Below are positions 1 through 64,000 of a DNA stretch of 64,000 bases, one piece after another. Within the stretch, counting starts at the first letter, position 1; the number at the start of each line of letters is the position of its first letter. Origin of the DNA: Hysterangium stoloniferum (taxonomy: Eukaryota; Basidiomycota; Agaricomycetes; Hysterangiales; Hysterangiaceae); assembly GCA_015178975.1 (NCBI GenBank), contig WHVD01000027.1:310001-374000 (forward strand), written 5' to 3'. Both the position numbers and the translations under genes were made by a program. Under the pieces are notes generated by a model. The model was given only the letters and a program-made list of their open reading frames with translations, had not been told where the DNA came from and made no database searches.

Positions 1-1
1 G

Positions 2-509
2 GGAGAAGCTCTCATCTCTGATTTTGGCCTTTCAAGAATAATAGAAGGCGTAACAGAGATATCTATCACATTAACTTCCACCGGAGGGAATCGCTGGTGT
101 GCACCGGAGCTCATGGAGTTCTCACCTAACACATCCCCAAACTTGGCAACTGACGTCTATGCGTTTTCCATGTCCATGATGGAATGCCTGACTTCCAATA
201 AACCTTTCGCAAACTTAAAACGAGACGCTCATGTTGTTGTCGGTATGTTATTACTCTCTGATTTGACTAGATCGAAATAATTTGATTTTAATACAATCCG
301 CCACAGTTGTCACGAACAAGCAACGACCGTCACGGCCGAAAGGACGCGTTTGGGATAGGTGGTTCAGTGATCAACTTTGGAACCTTTTAGAGAGGTGTTG
401 GGATCATGAGCCTTCTCATCGCCCTACTATGTCGAAAGTCTCGCTGGAGTTGTCGGCCTTGGGACAGGAGATGTCCCATAGGCATGTGACTCTTGCGCAA
501 GTAATATAA
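2..509 (+). CDS. Protein kinase domain, C-terminal part (5' cut by window)
   Basis: C-terminal half of a eukaryotic protein kinase catalytic domain, probably a serine/threonine or tyrosine-kinase-like enzyme. The reading frame from base 2 shows the DFG motif (ISDFGLSR), the activation-segment end CAPELM (APE motif), the subdomain IX stretch TDVYAFSMSMMECL, and after the intron RCWDHEPSHRP (subdomain XI arginine). The exon ends at 242 and resumes at 307, a 64-nt intron with GTATGT donor and CACAG acceptor. The stop is at 507-509, about 35 residues after the domain, so nothing follows the kinase. Agaricomycetes carry many kinases ending this way. The N-lobe and any sensor domain lie outside the window, so substrate and class cannot be named. 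Confidence 0.85.
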
Positions 510-886
510 TCTCGTTTATGTGACACTTCACTATCTACTAAAATATATATTCTTTCATACTGTAAATCGTTGGTCGAAGTTCATTCCGCGTTACTGCTGT
601 TTGTATATTATGTGAGGCGTGTGCTAGTCTGCGCAGAAATATTGCGTGAATGGACTGCAGTTTTGGGAAATATGCTACAGGTCAAATTTTGGAGTTACGA
701 TAATATTAAAATATATACACAAAGTTACAAGGCAATCGGTCAACATTTGAAGGAGTTATGAGGCTAAGCAATAATTCCAGGCGAACTAGCGCGCGCCTTA
801 CATAATGAAAACAGATAATCGGTGACGCACCAGTCACAGGATTTTCTATTTTCTCCCTAACTAGTCTAAATCTTCATATCCATCTA
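510..886. other. Intergenic spacer, kinase to thioredoxin-like gene
   Basis: AT-rich spacer of 377 nt holding the kinase 3' region and the promoter and 5' leader of the next gene. A short open frame at 570-761 has no recognisable family and no splice partners. Nothing else is seen. Confidence 0.5.
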
Positions 887-2172
887 ATGGCATTCTTAAA
901 GCGTATAACTACGCTGGAAGGTATATGATAATCATTCTTGTTTTATATCTCGCTTGAGCTTTTGTCCAGAATTCGACAATCTTCTCCAGGCCAAAAAGGA
1001 TGGTTTGGTGGTGGTGGATTTTTACGCAGACTGGTGTGGCAAGTATGCTTCTTCGGTAGCATGATACAATTACTCAAAGCACATCAATAGGACCGTGTCA
1101 CGCCATTTCACCATTCTATACTAGCCTTTCAAACAAATATCGCCATGTGACGTTCTCAAAGGTGGACGTAGATCAATGCCAGCTTATTGCACAAAGATAT
1201 GAGGTTTCAGCAATGCCTACATTTCTGTTCATTAGGAACAAGGCGGTAGTGGGTAATGTGGGTTGTATTATACTTTACTATCCTATCCGAGTGCTGCTGA
1301 CGGTAGTTTTCCAAGATTAAAGGAGCTAATCCAAACGAACTCGAGGCGATGGTGGTCAAACATGATCCTTCAACTTCTACTGCTTCGGCGTCGGGATCTG
1401 GATCTAAAACTGAACCAGCACCTGGAGATGTATGTCTTAAAAAATACAGCTTATATTGCTCAGTTGATAGGTCAATTTTATTAGGTCTCACTGCTTGAAT
1501 TTTTGGATTCCTCCCAATTGAACTGTCTCAACGAAAACAACTCCTACACTGTCAAGTCAATACTCGGAACCAAGGCTCTCAACACTTCTAAATCATATCT
1601 TCTTAGTGATGCGGACGAGCAGCTACTTATAAACATTACGGTGGGTTTCGAGTTACTAAGTATGATGGTATATAGATGCTTATGATACTTATTCATGGCT
1701 CAATCAAATAGTTTAACCAGACTGTCCGAGTGCGATCTATTATATTACATACATCGACAGTTTCTCAAGGCCCCAAGAAAATTAAACTGTTGACCAACAA
1801 GCCCGCACTGGGCTTTGAGGATGTAGAGGACCAAATAGAGCCAGAGGTCGCGCAAGTTCTGGAACTAAACGAAGATACTGTCAAGGAAGGCAGACATATA
1901 CCACTACGTTATGTGAGGTTCCAAACAGTCAACAGCCTTCATGTGAGTGTCGTATTGCTATTTCAGACTTTTTTTGACCATCACATAGATTTTTGTGGCA
2001 TCAAACCAAGGTGGAGAAGATGAGACACGAATCGATGCTATCGATATTTTTGGCGTCCCTGTCGAGTAAGTGATGTAGATGTAGTGAACAACCAAGTTGG
2101 CTTATCTTACCTTTATCCCAAATTTTCAGAATTACAAAGTCGCTGTCTGGACTAAAGAAACAAGAGGAATAG
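887..2172 (+). CDS. Thioredoxin-like protein with PITH domain (TXNL1 family)
   Basis: Two-domain protein. The N-terminal thioredoxin fold reads DFYADWCGPC across an intron, so both redox cysteines are present, and continues with KVDVDQCQLIAQRYEVSAMP, including the cis-proline motif SAMPTF. The C-terminal PITH domain starts near LLEFLDSSQLNCLNE and includes the typical GPKKIKLLTN and RYVRFQTVNSLHIFV strands. In animals and yeasts TXNL1 binds the 26S proteasome through PITH and acts as a cytosolic thiol reductant. That it does so here is inferred, and it is suggestive that RPN8 and PRE6 lie 5-6 kb away. The start ATG is followed by a first exon of 34 nt. At least six short introns interrupt the gene. 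The protein ends LKKQEE and the length is normal for the family. Confidence 0.9.
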
Positions 2173-2342
2173 AATTCATTATGTGATATCACATATTGGT
2201 CAATCTTTGTACTAGTGTTAATAATAAATGAGATATAACGTCCAATGAAAACATAAATTAAAGTTGTAGCATGGTGTAGTTGTAGGAGAAGCACAAAGAG
2301 GAATCATATACTTAATGATATATAGTGGTAGGACGTCATTGC

Positions 2343-2434
2343 GGTAGGATGAACGAGTGGTTAAGTTGGCAGATTTAAGTCCTTAAATTTCCTGCTGCCG
2401 TTATGGCGCGTGGGTTCGAACCCCACTCCTACCA
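2343..2434 (+). tRNA. tRNA-Leu (anticodon TAA) with short intron
   Basis: The sequence folds as a class II tRNA. The acceptor stem is GGTAGGA (2343-2349) with TCCTACC (2427-2433), and the discriminator A is at 2434. The D-arm is AAC...GTT. The anticodon stem GCAGA pairs with CCTGC apart from one mismatch. A long variable arm GCC-GTTAT-GGC is typical of leucine, and the T-arm is GTGGG-TTCGAAC-CCCAC. The anticodon TAA is at 2376-2378. About 10 nt (near 2380-2389) sit just 3' of the anticodon-adjacent purine, the canonical nuclear tRNA intron position, and include TTAA that can pair with the anticodon. No CCA is encoded. Confidence 0.9.
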
Positions 2435-2436
2435 TC

Positions 2437-2442
2437 TTTTTT
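2437..2442 (+). terminator. Pol III terminator of tRNA-Leu
   Basis: Run of six T residues three bases after the mature tRNA end, the standard RNA polymerase III stop signal. Confidence 0.8.
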
Positions 2443-2592
2443 CGAGCACAGCTTGATTGATTCCAAACTTGCAAAACCCTCACTAGGGTTTATTTTAGGC
2501 GATAATTAACAGTTTCAATGTGTCTTATTTCAGGTTACATGGGGACGAGTCAGCGTGATAAAGAAAAACAAATATTACTGTACAATGTGAAC

Positions 2593-4746
2593 TTAGAATT
2601 TGAACTCCTTACTTGACCCGCTCCTCTTGCTATCCACCATTTTTTGCTTCTTCTGACGACTCGACATTTCTTTTGCGACCATGTCTGAAAAGTCTTCCTG
2701 GCTATTCGCACCAGGAACCCCCGCAGAGCTTCTCGAGGCCAACTCGTGTCGACGCCGCAACTGATCCTCGGACATGTTCTCAAGTTCGGCCGGATCGATT
2801 GACACATCTACACCATTGGCTTTGCGCTAGAAACCAATATTTAGCAAATAATAAATTTGACCACGAGGACTTTCACACCTTTGTTCCGCGCTCTTCTCCC
2901 AGCACAGGGACCGACACGCCGTTTGTCACAGCACCGACGTCGTAACCCCGTTCGCTACCCATCAAACCGCGGACAGATGTTTGTTTTTCTGGCACAACAT
3001 GATATAGCGAGCGAGGACCGGACGGTTCCACGGCCTCAGAAGCAGCTCTTCCAGCATTCTTGCGCAATTCCAGGAAATCCGGCGTTTCCAAACCTCCCGC
3101 GACGGTGGAAACAATACTTGCGAGTCCAGAAGGTGTCTCCATACCGGACGGCGTCTGAAGCCCATCCGCTGGAACCGGCTCTGGGGCTTCTTCTTCGTCT
3201 GATTCCTCCTCGCTCTCGTCCTCCTCCTCCTCTGTTAAAAGGCGTAAAAAGGCGTCAACATGGAACCCAAAAAATGTCTACGAGCAACCATACCTTCTTC
3301 GGGCTGCAATTCTCCCCAAAGCTCTTTATCTATGGGTTCTCCCAACTGTGGACGACGGATAAGCTCTGCATAGCCTGCAACATTACTGCAACTTACATGC
3401 TGATCACTGGGCCTGGGCATTACGCCGAACACATCACCATAGAGTGGTCGATTATATTCATCAAGCGGCGGCTTGCCCCACCCACCTGGATGGAATCCCC
3501 ATTGTGCTCTAAAAATCCAATTTAATGCTAAACTAAAAGGAGTAGGGAGAGCGAGGGCATACCCTTCAGGAATCGGAGCATTGAGTCCTGGTATTCGCAG
3601 AGTCGGATAACTGGGTGGCGGACCAAACCGTTGCATGCTGATTAACCATGGTGGAGGTGCCAGAGGAGGGATAGAGAGGGCTTCAACTAGTTCGGGGGAC
3701 AGATCACCAGGCCGCTTCTCCTTCAAAGAGGTTTCGAACTCTTTGCCCTCATAATACCTAATCAACAACATAATTTAGAGCACGACAATACATACGAACA
3801 TTATCTCTTACATCTCGCCGAATCCAGTGACCGGAGGTTTAGTCTGGAATTTAAAGAAAGCATCGTGTAACTTTTGATAGTCAATATCCATTTTTCCCAT
3901 CTTGGGTTGAACCCTTTCTCGTGTTTTTGCTTTAAGCGACATGTTGGCTTCCTTCTCCTTCACGGCCTCCCTCATCGTCGCCACTCCAGTATCTGCAATA
4001 TAAGCCGGAAGCTGGAAAGGTGCCTTTTCGATACCCCTTTTTCCTTGTAGATAATCTCGCTTGGCACTCCAATGGGCCGGAACTGGAATGGTATTCCTAT
4101 AGCTTTTGAGCTGGAGTAGGAGCCGTGGATCAGAGGCAGTAACGTCCGTCCATTCGACCACCTCGGGTTTCTTCACCAATTGCTTGAGCTCGGCAACTGT
4201 TAAACGTGCTAACTTCCTTTGTTTCCGCTTTGATATTGGTTTAGCCTCAGCCGAGTCTGATTCTCCATCCGATGGCATATCATCGTCCGAATAGATTATT
4301 TCCCCCTTTGAAGATTCTATGTTCTTGGACTAAGAAGGACATAAAAAGGAAGTAAGACTATCATAAACTAATTGTATATACAACACTCACTACTATTTCT
4401 TCAGCGGGTAACTGAAAGCGTGCAAATACGTCGGAGAAAGCTGCAACACTTGGAGCACTAAGATCCAACGGCTCTGGCACGTACTCTAGAACATGCTCTT
4501 GTGGAGCATCCTTTCCCTCAACTTTTGCCTCAGAGGCACCGTTTGCATCCTAAAAGTGAAAATTAGTGATGTACGAGAGAGCTGGAGACAGTTGACCAAT
4601 TTACTTACCGAAGCCGCAGCTTGCGCTACTTTCTTTTCTTTCGCTTTCAGGCGGCGCAATTGGTTCTTCGACTTAATAGTCTTACCATTCAGCTTAGCCT
4701 TAGACTCTACGCCGTTTATGTTTGACAGAGCAGATTGTGCGACCAT
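2593..4746 (-). CDS. SF3B2: Splicing factor 3B subunit 2 (SF3B2 / Cus1)
   Basis: Component of the SF3b complex of the U2 snRNP, which holds U2 at the intron branch site. The N-terminal lysine-rich segment starts MVAQSALSNINGVESKAKL. The DUF382 core follows, recognisable by ELKQLVKKPEVVEWTD, then DPRLLLQLKSYRNTIPVPAHW and MDIDYQKLHDAFFKFQTKP. The PSP domain reads LIPP-type APPPWLISMQRFGPPPSYP and LGEPIDKELWGELQPEE. A threonine-rich tail with TPSGL and GGLETPDFLELRK repeats ends at EFKF. Four or more introns are present. Order and length fit the fungal orthologue. The gene is divergent from the DUF6533 gene across 508 bp and converges on the tRNA side. Confidence 0.95.
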
Positions 4747-5254
4747 TGGAGGGAGTGAAGGCTACCAGCGCTTGATTCAGGCTCAGACGTGAGTTTCCTT
4801 TCATGGAGGCTCTTGCTCTTGCTCCTTGCTCCTTGCTCTATGTTCTGCTGTTTGACTGGTTGATAAAAACTTAGCAACTGCGTTTTGCATGCTTCTGGTA
4901 CTACCCCAAGTGTTGGTTTTCGGTTTCAAATCCGATAGATTACTAGAGCCTGGTGCTATCTTTTTATCATGTAAGGTCAGGCGGATGTGACGACTTCTAG
5001 ATTAGAGACAGAAGACTTGAAACCCCGATTAAGGATGACTTGACCGGCTTGGCCTATTCATAAAATGGTGAGAGGTGCCACTGGGAATATTAGAGGTAGC
5101 CGCTGGTCCCAGCCTCCTGCTACAGTCACATATGATTAAATTATCGAACTGGGGAACTCGCCCAACCTAGCCTTTCATAGAACAACATAATGAGCGGTGT
5201 ATCTAATGCTATATAGCTGTTTCTGGCGACTTCATATCGTTTAACCATGCTCCC
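4747..5254. promoter_or_regulatory. Shared divergent upstream region of SF3B2 and DUF6533 genes
   Basis: The 508-bp gap between two divergent start codons must hold both promoters. A short repeated GCTCTTGCTCTTGCTCCTTG tract lies near 4809-4835 just upstream of SF3B2. No other motif is recognised. Confidence 0.4.
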
Positions 5255-6666
5255 ATGTCCACAATTATGGTACAGAACACGGATACATCCACCCCGTCTC
5301 TTGTGACTGCATATCATCATATTATTGCAAGTAGATGCCTTACTTGTATGTGACAAGGCACCCCATAATATTTCAGCTGATCCCACAGCCTCCAGCTGCT
5401 GGATTCACAATATTGATATTCGAACATTTTTTGACTTTCTCACAAGAGGTGTTTTCTGTTTTAAGCCTGAATCGAGTGCTTCTGAGCTCAATGCTTTGAA
5501 AAGGTCGCACAGGTGTGGTCACGTCCCAAAAATATTGTGTCCATTCTTTTCCTTATCAATCGGTGCGGTCCTGGCCATCTTTTCGTGTACATATCATTCA
5601 AGTCATCTTGAAGTTATGCCACGCCGATCGTATTAGCTTTTGATTTGTATGATAAAAGTGGCCTTGCGTCGCCCCTCTCACATTCCGTACGTGATACAAA
5701 ACAATGCGCTTTTGCACCGATGCACTCAATTAGTGTGCAGTTTTGCAGAACTTGGCTAGTTATAGAAGGTTTTTTGGTTGTGGCGTCATTCTCAGTCATT
5801 CATGGTCTAATATCTTTCATTTCTCTTCGCATATGGCTGATCATAATCATCAGGCCTCGTTGCCTTGCGTGTGAGCGCCTTGCATGGCCAGAGTCGTTGG
5901 ATTATAATTGTTCTTGTTGTTGCATTTCTGACCTACATCGTCGCAACATTTACCTTGGTTGGTCTTGGCGTGATACCGATGTCTTGTAGGTTTTCATGGA
6001 GCAGGGTTGTCAGCGGGTTCTCCATTTACGAACAGTCCAGATAACAACGTTCCCACAGCGCCATTTAATATATGTAATGCGTCAATTCCCCCCGACATGT
6101 GGATAGTCTGGTTGCCATCTCTCTTCTTTGAGAGTCTCATGGTAATTCTAACCGTTGTACGTGTTATTCGCACCATGGGCTGTAATATCTCTAGGTCGAC
6201 GCCAGGTATTGTTACATCCATTGCAAACAGTTCTTATTTAACTTATTTTCCTATTCGCAGTAGCACATTTGCTATACCGTGATGGTAAGCTCACCATCTT
6301 GTGATTCCAGTATTATTTTAGTGTGTTATTCTAGGCATAGTTTATTTCCTCGTCATGGCGAGCAGTTCTATGCTTTGCCTTCTAGATTGGACCGTGGCCC
6401 CACCCACTTTGAATGGGCTCGCAAAATATTTCGCTCATGCAGTCTGCGTTTGCGCCTCATCCAGACTCGTCTTGAACTTACGGGGATTGGCCCCCAATGC
6501 CGAGATCTGGACGACGATAGAGCTAAATGAACTCGGTTTCTTGGAGTCTGCCCAGATATCACATCAACAATCCGACCAGATGTTATCTCGTCATGGACGA
6601 CTATCTGTAGCATTTGATTCCTCAATCTACACAAGTAACGGTTTTTCGACAACCTCCTCGGATTGA
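5255..6666 (+). CDS. DUF6533-type multi-pass membrane protein
   Basis: Basidiomycete-specific family of predicted seven-helix membrane proteins, function unknown. The exons can be followed by their conserved blocks: an N-terminal helix (FTILIFEHFLTFSQE) joined to VWSRPKNIVSILFLINR, then VQFCRTWLVIEGFLVVASFS, then LRVSALHGQSRWIIIV (the family's R-x-x-ALxG-x-x-R-W loop) leading into VAFLTYIVATFTLVGLGVIP. Later come MWIVWLPSLFFESLMVIL, LLYRDGIVYFLVM and the C-terminal LAKYFAHAVCVCASSRLVLN block, with a polar tail to the stop. At least six introns. Start chosen as the first in-frame ATG giving an uninterrupted N-terminal exon; the exon order around 5540-5720 is the least certain part. Confidence 0.7.
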
Positions 6667-6847
6667 CGACGCATTATAGTTGTTGTTTTATTATGGCTAT
6701 CACATTGTAGGCCACCATCCGCTTGCTCTGGTCTTACCTTGTCATTTTAATATATACGCGTACTTAACTCGTTTTCAAGGATTGACAAGTCCCTCTCCAC
6801 AGATGTGGTTATAAGTATTACATAGCTCGCCTTCAGCCCTATATTAT

Positions 6848-8066
6848 CTATGATTTATCTTCTTTGCTACCTTTCGCCTCGGACTCTTTGCCTTTCTCCT
6901 TTGACTTCGACTCTGCCTTACCGACTTTCTTCGCCTTCTCATCATCTGCCTTCGTGTCGCTCTTTCCCTCTTCTAATTCCGCACGGCCGTTTGTCTCCTT
7001 GTTATCCACAAGAGCATGAAGTGCAATGACAGCCCGAGCTAAACTACTGAGATAGACGACCAATAGTTGATCGTTGGTATTAGCGTTGAAACTTTTTGTC
7101 TTGGTTGGGTCGTCCAGGTCAGGAAGAAGATTGAGCATATCTTGTAAATGGTAGATGATTTGATGGTTAACAGGTAGAACCCCTGCTGCCACGGACTGTA
7201 AATAGTCACGGATTTCCAACAGTCGAGATTGAAGACCCCGTAGAGATGCCAGTTGATTGCTGATTCGTGTAGATAGGGTGGTAGTTGTCGAATCTTTGAT
7301 GTCTCGCAATAAGTGCTCAACACCAATCTCTTCCGCCTCTTCTGCCTCAATAGCCGAAGGAACATGCAAGAAGGTCTTTCGAGTCTCCGTCCCATCCTAT
7401 AATATTGTTCAACATTTAGTTCATAGACGCGACCACGAAGACACTCACATCCTTGATTTCCTCCACGGCAAAATAAGCATCTGTAGGAATCCCTACGGCT
7501 TGTTGTCGAACATCAACAATCACCATCACAGGTCGGGCAATGTATCGTTTGAAAAGGTCGTTAATTTCCTGATCAGATGCGCGAAGCTTTGGTCCAGAAT
7601 GATACCAACCAATCATACGTTCCCGAGCTAACAACAATTTAGCATTGTTCAGGAATACAAAGTTACGAGGCTTACCATTAACCTTCTTAAACATTTCCCA
7701 CATCCCTTCAATGTAATTGTGATCTAAAAACCATGTTTTTGGATCCTTTTCATCTTCTTCGAAGGGTATACCAAAGGAATTGGCCACGTTAACGGTTTTA
7801 CCATTGTCTTGACCAAGTAACACGCCGATGACACGCTTATTTGGTGACTGAGCTGCAGAACGAGCATGATGGTCCGCTACTGAGAGTAAAACAAGAGGAT
7901 GTACAACTAGTTTTCATTAGAACAATTTGTCGGAGTGTGGCAATGGCATAGCTTACTGACGGTCGTCCCAGCTAATGAAGAAATCTGGTATTGTTAATTG
8001 TGTCAGATACAATAAAAATTACAGGTAACGAATAATGCTCACCTGTTCAGCAGAACTTGCAACCAT
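6848..8066 (-). CDS. RPN8: 26S proteasome lid subunit Rpn8 (PSMD7)
   Basis: Non-catalytic MPN-domain subunit that pairs with the deubiquitinase Rpn11 in the 19S lid. After a short N-terminus (MVASSAEQ, then ISSLAGTTV), the MPN domain reads [51 protein letters not shown] and [13 protein letters not shown]. The histidine series of active JAMM enzymes is incomplete, as expected for Rpn8. The C-terminal helix region carries [20 protein letters not shown] and [16 protein letters not shown] lysine/glutamate-rich tail ends in KEDKS. Introns fall after the first 8 codons and in the N-terminal strand. It is head-to-head with PRE6 across 98 bp, so the two proteasome genes probably share regulation. Confidence 0.95.
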
Positions 8067-8164
8067 GACGGTGTAATTTAAGAATTGTGGACGCGTGTAC
8101 TGCTGAGTTTGAAGTCACTTCAACTCGTGTGGTACGCGTCAGTCCTCTCTACCAAGAAACCATC
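8067..8164. promoter_or_regulatory. Bidirectional proteasome promoter with nested palindrome
   Basis: Only 98 bp separate the RPN8 and PRE6 start codons. At the centre is a 13-nt palindrome, TGAAGTCACTTCA (8110-8122). It is flanked by GACGCGTGTAC (8090-8100) and GTACGCGTC (8132-8140), which are inverted copies apart from two bases. Two ACGCGT hexamers thus lie about 14-16 nt from the palindrome edges. The 51-bp symmetric structure can bind the same factor in either direction. The palindrome is not the yeast Rpn4/PACE site as I know it. Confidence 0.6.
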
Positions 8165-9438
8165 ATGTCTAGATCCTACGATAGAGGTGAAGTAAACTGT
8201 TAGATATCAGTATAACACTGGTATTGATTATGAACGCGTCGTTATAGCCCTCACCGTCTTCTCACCAGACGGTCACTTGTTTCAAGTGAGTTCATCAAAT
8301 GACGTCTAAGCCAATTTCTTGCTGATACCGTTTGTATAGGTCGAATATGCGGCTGAAGCTGTAAGAAAGGGAACATGTGCTGTATGTGTATGTTCAACTC
8401 ATCCATTACGTGTCTGTAACTGTGCTTTTGTAGGTTGGAGTTCGTGGCAAGGACGTTGTCGTGTTAGGAGTTGAGAAGAAATCCGTACTTCAGCTACAAG
8501 ATCCGAGAACCGTGCGCAAAGTGGTCATGTTGGACGACCATATATGTCTTGCTTTCGCAGGTAAGTCATATCCAACTATTCAATGAACAACAACAAATTA
8601 AGGTCCTTGATTAAAGGTCTTACGGCAGACGGTCGAGTGCTCATAGATAAAGCGCGGATAGAATGTCAGAGTCACCGTTTGACTGTCGAAGACCCTGTTT
8701 CTGTGGAATACATCACTCGCCATATTGCTGGAATCCAACAAGTACATGTTCTTCATACGAAGAGTTTCCTTCATGCTCACGCCCGATTGTAGCGTTACAC
8801 GCAGTCAGGAGGAGTTAGACCATTCGGAATATCGACTCTAATCGTTGGTTTTGACCCTCAAGACACTCGTCCACGCTTATATCAGACAGAGCCAAGCGGC
8901 ATTTATAGCGCATGGAAGGTATATGCTTGTTGGGCATCTTCTGCTCTACAGCTTTCTGATCTATGATTATAGGCAAATGCAATTGGTCGTTCTTCTAAAA
9001 CAGTTCGAGAGTTTTTGGAGAAAAATCATAAAGATGATATGGCTCGTGATGATACCATCAAACTTACAATTAAGAGCTTGTTGGAAGTCGTTCAAACGGG
9101 TGCGAAGAATATTGAAATCAGTGTCATGGAGAGTTATGGCAAGGTTACCGTAGGTGGAAAATATATTGTACATTTTCATATGGCTAACTAATTACCAGAA
9201 TCTTGATCTGGTTCAAATTGAGGAAATTGTTCAAGAAATTGAACGAGAGAAAGAGCAAGGTAGGCCGTTGACAATCAAAATTGACCTGTGACTTATTCAT
9301 GCGTGTACCTTAGAGGCGGAGAGGAAACGGTCGAGACTAGCTGCCACCGCTGCAGGACAGGCGGCCATGGTAGCCAGTTCAGGCGAAGCAACGGGAAGCG
9401 GAGAAGCGGCACCTGGCGCAGGTTCCGGTGTTCAATAG
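8165..9438 (+). CDS. PRE6: 20S proteasome subunit alpha 4 (Pre6 / PSMA7)
   Basis: Structural alpha-ring subunit of the 20S core particle. The alpha-subunit signature is complete across the first intron: [21 protein letters not shown], followed by [20 protein letters not shown]. The next exons give [60 protein letters not shown] and an ending [20 protein letters not shown]. Paralogue choice rests on GVEKKS and on [11 protein letters not shown], both characteristic of alpha 4. An unusual alanine/glycine/serine-rich tail of about 35 residues follows the helical C-terminus. About eight introns. Divergent from RPN8. Confidence 0.95.
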
Positions 9439-9602
9439 GTTATTTTACAATGAAAAAATATTTAAATAATTTACTGGGTGTTACGGTCTGCTACTCTCTA
9501 CCAAGGATATAACTAATAAATCGACGCTTACGTAATACACTCTGACGTGTTTATGTTTATGAGTTAAGGATTCTAGTCTCCTCATACTATCCACACTCTG
9601 CA

Positions 9603-12600
9603 ATGAATATAGTGGTGTCGCCGAAGCACCTTGTGGAACATGAGATACTATCAGTTATCTCGGCCATGCGGAAGAACTCGCGCTGGGCTTCCTCGCGTTT
9701 GCGTTCAGCTCGCGACACCGCTCTAGCTAGTAACATGGGATTGCGAAGAACAAATGTTTCAGATACAGGAATAGGTCGAAATAGGGAGGATGTGGATCTT
9801 ATGTCCGGTTTTGAAGAGCTTAAGAGGGAGATGCGTGATGCCGAAGGTACGTCAATTGTGCAGTTAATATCCTAATATTTTATTGACCATTTATCAGATA
9901 TTTTACACGTATCTTTGTCAACTATTCTCGCTCCATTTTTGGCTCTGATTCGCTCCTCTCTATCTACCGGCCCAATCACCTCAGCTGCACTAATGTCGTT
10001 ACATGCTTTCTTCGTTTCTGGGCTCATTCGACCTTCTTCCCCTGATGTTGGACCGGCGTTGGCTGCCTTGAGTAATACTGTCGCAAATTGCAAATTTGAG
10101 GCCAGCGATTCGGCAGGCGATGAAGCAGTACTCTTACGAATCATATCTGTCATTAAAGAGGCTATCTGCGGAAATGTGGGGGCAACCTTGGGGGATGTGG
10201 AGATCTGCGAGATGCTTGAGACTGTGTTGACTATAAGTTGCCAAATGAGAGCAAGTGGTAGTGTTAATCCCTGTGTAGATGTGCTCTACTTCTTATATAT
10301 CCGATTACAGAGGTTTTGCGCCGATCTGCCGAACTGCACATGCACGCTTTGGTACGACAGGCTTTCACTCGACTAAAGGTTTTAGATCCCGATGAGGAGG
10401 AAGGAAAATTAGAATCCTCAGGGGGTGTATCCCCCGTCACAGAAGTAAAGATGTCGCTGGAACCTATCAAGTCGACCCCCGACTCGCAAATTGACGAACC
10501 TGCATCCATGATGGCAGCTGAGTCTGATTTGGTTGTAGCCCAAGCATCATTAGAGGCGCAAATAACTTCTTCTCATACTTGTGCGTCATATCAAGTCATA
10601 TCAAACACATTATATTACTGTGGCTCACATTCTGTAGCAATTCCACCTTACGGACTACCGTCGATAATGGAGTTACTGCGCGTTTTGGTAAATCTTCTGA
10701 ACCCAATGGACCAGCAGCATACAGATTCTACTAGAATAACATCCCTTCGTATCCTCATTACGGCCTTGGAGGTGGCTGGTAGTTATATCGGCAAATACCC
10801 ATCTCTTTCTGCAATTCTGTTTGATCACGGCTGCAAATACTTATTCCAACTGGCGCGTTCTGATCATCCCACCGTCTTATACTTATCCTTGCGTGTTATC
10901 TCCACCCTATTTGATACCTTACGGCCTCATTTAAAACTTCAGCAAGAGCTTTTCCTCGCTTTTACTATAGATCGTCTTGCGCTGCCGAATTCGCCAAATA
11001 TGCAACCATATTCTGCTTCTTTGTTAAAGGGTGGTGCTAGTCCATCCTCGGTCGGCACCCCAGCAAATTCTCATACACTAGACCTTCTAGAATCCGATCT
11101 GAACTCCCAAACACCGCCAGCCGCACGACCATCAGTAGTGCCAGCCCGTGGAGAAACCAGAGAGCTCATGCTAGAGGTACTGAGTTCGCTTGCCAGCCCC
11201 CCCAGTTTCATGGTCGATCTCTGGTCCAATTATGATTCAGATCTTCATTGCGAAGATCTGTTTGAGCGATTAATCGCATTTTTAGCGCGAGTATGTCTTG
11301 CGGCGCGTCATGGCTTCCTATGCTTACATGTTATAGGGTGTATATACCTCCCACACAGTCGCAGGGGTGGATCGGGAGCAGCAGTCTTCTCAGTTGTTAT
11401 GCCTCGATCTCTTATTAGCATTTATCAATCACATGACTGTTCGCGGTCAAGGAGTGAGTAAAGTCCGCAACTATAATATCCCCTGCTCACGTTTCAAAAG
11501 GCAGATGAAGAGTGGCTCGCGGTGTGTGTCACAGCATGTATTTTTTTACCATCTCTCAATTGCGGACGTAAATATAGGATGCCTCTCCGCTTGAACAACT
11601 GCAATATAATAAATCACAAAAACGACTCATGCTAGCCGGTGCAGCGCGGTTCAACACAAAACCCAAGGATGGCATCAAGTTCTTCATAGAGAATGGACTC
11701 GTCCAGAAAGATCCGAATGGCAATGCCAATCCAGGGAATCTCGCAAATTTTTTAAAGAAATGCCCTCGGCTGGACAAGAAACTTTTGGGAGATTATCTTT
11801 CTAGACAAGATAACATCGATGTACTAAATGCTTTCATCGGTCAGTTCGATTTCAAAAATGTAAGCTACACCCTGCGGTTAGATCCATAACCTCACTATAC
11901 CTGTAGAAAACTATTGATGAAGCCGTCCGGGATCTTCTCGGGGCATTCCGCTTACCTGGAGAGTCACAGCAGATATCACGCATTACAGAAACATTTGCCA
12001 AATGCTACTTTTCTTCTGAACCTGGTGGGTATTTTCATTCCCAATTGAGGTTTTGCAGCCTGTTCAGGATGATTTTACAGAGGGAATTAAATCGGAGGAT
12101 GCAGTATATGTCTTATCGTATTCTGTTATTATGCTAAACACAGATCAACACAATCCACAAATTCGGGTGCGGTCTTCCCTTTCCTACTATTCTGAATGCT
12201 CTAACTCAAAGACACAGAAACGCATGACTTTGGAGGAGTATCGGCGCAATCTCAAAGGCGTTAATGCGGATTCTGACTTTGACCCAGATTATTTGGTAAG
12301 TGTCAAGGGGCTATGAGGACTAATACTCACCTTTTATCATAGAAAGCCGTGTATGATTCAATAGTCAAGCGTGAAATAGTGATGCCGGAGGAGCACACGG
12401 GTCAACTTGGTTTTGACCATGCGTGGAACGAGCTACTTCAGCGAACTCGCAATGCGGGTGAGTAACTTTATATGCTCGAAATGGCATTGGATACGGTAAT
12501 GATAATACTGATTTGTGATCCATTAGGAACGTTTATTATGTGCAATACTGCTATTTTCGACAAGCAAATGTTCACCATGGTTTGGAAGCCCGTTATCAGC

Positions 12601-15069
12601 GCTATCGCATTTGCTTTCACGACATTCGACGATGATTATGTTGTCCAACGTGCCATAGCAGGATTTAGACAATGTGCGACCCTTGCTGGCATATTCCGGC
12701 TTCCGGATGTTTTCGATTATATTGTCCAATCGCTATCCCGCGTAACAACTTTACTGTCTAATTCTAGTTACACCTCAGTTCCAAATCATCCCGTAATCGA
12801 GGTTGAAGGAAAAGAAATTACAGTTTCCTCTTTGTCAGTGAGGTTCGGCAATGACATCAAGGCCCAGCTTGCTGCGGTCGTGCTTTTCACTATTGCTAAT
12901 GGCAACGGTAACGCTATTCGGGACGGTTGGGTTCAGGTAGCAATGATCATCACCTCATAGTGTACACACTGACTGTTTGTGATTAGATTTTTGAAATGTT
13001 TGAAACTTTGTTTTTACATTCTTTACTACCTACTCGCATGCTCCAGATGGAGGATTTCTTAGGAGGAGTTTCTATGATCCCTCTCCAAGGAAATCAGCCT
13101 TTACTTCATCGAGCGGCTCGTGGGGATGGTGGCTTATTATCGGCTTTATCCTCGTACCTTCTCACCCCCTACAGCTCAAATTCTGAACCATCCACGCCAG
13201 AAGCAACGGAGAGCCAAGTCGAGAGCACTCTTTGCACAATAGATTGTATAACGGCTTGTCGACTGGACGAACTCTACAGTCAGATTGTGTACGTCTCATT
13301 CTTAGAGACAACGCTCCAGCTAATGCGTGATTCAGAGATATGGATCAGACAGCATTAATAGCAGCCTTGCGTGCACTCCACGCTGTGGCAGACCGGAGAG
13401 CGGCAGACCGATTAGCAGCTCTGACAGCTGAGGGACCCGAAGACGCTATGCTAGATGTTCCGTTACCATATGATCCAGCATCCGTATTTTTGCTGGAAAT
13501 GATGGTTAGCATAGCTTGCCAGACTTCCCAGCACGCAGAGGAAGTATGGTTTGTAAAATTTGCTTATACGTTTTGGGGTTATATTAACGCAGATTAGGCC
13601 TGTCCTATTCGAACACATATCCGCCCTGTTATCACTCGCAGACCGTTACAGTATGTTGTTGATAGAAAGAGCTGTTGTGGGTCTGCTGCGACTATGTCTC
13701 ATTGTAGCCGAAAAGGTTCTTTATCTTCAAGTCCCGTTTGAAAAATCTCTCACCTTTACCTGCATTATTGACAGCCCTTCCTGAGAGACCAGCTATATGT
13801 TGCCCTAGATGCTTTGGGTGGATTACCTCCTCAAGTTCTCAACGCGGTTGCAGAGCAAGTAGTAGCTGGACTGGCGTTGGTTGTACAACGTTATCGACAC
13901 ATCATTAGGTGTGTGGGTATGGGGCTCATCTGTGGTTTGCATCTTACGCATATCCTGCCAATTTTCTAGTTCGCAGACTGAATGGGCCCTTGTTTTCTCT
14001 CTGATAAGGAAAACAATATATCATCCAGAAGCCAGCAAATTATCTTTCGATCTGATTTCAGAATTGGCGTCGGACAAGCCAGAGGGTTTGATCACTAGTG
14101 ACAACATTGCTGGTCTTATTGCAGTGCTCGATGACTTTGCCTCGGCGGCCGGTGTTGCCGTTGAGGGACAGAGACGCAAGGACAAGCGTGTCGTGACTAT
14201 TGCATTGTGAGTAGCTTCTTTAAAACTATCAAATATACAGTTTATCGCTTTGGCCTGTCAGGGAGCCCATTGTCGAGCGAGGACTGAAGGCAGTCGAGCT
14301 TATTGCAGAATTGAAGCGGTTTATCCCAAGACTTATGGAGAAGGCTTCTATTGCTCAGAATTATGGTAGGAGGATGCTTTACGTCCTCATCGTTGTTCTA
14401 AGGTTGACTTATTCCCATTCTAGCCTGGAGGGTATACACGTTGCCTTTGCTGGGGGCCTTGGGCCATCAATCCAGCAATGCAAGCCGCGATGTTCGTCAT
14501 GCTGCCATATCACAACTTCAAAGGATTCTGCTTGGTCCATATGTTACTACGAATGACAACGATCATACGCAAGTGGACGAAATTTTCAATCGGGTTGTGT
14601 TTCCCCTCCTGGATGAACTATTGAAATCAGATACGCTCCGTCGCGATCCTCAAGGAATACCCGAGACGCGATTGCGGGCATCAGCCTTAATCTGCAAAGT
14701 GTTCCTACACTTCGAAATGCGACTTTCACAAAGCCGTTCAGATATACGAGTCCTTTGGATTCAGATTCTCGACCTACTCGATAGATTAATGAACATAGAT
14801 AAACAGGATCAATTGGTGAGTTCCTCTTTTGATCAATGTATGCTATGAGAGTGAATGCCCTGCTTGCCTAGTACGAAGCCGTCCCTGAGTCGCTCAAAAA
14901 TGTGATCCTCGTAATGAATGCCTCCGAAATTTTAGTCCCACCATCGGAGCCAGATCTTCGTGACGAACGGCAGAAATCAATGTGGGCAGCGACACAAGAG
15001 AGAATTGACCGATTCCTTCCTGGCTTCCTTGTAGAAATTATACCCCCGGCAGAGCAGCATCCCAACTAG
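9603..15069 (+). CDS. GEA1: Sec7-domain ARF guanine-nucleotide exchange factor (GBF1/Gea family)
   Basis: Large Golgi ARF-GEF that activates Arf1-type GTPases at the early Golgi and is the target class of brefeldin A. The N-terminal DCB region starts VSPKHLVEHEILSVISAMRK. The HUS region follows, including the LDLLLAFINHM box. The Sec7 domain begins near 11,590 with KRLMLAGAARFNTKPKDGIK and holds the catalytic glutamate in FRLPGESQQI; VLSYSVIMLNTDQHNPQI is the second helix pair. The HDS1 region continues as CNTAIFDKQMFTMVWKP and FAFTTFDDDYVVQRAIAGFR. HEAT-like C-terminal exons run to PPAEQHPN. More than a dozen introns; roughly 1,450 residues, normal for the family. GBF1-type rather than BIG-type is inferred from the N-terminus and FNTKPKDGI. 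Confidence 0.93.
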
Positions 15070-15282
15070 TCGCAGCGCAGCACTAAAATTACACACATCT
15101 TCCAGGAAGTGACGAGTCTGTACACTCATGTATCGCACTAAAAGCTTAACTTATGAAAGAGCTGGTATTATTTGAGTACATATGGGACGTATCTATGCAA
15201 ATGCTTGAAAATGCTGATAATGAGAATGAATGTAACAATATGAAACAGGAACCGAAGCCGAATGAATAGGAACTTAAAAATG

Positions 15283-18200
15283 CTAAAACGGCGTGGAACT
15301 AGGAGGAATAAATGGCTTAAGCTCCCAGTCAGCCGTGTGAGTGAATATCGTATTGCCAATCCAGTTTAATGATACGCCACCTGCGGGAAACTTATTTTAG
15401 ATAAGTAACCGTGGTTTAGTGCACGAGGGTATTGTTGACTCACTTGCAGGAAGAAAAACACCGCGCAAATGGACAAACCGGTTCCTAACGACAATGAATA
15501 TTATTGAGGTGTGAAAAGGAAAAGTTGAAACCACAAGAATACCTGAGTCCAAAGCAGCCGATAATATCTGCAGCGGTAATGGTTAGATGCGAGGGAGTGT
15601 GGATATAACGAGGTCCTCACATAATTAAACTTAGACCACCACGCAAAGTTTCGTGTACGTATCAAATATTGGAACACAAACCCTACAGCAAACCAGGAAG
15701 AATAATTGATCCCAGTCGCTGGTCACGTCAAAAAATGGACATTAGGGAGTAGCGCAAAGTACAAAACCAACCTGGAGGAATACGAGAGGGTCCATTTAGA
15801 AATACAGGCATGTTGATACATGGCAGCTTGCTATCAGGAAATCTTTGACGATACAACCAAAAAGGTAAAGGAATAATGGCTCCAAAAATAAGTGCATATA
15901 GCTCGGGCCCATAGATCGCATGCCGACCAAACTGACGAGCAGGACCTATCAGGCCCCTATTACGATGTGTCAGTCGGAAAAGCGGGAAAAGCCGGCTCTT
16001 CATACGCACCAGACGGCACTAGCAGTAAACATCACCTGCGTCAGGATAAAACAACATTAGTAAGAGGTACCAGACATTTCTACGAATATTCCGCACCTCA
16101 TTGCGTGGGCATGTGAGGAGATCTTTCTGATTCACCGAGCAGAGATCGTGGACATTGGCAAATAACCATGTTTTCACGCCTACTTGTGTGAAACATGCCA
16201 GAATTGTGGCAACTAGCTGCACTGGGGCAATCGTGTAAGATCAAGTACATACTGGGCATTTCATTGAACAATGTACCTAGAAAGCTGGCTCGAGGTGGGG
16301 TTTTGAGATAATGCCCAAGTTTGAGATCTTGTACAAAGCATAATGCTCCTGCGAGAGATTGTACAGAATATGCTTTGAAGATCTATCATTCTCGAGATAA
16401 GCGGTCGATTGGGACCGAAGCGAGAGAAGTAATAGTTACCATACTAGAGGTAGAAAACGTGATTAATACATTATTAATGCAAAATGGATGCACCCATAGT
16501 AACTATGAGGTCTTACTTTGCTAGCGGATTTCCCGGGAGCAGCGCTCCTAAAGCAACATTGTAGACTCAGCGGCTGCTAAACAGTAAGCACTTGAAAACC
16601 CACCCGGTATTACCTCTGCAATTAGATTTAATGTCACCTACGGAAAAAGAAAGTGTCAGCACTCTAAAATCAATTTATATGCTTATTTTTACCGTTTGTC
16701 CAGTAAATGCATAGATAAAGCCCGATGGCAAAATATAAATTACAGGCAACATGACCGCCAAGCAGAGTGACCAAATAGGCATTCCTGTCGGCCAGATCTG
16801 AAAGATCCACTTAGAAATGGCTTGATTCGAACAGCAAGCGCGATTACCTTGATGGATAAAACGGCTACAGAAAAGAAAAATGCCACACATGTAGCGTACC
16901 ACCAGTTGGGAACTACGATGCAGGAAAAATAACCATAAATGTGATCTTTTCAATCATAAACTCACCTTCAGGATAATGTCTCATCAACTTCGCATGCACA
17001 TCATCCTCCTCCACGCTCACATTCCTGATATTATTTATAACCGAACGGCCATGGTGTAAAATGGTATGGGTCAGTACACACGTCGAGAGCGCGATGGCAA
17101 GAAGATAGCCGATCACATATGTCGCAGGGAGATAAAGTGGAGAATAATCGGCGTAGGCAGTCGCATTGAAGGTGGGTTGCGCCCCGGACATGATGCGAGA
17201 GACATTATAATGGGAACCCGTGTTATCATAGGGTATGGAGGAGACCATAGGTAAATGAGAGAGGTTCCAAACCTATCAAGGTATACGGTTAAGACTGGAG
17301 CATAATAAAGGTTTAGTGACGGACATTGGAATAATACAGTATAGGGGCGATAATCTGTTGGTTCTCATTAATCAACTCGTATAGAGTACGAGTTAGTGGC
17401 CAAAGTTACCCAATAAAAAAGAATAAATCCGAGTATGACATGTACCTGTGCCCACCACGGCACCATGAGTGGACTCTCGATAAAACTTATTTGACTCCAG
17501 TCAAATGTCAAAATACCAAGCCCTAGCCCTGAGCGCACGCCAAATAACTGATTGACCACGACATTATTCGGCGCCATCCAGCATATATAGCTGAATATCG
17601 ACAATGCCTGGAAAAGGAAACCAGGTAGAAAGTAGAAAGCAAACGCCGCTGCCGATGCCAACATAAAGAACTTATAGCGGGAGATACTGCATGGTGCAGA
17701 AATTATGGTCTCATCTTCGGCATGGAGAGTGTTAAGAAGCGTGCAAGCAACGAGGTTTTGTGGCCATATCATACTTCCAGGCCAGACGAGGAAACGACGC
17801 ACAAACCCAGCGATACCGAATCCGGTGAGCTGGGTTGCCAGTATTAATGTAAGGTCAAACCTGCAAGAATAGAAATAGTATAAGGAGGTACTTCTACATA
17901 CGGAAATGTGAATACAAACCCAACTCCAAGTTTGACTTTATAGAACACCTCCGTGACCACGACTGCGTTAATGGCATAGGCAGGCTTAACCGATACATTG
18001 GCCATCAAGAATACACAAACATGCTGACATGACGTTAATATAAGGCTCATCGGGTATCTCGCCTGCAGACACACACACCTCTTTGATATTCCAGGGACCA
18101 GGATTAAAACTAAATTCATACGAACCAAGCCAATGTGGCAAATGATATTTTTTGATGGGTAAAATATATGCTCCAAATTTGCCGAGTGGATGTGAAAGGA

Positions 18201-18399
18201 GAAGAAGGACCAGCGGCGCAATTGTCGGGGCTGGAAAACGAAAGTTGAAGAAAGTATTGAGAGCGGTCGATATGCTACATAATGATAAGCCGATAATCCA
18301 CATTCGGAACGTTAATACAGGCATGGAAGGGTCATCGATGTTTGATACGCTGGCGCGTACTTCTGGGTATGGGGCTGAAAGAGACTGGTTATTGCTCAT
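15283..18399 (-). CDS. Oligopeptide transporter, OPT family
   Basis: Proton-coupled plasma-membrane oligopeptide transporter with about 14-16 membrane helices. Recognisable blocks in order are LSLCSISTALNTFFNFR, GPWNIKE (the family's NPGPFN-like motif), YMSLI-type loops, VVSSIPYDNTGSHYNVSRIM, WPTGMPIWSLCLAVMLP, VIPGALLPGNPLANMIFKAY, LGHYLKTPPRASF, ASAVWGLIGPARQFG and WWSKFNYILSAALDSGTGL. The protein ends IPPSSTPF. The apparently broken stretch 16,380-16,520 is resolved by a 4-nt microexon (16,440-16,443). With it, every frame from start to stop joins and no lesion was seen. At least a dozen introns. Specific substrate cannot be told from the sequence. Confidence 0.9.
16440..16443 (-). other. 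4-nt microexon inside the OPT gene
   Basis: The four bases TATG (minus strand) lie between a 73-nt intron (16,444-16,516; GTAAGA donor, CTCTAG acceptor) and a 57-nt intron (16,383-16,439; GTAACT donor, GATAG acceptor). The upstream exon ends GCA AA and the downstream exon starts ATC TTC AAA. Only insertion of TATG restores the frame and gives PLANMIFKAY, matching the OPT family PxANMxFK block. Confidence 0.7.
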
Positions 18400-18498
18400 A
18401 TTCGGTGCAAATGAGGGTTGAGTGGCTTACAATCATCTTGGATATCTGACAAGTTACATCTGTATATATTTTAGAAGGCGACAGCATGAGCAAACTGT

Positions 18499-19295
18499 CT
18501 AGACGCACTTGGGTTCGTCTATTGTTTCGGTGTCTTCAAAGTCAAACGCTAATGTGCTTTCATCCAGATCTAGCCCAAACTCGCTTTGATCGTCGCGAAT
18601 GGGTTCTACCTTTTCCCGAAAAGTCACGGCCGGTTGAAAGGCACGCCGTGTTTCACAGTTTGTCTTACGATGTCCAGCTCTACTTGAGCTAGGCCGCGAA
18701 GAAGGATAAATATCTGGATTGGAAAAAGATGATATGGCAGGATCAGGGGTTGTATATGAATACTGGTCCATATGTGCCTGGCCGTATGCATCTAAGTGGG
18801 AATAGCTGGGCCCTGCCAGGACTGCAGCGGACGGCTCGACGAGTGTATGTACATCGTCTGAGCGTGGAGAAGGCTCAAATGTTGCATACTGACCTGACGG
18901 TGTCAAATGACGTTGAGAGAGCTGTTCCGTGGTTGTTGGAGGACGAAATGCAAAGACACCGTCCACATCGCTCGAAGCGTCCGAATCGCTCTGTGAGGCC
19001 GTGCCTTCTACAGGCCTACGCGGCCTACGTATCCTTTCTGTGGTATTACCCCCCTGCCGACTATCTGCGTGTCGTCTCCTTCGTGAAGTAGCACTACGGG
19101 GATGTGGGTGGGCCCATTCGCCAATAGATGAGCTGGCTGAACACGACCTTGGTTGGGGGATGGCCATCTACGATTTGCGATGGAGATGTGTGAGTTGAAG
19201 GACTTGGTAAAGAGGACAGGACAGCGGCTTACATCCGCGCGGTGAATAGAAGCACTCGTTCGGAATCCATGATGACCCACACCATACGCATACAA
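18499..19295 (-). CDS. Uncharacterised polar, low-complexity protein
   Basis: I do not recognise this family. A first exon coding MYAYGVGHHGFRTSASIHRAD joins through a canonical intron (GTAAGC donor, CGTAG acceptor) to a 222-codon open exon that itself starts MAIPQPRS. The protein is rich in Ser, Arg, Pro and Asp. It has a basic stretch (SRRRRHADSRQGG), a proline/serine-rich middle, and an acidic C-terminus (DDQSEFGLDLDESTLAFDFE) before EPKCV. No membrane segment or signal peptide is seen. It looks intrinsically disordered, perhaps regulatory. It lies between OPT and b561, all on the minus strand. The start may instead be the second methionine. Confidence 0.5.
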
Positions 19296-19685
19296 CGGCC
19301 AGTATGACGGTTACCGCCTCGTCATGATATCGATACATAAGCGTTCACAGAGATTATCAGCTCTTAGGAGCCATCCCTCATCAAGAAAAATTAGATGTAT
19401 TTGCGCAGCAATTGTGATTGAAAACTCCGTGATGAGCATGACCGAGCTGTGCGATCTACCCAAGCAATTCGGCATCAATTCCGGCAATATGGTATATGTT
19501 GATCGGTTGAGATAAAAGGGACATTGCCGGAAAATTTAAGGGTAATATTATTATAACGTGAGATTGCAAAACTCGGATGTAATATGCGATCATCTTGCAA
19601 GTAAACTTTACCATATCGAGAAACTTTTACCTCCGAGATTCGTCATTCGTGACAGCTCTATCAAGAAACATCATACTTCTCATCA
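19296..19685. other. Intergenic spacer
   Basis: 390 nt between two minus-strand genes, holding the b561 3' region and the upstream region of the unknown gene. Nothing further recognised. Confidence 0.5.
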
Positions 19686-20810
19686 TCATACAAATTTCAT
19701 TTTAGACGGCCTGGCACGACTCCAGAGTCCAGTAAGAATGGCCTGAAAACGAACAATATGTCAACGTGAGCTACTTCAAGTTTACTATATCATCAACTCA
19801 CTGCTGGCCCAATGCCAAACGTGAAAACCCTCGCAATCGTGGCCATGTTGGCGGTCGTCCAACTAGACCACCCTCCACCAATCGCAATTGTGGTCAAAAA
19901 GAACGGGTACAACAAGTAGCCAGAGAGACTGCAGTGTTGATCTATGTTAGACTAAGGTGCAATGAAGAAGATGACACCACGAACCGATGATACTTCCAAA
20001 TGCTTTTAGCTTTCGCTCCTCCTCCAAACAAGGCTCCTCCATACCACACGCTCGCCGCGCCGAGGAACATTTGTATAAGCTGTCATAGTATATATACCAA
20101 CATTATCTTGGAGACCACTTGTGGTACTTACCATCCATACAATAGCTATGATTCCAAATGTGGCATGCCACGTTACGAAATGAGGGGAATCGTGAATATT
20201 CTTGTTCCAGATGATGATGAGGGTGCCGACAGCGATGCATGGGAAGGCAAATCCGAGGATTATCAGCTGGTGCCTGTTAAGACCTGCCTGCTTTGTTTTC
20301 GGCTGCGACGTTGGCTGGAGTGTTAGAATTCCTGAGAGATATAAGGCACGCTGCATAATGAGATTGTGCAACACGCACCACAGGCGAACAACGCAACCGC
20401 GACGGTTTGAAGAGGTGGATGGAAAGCGAAGAGGCCGAGACTGCCAGGGTCATTGCTGAGGATGGCAATCCAGGTGCCGGCAACGAGGAGCTAAGTGCCA
20501 CCCAACATCAGCCACCATCCATAATGCCCAGTTATACGGGAAAATTCACAATAGAACCCCCTACAACCAATCCCAGGCCGAGCGTGTCTCCCTTACGTCC
20601 CTCAAGCTTGGCGGCTTGCATTTCTGTTTCAGACGGAGATGGTGGTAGGTTAGAAGAGCTCTCTTGTGCACGGGCGTGACTCCCAAGACCCATATGTGAA
20701 CCTGGCTGAGATGGTTCGAGCTCGGGATTATCACGGTAAGCTGATGTCGTATCGACGTGTCGTTCATGGATGAGGCCCTGTTGTTCTTCAGACGCCTGGG
20801 AATCAGCCAT
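19686..20810 (-). CDS. Cytochrome b561 domain membrane protein
   Basis: Six-helix di-heme transmembrane electron carrier of the eukaryotic b561 type, usually moving electrons from ascorbate or another donor across a membrane. After a polar N-terminus (MADSQASEEQQGLIHE), helices read GLGLVVGGSIVNFP and LVAGTWIAILSN. The four heme-ligand histidine contexts are all visible: LFAFHPPLQ, GLNRHQLIILG, FVTWHATFG and WKYHR (before a splice to LSGYLLYPFF). Other blocks are TLQPTSQPKT and MFLGAASVWYGGALFGGG. The final exon ends SRARPSKMKFV. About five introns. Typical fungal length near 260 residues. The physiological donor and acceptor are unknown. Confidence 0.85.
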
Positions 20811-21607
20811 TACGATCGTGGGTTTGCAATCAGGGACGAGAAATTAGACTCGAACGGGATATGCAGTGGTTAGTTATAGGCAAGATTGTAATTGGCAAGA
20901 GGTCGGTCGCTCTTTGAGCGGTCAACGATTGGGAGATGGGAGCTGCGGACCACTTAAACTTCTCAACATCCAAACACTATAAGTATATTGACACGAAAGT
21001 TGCCGAGCGACCCTTGAATTTGATTTTAAATTATTTCGCCATTCCGTAGCATTTCAGCCTTATTTGTTATGACAGGAACCAGGCGACCACCAAATCGGGA
21101 TGCTCATTCGAACGTATTTGCAAAACTAATACATACAGAGTGACACACACCGCGGACTGCTATTGGTTTCAGCGTGTTCACCCGCATGTCATTCGGTATC
21201 TACATATATTTGAAGCGGGAAAAAGGTATTTGGGATCCTAATAACAACGTTCTGGTGTTGAGATTGAGCACGTCCGAAGGGCATTGGTGATCAAGCATGT
21301 AATCGCAGGTATGAATCCACCATTGACTTCGACCTCTGGAAACAACCCCAAAGCTTGGGGGGGTAGACACAAGGAGCGATGAGACGACAGCAGCAAATTG
21401 TGAATGGTCAAACACAAAATGGCGCAGGAGGGTCATTGTTCCCTTAAAACACCTCTCAGAGGTCTCCGTCTCGGCCAACCCCACAGTCTGTTGAAAGGAC
21501 GTCGAATAAACAGTATCTGGTTAAATGCGTTCTGTCTCGGGAGCTCCAGCTATATCATAATCGCTTGATGGGCTCATTCCTCCGAGCCAAGTGTAGTGCT
21601 GCACTTG
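20811..21607. other. Non-coding stretch upstream of b561
   Basis: About 800 nt containing the b561 promoter. Several short open frames exist on both strands, none with a recognisable motif or splice-consistent extension. Confidence 0.4.
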
Positions 21608-21910
21608 CCAGTCTTCGCATCGACGTGAGTCTACTACCGTATCTCGTCCGCTCGGCTTCCGAAGGCGCAATCAATTCGTTAAAAGCGGAGAAGGCCGTAC
21701 CCTCGCAGTGTGGTTTACAGCACTGTGTCCTTTTGGACAAATTCCGCTTTCTTTATGGAACATCATCTCCATCAAATACTACTACTTTCTATCCTTCTAA
21801 CAGTCACCCTCCCACCTTCGCAATCTACATAGCTTCGAACATTGGCAGCACAAACATTCTCTCGCGCGGTGCGTGGTTTAATGGGTGTCGAGAAAAAAGC
21901 TACACGTAAT
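21608..21910 (+). pseudogene. TAF6-like gene fragment, copy 1
   Basis: Degenerate piece resembling the HEAT-repeat region of TFIID subunit TAF6. The first part reads LLPYLVRSASEGAINSLK. After a frame change the bases correspond to HHLHQ.LLLSILLTVTLPPSQST, then a TAG stop and LRTLAAQTFSR. It has lost the upstream exons, the histone fold and continuity. It is clearly the same sequence as 26,210-26,549, including the shared in-frame TAG, so both descend from an already broken copy. TAF6 assignment rests on the LHQ..PPLLSILL and LRTLAAQTFSR blocks and could be wrong; the pair relationship is secure. Confidence 0.6.
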
Positions 21911-22168
21911 TTGTCTATCTGGCAGCAAATACTAGTCTTACAATGATTTTGCATGTCAATTGGAGGCATTGTGTCACTAGTATGTGTACCACCAATACAT
22001 AAACACGCTTCTATCATTTGTGGTGCCCTAGTCTGCCCCAACCAGCCCGAGAAAAAACAATGACCAGACCCAGAGAAGATACACGCTTGAAATTCCAAGT
22101 ACTTTACTATTAGTAGACTTCGGGGATGTCTCAGTCTGGTTTGAGGTTGTAGTGTGTTCGCGTCGGTA

Positions 22169-22913
22169 TCAAGTCTGACAACGGGATCCACAATTGCCTT
22201 CTTGCATGGGAATCTCGTCCGACTCCTGTTCGACGGTTTCTGGCAGCGACATACTGTCTCTTTCATCTATACTCGGTCCTCGGCTTGAAGGATCCAGGGC
22301 TGGGACGGATTCGGAATCAGTGATGGTGGGTGTGGACGGCGAAGGTGGCAAGGGTACATCGTGTGGCGATGGCTGGCATGGCGTGGTAGGATCGAGTGGG
22401 GGGACGGGTTTGCGCTTTTGCGGCGTGAAGCTGCTGCGTTTTGAGAATTTCTGCTGCATCTGTTCGGAGGTTGCGGCTGTAGGCTCGGGGAGCGTCACTG
22501 GTGGCAGGATCAGGTTTTACGGAAAATAAAAATGAGCATGGTTTCTTTTAAATCTCACATAAAAAACAGATAGTACAACCCGTTTTGCCAACTCCTCTCC
22601 ATCGCTCGACGTCCCGATGATAGTCAGCGTTTCCACATATCACGACAGAACATCCGTCGACACCCACCAAATCTCTCCCCAGATGCACCTCATGGCAGAA
22701 ACCCGTAGGTGACCCAATAACCATCTTCGTTGTCTTGCGTCTCCTTATCCCCAGAGACCCCTTCGCTATGAAGCTCTTTGTCGAATGTCGCCGCCGCACA
22801 GGCGCAGCGTAATCGGAGTCATATTCGCAGTCCTCGATATGGGACGTCGAGCAGGTAAGGAGGGAGGGAGAGGATAATGACGGGGCGAAAAGACGCGAAG
22901 GGCGGAGAAACAC
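22169..22913 (-). CDS. Small CRIB-motif protein (putative Rho/Cdc42 binder)
   Basis: The first exon encodes a serine-rich leader (SPSLLTCSTSHIEDCEYDSD), a basic stretch (SLGIRRRKTTK) and IGSPTGFCHEVHLG. The last fits the CRIB consensus I-S-x-P-x-x-F-x-H-x-x-H-V-G used to bind GTP-loaded Cdc42/Rac. A plausible intron (GTGTCG donor, CACCAG acceptor) joins the exon in frame to a second exon with KFSKRSSFTPQKRKPVPPL and a proline/serine-rich acidic tail. The role would be a signalling adaptor at the membrane. The gene sits among pseudogenes, so it may itself be partial, although both exons are open. Confidence 0.5.
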
Positions 22914-22980
22914 CTATACCATACACCCACAATCGGAGTCTCAATACCTATGCCTCAAATTCTGACCAAGAAAAACTCCC

Positions 22981-24707
22981 GTGGAGGCAACTCATGGCGT
23001 GAATATCATCCTTGGGGGTCATGGCCATGCATACTATGCATCTAAAGGCTGCACTGAATGGGACGGGTTTGATCTGGATGCACTCCCTTCTCTGAGATCC
23101 GAACAGGACGACGGGGTACTAGTAATTAAAAGTGGAACGGACTTCCGTGACTTGAGTGAAATTAAACTGGAACTGAACAAAACATCTTCCGCCGTAGTGC
23201 GAAAGTATGTAATAAAGTCATTAGTAGGTAAGCACTCTTGTTATACTGGTGATATTTACCTACTAGTTTTTTTTCTTTAATAAAGGCAAGAAACATGCAG
23301 TCACATCCGACCTTCCGTCGTCGGAAAACATGGAAAAGTTGCTAAAGAGTGAACTAGATACCGTGTCATCGAAGCTGAAATCGCCTCTATGCAAGACGAT
23401 CATACCGTTAGATGTCAGATCTGACCAAATTAGGACAGGAGAGGTGTGGGACTATTCACACCCCTGAATTAAAGTTCGCTAATGTCAAATACATATAAAA
23501 GTCTGCTTCAGCAAATTGGTTTGCTGATATCTTACACCATTGTTACGATGATGCTTTGTGTATGAAAGGTGCAGGCGGAGGGGCCGAAGGTGTCTTCATA
23601 TGCGCTGGTGCATTACGGGGTGATTCCATATACGGTCCTGGTACGTGCACCAATCGAACCTGTGGAAGATCGTAATACTATGATATCTAGGTGTCGTGAC
23701 ACTTGGAGATATTCTTGAAATCCTCCCGTTTGAAGACCCGATAGTTAGTATCTACTACTTCCACTAACTACCTCCAATTTTCTAATCCAGACTACACAGT
23801 CACTACCTGTTGTTAAAGTGATAATCAACTTATTTGTTTCAGATTTCTTCAAGAAACTTTCAGGAAGTTTATCTTAGAAATGACCGGGGAAGTGATCTGG
23901 CAAGCTCTCGAAAGCTCACTGAAAACCTGGCCGGCTCAAGAAGGGTGAGATATATATTTCAATCATACTTCATGTAGACTAATAGGGCATTTTTAAGTCG
24001 ATTTCCAGTCATTTCCGCTTTTCGCATCAAATGGGACTCCCGAAGGCCACCTGGACAGCGGGTATTGGAAGTATCTATCCAACGTAATGATACCAACCCT
24101 CCAGAAAAAATAGAACGAGATTCCAGCCGGACATATAGAGTTGTTACTCGGGAGTACTTGTCTCAGGTCAATTTCAATCCACATAGATACTGCAACCTTC
24201 CCGAATGATTGTAATGACATACAGGGCCATGATGGATACGATGCATTCAAAGGGTGCAAATATCTGATCGACGAAGAGAATGGTACATCGATGAGCACCC
24301 TGGTTAGGAAATACCTTCTAGGTCAGTGAGTTCATGTGCGATGGTCCACCTTTGCTGTCTATTTACTCGTGTCAATTCCCAGGTTCACAGTACATCTCCA
24401 TGATGCGAGAACGTCCATCGACGTCGAATACTTCGAGCGTTGACCATTATTTACACTAGGAAACCTCAGCCGTCCTCTCCCGAGCCCGGACGCATTGGCA
24501 GAAGCTCCAAGGTCTGTCGTACTTAAAGAGGCAATCAAAGATGCATACAGTATTGCTGCACGAGAGCACATGCAATCCGTTGACTGTTTTAATGACGACA
24601 ATATTCTGTCTGGAGGAGAAGGGGATACATTCCCCGCCAGGGAAAGCCGCTTGGTTGAAATACGACCTGAGGTTGATGGTCGGTTAGAGGACGTGGGCAG
24701 ACCGTGA
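22981..24707 (+). pseudogene. 5'-truncated 5'-nucleotidase (metallophosphatase) gene
   Basis: Fragment of a 5'-nucleotidase/UshA-type enzyme. It begins inside the metallophosphatase domain at NIILGGHGHAYY (the GHDH-type metal motif, here with Gly for Asp). It keeps the C-terminal substrate domain: NWFADILHHCYDDALCMKG, GVFICAGALRGDSIYGPG, VVTLGDILEILPFEDPI, VIWQALESSLKTWPAQEG, FRIKWDSRRPPGQRVLEV and GHDGYDAFKGCKYL. Five introns with good splice signals are retained, so the copy is genomic, not retroposed. The first half of the catalytic domain, with the first metal ligands, is absent upstream. The last 300 nt (to PEVDGRLEDVGRP) do not join cleanly. Almost certainly not a functional enzyme. Confidence 0.8.
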
Positions 24708-25074
24708 GGACCCACTGGCGATTTTCGTTAGGTCTGTTCTCTATATCTCGGATGAAACTGTACCTGCCCTTGTCAATGGGCCGTCAGATTAATATTTTTT
24801 GACTGATCCTAAATCTCTGCGAGTGAGAAGCTAATTACTTGACGGCCTGAAGTCTAGGTAAGAGGTCGCCGAAATTTATCTAGTCATGAATGCACCTTCT
24901 GAAGCGCTCAATCAATCTATGTTAGTATCTTGGCGTACCGTTTCTTTAATAATTCACGGACTTGCTGATGCTTGCTATTTATACTTCCAATCCACTCCAG
25001 CTAATTCAAGAAGCACGTAATAAAATTAAATAGAATTACATTAAAATAGGAAAATACAGTTATATAATGAAACG
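24708..25074. other. Non-coding stretch
   Basis: AT-rich 367 nt between two gene remnants. Nothing recognised. Confidence 0.4.
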
Positions 25075-25370
25075 TTAGGATATGACAGCAGAATCTTCTG
25101 GCTGTAAGCAGCGCAGCTTCAAAAATACATCAGTGCCGTGATTATACAGGGAGACTCTCCACCGAAATAGGTAGCATATAATTTGGCGAGCGGAAGGCTG
25201 GGGAATTGTTCTTAGAACTTTACAATGGAGGAATATTCACAAAACTTACCCGTATCCTAGTCCGGATAATGTGCCCATGCCAGTCTGAAGACCTTTATTG
25301 GTAATCTCACCAAAGAGATTGGCTTCACCAGGCCCCGGATCGCCGCCAATGGCTGCGCTGCCACCTACAT
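25075..25370 (-). pseudogene. C-terminal fragment of a mitochondrial-type protein kinase (PDK/BCKDK family)
   Basis: Reads GGSAAIGGDPGPGEANLFGE, then GLQTGMGTLSGLGYG, an intron (GTAAGT donor, CCCCAG acceptor), then LPLAKLYATYFGGES and, after a frame break, LYNHGTDVFLKLRCLQP to a stop at 25,075-25,077. The G-x-G-x-GLP...YFGG and GTDVFLKL blocks are the end of the ATP-binding domain of pyruvate or branched-chain dehydrogenase kinases. A small deletion between YFGGES and LYNHG shifts the frame. Nothing of the N-terminal helical domain is found upstream on this strand, so it is a scrap. Confidence 0.65.
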
Positions 25371-26209
25371 ACTGCGCAGCTTATGGCCCACATCAGTAAA
25401 ATGGGCATGTGCTCTGGAGCCTCCAGGAGGCTCCAGCGGCACCGGAGTATTCAGAGAACATCGCCCCTTCGACAGGGTAGTTCAGTGCACCATGACGCTA
25501 TTGTTCACACCACCGGTAAGGCATAAAAACAGCCGGAAATGCGTTTAACGCTGGAATAAACGTGAGGAGATACCTGTACCTGGAATATAGACTAACCGAG
25601 CTTTTGAACTTTGTCAACAAGCCCATGACCAGGCAAATGGATTCGCTGAAGCTAACAGGTATTCCATTGCCCAATGCATAGCGATGAACACAACCTTAAC
25701 TTATTTCAGTGTAGCTGACGAATTTAAGGTCCCGAATGATTATTTAAGTTTGTCCTCCCCGTCTTTGATGACAAAGTGAGTGCTAGATCCAAGTCATTGA
25801 CAATAAATTGACAGTATCTGGGCTAGTGGCCCTAGAATACAGTGAAATGCACGAGGCATCACCCTACTTGTGAATGGTTTCATGCATTGCCTTGAAACAC
25901 GTGATTGAAAAATATTTCGGGCAATGGTGCCGCTTTCCTGGCCTTTCACCTGGAGGGCCAGCCCTCCAATTGGATAAAGGGTCCTTCCTGGGATATGTTC
26001 TTGGTTACATGGTTGGCTTAGCCTGAATTGGCCATCAACTCCACTGCCCTGCCTTGCCTGGCCACGCTATCTAGTATTTCTTGCTTTGGCCGTATATCTC
26101 TATAGCTTTCTTGGTCGAGTGCCTATCCAGTTGACCTTATGGCACCAGTAGGTAAACGTTTATACATCGTGGGTAAAACTATAGTAGAGTCCCGCGAAAA
26201 GAAACGGGG
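25371..26209. other. Non-coding stretch
   Basis: 839 nt between the kinase scrap and the second TAF6-like fragment. No family, repeat or RNA recognised. Confidence 0.4.
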
Positions 26210-26549
26210 TGCCAGTCTTCCCATCGACTCGACGTGAGTCTACAGAGTCTACTACCGTATCTCGTCCGCTGGGCTTCCGAAGGCGCAGTCAATTCGTTAA
26301 AAGCGGGCTTGAGTACCGAAATTGAAGGCCGTACCCTCGCAGTGTGGCTTGCAGTACTCTGTGCCTTTTTTTTCAACTCTGATTTCTTTATGGAACATCA
26401 TCTCCATCAAATGCTACCACCACTACTTTCTATCCTTCTAACAGCCACCCTCCCACCTTCGCAATCTATATAGCTTCGAACATTGGCAGCACAAACATTC
26501 TCTCGCGCGGTGCGTAGTTTAATGGGTGTCGAGAAAAAAGCTACACGTA
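26210..26549 (+). pseudogene. TAF6-like gene fragment, copy 2
   Basis: Better preserved sister of the fragment at 21,608. A single frame reads LLPYLVRWASEGAVNSLKAG, EGRTLAVWLAVLCAFFF and HHLHQMLPPLLSILLTATL, then PPSQSI, an in-frame TAG, and LRTLAAQTFSRAVRS. It corresponds to part of the TAF6 C-terminal HEAT domain. The TAG interrupting SQSI*LRTLAAQ is present in both copies. Homology to copy 1 starts at GCCAGTCTTC and ends near CTACACGTAA. Confidence 0.65.
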
Positions 26550-26774
26550 AGGGATTGGTTGAAAACGGTAGTGTGATGGTTGTGGGTGATGAAGTCGACA
26601 GTGAAGCTGGAAAGGAAAGCTTTGTCACTACCGTTTTCGTATCTCGCTTTCACTTTATGGATGATGAACGACAACGAACAGGCAAAAGCGGGTTTTTCGA
26701 GCCCAGGTGGCGGAGTGTAATTAAGCTATAGTGTATTTTTTGCGTATAACAGGCGTTGCAATCAGAGAGTCTTA

Positions 26775-28002
26775 TCATTTACCTCGACCGGCGGCTCTGC
26801 GCGACTTGCCCAATCTTTTTGTGCCACTACCTCTGCTGCCACCGCCTCTACTGCCACGACCACGGCCACCACCTCCCCGCCCGCCACGCCCCTTACCGCG
26901 ACCAGAGTCAAATTGGTCGGTTGAATCACGCGTGTTTTGTTTTGAACGCCAGCCGACCGATCCACGTCCTCCGCGTCCATACTTTTCGTCTCGTGCATTA
27001 CGGGGCATACGAGGCTTTTTGCTCGGGCGGTCTGCGATGGCGTCCTCGAGAGCGACATCGAAGTCTTCGTCCTGACCATCATCCAATGCCCCTCCCTTAC
27101 GTTCTAAGGTTATGAATATATCAGCTGATAATAGAATAGACATCGTTATACTCACTTCGTTTGAGGCCTTTGATTTTTTCGTCGAGATCCTTCTTACTCT
27201 TCTCCCTCTCGCGCACTTTCTCGATCTGGACCTGCTTCCCGAACTTCTTCCCTTCTCGCTCCCGCCTTTTTTCTTCCCCCTTTTTAATGGCAGCACCCTC
27301 GTCTAACAGCCGTTGCCTAATACGCTCCATATGAGCATCAGATTTGACCATCTCAGCAAAGTAGTCAGTTGGGCGATTGAATGGAAGTGCGTGTTTTTCA
27401 GCCAAAGCCTTGGCTGCGTCGGCCGAATGCAATGCTTGTTTGTAAAATGATAATTCGCGGTCCAGATCGTTGTCAACGTCAACGGCGTGCGAAGCAGGGT
27501 ATGTTGTTGTAAGGGTTTCCGTCCAGGGAAGGCTTGCGTCCAACGCTATGGTTTCTCGTATGCGCTCTAATGCTTCCTAAGATGTTCCTGAGGGATTTCA
27601 TAACATATAATATAACAAAAGACGTACTTTGTTGTCAATGACAACTTTTTGACGTGGCACCGCGTCTTCGTCAACTGAAGAAACCTCGTCCAAGTCAACG
27701 GCATCCTCCACCTCTTCCTCCTCGATCTCTTCTCCTTCTCCTTCTCCTTCATCTGCTTCCTCCCCCTCATCGTCTTCATTTCCATCATCCTCGTAGTCCT
27801 CATCGGAATTGTCGTCATTTTCTCCAAAGCCTTCTTCGCTCAGGCCCTCTAGCATCTGTTTTGCAAAGTCATCCAGTCCATCCTCTCCCAGAGCATTCAT
27901 AAGCCTCTCCATGCCTTCTTCGTCGACACCAGAATCCTCATCATTACTAGAAGACTCGGTCTCTTGACGGAAAGTTTTTTTGGGGGAGGTTTTCTTGGTC
28001 AT
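26775..28002 (-). CDS. EBP2: rRNA-processing protein Ebp2 (EBNA1BP2 homologue)
   Basis: Nucleolar 60S ribosome-biogenesis factor. A long acidic N-terminus (DDNSDEDYEDDGNEDDEGEE) is followed by the Ebp2 core: LPWTETLTTTYPASHAVDVD, DLDRELSFYKQALHSADAAK, LPFNRPTDYFAEMVKSDAHM and ERIRQRLLDEGAAIKKGEEK. A coiled basic segment (KKFGKQVQIEKVREREKSKK) follows, then the family's NARDEKYGRGG-type block (RNARDEKYGRGGRGSVGWR) and a C-terminal RGG-rich tail ending RAAGRGK. Two introns. The glycine/arginine tail is longer than in yeast but common in basidiomycetes. Strong opposite-strand open frames here are shadows of the biased composition. Confidence 0.93.
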
Positions 28003-28369
28003 AAAGGGAAGGAAGTACGCTTTGCATTACGTAAGGCGCGCTAGATTTGCGGGGAAATATTTGCGAACCTCGTAGCTCTCTCAATAATTGACCAATTGCC
28101 TTGTAACTTGATATATTTATTTTACTACTATATATCTAGTATATTTTGATGTTATAACTCCAAAATTTGACCAACAGCATGTTTCCCAAAATCCGGTGAG
28201 CCTAAATACCCACTCTGACGTGGGAATATTACATTAGGCGACATGCTTTGTAACACATATTCGCGTCGTTCTCGGTCGCGTTTGTTTGGTCACACCATCA
28301 AATAAAATTCATTATTTTCATTTTCGGGGCTATGCTCGATAATACAAATTATCGCTGTTAGTCGGTGAA
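28003..28369. other. EBP2 upstream region
   Basis: AT-rich 367 nt upstream of EBP2. It contains GCATTACGTAA at 28,023-28,033. The same 11-mer lies upstream of the tandem NTPase genes (42,899; 47,985; 53,509), which may be a shared promoter element or chance. Confidence 0.35.
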
Positions 28370-28755
28370 TCAACCTTGGATAAGTATGGTAGAGAGAGAA
28401 AAGCCAAGAACCATTTCCTTTAGTCTTTCTATGTTTGAAATTATGGTACCGTCGACACTATGTGAATCACAATCATTTTGCATAACGAAAACATCTTTTA
28501 ACCTATGACGTCAAGGTTTTCCAGATGCAACAAGAACTTACGGTCCGTCCACGGCGACAACGGGTCGAGGCCAAGTCTGAATCAGTTGGCGTATCATCGT
28601 TCTATGTTATTGGTGCCATTAGCTTCTAGTATACAGTTTCTGACACATAAATGACACTATCACGGAGACGTTCAGGAGGACTGTTTACCAAGAAAGGGTG
28701 CAATTCTGAACCAATCGTCGAACCCGCCCCACCCCCTCCTCGGTGACCGTAGATA

Positions 28756-28763
<8 letters not shown>
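28370..28763 (-). CDS. Possible small gene overlapping the ADE12 stop codon
   Basis: Coding-like blocks follow ADE12 on the same strand. An ATG overlapping the ADE12 stop opens MFNIYGHRGGGGAGSTIGSE, then LHPFLVNSPPERLRDSVIYV. After a possible intron come MIRQLIQTWPRPVVAVDG and a strong GTAAGT donor. After a CACATAG acceptor comes VDGTIISNIERLKEMVLGFS, with a stop at 28,370-28,372. The last two blocks join in frame, but the first junction does not join with a canonical donor. I do not recognise the protein. It may be a real small gene, the remnant of one, or chance open frame. Confidence 0.3.
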
Positions 28764-30458
<1,695 letters not shown>

Positions 30459-30902
30459 ATGTTTCGGTCTAGGCCGCCATCGACATACGGTGCGTTCCGC
30501 AAACACCCTACATGGTTTGGCATACCATTTGTGCTGCTTATCGTTGCCGCATCATTTGGGTTGGAGAAGCTTACCCAGACGAGGTATGATTTACAAGCAA
30601 GCAAAGTTCACGAGGTGGCCATTTTTCACGCAATCTGTGGGTATTCACTAATGGAATATTGGAGATGACGGAAGAAGACCAATTGAAATTGAAGAAGAAT
30701 CGTAAGAAGATCGATCTTCGAGAGGAGTACTTTGTTCGTAGATTCTCTGCTTTCGAAAACTGTGTGTCTTATATTATTTATACAGAAATTGCAAGCTCAG
30801 CCTGGTGAGGATTGGGAACCTATACGGATACCGCGACCAAAAGGAGTGCCCGAATGGGGTGTCCCGCCTGAGGCTGTATTGGAAGATGCGAATAAGAAAT
30901 GA
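30459..30902 (+). CDS. COX16: Cytochrome c oxidase assembly protein Cox16
   Basis: Single-pass inner mitochondrial membrane protein needed to assemble complex IV. The first exon carries FRKHPTWFGIPFVLLIVAAS, a transmembrane helix, then TQTRYDLQASKVHE. A 60-nt-class intron ends in TGGAG. The second exon reads EDQLKLKKNRKKIDLREEYF. The third reads LQAQPGEDWEPIRIPRPKGV then PEWGVPPE, the conserved Cox16 tail, ending at 30,902 after DANKK. About 108 residues, as usual. Head-to-head with ADE12. Confidence 0.95.
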
Positions 30903-31079
30903 TTTCGCCCCGGATTCTCACCTTTCGTCGGAAGACAGGTGTGAAGATAAAGAGCAAGGTCGTCTAGGTATTAGAGATCTTTTTGGAGCAACTCTTTTTG
31001 TAAATGCTACTGATGAAATGCCAAACACATGTGTATTATTAACTCCATCCTTACTAATGAATGTACTTTTGAGATTATG

Positions 31080-34000
31080 TTAATGTCCTTCCACAGCCTG
31101 CTTTACCACCAATATCTCCTGCGCATTTAACTGATCGACAATTGAGTGGAAACCTTCATCCTTCATGCATTCTTTCAAGAAGAAAATGAGGTGGGCCTGT
31201 TTGATGTGGTGTCAGAGTATGCTTCTATGTAACACTTGAAACACACCTTCATGTCCATCGTAGACACAGGATCTTGCTTCAGATCCTCGTCGTCCAGCCC
31301 ACCGTCAATGCCGTCTTCGTCTTCGTCAAACATCCCTTTAGATCCCAAGAACTCAGACAGGTACGCAAACTCTTCCGGTTTGAAACCCTGGACAAGCTTC
31401 TCATCTTCATCAGAGTCGGCCCATTCCGAATTCTATTGATCGTCATGGAATCATTAGCACACAAGAAACGGCAAGTAAACTTACACCATCATCCGAAGCT
31501 ACATCGCCACGTTGAACGCTCAATGCAGCGGTGTCTCCACCTACATGCAGATCTTCCAGTAAAAGCTTTAGAGCTTTCACGGAGAAAGGAATGTATTGAA
31601 ACTCATGAGGAGCTGTTGATATATGTGAAATACCGTCGAGAGGGTTTCATAAGAGGACCTACTTTGTTTTGCACGAGATCGAGTAACTATTACTGAAGGA
31701 AGTTAGCAGGATCGAGTGATATCGTTTGCAACGCTCTACCGTCTGAAGTATCTGGTTTTATGATTATATCGCCCTTTACCATTATGCTCTGTAAGCTTGG
31801 TCGGCCAGAGAGGAGCAATGAACACAATGCCAAGTTGCTTTACGGTCGTGTCAAGACAAAGAATAGATACGAAAGAATAATTCCAAACCTAATTCGTTGT
31901 GCCCAGAATCCTTGGAATGTTTCTGCATTTTCCAGCCACGTTTCGATTACCATCTGAAGACCCGTTTTTATTTTTGGTGGCTGGCCGCCGTCAATGGTAA
32001 ATGATTCCAAAAGAGTCAAGACATCATCTCGATGAGTATGGATCATAAATGTAAATGGCGTTATCAGGCTCTATCAGCAAATTGTTTAGGACACTTGTGA
32101 ATGAAATGGAATGTTGCCATACTTGTAATAAACTGGTAGTCTTCGCACTAGCCATACGGTTCGTCAACGCTCTCATCAAATCAGGAAGTATCGGTAGAAC
32201 TGCGTCGCCGGCATTGCGAAGGAGATGTATGATGAGGTCTCCCATAACAAGGCCGCCAGACTCTGCATCAGACTTGGTTAGGAGTTGACCTATGAGGCTA
32301 AAGACGTTCGCGAGGCCACTCTGTCCCTGCTCATCCGACCAAGAAAGTATCTGATGGGGATCTTTACGGACAACAAGTGTCAGTAGGACAACTGCATTCT
32401 ACCATAAATAAAATAAAATAAACGCCGTTAATGTCACGGTTCATCACTGATGAAACGAAAGCCATATACCTCGAGTGTTTCTTGATCTTGCGTGGCCTGT
32501 AGGCACCCAAAGAGAGAGGGTGCTACTGTTGCGAAGAAACCATCGCCTAGACCACCTCGTGATGCGCCGCGAGCAAGACCTGCGATGAGATTGATAGCTG
32601 AACTGGCAATCCAACACTCATTGGACGTAGACTGTGCCAGAGCATTGCATAGAGTAGGTAGGGTTTGCGATACAACTGCTTGATAGACATTTGGAGTTGA
32701 TGAGCTGGCCAAGTCGGTGAGTAACTCGTCGAGTATAGATAACAACAGTGGGTCTACAATATTCATATTTCGATTTCAATTGTCCTTAGACATGAGAAAA
32801 TTGGCATTATACCTTTAATGTTTTTAGTCCAAACTTCTAATACGGCCTGAGAAAGAGGCAAAGCAAGATCAACGTCAATCCACTTCCCGTCATCAATTTG
32901 AACGACAGCCCGAATGGCTTCTAGGACAAGTGCGAGGGTATCTTCTGTAGTTACCAACAAGAAAGGTCCCAGATCTTTGATAATTCGCGGTGCGATTGAT
33001 ATAACTACATTGTCCCCCACTTGAGTACAGAAGCTGGGAGGTGTTATCCTTGCATTCATTGGATACTTTGAAGACACATACTTTCGGATTGCTTTAACGG
33101 CGGAGACCTTCACGGGAATGCCGGCGTTATCGGCTTCGAGGACCTCGATAGCAGCATTAAGATATTGACTTGATAGGCCAGGCGATAGTCGTTTCGCATA
33201 TTGACTGGCAAAAACAAAACTTCGACCTTGTAGGAAAGGGTATTCTGCAGAATTATTAGTATAAGAAATGCGGTTATTTTGACAACGTACCGGATAAAGT
33301 CAAAAGAGAGGGTATAACATTTGTCAATAAAGATTCAACATCGAAGGGGAGTGGCCGATTGGCAGCTTCCTCGTCTTCAATGGTGTCGAGTATAGTTGAA
33401 GCGTGGGCACCTAATGCAGCAAGGGCAGCTTCTAGTGATCGCCACCTATGCCAATTTAAGACATTCATATTTATTTTTTCGATCTTGATCTGTATACACC
33501 CACCAATCTTGCGATCCTTGTTGACGGGCTTGATTAGATTCTTCGATTAATCTTTGCGTTGCATTTTGCAAGGCACGAGTAGCATGGGTTGAATAACGGT
33601 CTAATAAACACTGTATAACTGTCAACTAACCACGAATAATTGCCTAGAAAAAACCTCACAATGAGGAGATCTAATCCAGCAACACGTAAACTATATTCCA
33701 AGTTTTCATCATCCTCATGCGCGACAAACGCATTTGCATTACTGGCCCAGCTCTCTTCCTAGAGATACGCAATTAGAGAGCATTAGAAACACCAAGAATC
33801 CGAGATTTCATACATCTTCACTAGTCATCTGGATCCATCGGAAGATAACCCCAGTAAGCTGCTCTAGGTGGGAAGCGTTAAACCATAGTCGGGCCGCACT
33901 GCCTCGAGCGATGTTTGAAATAAAGTCAACAATGGAGCAAGCCAAACGAGGTAGAGACACTTCTTCGTCTTCAGCAGAAGTTGGAGGTGCGGCTGTTGAC

Positions 34001-35050
34001 TCTAGGCAATATTGTTCAAATACGGGCAGCAACCCCTGAAGATGCCGTAGAGACAGAGTAAGGAAGTCTCCCACGTGGTTCTTGACAGCTCGATTGAAAA
34101 TAGTCTGGATTGTATCAAGGGTTTTGAAAGCCTGGACTCGAACAAGAAGGGGATCCCAATCATTCTCGTTGGAGAGCTCCGCAGCTAGATCCTGATTGAG
34201 CAAGGCCTTGAACGCCTCCACCCATTGGGGTAGAACTGCATCCAGGGCCTCTTTAACAGCCTGTGGATGTGCGTCCTTGACCATATACAGTGCAGAGAGG
34301 CATTGTCTGAATACAGAAATAGCACGAGCACGAGTGATGGCAGTATGATGTTGAGAATCACCAAGAATATTCATTAGTACAGGAAGCAGCTGCCGGAGAA
34401 CAGGAAGAATCTGGTCTTCGGTCAGGTCGTCCTTAGCGAATTCAGTGAAAACCTGCATGGCTCCGTGCACAGCGTCCGGGGAAGATGATGATAGCAATAC
34501 AAGAAGATTGTTAAGTAGATCGGGGTAGCTATCAGGCCAATCACAATTGGCGATGAGAGATAGGACATTTGCTGCAGCAGAGCGAACTTTGCTGGAGGGA
34601 TCAGATAGTGCTTGAAAAACGGCGGTACGAATGGTATATTTGACCTATTAACAGGATCAGTTACGGCTTAATCGGCACTAATAGCAATAACCTCGGGTGC
34701 AGGCGCGGCGCCCTTGAAGCTGGAGAAAAATGGGGACCAATGTTCTTTGACGTACTTGCGTAGTATGATGCTCGCCGAGTGCTAGCCACAAAGCATCAAG
34801 ACGCGATAATGCATGGCAACACGAATGACTTATCTGGCGCATAGAGATATTAACATCGCTAGAGGCAAGGATCGATGCCAATGCAGCACCCGCATCTAGA
34901 AGTCACGTCAGAAATTGCTCTAAGCAGGCAGTGAAGAATGAAGAAACCAGGGTGCGGTAAGAGCTCGCTTATGCGTAGCTCTGCCTTCATGCGTAAATTG
35001 GAATCTGAGCTGAGAGTTCCCATAAGACAGTTTCCTAGTTCAGAATCCAT
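31080..35050 (-). CDS. KAP114: Importin-9 / Kap114-type karyopherin beta
   Basis: HEAT-repeat nuclear import receptor; yeast Kap114 carries histones and TBP. The start MDSELGNCLMGTLSSDSNLR leads into the importin-beta N-terminal region (RMKAELRISELL). Central exons include FTEFAKDDLTEDQILPVLRQ, LLPVLMNILGDSQHHTAITR and DWDPLLVRVQAFKTLDTIQT. C-terminal exons include NLIAGLARGASRGG and an acidic loop (EDEDGIDGGLDDEDLKQDP) before FLKECMKDEGFHSIVDQL and a stop after VEGH. A dozen or more introns; about 1,030 residues. Importin-9 rather than another karyopherin is chosen for the late acidic loop and the FARGAAR-like block. Confidence 0.88.
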
Positions 35051-35168
35051 CGTGTTCTTGTCAAACAGTAATGGGTGAACTTCAAAGCGCGTCCAATGCT
35101 TAGGGCACAGAATTGCGCGTGGGCGTTAGTGGGTCCCCAACCACTGCGAAACGTCACGTTCAGTCACG
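35051..35168. promoter_or_regulatory. Bidirectional upstream region, KAP114 and basic-region gene
   Basis: 118 bp separate the two divergent start codons. GCGCGT and GCGCGTGGGCG occur within it (near 35,089 and 35,115), and AACGTCACGTTC lies at 35,150-35,161 close to the plus-strand gene. No known site is claimed. Confidence 0.4.
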
Positions 35169-36327
35169 ATGAACTACCCAGATTCTACAGGATATTATGA
35201 CCCTTCGCATCCCCCACCAGAACAGGCCCGAAAGCGTCTACGACAGTCTTCTGAAGATGCACCGTATATTCCCGATAAGCGTGAAAAGGCTCGTGAACGA
35301 CAACGTCGCAAAAGGGAGCGAGATAGGGCGGTGAATTCTGCTTTGAATGTATATCCTGAAGGCTCATCCAACGCGAATACGGATACTCAAGAATATGATG
35401 CCGAAGGGGAAGCATCTGCCACTTTTAAAAGGAAAAGTGGCGGGGGGAGGAAAGTCGATTTGGGTCACTTGCCACCCGAGGAGGCGGCCAAAAGGGAGAG
35501 AGTCCGTCTGGCCGCAAGGGAGCGACAGCGCAAGCATCGTGCAAGTATAAAAGCCAGAAGGATGGCAGAGTTGGGAATGGCTATTGGTACGAGCTTATAC
35601 ATACATATATATTCAAAGTGTGTTTACCAAATACTATTGCCAGTCAATGAAGGAGGTGGGATTGAACAGACAGCTATTGGGTACACGATTAATGAGAATG
35701 GTATTCAATTCCGAATTATATTTTGTGATAGTACTGATTTTTGATCAAGGACAATACGAAGCGGTACTGGCAGATCCCGGCGATCCCAATCTTCAGCACC
35801 CACAAATCCCATTCCCACTTCCTCAAGCGCATGCAACACCTGGCCAAATGTTTGCATCAACACTACTCTTAGGCCTATCTTGTACCCCACAGCTGAGGGT
35901 TCAATTATTGCGTCATGTCCGTGCATCACCTGAAGAACTTGCCGCCTTCGAGCCTTATATGGCCGCAGCTTTTGATCATTGGGACCACGGCGTAAGTCGT
36001 TGATTATCTTAAAATCAATTAATTACTTATGTCGCCACAAAGCGATCCTTGCATTATGCGGCTCAAGGGCAGCCAGCACCATCTTCTCAGGCACCTCAAG
36101 GCGCTCCTTTTGGCCAGACATATCCATCCTTTGAACGTTTCCAGAGACCCCTTATCCAGGCTTTTCCACCTAGTCCCCCTCCCGCCCTGGAACAGAGCCC
36201 TTCACCTTCTGAAGAAGACAATCATCGTGGTCATGGAGAATCGGAAGCACGAATCGAGCCCCAGCCTACCTCATCAGAACAATCTTCACGCATAATTAGG
36301 CAGACTATCCCTCCGCCAACAGAATGA
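35169..36327 (+). CDS. Basic-region protein, possibly DNA-binding (bZIP-like basic stretch)
   Basis: I do not recognise a named family. The N-terminal exon has two basic clusters: RERQRRKRERDRA (near residue 45) and, after GGGRKVDLGHLPPEEAAKRE, RVRLAARERQRKHRASIKAR. Evenly spaced Arg/Lys in the latter resemble the DNA-contact half of a bZIP, but no leucine zipper follows. An intron of about 160 nt (GTACGA donor) leads to a conserved-looking globular piece (MFASTLLLGLSCTPQLRVQL, LLRHVRASPEELAAFEPYM). A second intron leads to a proline/glutamine-rich tail. A nuclear regulator is plausible but inferred. Shares a 118-bp upstream region with the importin gene. Confidence 0.7.
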
Positions 36328-36644
36328 AATGCAGGCTAGCGAAGCGAAAGGGGTATTATAGTTTGAAGAGCAATGGGCCCTTCGGTACCGATAATGTGAA
36401 GGGTTTGAGTGTCATTAATTTAGTAATTGCAAAGTAGTTTAAGGCAGGTTCCATTAGCGTCGTGTGTAGGTAACTTCAATTCTTAACACTTGCGACAAAA
36501 CGACCGATAATTTATGTATTATCTTTGCAAATGGATGACTCCGCGTTGACTCAGTGCAAGTTTATTTAAACAATTAGATGCATTCAAATTATCGCGTCCA
36601 GTATTGGACAAGCCGTCCTCTATCAGTGCTCATCCTTTATCATC
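36328..36644. other. Intergenic spacer before GNAT gene
   Basis: 317 nt, AT-rich, between tandem plus-strand genes. Nothing recognised. Confidence 0.4.
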
Positions 36645-37280
36645 ATGAGTAAATGGCCACGGCTTTACATTAATTCACCTTGGAATCGGCTCGCTCTTAT
36701 TCCACCAGAATCCAAGGATGATATACATGTAGCTGCTCTCCGAAGTAACCCTGAAACTATCCGGTACCTCCCCTTCCTCCCTCGAAGTATAACGCCAGAA
36801 GAGTGGCGCATAAAGCGGGAAGCCAGATCAGCCAAGGAAGAGATATGGGACTTCCACATCCACTTCTTATCTCAAGTTGCACCGGATAAATCCATATCTT
36901 CATTCGTCGGCCAGTGTGGCCTCATCCACATCGACACGGCGAACAGGAGCGCAGAAGTAGGCATAGTGGTTAGTCCTAAGTGGCATAGATCAAAAATAGC
37001 CAGCGAAGCTCTCTACATGACTTTGAAACACGCCTTTGAGTACCCAGACTTGAAGATGCACCGTGTCCAGTTCACGACAGCACCTGATAATGTGCAGATG
37101 AGGGGATGGCTCGAAAACTATGGGATTAAAATGGAATATCGGTTGCGGGAAGCGTGGGTGGATGGTAAAGGTGGTTGGATCGACAGTGTTGGGTACAGTA
37201 TTCTGGAATCTGAATGGCCTGCTTTGAAGAAAAAGTTGGAGGAGAAGCTGAATTCCTGTGGTGGACAGGCGAATGGTTAG
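36645..37280 (+). CDS. GNAT-family N-acetyltransferase (RimJ/RimL-like)
   Basis: Single-exon gene of 211 codons, unusual in this intron-rich region. The fold is read from LRSNPETIRYLPFLPRSITP, SSFVGQCGLIHIDTANRSAE and VGIVVSPKWHRSKIASEALY (the strand 4 and acetyl-CoA loop region, with W-x-x-S in place of the usual G-x-G). HRVQFTTAPDNVQMRGWLEN follows; the N-x-x-S/M-x-x-W pattern is typical of Acetyltransf_3. The protein ends CGGQANG. The acetyl acceptor is unknown. The lack of introns could reflect retroposition or lateral acquisition, or simply intron loss. Confidence 0.8.
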   Translation: MSKWPRLYINSPWNRLALIPPESKDDIHVAALRSNPETIRYLPFLPRSITPEEWRIKREARSAKEEIWDFHIHFLSQVAPDKSISSFVGQCGLIHIDTANRSAEVGIVVSPKWHRSKIASEALYMTLKHAFEYPDLKMHRVQFTTAPDNVQMRGWLENYGIKMEYRLREAWVDGKGGWIDSVGYSILESEWPALKKKLEEKLNSCGGQANG

Positions 37281-37513
37281 CGAGTCAGAACGATGTGTTA
37301 ATTCATTCATTCGATATATCTGAGTTCAATATATATATATACGGTTCAGGTGGTTTTTTGCAATGTTGAACAACAGGAAACCGTGAACAGACTGCCGAAA
37401 ATTTCAACTCCGCTTCCAGCATTACACACCTTTCAAAGTATGTCCAAAACACCATTCTCATCAAATAACATTCCTAATGCATACGGGCAGGTAGAGGTCT
37501 CCCGCATACCACA

Positions 37514-37814
37514 ATGAGTTTCCTAGGACTCCGTAAATGGCCAACGCCAGTAAGTGTACAGAGCATCTCTAATTTCCCATCGCTAACATCGTCCACAAGG
37601 TTGCCCGCCCTATGTGGCCGTTTTTCGCTGCGGCCAGTCTCACGTTCTACCTCGTAGCAAAGGCGCAGGATATGGGTGTCAAATGTAGGCCGTTACTCAA
37701 CAGCCATGTGTTAACACGTACTCACACGTAAAACCTATTCCAGCTGATGCCTACCGCAATGACCCCCGCAACCCATACGCATTGCAGGTTTCGAAAGAGA
37801 GCGCGCATCATTAA
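37514..37814 (+). CDS. ATP18: ATP synthase subunit j (Atp18/i)
   Basis: 63-residue inner-membrane subunit of the mitochondrial F1Fo ATP synthase peripheral region. Exon 1 (37,514-37,549) codes MSFLGLRKWPTP. Exon 2 (37,600-37,684) codes VARPMWPFFAAASLTFYLVA, the single membrane helix, and KAQDMGVK. Exon 3 (37,744-37,814) codes DAYRNDPRNPYALQVSKESA then HH and stop. All junctions are GT-AG and in frame. The YRNDPRNPYA motif is diagnostic of the family. Easily missed because no single exon is long. Confidence 0.95.
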
Positions 37815-38394
37815 AGATTAAGTTGAACTTTACGCATCTTCAGTCTGTCCATTGGCACAGCGTTTTTAGATATGATGTCGTAAAATAGACCGTTTGCCTG
37901 TCACAGAGATTCTGTCTCTTTCACCGAAAAGACATGCGGCATTGAAGATTTCCAGTCTTAAACCGCACTCTTCGAGTTTGAACCTTGTAGAGCAGCGTAT
38001 TGAGGTTGGAGTATGAACAGCCTTTGTGTCCATCATTGCGGCGGATGCAATATAGGGTCCGGAGATTCTTCATGGCTATCAGCCTCTAGCGATTACTTTG
38101 CTTTAAGCCGCAGCTCTCTAATCCCGGTGCAGCTCGGAGCTTTATTTCAGGACGCAATGAGCTATCATTGTAATGCCGAAAAGTCGTCATCCAGGCCGCG
38201 CGTCAAGGTTGTCGTTTGTGTGATACGAGTCATGATTGTCAGGTACAGATAGGGACATTATGCCTAGAGCGTTTCTGCAGGCCGCGAGGAGCCTGCGGAA
38301 ATCCAGCTGTTCTTGTATAAGTAGAAATGTTAATTCAAGACACTTTCGTAAAGTAAAGCACTACTAAGTACTTGATAAGCTTCTAAACCATAAT
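37815..38394. other. Intergenic region upstream of the oxidoreductase
   Basis: 580 nt. A 79-codon plus-strand frame at 38,013-38,252 shows no family. Nothing else recognised. Confidence 0.45.
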
Positions 38395-39385
38395 ATGTTC
38401 GTCCTTGCCATCGGTGCTTCCAGACACATAGGCTATCTCACTTCCCGCAGACTGTTAGGTGGGTGTTATAACCAATTCCACCGGAAGGAACGACCTAATT
38501 CGCATACTTCATGTATCAGCCGAAGGACACACTGTTACATTTCTCTTAAGAAACCCCTCTGTCTTCGACGAGGATCCCACCATCCAGAAGTTCGTAAACG
38601 ACGGACACGCAAAGTTGATTAAAGGCGACGCAACCGTCAAATCAGATATCCAGAAGGCCTTCGACGAAGCTCGTAGCAATGGTCAACTAGATGCTGTCAT
38701 ATTCAGTGTTGGTACGTCCCACTCGCTCTTATCGTCCGTCCGTTATTAACATCGCCGCTCAGGCGGAACTCCCTCATTTTCCGCATTTTCCATAACAAAA
38801 GGCTTCGTTCTCACTCCCCCAAATCTTTGTAGTTTCTCTTTGTACAACGTCCTCGCCTGCTTTCCGGAGGATATCCCAACTGTGCCTCAGCCTAAGTTGA
38901 TTGTCATTTCATCCAACGGCCTCACGAAAACCAGCCACAATGCCTTACCTCTCGTCTTGAAACCTATTTTCTCATATGCCCTCCACTCTCCTCATGCTGA
39001 TAAACTCGTTATGGAACGTAAGTCTCACTGAAACGCATATATGCTTTCGTCAAACAACTAACAACCGAAAACAGGTGCGCTGTTCCACGCAGCGAATTGG
39101 ACATGGTCCGAAAAGGACCCAAATGACCTCACTGATTTCCTAGGATCAGACTGGCAGGAAAATTTGGGAGGGCCAGGATATCTCAAGGAAGTTGTCGTCG
39201 TTCGACCCACCTTGCTCACAGATGGCGACGCGAAGCCAGCAAAGGGAGTTTATAAAACATCGATAGAAGAGTTTCGTCATAATGCTTACTCCATTCCTCG
39301 AAAAGAGGTCGCACATTTTATCGTCGAGGGACTCTTGAAGAATTGGGCGGAATGGCGGGGAAATGTGGTTAGAATCACTGGGTAA
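38395..39385 (+). CDS. NAD(P)-binding oxidoreductase (atypical SDR / NmrA-like)
   Basis: Rossmann-fold protein. It starts MFVLAIGASRHIGYLTSRRL (the G-x-x-x-x-I-G form of the dinucleotide loop), spliced to AEGHTVTFLLRNPSVFDED, then LIKGDATVKSDIQKAFDEA and LDAVIFSVGGTPSFSAFS. Later come PKLIVISSNGLTKTS, ERALFHAANWTWSEKD, EVVVVRPTLLTDGD and IPRKEVAHFIVEGLL, ending at RITG. Four short introns, all in frame. Typical of fungal proteins annotated as NAD-dependent epimerase or NmrA-like; the substrate is unknown. Its last exon from 39,122 is the left edge of the tandem array, and copies of that exon recur at 42,982 and 48,068. Confidence 0.85.
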
Positions 39386-39448
39386 AGGACAGATCACTGG
39401 GTAAGGACAGATCACTGGGTAAAGGACAGATCATTGGGTAAAAGACAA
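39374..39448 (+). repeat. 19-bp minisatellite, 4 copies (unit 1)
   Basis: Four tandem copies of ATCACTGGGTAAAGGACAG with small changes, one being 18 bp. The first copy is the oxidoreductase C-terminus itself: ATC ACT GGG TAA codes I-T-G-stop. Confidence 0.9.
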
Positions 39449-39823
39449 CTTCGTTGGCTATTAATCACACTGATAGGTTTCTCTTCATTTTCTATCACCG
39501 CGTCTGATATATACCATATATTATAATATCTAAATAATCCTGAATGTAGGGTGTTGTAGCTATATCAGGATCCGCTAAAAACACTAATAGCGACGATACC
39601 CACGTTGTCCGCGTCGTGGTCCATTATAATCTGTAAGTATAAGAAGGAGCAATGAGTGGCTGTAAGCCAAGTCGAGCATACAACTAACTACTGGTATCGC
39701 GAACTGGACTGACACCAACGTCTCCAAGGTTAGTATAACGTCCGTGCATGGTTCAACAATTCACCAATCCACATTTTCGAGAAATTTTGCTTCATGCTAC
39801 GCTTTTCCGTTGACTGATGGGGG
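39449..39823. other. Unit 1 non-coding DNA
   Basis: AT-rich sequence shared by the three units. The short open frames are not conserved as proteins between units. The junction of the 1.1-kb deletion is near 39,740. Confidence 0.5.
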
Positions 39824-40275
39824 TGTTAGAAGGCGTAGAGGGAGAAGGGAGTTGATATATAAGAATATATATAAAATAAAAATCCAACGTGCCTTGTGTA
39901 TGTCACACTGTCGGCGTGTCACCTGTGCGGGACCCAAGCAGGCCGGCCAGCGCATCCTACCTACGCGTGAGGAAAAATGCAGCCCGGCACCGTATAACTC
40001 GTCCAAGTCCCGCCAGAGTATTATATCGTCGGCTTTCGCGGAGGGCCAGGTCCCCGGCGCCGTGTAATGGCTGGCGATCGGAGAAATTATACGGGTACCG
40101 ACAGCGCGGGCCCGGGACCCCACCTGGTCTACATAATAGTATATCGAATAGAGGAGATTAAACACATATGACCACCCTTATTGCTCTTCTTGAGATATTC
40201 TGTCTCGCCATTTTTTATACAAACGCTTACTTCTACGATACTCGTTATACCTAATATAATCCGTCCCAAGAGCCT

Positions 40276-40440
40276 TTATCCGTCATTCACGTGGGAAGGG
40301 GTTCGATTCTTAAGGTGTGCCATCATTTTTAGCGCAATAGACCATAGAAATTTAGGAAGTTTTGATGCGTATAACATAAATCGCACCCCTTCAGTTATCG
40401 TGCCTATTCCTCTCTCCGCGATTCCGTTTTGCTGCGGCAG
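40276..40440 (-). pseudogene. Copia-type integrase fragment (unit 1)
   Basis: Reads LPQQNGIAERGIGTITEGVR, SMLYASKLPKFLWSIAL and HLKNRTPSHVNDG, then a stop. This is the end of a Ty1/copia integrase core; the HG-x-x-PQQNG-x-AE-R box carries the catalytic Glu. Nothing of the rest of the integrase is adjacent. Confidence 0.8.
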
Positions 40441-40673
40441 CCCTCACCCGCCGTGCACCCTATAACCTTGACCCAATAATATGTCCCTCCCTCCACTACA
40501 CCGTCCCTGAGGCTCCAACCCCACAGTCCTGTACTGGACGGATAATCCTGTCAGGCACAGAAACGGAACGTTTCCTGGCAAGGAAGTAGCGGCGAAGGCT
40601 CGGTAGCAGGATTTAGCATCAAAGAACGGCCATTTACAACTGCAAAATCGCATATGGTTAAATACCCCTCAGT

Positions 40674-42867
40674 TTATAATAATGGAGTGATTATCCACAA
40701 ACGCACCGTAAGTATGATCTCTAACCAGTACGCGTCACCACGATGATCATACATCTTGCAATTCTCATGCCACCCCTTTGGAAAGCGCCATTTCTTTGTA
40801 GGCTGCACGGGGTCATTCGGTGCTCTCGGAGAGATGAGAAGGTAGCGGACCTCCACGAGCGGCTCCGAGACTGTCTGCTTGTCATCGGCCTTCGTGGTCT
40901 TCCATTTTCTTTTTTTCGTGGGGAGGGTCTCCTGAAGTTGCTTCTTCAAAGCAGCAACGATCTTTCGGATCACTTGATAACCCACCGCCGAGCCTCCGTG
41001 TGATCGGGACACAGTCATCTGCAGAACCCATAGAATGGCTGACTTCCTTGAAGAATAGAAATCGACTGTAAAAGCATCAAACAACGGGAAATTTGGTGTA
41101 GCAGGCTGGTAATACTCGTGTTGCTGAAAAAGTGTAGGCAAGTCAGTAGTCGATTGGAATATGACAACCTTGCGTGTGACTTGGGCAAACTTCACATTGT
41201 CGGGGATGGGGGATGAAACGTCCGAAGTGAACTCTGGGGGGTCAGCACCGTTGGAAGTCATTGTGATAAGAGGCCAGAAGTCGCCCCTAGAGTTTGTCGT
41301 GAGCTGACGATGAGCGAGCGGCTCAAAGTACCACCCTGCCAGTGCCGCTGTTTGCGGTATCTGTCGAAACAGGTTGATTTTTTGGCGAATGATGGTATCC
41401 TCTACAACATTCAGCTTCTTTAGCATGCTCCTGCCAACCCAGTCCGACTTGAAATTCAACGCCCAACGATCCCCCGATAGATGCTCGTCAGGGATAGGGC
41501 GGATAACGATGATCCGATGAGAAAGTTGTGGATTAAAACCGCTATCACGACGGGAAAGGGTGGCTATGATCTGTTGCAAATCTTGGTGACTTATCTGGAG
41601 AGCTCCCTCATGCTCCAGGGTAATCGCCCTGAAATCAAACATCGCATGGAAGACATCACGCGCAGCATATCCAAAACGTTCGATCGCCGCATCTAGAAGA
41701 GTATCGAGAGCATCCTCAGAGGATGGTGAGATGGGGTCTTCTACTGTCATCGGATAACGTTCTTGGAGAATTGCACCGGCGCCAGGGAACCCACGTAGCG
41801 CAATAATGAGATCCATCCGAGGCTGAGAGGAGCCTTTGTCAGGATAAACCTGACGCAATTTGTCCAGTAAATTAACATAATCGTCTTGATATTGAAGTCT
41901 GAGACAATGTACGCTCAGACATGAACAAAAGCGTCGTAATGGCAAGTGTAAACCTACGCTAATGAGAGCTCCTCACGGGTCCATAACGGCAAGCCAGCGA
42001 TCAGAGCCGTTGTCAGTTTCGTCCAGGTCTTATATCGAATGGGATCCGGGGAAGCTGTCTGGATAGGGAAGCAGTAGCGAGAGAGTAACGGCCGTTGTGG
42101 CTCCCGTCTGGCGGAAATGTCAAACAAGGACCAAATAAAAACCCCAGACGATGACTTGGCCATGGGGGGAACTGTGCGTCTTCCAGCATCTGCCACATAG
42201 ACAGCATCGTGGAAGAAGAGGAACAGCTCGTCGCCATCCAAAGAGAAGAGCACGATTTGCTTTTGCTGCAGAAGGCGGACAAGAAGATAGAACAGGAAAA
42301 GGGTTTTGCCTAAAAATATGATTACTATCTTGCGCAACATTAGAGGTGTAAAGTACGTGCCAGTGCCAGGCTGACCGGTGATAAGAACTCCTGCATTTTT
42401 AGGGCCGGTTGGTATCAATGCGCGCATCCAGACGCGGTGAAACATCTCAGTATAAGACTCGCGGACCAAAATCACCATGGGAAAATCTCTAGGATACGAC
42501 GATGACTCAGTGAGAGGTGCAAGAGACAGCTTTGGAGAGCTGGGATCGGCGAGCGAATCGCACTCGGAAGCTCCACGCCATTTGGTGAAGAAGCTTTGCC
42601 ACTCCGGCCTAGCCAATGTCCATAACTTTTTGTCATCCTCATGCCACTCCCAATTATCAACATCTACAAGAATGGGGATTAGGTGGTGATAACGATAGAT
42701 GATGATTGGAGAATCGGGCCTCACCAGTATTTGCATTCGCCAGGTTGTTGTACTCACCAAGGTCTGGTATAGCGAAGGCGCGACAGGTGGTGGGCAGGAA
42801 CATAAGAGAGGGGAAGTTTGTCTGCATATCGAGATAATTTCAAGGTGACAAAAGGAGGTTTTTGCAT
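40674..42867 (-). CDS. Crinkler/RHS-like P-loop NTPase, copy 1
   Basis: Predicted NTPase of the expanded basidiomycete class resembling the ATPase module of RHS and Crinkler proteins. Start at 42,867: MQKPPFVTLKLSRYADKLPL; an intron then leads to DVDNWEWHEDDKKLWTLARP. Walker A is GQPGTG plus GKTLFLFYLLVRLLQQKQ, split by 51 nt that lack a stop. FIWSLFDI follows, then SPDPIRYKTWTK and LPLWTREELSLA, the family's W-x-x-EEL end of the NTPase core. A second intron (GTAGGT to TCTCAG) joins LALQYQDDYVNLLDKLRQVY and a long C-terminal region (RFGYAARDVFHAMF, SRSHGGSAVGYQVIRKIVAA) to a stop at 40,674. Function in any cell is unknown. Roles in genome conflict or effector delivery are known only for relatives. 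Confidence 0.7.
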
Positions 42868-42981
42868 ACCGGGAATTGAAACTCTGCTCAAGGTCTTTGC
42901 ATTACGTAAAGCACGCGCTAATTATATCCCGCAGGTGAGGAAGGACAGGGCAGAGTTATAGGTCGATTGCACTGTGTATCT

Positions 42982-43245
42982 AATGACCTCACTGATTTCC
43001 TAGGATCAGACTGGCAGGAAATTTTGGAAGGGCCAGGATATCTCAAGGAAGTTGTCGTCGTTCGACCCACCTTGCTCACAGATGGCGACGCGAAGCCAGC
43101 AAAGGGAGTTTATAAAACATCGATAGAAGAGTTTCGTCATAATGCTTACTCCATTCCTCGGAAGGAGGTCGAACATTTTATCGTCGAGGGACTCTTGAAG
43201 AATTGGGCGGAATGGCGGGGAAATGTGGTTAGGATCACTGGGTAA
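42982..43245 (+). pseudogene. Oxidoreductase last-exon copy (unit 2)
   Basis: Reads NDLTDFLGSDWQE, GPGYLKEVVVVRPTLLTDGD and NAYSIPRKEVEHFIVEGLL to RITG and stop. Upstream exons are absent, so it is only a fragment, although the frame is still open. Confidence 0.9.
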
Positions 43246-43347
43246 AGGACAGATCACTGGGTAAAGGCCAGATCACTGGGTAAAGGACAGATCACTGGGT
43301 AAAGGACAGATCACTGGGTAAAGGACAGATCATTGGGTAAAGGACAA
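43234..43347 (+). repeat. 19-bp minisatellite, 6 copies (unit 2)
   Basis: Six tandem copies of the ATCACTGGGTAAAGGACAG unit, the last with ATCATTGGG. Confidence 0.9.
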
Positions 43348-44839
43348 CTTCGTTGGCTATTAATCACACTGATAGGTTTCTCTTCATTTTCTATCACCGC
43401 GTCTGATATATACCATATATTATAATATCTAAATAATCCTGAACGTAGGGTGTTGTAGCTATATCAGGATTCACTAAAAACACTAATAGCGACGATACCC
43501 ACGTTGTCCGCGTCGTGGTCCATTATAATCTGTAAGTATAAGAAGGAGCAATGAGTAGCTGTTGATAATAGAAGCCAACTCGAGCATACAACTACTGGGA
43601 TCGCAAACTGGACTGACACCAACGTCTCCAAGGTTAGTATACGTCCCAACACCAAGGTGCCTTGTGTAGCATTTCCGCCATAAGTGCTTTCCATTCCCAT
43701 CGAATGTATGTGTTCAAATCACCTAATTTTTGACAATCTTCAGATTATCCCGACTGTAGTCAAGCCAGCAACATATCTATCTGAAGAGATCACAAGATTT
43801 GGCATTGTGAGCGCTACACTCCAGATTTGCAAATGTTACTTTCCGACTTGTATTCAGTGACGACAAGTGATATAAACATGGTTGATAGTAACGGCGATGT
43901 GTATGTGTCTGTTGTCGGTCTACAGAGAACTAGGTCAATGCTGTGATCAATGTGGATGAAGTTTGGTATGTCTATTTACTACCCATCCTCGTTTACCATT
44001 AAAAGAGTGTTTATAGCACAACCAAAGGAACAGCAGGTGCTGCTGATTCGTGACTTGAGTACTTCTTGCAATAGATGGTCATGTTCAGAATTGAACCTGG
44101 CCCATTAATCACACCTGTGTGAGTATCTTTCATAGCCGCTCTATCTGGGTTGATTGAATGACTACTCTGGTCAGACCGTACTCAGTAAAGATGGAGTGGA
44201 GGCCGGCACATGCATATAAACAGCCTGTAACTGGCCACACGAATGCTGTCGTGTGACCCATTACCTAATGGCAAAGAGGGCCATTGAAACACTATATCCA
44301 CGATGCTGCTGGCCTGGGAAAGATGAATGGAAGCAGCAGTTCTTGAGTAATCCAGATATTATCAGAATAGAGCCACATTGGTTATTGTGTCGAATCATCT
44401 CTATCACTCTCAAAGTATTTGGCCTAAGCACAAAGGGGCGTGTGAAAGTATCCAGCTGCGTGTGTACGCTATCAATTCCTTATTCAAAGATTTAAGCTAA
44501 TTCATGCTTAGTAGTGGTTGGCCTGGATGTGCGTGTCAGAACCAAAAGCGAACAGGAAGACATACATAGGATGTTGGAAGGAAATCGACCGTTACATAGG
44601 CGAGTGACAGAGGTTGATGCTGCCATTGTTGTACGCAGCCGCACTGAAATACAGTCCCTGTCAGCTGTTAATTCTGCTCCTCTTTCGAAGCCCTCACTCC
44701 CACTTCTAGGCCCACATTTTAAAATCACTTGCCAAGTCATGAGGGAGTTTTCCAAGACGTGCATGGTTCAACAATTCACCAATCCACATTTTCGAGAAAG
44801 TTATGCTTCATGCTACGCTTTTCCGTTGACTGATGGGGG
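43348..44839. other. Unit 2 non-coding DNA
   Basis: 1.5 kb without a supported gene. Open frames at 44,492-44,870 on both strands are identical in unit 3, but they lack family motifs and are probably remnants of retroelement coding DNA, since they run directly into the LTR-like start. Confidence 0.4.
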
Positions 44840-45185
44840 TGTTAGAAGGCGTAGAGGGAGAAGGAGTTGATATATAAGAATATATATAAAATAAAAATCC
44901 AACGTACCTTTTGTATGTCACACTGTCGGCGTGTCACCTGTGCGGGACCCAAGCAGGCCGGCCAGCGCATCCTACGTACGCGGTGAGGAAAAATGCAGCC
45001 CGGCACCGTATAACTCGTCCAAGTCCCGCCAGAGTATTATATCGTCGGCTTTCGCGGAGGGCCAGGTCCCCGGCGCCGTGTAATGGCTGGCGATCGGAGA
45101 AATTATACGGGTACCGACAGCGCGGATCCCCAGTGCCTCATCGGGGGACCCCACCTGTAATAGTATCGAATAGAGGAGATTAAAG
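44840..45185 (+). mobile_element. LTR-like sequence after a purine tract (unit 2; equivalents at 39,824 and 50,419)
   Basis: A polypurine-like TGATGGGGG is followed by TGTTAGAAGGCGTAGAGG, the layout of a polypurine tract and 3' LTR start. The next 350 nt contain a GC-rich core and a possible TATATAAG box. The end is not defined: no matching CA end or target duplication was found, so this is a partial or decayed LTR. Confidence 0.45.
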
Positions 45186-45371
45186 TGGATCATATGGGTT
45201 GCAGGGCCAGATCCTATTATGTGCCTGTTGAGGATTATCAGAAAAAAAGCGTAGTGTAAGCGGAATATGACCACCCTTATTGCGTCTTCTTGATTCTGTC
45301 TCGCCATTTTTTATACAAACGCTTACTTCTACGATACTCGTTATACCTAATATAATCCGTCCCAAGAGCCT

Positions 45372-45536
45372 TTATCCGTCATTCACGTGGGAAGGGGTTC
45401 GATTCTTAAGGTGTGCCATCATTTTTAGCGCAATAGACCATAGAAATTTAGGAAGTTTTGATGCGTATAACATAAATCGCACCCCTTCAGTTATCGTGCC
45501 TATTCCTCTCTCCGCGATTCCGTTTTGCTGCGGCAG
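45372..45536 (-). pseudogene. Copia-type integrase fragment (unit 2)
   Basis: Same fragment as in unit 1, from LPQQNGIAERGIG to HVNDG and stop. Confidence 0.8.
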
Positions 45537-45769
45537 CCCTCACCCGCCGTGCACCCTATAACCTTGACCTAATAATATGTCCCTCCCTCCACTACACCGT
45601 CCCTGAGGCTCCAACCCCACAGTCCTGTACTGGACGGATAATCCTGTCAGGCACAGAAACGGAACGTTTCCTGGCAAGGAAGTAGCGGCGAAGGCTCGGT
45701 AGCAGGATTTAGCATCAAAGAACGGCCATTTACAACTGCAAAATCGCATATGGTTAAATACCCCTCAGT

Positions 45770-47963
45770 TTATAATAATGGAGTGATTATCCACAAACGC
45801 ACCGTAAGTATGATCTCTAACCAGTACGCGTCACCACGATGATCATACATCTTGCAATTCTCATGCCACCCCTTTGGAAAGCGCCATTTCTTCGTAGGCT
45901 GCACGGGGTCATTCGGTGCTCTCGGAGAGATGAGAAGGTAGCGGACCTCCACGAGCGGCTCCGAGACTGTCTGCTTGTCATCGGCCTTCGTGGTTTTCCA
46001 TTTTCTTTTTTTGGTGGGGAGGGTCTCCTGAAGTTGCTTCTTCAAAGCAGCAACAATCTTTCGGATCACTTGATAACCCACCGCCGAGCCTCCGTGTGAC
46101 CGGGACACAATCATCTGCAGAACCCATAGAATGGCTGAGTTCCTTGACGAATAGAAATCGACTGTAAAAGCATCAAACAATGGGAAATTTGGTGTAGCAG
46201 GCTGGTAATACTCGTGTTGCTGAAAAAGTGTAGGCAAGTCAGTAGTCGATTGGAATATGACAACCTTGCGTGTGACTTGGGCAAACTTCACATTGTCAGG
46301 GATGGGGGATGAAACGTCCGAAGTGAACTCTGGGGGGTCAGCACCGTTGGAAGTCATTGTGATAAGAGGCCAGAAGTCGCCCCTAGAGTTTTCCGTGAGC
46401 TGACGATGAGCGAGCGGCTCAAAGTACCACCCTGCCAGTGCCGCTGTTTGCGGTATCTGTCGAAACAGGTTGATTTTTTGGCGAATGATGGTATCCTCTA
46501 CAACATCCAACTTCTTTAGCACGCTCCTGCCAACCCAGTCCGACTTGAAATTCAATGCCCAACGATCCCCCGACATAGGCCTGTCAGGGATAGGGTGGAT
46601 AACGATGATCCGATGAGAAAGTTGTGGATTAAAACCGCTATCACGACGGGCAAGGGTGGCTATGATCTGTTGCAAATCTTGGTGACTTATCTGGAGAGCT
46701 TCCTCATGCTCCAGGGTAATCGTGCTGAAATCAAACATCGCATGGAAGACATCACGCGCAGCATATCCAAAACGTTCGATCGCCGCATCTAAAAGAGTAT
46801 CGAGAGCATCCTCAGGGGATGGTGAAATGGTGTCTTCTACTGTCATCGGATAACGTTCTTGGAGAATTGCATCGGCGCCAGGAAACCTATCTAGCGCAAT
46901 AACGGGATCCATCCGAGGCTGAAAGGAGTCTTTGTCGGGATAAACCTGACGCAATGTGTCCAGAAAATCAACATAACCGTCTTGATATTGAAGCCTGAGA
47001 TAATGTACGCTCAGACATGAACAAAAGCGTCGTAATGGCAAGTGTAAACCTACGCTAATGAGAGCTCCTCACGGGTCCACAACGGCAAACCGGCGATCAG
47101 AGGCTTTGACTCCTTCGTCCAGATCTTATATCGAACGGGATCCGGGGAAGCTGTCTGGATAGGGAAGCAGTAGCGAGAGAGTAACGGCCGTTGTGGCTCC
47201 CGTCTGGCGGAAATGTCAAACAAGGACCAAATAAAAACCCGAGACGATGACTTGGCCACGGGGGGGACTGTGCGTGTTCCAGCATCTGCCACATAGACAG
47301 CATCGTGGAGGAAGAGGAACAGCTCTTCGCCATCCAAAGAGAACATTACGATTTGCTTTTGCTGCAGAAGGCGGACAAGAAGGTAGAACAGGAAAAGGGT
47401 TTTGCCTAAAAATATGATTACTATCTTGCGCAACATTAGAGGTGTAAAGTACGTGCCAGTGCCAGGCTGACCGGTGATAAGAACTCCTGCATTTTTAGGG
47501 CCGGTTGGTATCAATGCGCGCATCCAGACGCGGTGAAACATCTCAGTATAAGACTCGCGGACCAAAATCGCTATGGGAAATTGTCTAGGATACGACGATA
47601 ACTCAGTGAGAGGTGCAAGAGACAGCTTTGGAGAGCTGGGATCGGCGAGCGAATCGCACTCGGAAGCTCCACGCCATTTGGTGAAGAAGCTTTGCCACTC
47701 CGGTTCAGCCAACGTCCATAACCTTTTGTGATTTTCATACCACGCCCAATTGTTAACATCTACAAGAGTGGGGATTAGGTGGTGATGACGATAGATGATG
47801 ATTGGAGAATTGGGCCTCACCAGTATTTGCATTCGCCAGGTTGTTGTACTCACCAAGGTCTGGTATAGCGAAGGCGCGACAGGTGGTGGGCAGGAACCTA
47901 AGAGAGGGGAAGTTTGTCTGCATATCGAGATAATTTCAAGGTGACAAAAGGAGGTTTTTGCAT
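45770..47963 (-). CDS. Crinkler/RHS-like P-loop NTPase, copy 2
   Basis: Same structure as copy 1: start MQKPPFVTLKLSRYADKL at 47,963, the same introns, the same 51-nt interruption of Walker A, and the same stop after IITPLL. Scattered substitutions, for example DVNNWAWYENHKRLWTLAEP and EDTISPSPEDALDTLL, change many residues without stops. With no nonsense in either long exon the gene may still be functional. It is followed downstream by the integrase scrap of its unit. Confidence 0.7.
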
Positions 47964-48067
47964 ACCGGGAATTGAAAGGTCTTTGCATTACGTAAAGCAC
48001 GCGCTAATTATATCCCGCAGGTGAGGAAGGACAGGGTAGAGTTATAGGTCGATTGCACTGTGTATCT

Positions 48068-48331
48068 AATGACCTCACTGATTTCCTAGGATCAGACTGG
48101 CAGGAGAATTTGGGAGGGCCAGGATATCTCAAGGAGGTTGTCGTCGTTCGACCCACCTTGCTCACAGATGGCGACGTGAAGCCAGCAAAGAGAGTTTATA
48201 AAACATCGATAGAAGAGTTTCGTCATAATGCTTACTCCATTCCTCGGAAGGAGGTCGCACATTTTATCGTCGAGGGACTCTTGAAGAATTGGGCGGAATG
48301 GCGGGGAAATGTGGTTAGGATCACTGGGTAA
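48068..48331 (+). pseudogene. Oxidoreductase last-exon copy (unit 3)
   Basis: Open copy of the last exon with changes such as GDVKPAKRVYKTS, ending RITG and stop. No upstream exons. Confidence 0.9.
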
Positions 48332-48451
48332 AGGACAGATCACTGGGTAAGGACAGATCACTGGGTAAAGGACAGATCACTGGGTAAAGGACAGATCACT
48401 GGGTAAAGGACAGATCACTGGGTAAAGGACAGATCATTGGGCAAAGGACAA
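48320..48451 (+). repeat. 19-bp minisatellite, 7 copies (unit 3)
   Basis: Seven tandem copies, the second 18 bp and the last ATCATTGGGCAAAGG. Confidence 0.9.
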
Positions 48452-50418
48452 CTTCGTTGGCTATAATCACACTGATAGGTTTCTCTTCATTTTCTATCAC
48501 CGCGTCTGATATATACCATATATTATAATATCTAAATAATCCTGAACGTAGGGTGTTGTAGCTATATCAGGATCCGCTAAAAACACTAATAGCGACGATA
48601 CCCACGTTGTCCGCGTCGTGGTCCATTATAATCTGTAAGTATAAGAAGGAGCAATGAGTGGCTGTTGATAATAGAAGCCAACTCGAGCATACAACTACTG
48701 GTATCGCAAACTGGACTGACACCAACGTCTCCAAGATTAGTATACGTCCCAACACCAAGGTGCCTTGTGTAGCATTTCCGCCACAAGTGCCTTCCATTCC
48801 CATTGTATGTATGTGTTCAAATTACCTAATTTTTGACAATCTTCAGATTATCCCGACTGTAGTCAAGCCAGCAACATATCTATCTGAAGAGATCACAAGA
48901 TTTGGCATTGTGAGCGCTACACTCCAGATTTGCAGATGTTACTTTCTGACTTGTATTCAGTGACGACAAGTGATATAAACATGGTTGATAGTAATGGCGA
49001 TGCGTATGTGTCTGTTGTCGGTCTACAGAGAACTAGGTCAATGCTGTGATCAATGTGGATGAAGTTTGGTATGTCTATTTACTACCCATCCTCGTTTACC
49101 ATTAAAAGAGTGTTTATAGCACAACCAAAGGAACAGCAGGTGCTGCTGATTCGTGACTCAAGTACTTCTTGCAATAGATGGTCATGTTCAGAATTGAACC
49201 TGGCCCATTGATCACACCTGTTGTTAAAATGATAAATGAAAGGGGGATCGGGGCACAGAATAGTGACCCTAGTGGACGAATAGACCACCACTCGGACACA
49301 GACACAGACTGGTTACCAGAAGTAACTGAACTCAGACGACCGCATACTGGACAGAGTCACAGACATGGATAGGGACTATTATGGATACATGTGGGTACAT
49401 AATGTTCTGAACCACAAATTCCAACACCTGTGTGAGTATCTCTCATAGCCGCTTGATCTGGGTTGATTGAAGGTGACTACTCTGGTCAGACCGTACTCAG
49501 TAAAGATGGAGTGGAGGCCAGCACATGCATATAAACATTGTAACTGGCCACACAAATGCTGTCGTGTGACTTGTCACTCCCCATCATCCTCGGCACACAC
49601 AAGGGCCTTGAAGCCCTAGCCGAGTTCATTGCCGCCTCAGACACTTTCCGGAAGACCTAATCACCCCCACCCTGCATTAGACCCTCCCACGTATCCCAAC
49701 CCGCTGCATTCACATCCCACCTTTTCTCCACCAACCGTTAGGGTAGTTCTCTCCCCAACCGCTATGTATCTTCGTTATGCGATGCGGTATATAAATGTAT
49801 TAAATAAAAAAAAAAAAGTGCTGTCGTGTGACCCATTACCTAATGGCAAAGAGGGCCATTGAAACAGGAACTATATCCATGATGCTGCTGGCCTGGGAAA
49901 GATGAATGGAAGCAGCAGTTCTTGAGTAATCCAGATATTATCAGAATAGAGCCACATTGGTTACTGTGTCGAATCATCTCTATCACTCTCAAAGTATTTG
50001 GCCTAAGCACAAAGGGGCGTGTGAAAGTATCCAGCTGCGTGTGTACGCTATCAATTCCTTATTCAAAGATTTAAGCTAATTCATGCTTAGTAGTGGTTGG
50101 CCTGGATGTGCGTGTCAGAACCAAAAGCGAACAGGAAGACATACATAGGATGTTGGAAGGAAATCGACCGTTACATAGGCGAGTGACAGAGGTTGATGCT
50201 GCCATTGTTGTACGCAGCCGCACTGAAATACAGTCCCTGTCAGCTGTTAATTCTGCTCCTCTTTCGAAGCCCTCACTCCCACTTCTAGGCCCACATTTTA
50301 AAATCACTTGCCAAGTCATGAGGGAGTTTTCCAAGACGTGCATGGTTCAACAATTCACCAATCCACATTTTCGAGAAAGTTATGCTTCATGCTACGCTTT
50401 TCCGTTGACTGATGGGGG
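48452..50418. other. Unit 3 non-coding DNA
   Basis: Counterpart of the unit 2 stretch, interrupted by the 210-nt and LINE segments. No supported gene. Confidence 0.4.
49571..49818 (+). mobile_element. 5'-truncated LINE insertion with poly-A tail
   Basis: About 248 nt flanked by a perfect 14-bp duplication, TGCTGTCGTGTGAC (49,557-49,570 and 49,819-49,832), ending in a 12-A run. Its 5' part reads LGTHKGLEALAEFIAASDTF, resembling the C-terminus of fungal LINE ORF2 proteins (KxGLxALAEF...FxKT). The rest is a C-rich 3' UTR. Unit 2 at about 44,240-44,265 shows the empty site. Confidence 0.85.
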
Positions 50419-50791
50419 TGTTAGAAGGCGTAGAGGGAGAAGGAGTTGATATATAAGAATATATATAAAATAAAAATCCAACGTACCTTTTGTATGTCAC
50501 ACTGTCGGCGTGTCACCTGTGCGGGACCCAAGCAGGCCGGCCAGCGCATCCTACGTACGCGGTGAGGAAAAATGCAGCCCGGCACCGTATAACTCGTCCA
50601 AGTATTATATCGTTGGCTTTCGCGGAGGGCCAGGTCCCCGGCGCCGTGTAATGGCTGGCGATCGGAGAAATTATACGGGTACCGACAGCGCGGATCCCCA
50701 GCGCCTCATCGGGGGACCCCACCTGTAATAGTATCGAATAGGAGATTAAACACATGACCACTCTTATTGCGTCTTCTTGAGACATTCTGTC

Positions 50792-51055
50792 TCACCATTT
50801 TTTATACAAACGCTTACTTCTATGATACTCGTTATACCTAATATAAGAGAGCCTTTGTCCGTCATTCACGTGGGAAGGGGTTTGATTCTTAAGGTGTGCC
50901 ATCATTTTTACCGCAATAGACCATAGAAATTTAGGAAGTTTTGATGCGTATAACATAGATCGCACCCCTTCAGTTATCGTGCCTATTCCTCTCTCCGCGA
51001 TTCCGTTTTGCTGTGGCAGCCCTAGGGCACCCGCCGTGATCGAAACATACAGCAC
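50792..51055 (-). pseudogene. Copia-type integrase fragment (unit 3)
   Basis: Longest of the three copies: GLPQQNGIAERGIGTITEGV, KLPKFLWSIAVKMMAHLKNQ and onwards to RLYKKW in one frame, because the unit 1 and 2 stop after HVNDG is removed by a small deletion. Confidence 0.8.
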
Positions 51056-51154
51056 GCCTTCTTCCCTTCCTTACACCCTATAACCTTGACCCCCCACCAC
51101 TACACCGTCCCTGAGGCTCCAACCCCACAGTCCTGTACTGGACGGATAATCCTG

Positions 51155-53477
51155 TCAGGCACAGAAACGGAACGTTTCCTGGCAAGGAAGTAGCGGCGAA
51201 GGCTCGGTAGCAGGATTTGGCATCAAAGAACGGTCATTTACAACTGCAAAATCGCATATGGTTAAATACCCCTCAGTTTGTAATAATGATGGAGTGATTA
51301 TCCACAAACGCACCGTAAGTATGATCTCTAACCAGTACGCGTCACCACGATGATCATACGTCTTGCAATTCTCATGCCACCCCTTTGGAAAGCGCCATTT
51401 CTTCGTAGGCTGCACGGGGTCATTCGGTGCTCTTGAAGAGATGAGAAGGTAGCGGACCTCCACGAGCGGCTCCGAGACTGTCTGCTTGTCATCGGCCTTC
51501 GTGGTCTTCCATTTTCTTTTTTTCGTGGGGAGGGTCTCCTGAAGTTGCTTCTTCAAAGCAGCAACAATCTTTCGGATCACTTGATAACCCACCGCCGAGC
51601 CTCCGTGTGACCGGGACACAGTCATCTGCAGAACCCATAGAATGGCTGAGTTCCTAGAAGAATAGAAATCGACTGTAAAAGCATCAAACAACGGGAAATT
51701 TGGTGTAGCAGGCTGGTAATACTCGTGTTGCTGAAAAAGTGTAGGCAAGTCAGTAGTCGATTGGAATATGACAACCTTGCGTGTGACTTGGGCAAACTTC
51801 ACATTGTCAGGGATGGGGGATGAAACGTCCGAAGTGAACTCTGGGGGGTCAGCACCGTTGGAAGTCATTGTGATAAGAGGCCAGAAGTTGCCCATAGAGT
51901 TTTCCGTGAGCTGACGATGAGCGAGCGGCTCAAAGTACCACCCTGCCAGTGCCGCTGTTTGCGGTATCTGTCGAAACAGGTTGACTTTTTGGCGAATGAT
52001 GGTATCCTCTACAACATCCAACTTCTTTAGCACGCTCCTGCCAACCCAGTCCGCTTTGAAATTCAATGCCCAACGATCCCCCGACATAGGCCTGTCAGGG
52101 ATAGGGTGGATAACGATGATCCGATGAGAAAGTTGTGGATCAAAAACGCTATCACGACGGGCAAGGGTGGCTATGATCTGTTGCAAATCTTGGTGACTTA
52201 TCTGGAGAGCTGCCTCATGCTCCAGGGTAATCGCCCTGAAATCAAACATCGCATGGAAGACATCACGCGCAGCATATCCAAAACGTTCGATCGCCGCATC
52301 TAAAAGAGTATCGAGAGCATCCTCAGGGGATGGTGAAATGGTGTCTTCTACTGTCATCGGATAACGTTCTTGGAGAATTGCATCGGCGCCAGGGAACCTA
52401 TCTAGCGCAATAACGGGATCCATCCGAGGCTGAAAGGAGTCTTTGTCGGGATAAACCTGACGCAATGTGTCCAGGAAATTAACATAACCGTCTTGATATT
52501 GAAGCCTGAGACAATGTACGCTCAGACATGAACAAAAGCGTCGTAATGGCAAGTGTAAACCTACGCTAATGAGAGCTCCTCACGGGTCCACAACGGCAAA
52601 CCGGCGATCAGAGGCTTTGTCTCCTTCGTCCAGATCTTAAATCGAACGGGATCCGGGGAAGCCGTCTGTACAGGGAAGCAGTGGTAAGAGAGCAACGGGA
52701 ATGGTGGCTCCTGTCTGGCTGAAATGTCAAACAAGGACCAGATAAAAACATCGGGAGACGATGACTTGGGGGTGGGGGGGGTTGGGCTCATTCCAGCCAT
52801 TGCCGAATAGACAGTATCATGGAAAAATAGGAACAACTGGCTGCCATCCAGAGAGAAGAGCACATTTTGCTTCTGCTGCAGAAGGCGGACAAGAAGATAG
52901 AACAGGAAAAGAGTTTTGCCTAAAAACACGATTACTATCTTGGGCAACATTAGAGGTGTAGAGTACGTGCCAGTGCCAGGCTGACCGATGATAAGAACTC
53001 CTGTATCTTTAAGGCCGGGTGGTGTCAATGCGCACACCCAGACGCGGTGAAACATCTCAGTATAAGACTCGCGGACCAAAATCACCATGGGAAATTCTCT
53101 AGGATACGACGATGACTCAGTGAGAGGTGCAAGAGACAGCTTTGGAGAGCTGGGATCGGCGAGCGAATCGCACTCGGAAGCTCCACGCCATTTGGTGAAG
53201 AAGCTTTGCCACGCCGGCCTAGCCAATATCCATAACGTTTTGTCATCCTCATGCCACGCCCAATTGTCAACATCTACAAGAGTGGGGATTAGGTGGTGAT
53301 AACGATAGATGATGGTTGGAGAATCGGGCCTCACCAGTATTTGCATTCGCCAGGTTGTTGTACTCACCAAGGTCTGGTATGGCGAAGGCGCGACAGGTGG
53401 TGGGCAGAAACATAAGAGAGGGGAAGTTTGTCTGCATATCAAGATAATTTCAAGGTGACAAAAGGAGGTTTTTGCAG
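51155..53477 (-). CDS. Crinkler/RHS-like P-loop NTPase, copy 3 (start codon lost)
   Basis: Same gene as copies 1 and 2, but the start ATG is CTG (53,475-53,477). The open frame could still be entered downstream. The stop used by the other copies is converted to a sense codon, so the frame runs on through PSLLQTEGYLTICDF to end at 51,155. A patch between LLVRLLQQKQ and TASPDP (about 52,640-52,870) differs heavily: SQLFLFFHDTVYSAMAGMSP against DELFLFFHDAVYVADAGRRT, with GLKDTGVLIIGQPG just before it. The Walker A insertion is conserved. Probably decaying or altered in expression. Confidence 0.65.
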
Positions 53478-53590
53478 ACCGGTAATTGAAACTCTGCTCA
53501 AGGTCTTTGCATTACGTAAAGCACGCGCTAATTATATCCCGCAGGTGAGGAAGGACAGGGCAGAGTTATAGGTCGATTGCACTGTGTATC

Positions 53591-54792
53591 TTCTATTTGC
53601 AACCTAATTAGCTTGCCGCATAGCCCCCTGAGCTCTGACCTAATTAGAATGCATAAGCTATTTTTGTCAAGTCTTCGCATAAAACGTAATTGAAATATGA
53701 ATCCGATGACGAGTATATGCGCATATATTGTAGTGCCGTTAAGGGGGAGTAACTCCTAATTACGAATTTCTCCTTAATGATGCAATTGACTAGAAACTTC
53801 GAGCATCAAAATTTCCCCTTTTTTATTCTCCTAATAACTCTCCTAAAAATAATTAGAAAGTAAATAAAAAGTCGCGATATTTCGCCATATACCTCAGTGA
53901 AGTTTACTCACTCACTCACTGAGCTTCGAATTTAGACTCAATCCTTCTGAATTCTTGTCTTCTACTCAACAATTTTGCCGCACCCTGCTGGATGGTCCTG
54001 CACTTCCCAGTTAGATGACCCTTCGCTTGCAATGCTCTACGTGTAAACCCAAATCTCTAATTGTCACATACACAACTGTACATAGCTGACATAATGTGTC
54101 TCCATACTTTGCTCTTGTCCCCATCTGCTGCCATTTCATTCCTGGGCTTTATTTTCCTATCATTTCATGGGCAAGAAGCGCAAATTGGGGCTTTCTTCAA
54201 AGTTCTCTGTATCTAGTGTTGGTGCAAATAGACATCTTGTAACTTCTAGGATTACTACTGCACACATGTCAGAATGCTGCCAATTTTATTCAAGAACATC
54301 AGGAAAGGTTGAAATGTGAGTAAATTACACTTTTATTACATATAATAACATAATGACTTTATGGTACCAATCTCAAATTGTTTAGAGAATTTTCAGGGAT
54401 TTTGAATGTGGAAGATTTGTGCTGGTGTTGTTACAACTGGAATTCCTACTGGATTCTGGGCACTAACTTATACACACCCACACCCTATATACACCAATTA
54501 TCAGTTTACTGGAATACCCGCCAGACTCCATATGTCAGACCTGTTATGTATTTTTAAAGGTTTTTTCTATTTTTCGCAATTTCCCCAAAACGAAATTCTT
54601 AACAAAGGCTGTTAAATGTATTTATATCGTGATTATAAAATTTTACAATATTCTCTTGATTTATATTGAATTTATGCAATTTATTTGGTATTTTCATCTT
54701 ATAAATTGAGGGAGCTACGAAATTTCTACCTTTTATTCTTTTTTAACTAATATATCTTCAAACCGGCCATCTAGCGCGACACACAGGAACAT
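53591..54792. other. AT-rich non-coding DNA right of the array
   Basis: 1.2 kb of AT-rich sequence with no recognisable gene. Contains a fourfold CTCA run (about 53,908-53,923). Start of the transposon-rich region. Confidence 0.4.
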
Positions 54793-54866
54793 TTGTCACA
54801 ATAGGTAACATTTGTGACAGTCGTCACAACAAGTGACTGTCATCACAACAAGTGACCATCACAAAA
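54793..54866. repeat. Short TGTGAC/GTCACA-rich repeat cluster
   Basis: Contains two adjacent 19-bp copies (54,820-54,838 and 54,839-54,857) of GTCRTCACAACAAGTGACY and, upstream, TTTGTCACA facing TTTGTGAC. Each repeat is itself partly palindromic (GTCAC..GTGAC). Confidence 0.6.
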
Positions 54867-55033
54867 TGTGCAGTGACTCATGAAGTGCAGGAACATTATG
54901 TCATATATTATGTCATCATATATGCTACAATAGAGAATGGTGGAAATGTCTAAAACATTCCAAGTAAAATAGCTAAAATAGGATAGAAATAAAGTTCAAT
55001 ATATCTCTAAATGTCTCAGATCTCAGTGTATAT

Positions 55034-55394
55034 TGTTGGGTAACACCGTAGAAATCCTATCACCATATATGGGCAAACAATAGGATCGAAACAACAAAGG
55101 AACTATATGTGAAAGCATATCCTATTGTTCTCTTTTTTTGTTTCATACTTTTCCTTGTTCTACATCCCTATTGTCCGTCTTACTTATTGTTTACTTCTGG
55201 TATATATGTAGTAGCTAGAACGTCTCTATACCTCAGTCCATTATACACTAATACGAGACTGAGGTAAGTCACTTTACTTATACCATTACTGCAGTATACT
55301 TATGTATGTATCATAGATTACTATTAGGTATCTATCATAGTCCGTTATACACTAATATGAGACTGAGATTACTATTAGGTCTTACTTTCTAACA
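55034..55394. mobile_element. Solo LTR (361 bp) with TATAT target duplication
   Basis: Starts TGTTGGGTAACACC and ends TTTCTAACA (TG...CA). It is flanked on both sides by TATAT (55,029-55,033 and 55,395-55,399). Inside, a 28-bp segment containing TTATACACTAATA and GAGACTGAG is repeated (about 55,236 and 55,339). No internal coding region remains, so it is a solo LTR left by recombination. Confidence 0.8.
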
Positions 55395-55523
55395 TATATA
55401 AGGAGCTCTGCTCCAGCCATGAAATATAACCAATTTTATCAACCCATTTACACCACATCTGTGTGTCACTGCAGCAAGCAGCCTACTCCACCCCAATCTG
55501 GGCAGTTGGACATCTAATTCCAC

Positions 55524-55811
55524 CTCTATCAGAGCTGTTGGAAACCCTTGCTACCTCTATCAGAGTTGTTGGCCCAATCAGATCCCTTGTCACCTCAATC
55601 TGAGTTGTTGACTTTTATTTGTTCCCCCTTGCCACTTCTTAATTGAATAGTTGGCTTTTATATATTATTTCCACCTTAGTTAGAGTTGTTGGTTATCAAC
55701 TAATAATATATAAATAATCTTATACTATAGTCACCTCTTAATTGAGTACTGATTATTAGTTTTCTCTACATTGTTATTTGTAGTCTAAGATTTCAGTCAC
55801 CTCTAGTTGAG
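55524..55811 (+). repeat. Array of seven small palindromes, CTC-N5/6-GAG type
   Basis: Seven elements start at 55,524, 55,555, 55,594, 55,636, 55,675, 55,735 and 55,801. Each reads like CACCTC-N-GAG followed by a TGTTGG- or TAGTTGG-like tail in most copies. Arm changes are compensated: CTCTATCAGAG, CTCAATCTGAG, TTCTTAATTGAA, CTCTTAATTGAG, CTCTAGTTGAG. Spacing grows from 31 to 66 nt. Confidence 0.65.
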
Positions 55812-56849
55812 TAATTTGACTGTTTATTCCATTACAAATAATCCCTGTTCCATTGCTCATTTATTTGAATCAGTAAAGCATATTCACATAAATAAATACT
55901 GAGAATATCCTTGCAAGATCCTTAAGACTACATTAAGATCCTGATAAGTTAGTATCACAGTAGACCTTGTAGGTTAGTATAAATAAAGCATATATTAGCC
56001 AAATAGTGTTTTATTCTATATCTAATCTTTTGACCTGTTTATAAATATTTTTACTGTTTGATAAATAGTATAAAATATATATAAACTAGCTAGAATTGAA
56101 GTTAAATATAGCTTCAGAATCAGTAAATTGTTATTCTTATTTTAATAGTTGTTGTCACAGAAAAAGAACAAGCTTGCACAAGCAGCTCTCAAAACTGTCA
56201 CAACCATCACATGTCACATATTGTCACAAACATTCAAAGGTAACTTTCGACAACTCTTCGACCTATCGAACTCGACTCGACAAAACCAAACATTATTCGA
56301 CACCATCAAATCTCTTTTGACATGTCTCATTTCGACGTTATATATGATTTCATAATTAGTTCATAACATAGTCATAACGATACGATGAAAAGCATAAAAG
56401 GGCTACAAAAGGAGCGAGGGAAGTCAGTTGAAATATCTGTATATTAGTGATATTAGTAATCTATCTTGTTGTAACTTCTTCGACAAATACTTCCGTGAGT
56501 TCTTGCGACTGGTAATAGCCTCTTACTTCATCGACAGGGCGAATATATACTTCGTCGAACGAGGCTTTTGAGTTCGATTAATAGAATATTATTCGACTTT
56601 ATCGAAGAATAATCGATTCGTGATAAAAACCTTCTTTGCGAAGGAAGGTGCATATATTCAAGTAAACTCTTGACTTCAGGGGTTCTAAGTCTATTCAGGC
56701 TGCCACTTATTAATATCAAATACTTAAATTATTTTACCTTGCAGTGAATTGAGTATTTGCACATTTTGATAGAGCATTGGACTCCTTTTTTGGAAAATAG
56801 TATTAAAATAAGGCTAATACATTACAATACCACTATGTCAAAGGAGACA
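55812..56849. other. AT-rich DNA, probable retroelement debris
   Basis: About 1 kb with no supported gene. GTCACA motifs recur near 56,153-56,230, as at 54,800. TTCGAC and TCGACA repeats fill 56,247-56,620. It looks like decayed LTR or MITE material. Confidence 0.35.
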
Positions 56850-56851
56850 TA

Positions 56852-58360
56852 CAGTGACCCAAAAAAGCATCATCTGACCTACATGATGACATAAGCATGA
56901 CATCATAGCTTTCCTTATCAGGAAAGTAGGAAATTAATAATGGACATAGTGCATCCGGACACTTTTTTTGCTCTTGTAATTAATTACTAGTTTTTACCAG
57001 TTTCAGTATTTAGTGTACCCCCCCTTGGCCTTTAGTACTGCAACAACCCTTCTAGGCATGCTCTTGATCAATTCAAGGCATTTCTCCCTTGGAATACCCT
57101 CCCATTCCACCTCCACTCTCTCCCAGAGCTCCAATATGCTCTTGGGTGCCTCAGGGTATGTTCCAAGCCTTCTCTTCAACTCCCACCATAAGTGTTCTAT
57201 TGGATTCAGGTCTGGAGACTGTGCAGGCCAGTCTAAAACCTTCACCTGATGGTCCTTGAACTAATCCTTGGCCAACTTGCAAGTGTGTTTAGGGTCATTG
57301 TCTTGCTGGAAGACAAACCTTTCCCTGTCCATCCCATAATACTCCACTATTTTGAAGATATAGTCCTCCAATATGTCCTTGTATATCTCCCCATCCATCC
57401 TCCCATCTATCTTGCACATGTACCCCACACCATGTGCTGTCATACATCCCCAAATCATTAGACTCCCCCCTCCAAATTTGATAGTTCCATTGATATGCTG
57501 CTGAGTGAGTGCAGAACCTGGTCTTTTCCATACCCACAACCTCCCATCAGAGCCCAAATGATTGATTTTGGTCTCATCTGAGAAGATAACCCTAAACCAG
57601 TCCTCCTCAGTCCAATGCTGGTACTTGATAGCAAACTCATATTGAGCCTTGATGTGTCGACAGGCAAGAAGAGGTCTTTTGGCCTTCACCACAGCCTTCA
57701 AATTCTCTTTCTTCAATGCATTTCTAATTGTCTGTGTGCAGACATTGAGGGAGAGGTGGGACTTGGCTTGGGAGGCATTATCAACCTGTCCAGAGGTGAT
57801 AGAACGAGCCAGGTGGTGATGATCCCTGGAGGAGAGTTTGGGAGGACAATCTCTGGAAGGTGTTGGAAGTGGACCAGGGAGTTGGGAGCAAATTTCTGAT
57901 ACTGTAGAGTGCCCAATATGAAGTTTAGAAGCAATTGTTCTGCAGGAGTGACCCTCCTGGAGAAGAGAAATGACAGAGAGCCTTGTTTCAGTAGAGTGCT
58001 TCTTCATCATGTGGTGGGGGGGTGAATTGAGGCAAAGGTTCATGTAAATGTGTTATTTAAACATGTGGTCACATGACATTGTTGAACCTAACCAGAAATT
58101 CCCACAGTTATATGAACCTTAGTTGAGTTTCATGTATCAGTTGACAGAGCAAAAAAAATGTCTAGATGCACCATGTCCATTGTTCATTTCCTACTTCCCT
58201 GATAAGGAAAGCTATGACATCATGCTTATGTCATCATGTAGGTCAGATGTATACCTCTTACCTCTGATTTATTCAGAATTTTGTCTATTTTATTTCTGGA
58301 GCTGTAAACCCATCTTTCCAATTTCACCAAACATCCAGATGCTTTTTTGGGTCAATACAC
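56852..58360 (-). mobile_element. Tc1-like DNA transposon A with 101-bp inverted repeats
   Basis: Left end CAGTGACCCAAAAAAGCATC follows a TA dinucleotide. The right end carries the inverse GATGCTTTTTTGGGTCA. An inner inverted pair of exactly equal length, 56,873-56,973 and 58,147-58,247 (101 bp each, few mismatches), brackets the transposase. The right arm has about 90 extra bases between the terminus and the inner repeat that the left arm lacks. The right terminal bases (GTCAATACAC) have diverged, so the exact end is uncertain. Confidence 0.75.
57003..58043 (-). pseudogene. Tc1/mariner transposase A (one internal TAG)
   Basis: Nearly intact transposase. The N-terminal HTH pair reads TRLSVISLLQEGHSCRTIAS and HSTVSEICSQLP. 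The DDE domain has the first Asp in VIFSDETKINHLG, the second in FVFQQDNDPKHT, and the third acidic position in WPAQSPDLNPIEHLWWELKR. It ends VVAVLKAKGGYTKY. The only lesion seen is a TAG at 57,261-57,263 (minus strand), where relatives have tryptophan (TGG), just before FKDHQVKVLDWPAQ. This element may still be mobilised in trans. Confidence 0.85.
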
Positions 58361-58373
58361 TATATCCCATCCA

Positions 58374-58483
58374 CTGACAACCTCACTGACATGTTCACAA
58401 AACCGTTGGCTAGAGTGCTTTTCAACAAACATTGCATTGTGTTACAACTTTGCAAGAGTGTGCCAAGCCAGGGGGGGTGTTGA
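58374..58483 (+). pseudogene. C-terminal end of a copia polyprotein, plus strand
   Basis: Reads DNLTDMFTKPLARVLFNKHC, then IVLQLCKSVPSQGGC and stop. N-x-x-D-x-x-TKPL is the conserved end of copia RNase H. A seven-G purine tract (58,471-58,477) then leads into TGTTGAAATAGAC, the start of a 3' LTR at 58,478. Everything upstream was lost or replaced by transposon A. Confidence 0.8.
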
Positions 58484-58738
58484 AATAGACTTGTGCACCC
58501 TAGTCAATGTCAAGCCTACATGACCATACTAAGTGTAGTCAAAAGATGATTATATTATCTTATTCAAGATGTTAATGTGTCTTTTATACTAAATAAATAC
58601 TAACTAATTACTAATATTTCTGGATACAGGATATCAAGTTGCCAACCCCACAACATAGCATTAGTGAGCCGCTGACTCATTACACTGGAATATGATGGAG
58701 TTGTCGGGAACCTTTACTAATATTATTATTACTAATAC
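58478..58738. mobile_element. Back-to-back LTR sequence of two converging copia remnants
   Basis: The plus-strand LTR starts at 58,478. A minus-strand LTR starts near 58,738 (TATTAGTAATAA after the purine tract GAGGGGGAG at 58,739-58,747). The boundary between the two is not visible to me. The minus LTR start is TA rather than TG, as if mutated. Confidence 0.5.
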
Positions 58739-61700
58739 TCCCCCTCAATAAGATATCCCAATTATTAATAAAATCCCAATTTCTTCTTTAAATAATTATG
58801 CTGGTTTAAGTCCAGCCCTTTCGTCATAATATCTGCCGGGTTTTCCTTTGACTGAATGCATGTATGTAAGTGATGCCTCATTAGAGACCACCTTCTTGCG
58901 AATGAAATGATAAGCAACTTTGATGTGCTTTGTGTGTACATGGAATATTGCATCATGGGCAAGTGAAATTGCACCTAGATTGTCTGATTTCATAGTAGTT
59001 GGATCATTGCTAATATTGAACCCTAAATCGAAAGTAATTTCCACAACCAAGTTAATTCTTTGGCTCCCTCAATTAGGGCAATATATTCAGCCTTGGTTGT
59101 GGATAATGCCACAGTTTGCTGCTTCTTTGAGCTCCAAGTGACACATCCTCCATTTATTAATACAATGTAACCGCCAATTGATAGTGCATTGTCCCGATTT
59201 GCATAATCTGAATCAACATAGATCTCTATTTCGATTTGATTGCTTGATTTATAAGTAATGCCATCATCTTTGGTCCCCTTTAGGTACCTTAAGACGTGTT
59301 TAATAGCCGTCCAATGTTCATTTGAATAGAAATTTGTAAATTGGCTTAAATGTTGAATGGCAAATGCTATATCGGGCCAAGTTCCCAGTGCCACGTACAT
59401 GAGTGATCCGACTGCCTTTGCATAAGGTTCATTGATAACCAGTTCGCTTTTGGAATCTGGTACCAGCATGGTTAACTTTGTCAATTTATTAAGGGGTGTA
59501 GATACTGGATTTGCATTCTGCATTTGGAAACGAGATAGGATGACATCAATATATGTGCCTTGCAATATTTTGAGTGTTCCAGCTTTGCAATCCTTTTGTA
59601 TTTATATTCCTAGTATTTTTTTCATGTCCCCTAAGTCGGTCATAGTGAAATTGTTATTTAATTCTTGTTTAATTCTTGTCATGCTGTCTTGTGTATTTGC
59701 AAACAGTCCTAGATCATCCACATAGGCTGCAATGATCTCAATATTTGGTCCATTTATCCTGATGAAGATGCATTCATCAGTGGCACTTTGAGTATATCCC
59801 AAATCAAGTAATATCTTCTTTAGACAATAATGCCAAGTGTGACCTGCCTGTTTTAGTCCATAGAGCGCCCTATATAATTTTAGTACTCTGTCAGTTCCAT
59901 CATTAAAACTGTCCGGCTGTTTCATATAGATTTCTTCTTCAAGAATAGAGTTCAGATATGCACCTTTAACATCCATTAATTCTATTTCCCAATTTAGTGC
60001 TGTCCCCAAAGCAATTAGTGCTCTGAGTGATGCAAATTTAAGTATTAGTGAAGTTGTTTCATAATAGTCCATTCCAGGACGCTGTTAAGTGCCATGTCGG
60101 GAACTTATTCTGGAACTATCAGAAAGTCACCAGGAAGTCGGGAACTATTAGATAGGGTCAGGACGTCGGCTTCAGCTTATGTGCTGCGCCTCTATGCAAA
60201 TGCTCAATGTCCTTAATTTCGGAGGTGAGACTTATGTATGATGGAAGATATGGATATTCAGAGTTCCGAAGAGTTCTGAATATCGAGCGTACAGAAAGAT
60301 GGAAGGAGGAATAAGAAACTAAGTCGATATCAGATCTAAGGTAAAGTACAAATTCGTGGAAACTAATATAAGTCTTCTCGTTATTGTACTACAAACTGAG
60401 ACCATAATAAAACGGAAATGGAAGTAATCTTAAAACGGAAATACAATAAGACATATTGGGGAGACAATATTCCGAAACGGGAATACAATAGACAAATGAG
60501 TGAATATTTGTCAACGGACGAATTACCAAATGTGGAACAAGGGAAGAATGTGGATGATACAGTAACTATGATGTTCCGTAGTCGGAGGTTGGAAGTCGGA
60601 AGTCAGAGATTGGAAGTCGGATATTGAAACATCCAGGAATGGGTCGTAACATCCACCTGTAGTCCTGTAACTAGTTTATTTTTCTTTAATAATTTGACCA
60701 CTCCAATACTGATATGGTCAAGTATCCTGTGCCATTTGTCCCAAGTGCACATTTTAGCAATTGCGGCAAACTCGCTTGGTTTGGCACTCATATTGATTTG
60801 TGTCTTCATTTGGTACATGCACCTGACTTTTTGGCCTTCTCCAAATATAGTACCATTAGGCGACTTGAATTTGACACCCAATGATGTAAATAGAGCCTCA
60901 TGTCCATTATCTGTTAAATGCCCAATATTTAGTAGATTGTTTGGTGCATCTGGGGGCATGTTTAACATTCCTTAGTTCAACAGAATAGCATTTATTGTTG
61001 TTTTTGAACTGTAACTTGACAGTTCCTCATCCCAAGGTCTTGAGGACTGATCCTGGGACAACCCCTTCAATAGACAATGTTTTGGCTATGTAATTAATAA
61101 AGTCTTGCCAGTTCCTGGCAATGTGGGTCATTGGGGCAGAATCTGTGAGCCAATCTGCTGATGTAATCTCTGCCAATTTGTTGGAGACAAATGCAAAATC
61201 TTTGCTGTTATTATTTTCATGGCCTGGTCTTTGTCTTTTCTGGATTTCCACTATTTTGGTGCTTGGCCCTCCTTTCCACCACCTTTTTCCCAGAAATCTG
61301 CTTGGTAGTGTCCCTTTCCTCCACAATTTCAGCACTTTCCCTTGACAGCACCTGTATGGTACTTCTTCTTGGTAGTTTTTGCTTCTTGTGCCTTAAGTGC
61401 AGTTGATTTCTCCGTAGTTAATTTCCATGATCTGGCTTCTTCCAGGATTCTGGACATTAATAAATCTGATGTAATCAATTCAATTCCTGTGTTTACAGTG
61501 GTGATGAATGTTGACCAAGAGTCTGGTAGGGAAGTAAGTAGAGTATTTGTAAAATCTTTATCTGAGATATATTCTCTGTGACTATGTAGTTCTTGTTGTA
61601 AAGTTCTAAGCTTTCGTATGTGTAGCTCCATATCAGTGCCTTCTTCAGCAAATGTTTTGAAGAATTCTCGGCACTTGTTAATTATACCAATGGGGCCTTT

Positions 61701-61993
61701 CACCTCAAATATGTTTGATAGTGTTCACCAAACATCAAGTGCAGTAATTAATCCTCCTGTATATACCAAGTAATTATCACTTATGCGTAAGCAAATTGCC
61801 ACATAAGCCTGTTGATCTTTCCATTTCCAATCCATAATTGCCTGCCATTCTTCTTCCGTTATATTCTTAGGGTCTGCCGGCATCGGCTCTCCAGTTGATC
61901 TGTCCACATACACCTATAGACCTTGTTCTATTAAGATCCACTTGAGTTTCTGTTTCCACACGAGATAATTGTATCCATTTAAGGGGTCAATCC
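58739..61993 (-). mobile_element. Ty1/copia retrotransposon remnant, minus strand
   Basis: From right to left it carries gag with NGYNYLVWKQKLKW, then an in-frame TAG where W is expected, then VYVDRSTGEP, then HIRKLRTLQQELHSHREYIS (UBN2-type gag). A zinc-knuckle region and protease follow (WLTDSAPMTHIARNWQDFIN; DSA replaces DSG). Gag-pre-integrase is HRILDHISIGVVKLLKKNKL. The integrase is missing. Reverse transcriptase includes LMDVKGAYLNSILEEEIYMK, LYGLKQAGHTWH and AAYVDDLGLFA. RNase H includes IEIEIYVDSDYANRD and STTKAEYIALIEGAKE, ending KGLDLNQHNYLKKKLGF. Several frame breaks; not functional. Its gag end is cut by transposon C. Confidence 0.9.
60083..60651. mobile_element. LTR insertion in place of the copia integrase
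   Basis: Begins TGTTAAGTGCC and ends GGGTCGTAACA. It shares GGCTTCAGCTTATGTGCTGC and CTTA.ATTTCGGA with the LTR at 62,371, so both belong to one family. The copia coding sequence jumps from gag-pre-integrase to RPGMDYYETTS across it, with the integrase lost. No target duplication is visible; the exact right end is uncertain. Confidence 0.6.
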
Positions 61994-61995
61994 TA

Positions 61996-62370
61996 CAGTG
62001 AGGGACAAAACCCTTCCAATGATTTTTAGTTGTGCAAAGATTCTTGAATAACTCAAGAACTACTGTAGATACAGACCTAAAATTTGGAAGTTGGTTAGGT
62101 CTATATGTTATCTATATGCCCTTAAAATATTATGACATAAGCATTAGTATTTCCCACGCTATAAATAAAACACTAATAAAATCACATTGGAAGGGTTTTG
62201 TCCCTGGTATAAAAAAAATACAAATTAAACAATCTAGTACTTGGTATAGCCTCCCTTGGCCTTCAAAACAGCCTCAACCCTTCTAGGCATACTCTCTATC
62301 AAGTTCTGACAAGTAGAGGCAGGGATCGTCTCCCACTCTGTCTGAACCCTCTCCCACAACTCTTGGGTGC
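61996..62370 (-). mobile_element. Tc1-like transposon C, partial, inserted in copia gag
   Basis: Follows TA at 61,994-61,995. The terminal repeat CAGTGAGGGACAAAACCCTT (61,996 on) has an inverted partner at 62,185-62,207, making a 212-bp foldback. Just inside is the transposase C-terminus, LIESMPRRVEAVLKAKGGYT then KY and stop (62,234-62,236). The body is truncated at 62,370 by an LTR. Confidence 0.75.
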
Positions 62371-62765
62371 TGTTAAGAACTGAAAACTGACTAATGTCGG
62401 TGGCCGACGGGGACCGATCGGAAGGACTTGGCTTCAGCTTATGTGCTGCACCCTCGCAAATATCCGTGGGGTGTCCTTAGATTTCGGACTGGTGTAGACT
62501 AGTCCTAAAGAGTTCCTTTCAGGGAGATACTGATCGGGACCGAAGGACAAGTCGAGTGTCGGGCCAAGGGGTCGGGGCCGAGAGTGGGTGAGCGCACGTG
62601 AAGGCGGATATGGTGATTCTTAGTATGAGACTGTTGCAGACGTATGAGGGTATTCTGAGTCGATATTCTGATTGCCTAGTAACTACAACTACAGCAGGTT
62701 CATATACAAGTAACAGGCATCTAGAAATTACTAACAGGGAGAAGGGCGGAAAACAGTATTAATGT
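62371..62765. mobile_element. LTR inserted in transposon C, interrupted by transposon B
   Basis: Starts TGTTAAGAACTGAAAAC directly after CTCTTGGGTGC of the transposase gene. Related to the LTR at 60,083 through the GGCTTCAGCTTATGTGCTGC block. Its right end is not seen because transposon B begins at 62,768 after a TA. Confidence 0.6.
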
Positions 62766-62767
62766 TA

Positions 62768-64000
62768 CAGTGGGTCAAAAAACTGCCCCAATGTTTGTGC
62801 ATTTTAGAAAGATTGATATTGTGTGAAGGAATGACATCAGCAAAAATTCTGAAAAATTCACATGATATATTAGAACATGTTGGCTATCTACTAACTTAAG
62901 AAATCATGTGATTCCAATCAAAACTCATTGCTCAATAAATCAAACAAAATAATCACTCATTGGGGCAGTTTTTTGACCCTCTATTATTTTACAATCTAAT
63001 ACTTTGTATGACCCTTCTTTGCCTTTAAAATTGCCTGTATTCTCCTAGGCATGCTTTCTATTATGTACCTTCTGGCATGTCTCTGGTGGTATTTCAGTCC
63101 ACTCCTTTGCCACCCTGTCCCATAATTCATGTACTCCTTTGGGTGGTATATCATATTGTTGGAGTTTGGCCTTGAGGTGTTACCAGAGGTGTTCAATGGG
63201 ATTCAGATCAGGGGATTGGGCAGGCCACTTCATGGGAATGATGTTATTGTCAGATAACCACTGGTCTGCCTTTTTTGAGGTATATTTTGAATCATTGTCC
63301 TGTTGGAAGTACCACTTATCCTCAGCCATCTCCAAACTTTCAATGCTCTCCTCCACTCCCTCCTCCAAAATCTCACAATACTGCACTGCATCCATATTCT
63401 CCTGCACCTCCATCAGCTTCCCCACCCAATTCCAGCCCATACACCCCCAAATCATCAAGTTATTCCCCCCTCCATGTTTGACAGTTGGTATGGTGGTCCT
63501 GTCTGATACTGGTTCCCCTTGTTGCTTCCAAACATATACCTTCCCATCTGACCCAATCCTATTGATTTTTGTCTCATCAGTCCACAACACCCTCTTCCAG
63601 TCCTCCATAGTCCAATTTTCATGGTATTGGGCAAACTTTAGATGTTGCTGACGATGAGACCCCTTGAGCATAGGGACTTTCTTCTTTGTTGCTGACCTAA
63701 AGCCAGCTTCCTTCAACACATTCTTAACAGTCTGAGGAGTGACAGAGGTAGATATGATGGAATTTATAAATTGTGTGGCTTGGACAGTATTGTCAAGCTT
63801 CCCAGAGCTGATTTGATGGATAATTGACTGTTTATCATAAGGGGAAAGCTTGGAAGAATGGCCACCAGGATGATTTTCCTTATCCCCCTCTACCTCCCTA
63901 CTGATCCTGCCAATAGTACCCTTCCCCAGACCAGTCCTAGCTTGAATTTGACAATGGGAATACCCCTCATTGAGGAGAAAAACAACAGAAGAATGCTTTT
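62768..64000 (-). mobile_element. Tc1-like transposon B (runs off the window)
   Basis: Left end CAGTGGGTCAAAAAACTG (62,768) has an inverted partner at 62,958-62,979, again making a foldback of about 212 bp like transposon C. The transposase lies just inside on the minus strand and continues to the window edge. Confidence 0.75.
62996..64000 (-). pseudogene. Tc1/mariner transposase B, broken, 5' cut by window
   Basis: The open frame enters from the window edge with HTH sequence (SSVVFLLNEGYSHCQIQART), then RVLWTDETKINRIGSDG, WYFQQDNDSKYTSKKAD and WPAQSPDLNPIEHLW, keeping all three acidic catalytic positions. It then meets a TAA at about 63,180, where relatives continue W-x-LK. The remaining C-terminus (IESMPRRIQAILKAKKGHTK then Y) is in another frame. 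One stop and at least one frameshift make it inactive. Confidence 0.8.

Follow-up and report, generated by a model that had tools for sequence, protein, structure and literature searches.

A predicted 4-nt exon in an oligopeptide transporter gene of Hysterangium stoloniferum

Results

The OPT gene and its surroundings

The window, that is the whole 64,000-nt stretch of Hysterangium stoloniferum DNA analysed here, carries a gene of the OPT family on its minus strand (Table 1). All 17 introns of the gene model are GT-AG and the last is 53 nt long; leaving aside introns 9 and 10, which flank the exon that is the subject of this report, the other 15 measure 50–61 nt (median 55). The predicted 721-residue protein matches Pfam OPT PF03169 at 595.6 bits (cut-off 25.8; profile positions 2–622 of 623), TIGR00727 (NCBIfam ISP4_OPT) at 677.8 bits (cut-off 438.7; positions 4–677 of 681) and TIGR00728 at 548.5 bits (cut-off 128.35). 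With both profile ends covered, 18399–15283 is predicted to encode a full-length OPT-family small oligopeptide transporter of the ISP4 type, with peptide transport as its predicted function. A query with this protein identified no relative among prokaryote genomes, viruses, plasmids and PDB chains, a set that is silent on fungi at large. At the DNA level, the sole match in the genome to the stretch 16250–16640 is that stretch itself.

Elsewhere in the window, 39122–53591 is occupied by large repeated units, two of which (40166–44118 and 45265–49221) are 96% identical, with a third near 50337–53591 at about 93%. On the minus strand of each unit are two open frames, one of about 315 and one of 432–474 residues; a Pfam scan of the two frames of the first unit gave no match. 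A Tc1/mariner-like transposase frame is located at 57264–58052 (HTH_Tnp_Tc3_2, 38.2 bits). Open frames at 59023–61724 resemble, by their motifs, parts of a Copia-type retroelement; a Pfam scan of the frame at 59026–59601 gave no match at 0.001.

Table 1. Coordinates of the predicted OPT gene, of the parts surrounding its putative 4-nt exon, and of the small exons in locus L009
Feature	Location	Strand	Remarks
OPT-family (ISP4-type) oligopeptide transporter gene	15283..18399	minus	predicted 18-exon CDS; ATG start codon at 18399; 721 aa
Exon 8, 34 nt	16604..16637	minus	from the gene model; ends ...EVIPG
Intron 8, 56 nt	16548..16603	minus	missing from paralogue L011
Exon 9, 31 nt	16517..16547	minus	codes ALLPGNPLA and AA of the Asn codon
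Intron 9, 73 nt	16444..16516	minus	GTAAGA...CTCTAG; phase 2 in Asn483
Exon 10 (putative microexon), 4 nt, TATG	16440..16443	minus	final base of Asn483 and whole Met484
Intron 10, 57 nt	16383..16439	minus	GTAACT...GATAG; phase 0 after Met484
Exon 11, 106 nt	16277..16382	minus	IFKAYSVQSLAG...; L011 counterpart also 106 nt
Candidate 4-nt exon, TGAC, of a further OPT gene (same genome)	L009:3350-3353		reads ...LYWPMTWFF...
11-nt exon	L009:3270-3280 (C35)		neighbour of the 4-nt exon

The putative 4-nt exon and its flanking introns

The initial annotation placed two canonical introns of 73 and 57 nt around the bases TATG, and both the coordinates and the sequence on the minus strand are as it claimed. 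Canonical AG and GT dinucleotides bound the four bases, and the flanking introns are of normal length. Exon 9 ends ...CCGCTAGCAAA at 16517 and exon 11 begins ATCTTCAAAGCATAT... at 16382; with the microexon between them (CCG CTA GCA AA/T ATG/ATC TTC AAA GCA TAT, exon junctions marked by slashes) the product reads PLANMIFKAY. As the same annotation proposed, this segment falls inside an OPT family block, here within a full-length OPT protein, and the microexon reading has the best TIGR00727 score among the readings scored. The microexon contributes the final T of the Asn483 codon and the complete Met484 codon, ATG, to the 721 residues, and the resulting protein aligns to the family with no net gap in the block; TATG is required for both the motif and the length of the protein. 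No stop codon or frameshift interrupts the reading frame across the other 17 exons of this 721-residue protein. The predicted spliced transcript contains ...GCAAATATGATCTTC..., and a transcript containing the microexon, with the sequence GCAAATATGATC, would be incompatible with a single-intron reading of the 134 nt. Skipping of the microexon would shift the frame and lead to a stop at 517 residues, with seven introns still downstream.

If introns 9 and 10 were fused, the resulting 134-nt intron would be more than twice as long as the longest of the other 15. Intron 9 itself exceeds the range of those 15 and lies within that of the paralogue models. The splice-site scores of both introns are within the range of the other 15, and the sites bounding the microexon are only average: the donors rank at the 73rd and 78th percentiles among the 195 GTs of the gene, and the acceptors at the 66th and 48th among its 122 AGs. 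A second copy of intron 9 was not detected in the genome, by a search that skips very common words and is thus not absolute. As intron 9 matched only itself, with near-identical genomic copies absent, a mobile intron of the introner type is not indicated.

Comparison with paralogues

The genome (111 Mb, 554 contigs) gave at least 80 OPT matches, counted exon by exon. Twenty stretches were fetched as paralogue loci, leaving out the matches at C157:18134 and C475:351467; L019 contains more than one match and is represented by its best-scoring alignment alone. Loci were modelled with a purpose-written spliced aligner, trained for its splice-site weights on the introns of the window gene other than 9 and 10 (n=15); this aligner predicted the paralogue proteins from the window protein. 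Tiny exons in the low-identity alignments of L023–L028 were not trusted. Sixteen paralogue proteins served as queries, excluding the fragments L012, L019 and L021 and L027 (a near copy of L026), and the tree was built without L012, L019 and L021.

The closest paralogue, L011 (C13:1065500-1070500), is 63% identical to the window protein over 704 columns and is its sister in the tree with a support of 100/100. In this relative with fewer introns, a single 69-nt exon ends GCAAATATG; a phase-0 intron of 61 nt separates it from an exon of 106 nt. The corresponding 69 nt of the window gene are divided into 34+31+4, and a phase-0 intron of 57 nt again precedes an exon of 106 nt. LANM is coded by unbroken codons in L011. 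Seven of the 17 window introns are common to L011, including the one after Met484. Intron 8 (16603–16548) is also missing in L011, so that two introns of the window gene cut the 69-nt exon of its paralogue.

Among the 20 loci, the phase-0 intron after Met484 is found in L011, L024 and L028. The phase-2 intron at Asn483 is found in none of the 20, 18 of which are informative (L012 being a weak fragment and L021 ending inside the block). In L010, L013–L020 and L022, an intron interrupts the Ala codon, 4 nt upstream of the Asn483 position of the window gene. Thus, the microexon and its two-intron layout are not conserved across the paralogues; with the upstream intron in no paralogue locus and LANM unbroken in L011, the microexon appears, as far as seen, to be particular to the window gene.

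All 16 paralogue queries recovered the exon 16443–16440 exactly. In each case, the microexon model scored higher, by 4.8–33.5 units, than the best model obtained with the microexon donor masked. Among the paralogues the first of the two residues varies and the second is nearly constant: across 18 alignment rows, Asn occupies position 483 in seven and Met occupies position 484 in 16, and the variants include AMM, AVM and TVM.

Six of the fetched OPT loci (L014–L019) lie on one 561-kb contig, C475, between 69000 and 540500. These loci (without L019), together with L010, L013, L020 and L022 from other contigs, form one group in the tree. About 25 introns are common to most members of this group, including those bounding exons of 15 and 20 nt, which are common to eight paralogues (L013–L018, L020 and L022). 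Judging from these models, the group looks like a gene-family expansion that is partly local.

Alternative splice readings and chance controls

Splice models of the region 16637–16277 were enumerated with zero to three introns of 35–200 nt and GT...AG ends (GC also being accepted in single-intron models). Of 1,904 open models, the microexon model included, seven contain A-N-M, and all seven use the exon 16443–16440. A separate scan covered all 29,161 contiguous removals that are 31 nt or longer and lie within 16547–16277, whatever their boundaries. The frame was left open by 1,247 of these removals and a 721-residue protein was obtained from none; the nearest product has 720 residues and needs non-canonical ends. 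A nested twin intron (stwintron) was considered and rejected, since contiguous removal never yields the 721 residues.

The initial annotation held that the exons join in frame only with the microexon. This stands in a narrower form: with the intron 16603–16548 held fixed, the microexon model is the sole one in which every intron measures 45–100 nt. In its strict form the claim needs qualifying: 17 two-intron GT-AG models (introns of 35–200 nt, intron 8 fixed), the microexon model among them, are open, as are 10 contiguous removals with GT-AG, GC-AG or AT-AC ends, none of these 10 giving 721 residues.

Eight alternative splice readings and the nearest non-canonical removal were scored against the family profiles, and the remaining models were left to the spliced aligner. 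The 169-residue block fragment, as read with the microexon, scores 167.2 bits with TIGR00727, aligning 165 residues to 165 profile positions, compared to 164.1 bits with N-M masked and 157.9 bits with N-M deleted. The gain of N-M over masked letters is only 3.1 bits for TIGR00727 and 6.6 bits for TIGR00728. All eight alternatives fall below the microexon reading (27.8–154.6 bits). The best of them, a GC-AG intron at 16521–16383, deletes A-N-M to give PLIFK and a protein of 718 residues (154.6 bits); the other seven score 144.6, 143.3, 141.2, 135.1, 126.1, 102.4 and 27.8 bits, the last from a frameshifted, shorter fragment. The non-canonical removal reaches 158.4 bits, also below 167.2. Alternative two- and three-intron models were rejected, as the aligner found nothing as good once the microexon donor was masked.

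Rescue of the frame is by itself weak evidence for a microexon, because it is common in shuffled spacers. The 134-nt spacer was dinucleotide-shuffled 20,000 times; with both introns required to be at least 45 nt long, some in-frame exon arose in 31.5%, one of at most 15 nt in 22.9% and one of 4 nt in 6.3%. The letters YATG, which spell N-M here, stood between AG and GT in 13 of the 20,000 (0.065%). A spliced-alignment control, in which a 140-residue piece of the L011 protein was aligned to 1,500 shuffled spacers, points the same way: 733 gained an exon of at most 15 nt and 190 a 4-nt exon, so that finding some microexon is easy for this aligner, and only the score and the content of the exon are exceptional. 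The real score of 456.1 was reached by none of the 1,500 shuffles (maximum 453.9, mean 432.5, sd 8.6).

A second candidate 4-nt exon

Another OPT gene of the same genome, at L009 (C35:527500-532500), has consecutive exons of 30, 11, 4 and 70 nt in its model. The 4-nt exon, TGAC, was recovered by eight of nine queries, including the window protein, the exception being the distant L023. When the 198-nt spacer was shuffled, the real score of 396.5 was reached in none of 1,000 trials (maximum 391.9); 408 gained an exon of at most 15 nt and 13 a 4-nt exon. TGAC resembles TATG in gene family, genome, size and the test applied, but it sits elsewhere in the protein (LYWP-M-TWFF) and beside an 11-nt exon, which the window exon does not. 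Its different place in the protein and the adjoining 11-nt exon indicate a separate event. The comparison of the window gene with the 17 longer OPT models thus contains two separate candidate cases of a 4-nt exon.

Discussion

The gene at this locus almost certainly contains a 4-nt exon between two ordinary small introns, as judged from its sequence, and the best evidence comes from the paralogues of the same genome. We estimate a probability of about 94% that the OPT transporter gene is functional and that TATG at 16443–16440 is one of its internal exons, constitutively included.

One alternative is that the 134 nt, with different outer boundaries, form a single intron or a nested twin intron excised as one unit, and that the match of TATG is due to chance. 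Single-intron GC-AG models running from 16577, 16574 or 16571 to 16383 are indeed open, as is the one that keeps intron 8 and gives PLIFK. However, none of these models yields 721 residues, the four GC-AG readings score 141.2–154.6 bits against 167.2, and their introns of 134–195 nt are far outside the usual length in this gene. With the microexon donor masked, the top alignment score falls for each of the 16 paralogue queries, and a scan of two stwintron-type outer donors (G/GT and GT/GT) identified none with an open frame. We rejected a single intron on the strength of the exhaustive removal scan and consider this alternative very improbable. Slightly less probable still is a decaying pseudogene that has lost its frame in the block and in which the microexon is an illusion. 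The frame does break without the microexon, and the gene is known here from sequence alone; on the other hand, the other 17 exons are open throughout, the protein scores far above the family cut-offs, and AG-YATG-GT is found in only 0.065% of shuffled spacers.

The microexon could also be real and act as a regulated switch, skipping of which would give a truncated product and turn the transporter off. The early stop after skipping, with seven introns downstream, would suit such a switch, and a regulated microexon is known in Trichoderma Xlr2 (PMC11121469). The upstream intron is missing, however, from the nearest paralogue and from all 20 loci, so that no conserved regulation is visible. We consider a switch unlikely, if the least improbable of these alternatives. 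Under the preferred reading of a constitutive exon, inclusion must be near constitutive for a working gene because skipping shifts the frame, and transcripts lacking the exon would be expected to undergo decay.

The clean comparison with a paralogue suggests how such an exon may originate: an old phase-0 intron after Met484 would have stayed in place, while a second intron, gained 4 nt upstream, isolated TATG. The downstream intron is probably the older of the two, and the intron at Asn483 probably a later gain in the window gene that cut off the 4 nt. This relative age rests mainly on one close paralogue, L011. The Asn483 intron could instead have been lost by L011 and every other locus, a history that takes more steps.

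Introns 9 and 10 are likely recognised across the intron. Since both are short, exon length would matter little under intron definition, the relation of which to small exons is treated in PMC8624252. Their removal would be sequential, as sites only 4 nt apart could hardly accommodate two sets of splicing factors. Either order may be possible, because the last exon bases, ATG, which would pair with U1, are present both before and after the first splicing step. A wider reading, which we consider somewhat less likely than not, is that new introns have arisen in this fungus more than once within a few bases of older ones, leading to recurrent 4-nt exons in its intron-dense families, and that such exons pose no difficulty to a spliceosome that defines introns and removes them in sequence.

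Gene-finding programs tend to miss such tiny exons. The initial annotation expected automated annotation to call the gene broken. With the microexon donor masked, spliced alignment selects models that are open but wrong, for example with a GC-AG intron from 16521, so that silent mis-annotation would be as likely as an obvious break. Annotation without a microexon search may therefore give an open wrong model, and more cases should come to light when intron-dense fungal genes are checked family by family. The merits of the TATG case are its clean paralogue comparison and the second instance in L009.

The initial annotation regarded microexons of this size as rare in fungi. This now appears too strong in view of the 1-nt Fusarium exon (PMC12940212) and the second 4-nt OPT candidate in the same genome. 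As exons of 1 to 8 nt have already been reported in fungi, a 4-nt exon is a further case of a known phenomenon. Among the literature matches listed, in which subscription journals are mostly uncovered, none concerns a microexon in a fungal OPT gene. Xlr2 of Trichoderma virens (PMC11121469) has a switch-like microexon that is alternatively spliced in response to glucose; it shares with the window gene a fungal microexon, whereas conserved regulation is not visible for the latter. P450 genes of Phanerochaete chrysosporium contain microexons, the shortest reported being 6 bp (PMC1184071), and an 8-nt exon in Phanerochaete CYP5141A1 is recounted in PMC12940212. The P. chrysosporium P450 genes resemble the window gene in being intron-dense, with introns of about 50 bp and tiny exons, some of them in conserved motifs; they belong to another gene family, and their shortest exon is 6 bp compared to 4 nt.

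The closest parallel lies in the CYP621A P450 genes of Fusarium, in which a one-nucleotide exon in 20 orthologues was confirmed by reads (Nelson and Syed, PMC12940212). Both are fungal genes with short introns and a tiny exon in a conserved protein motif, and in both the exon was deduced from a fused intron that would exceed double the normal length and from comparison with a relative, one without introns for CYP621A and one with fewer introns here. They differ in that the CYP621A exon is 1 nt and known from reads across orthologues, whereas the window exon is 4 nt, is not common to the paralogues and comes from genomic sequence only. They may also differ in origin: the CYP621A authors propose repair of the frame by a cryptic exon, whereas the window gene is better explained by the gain of a further intron next to an older one.
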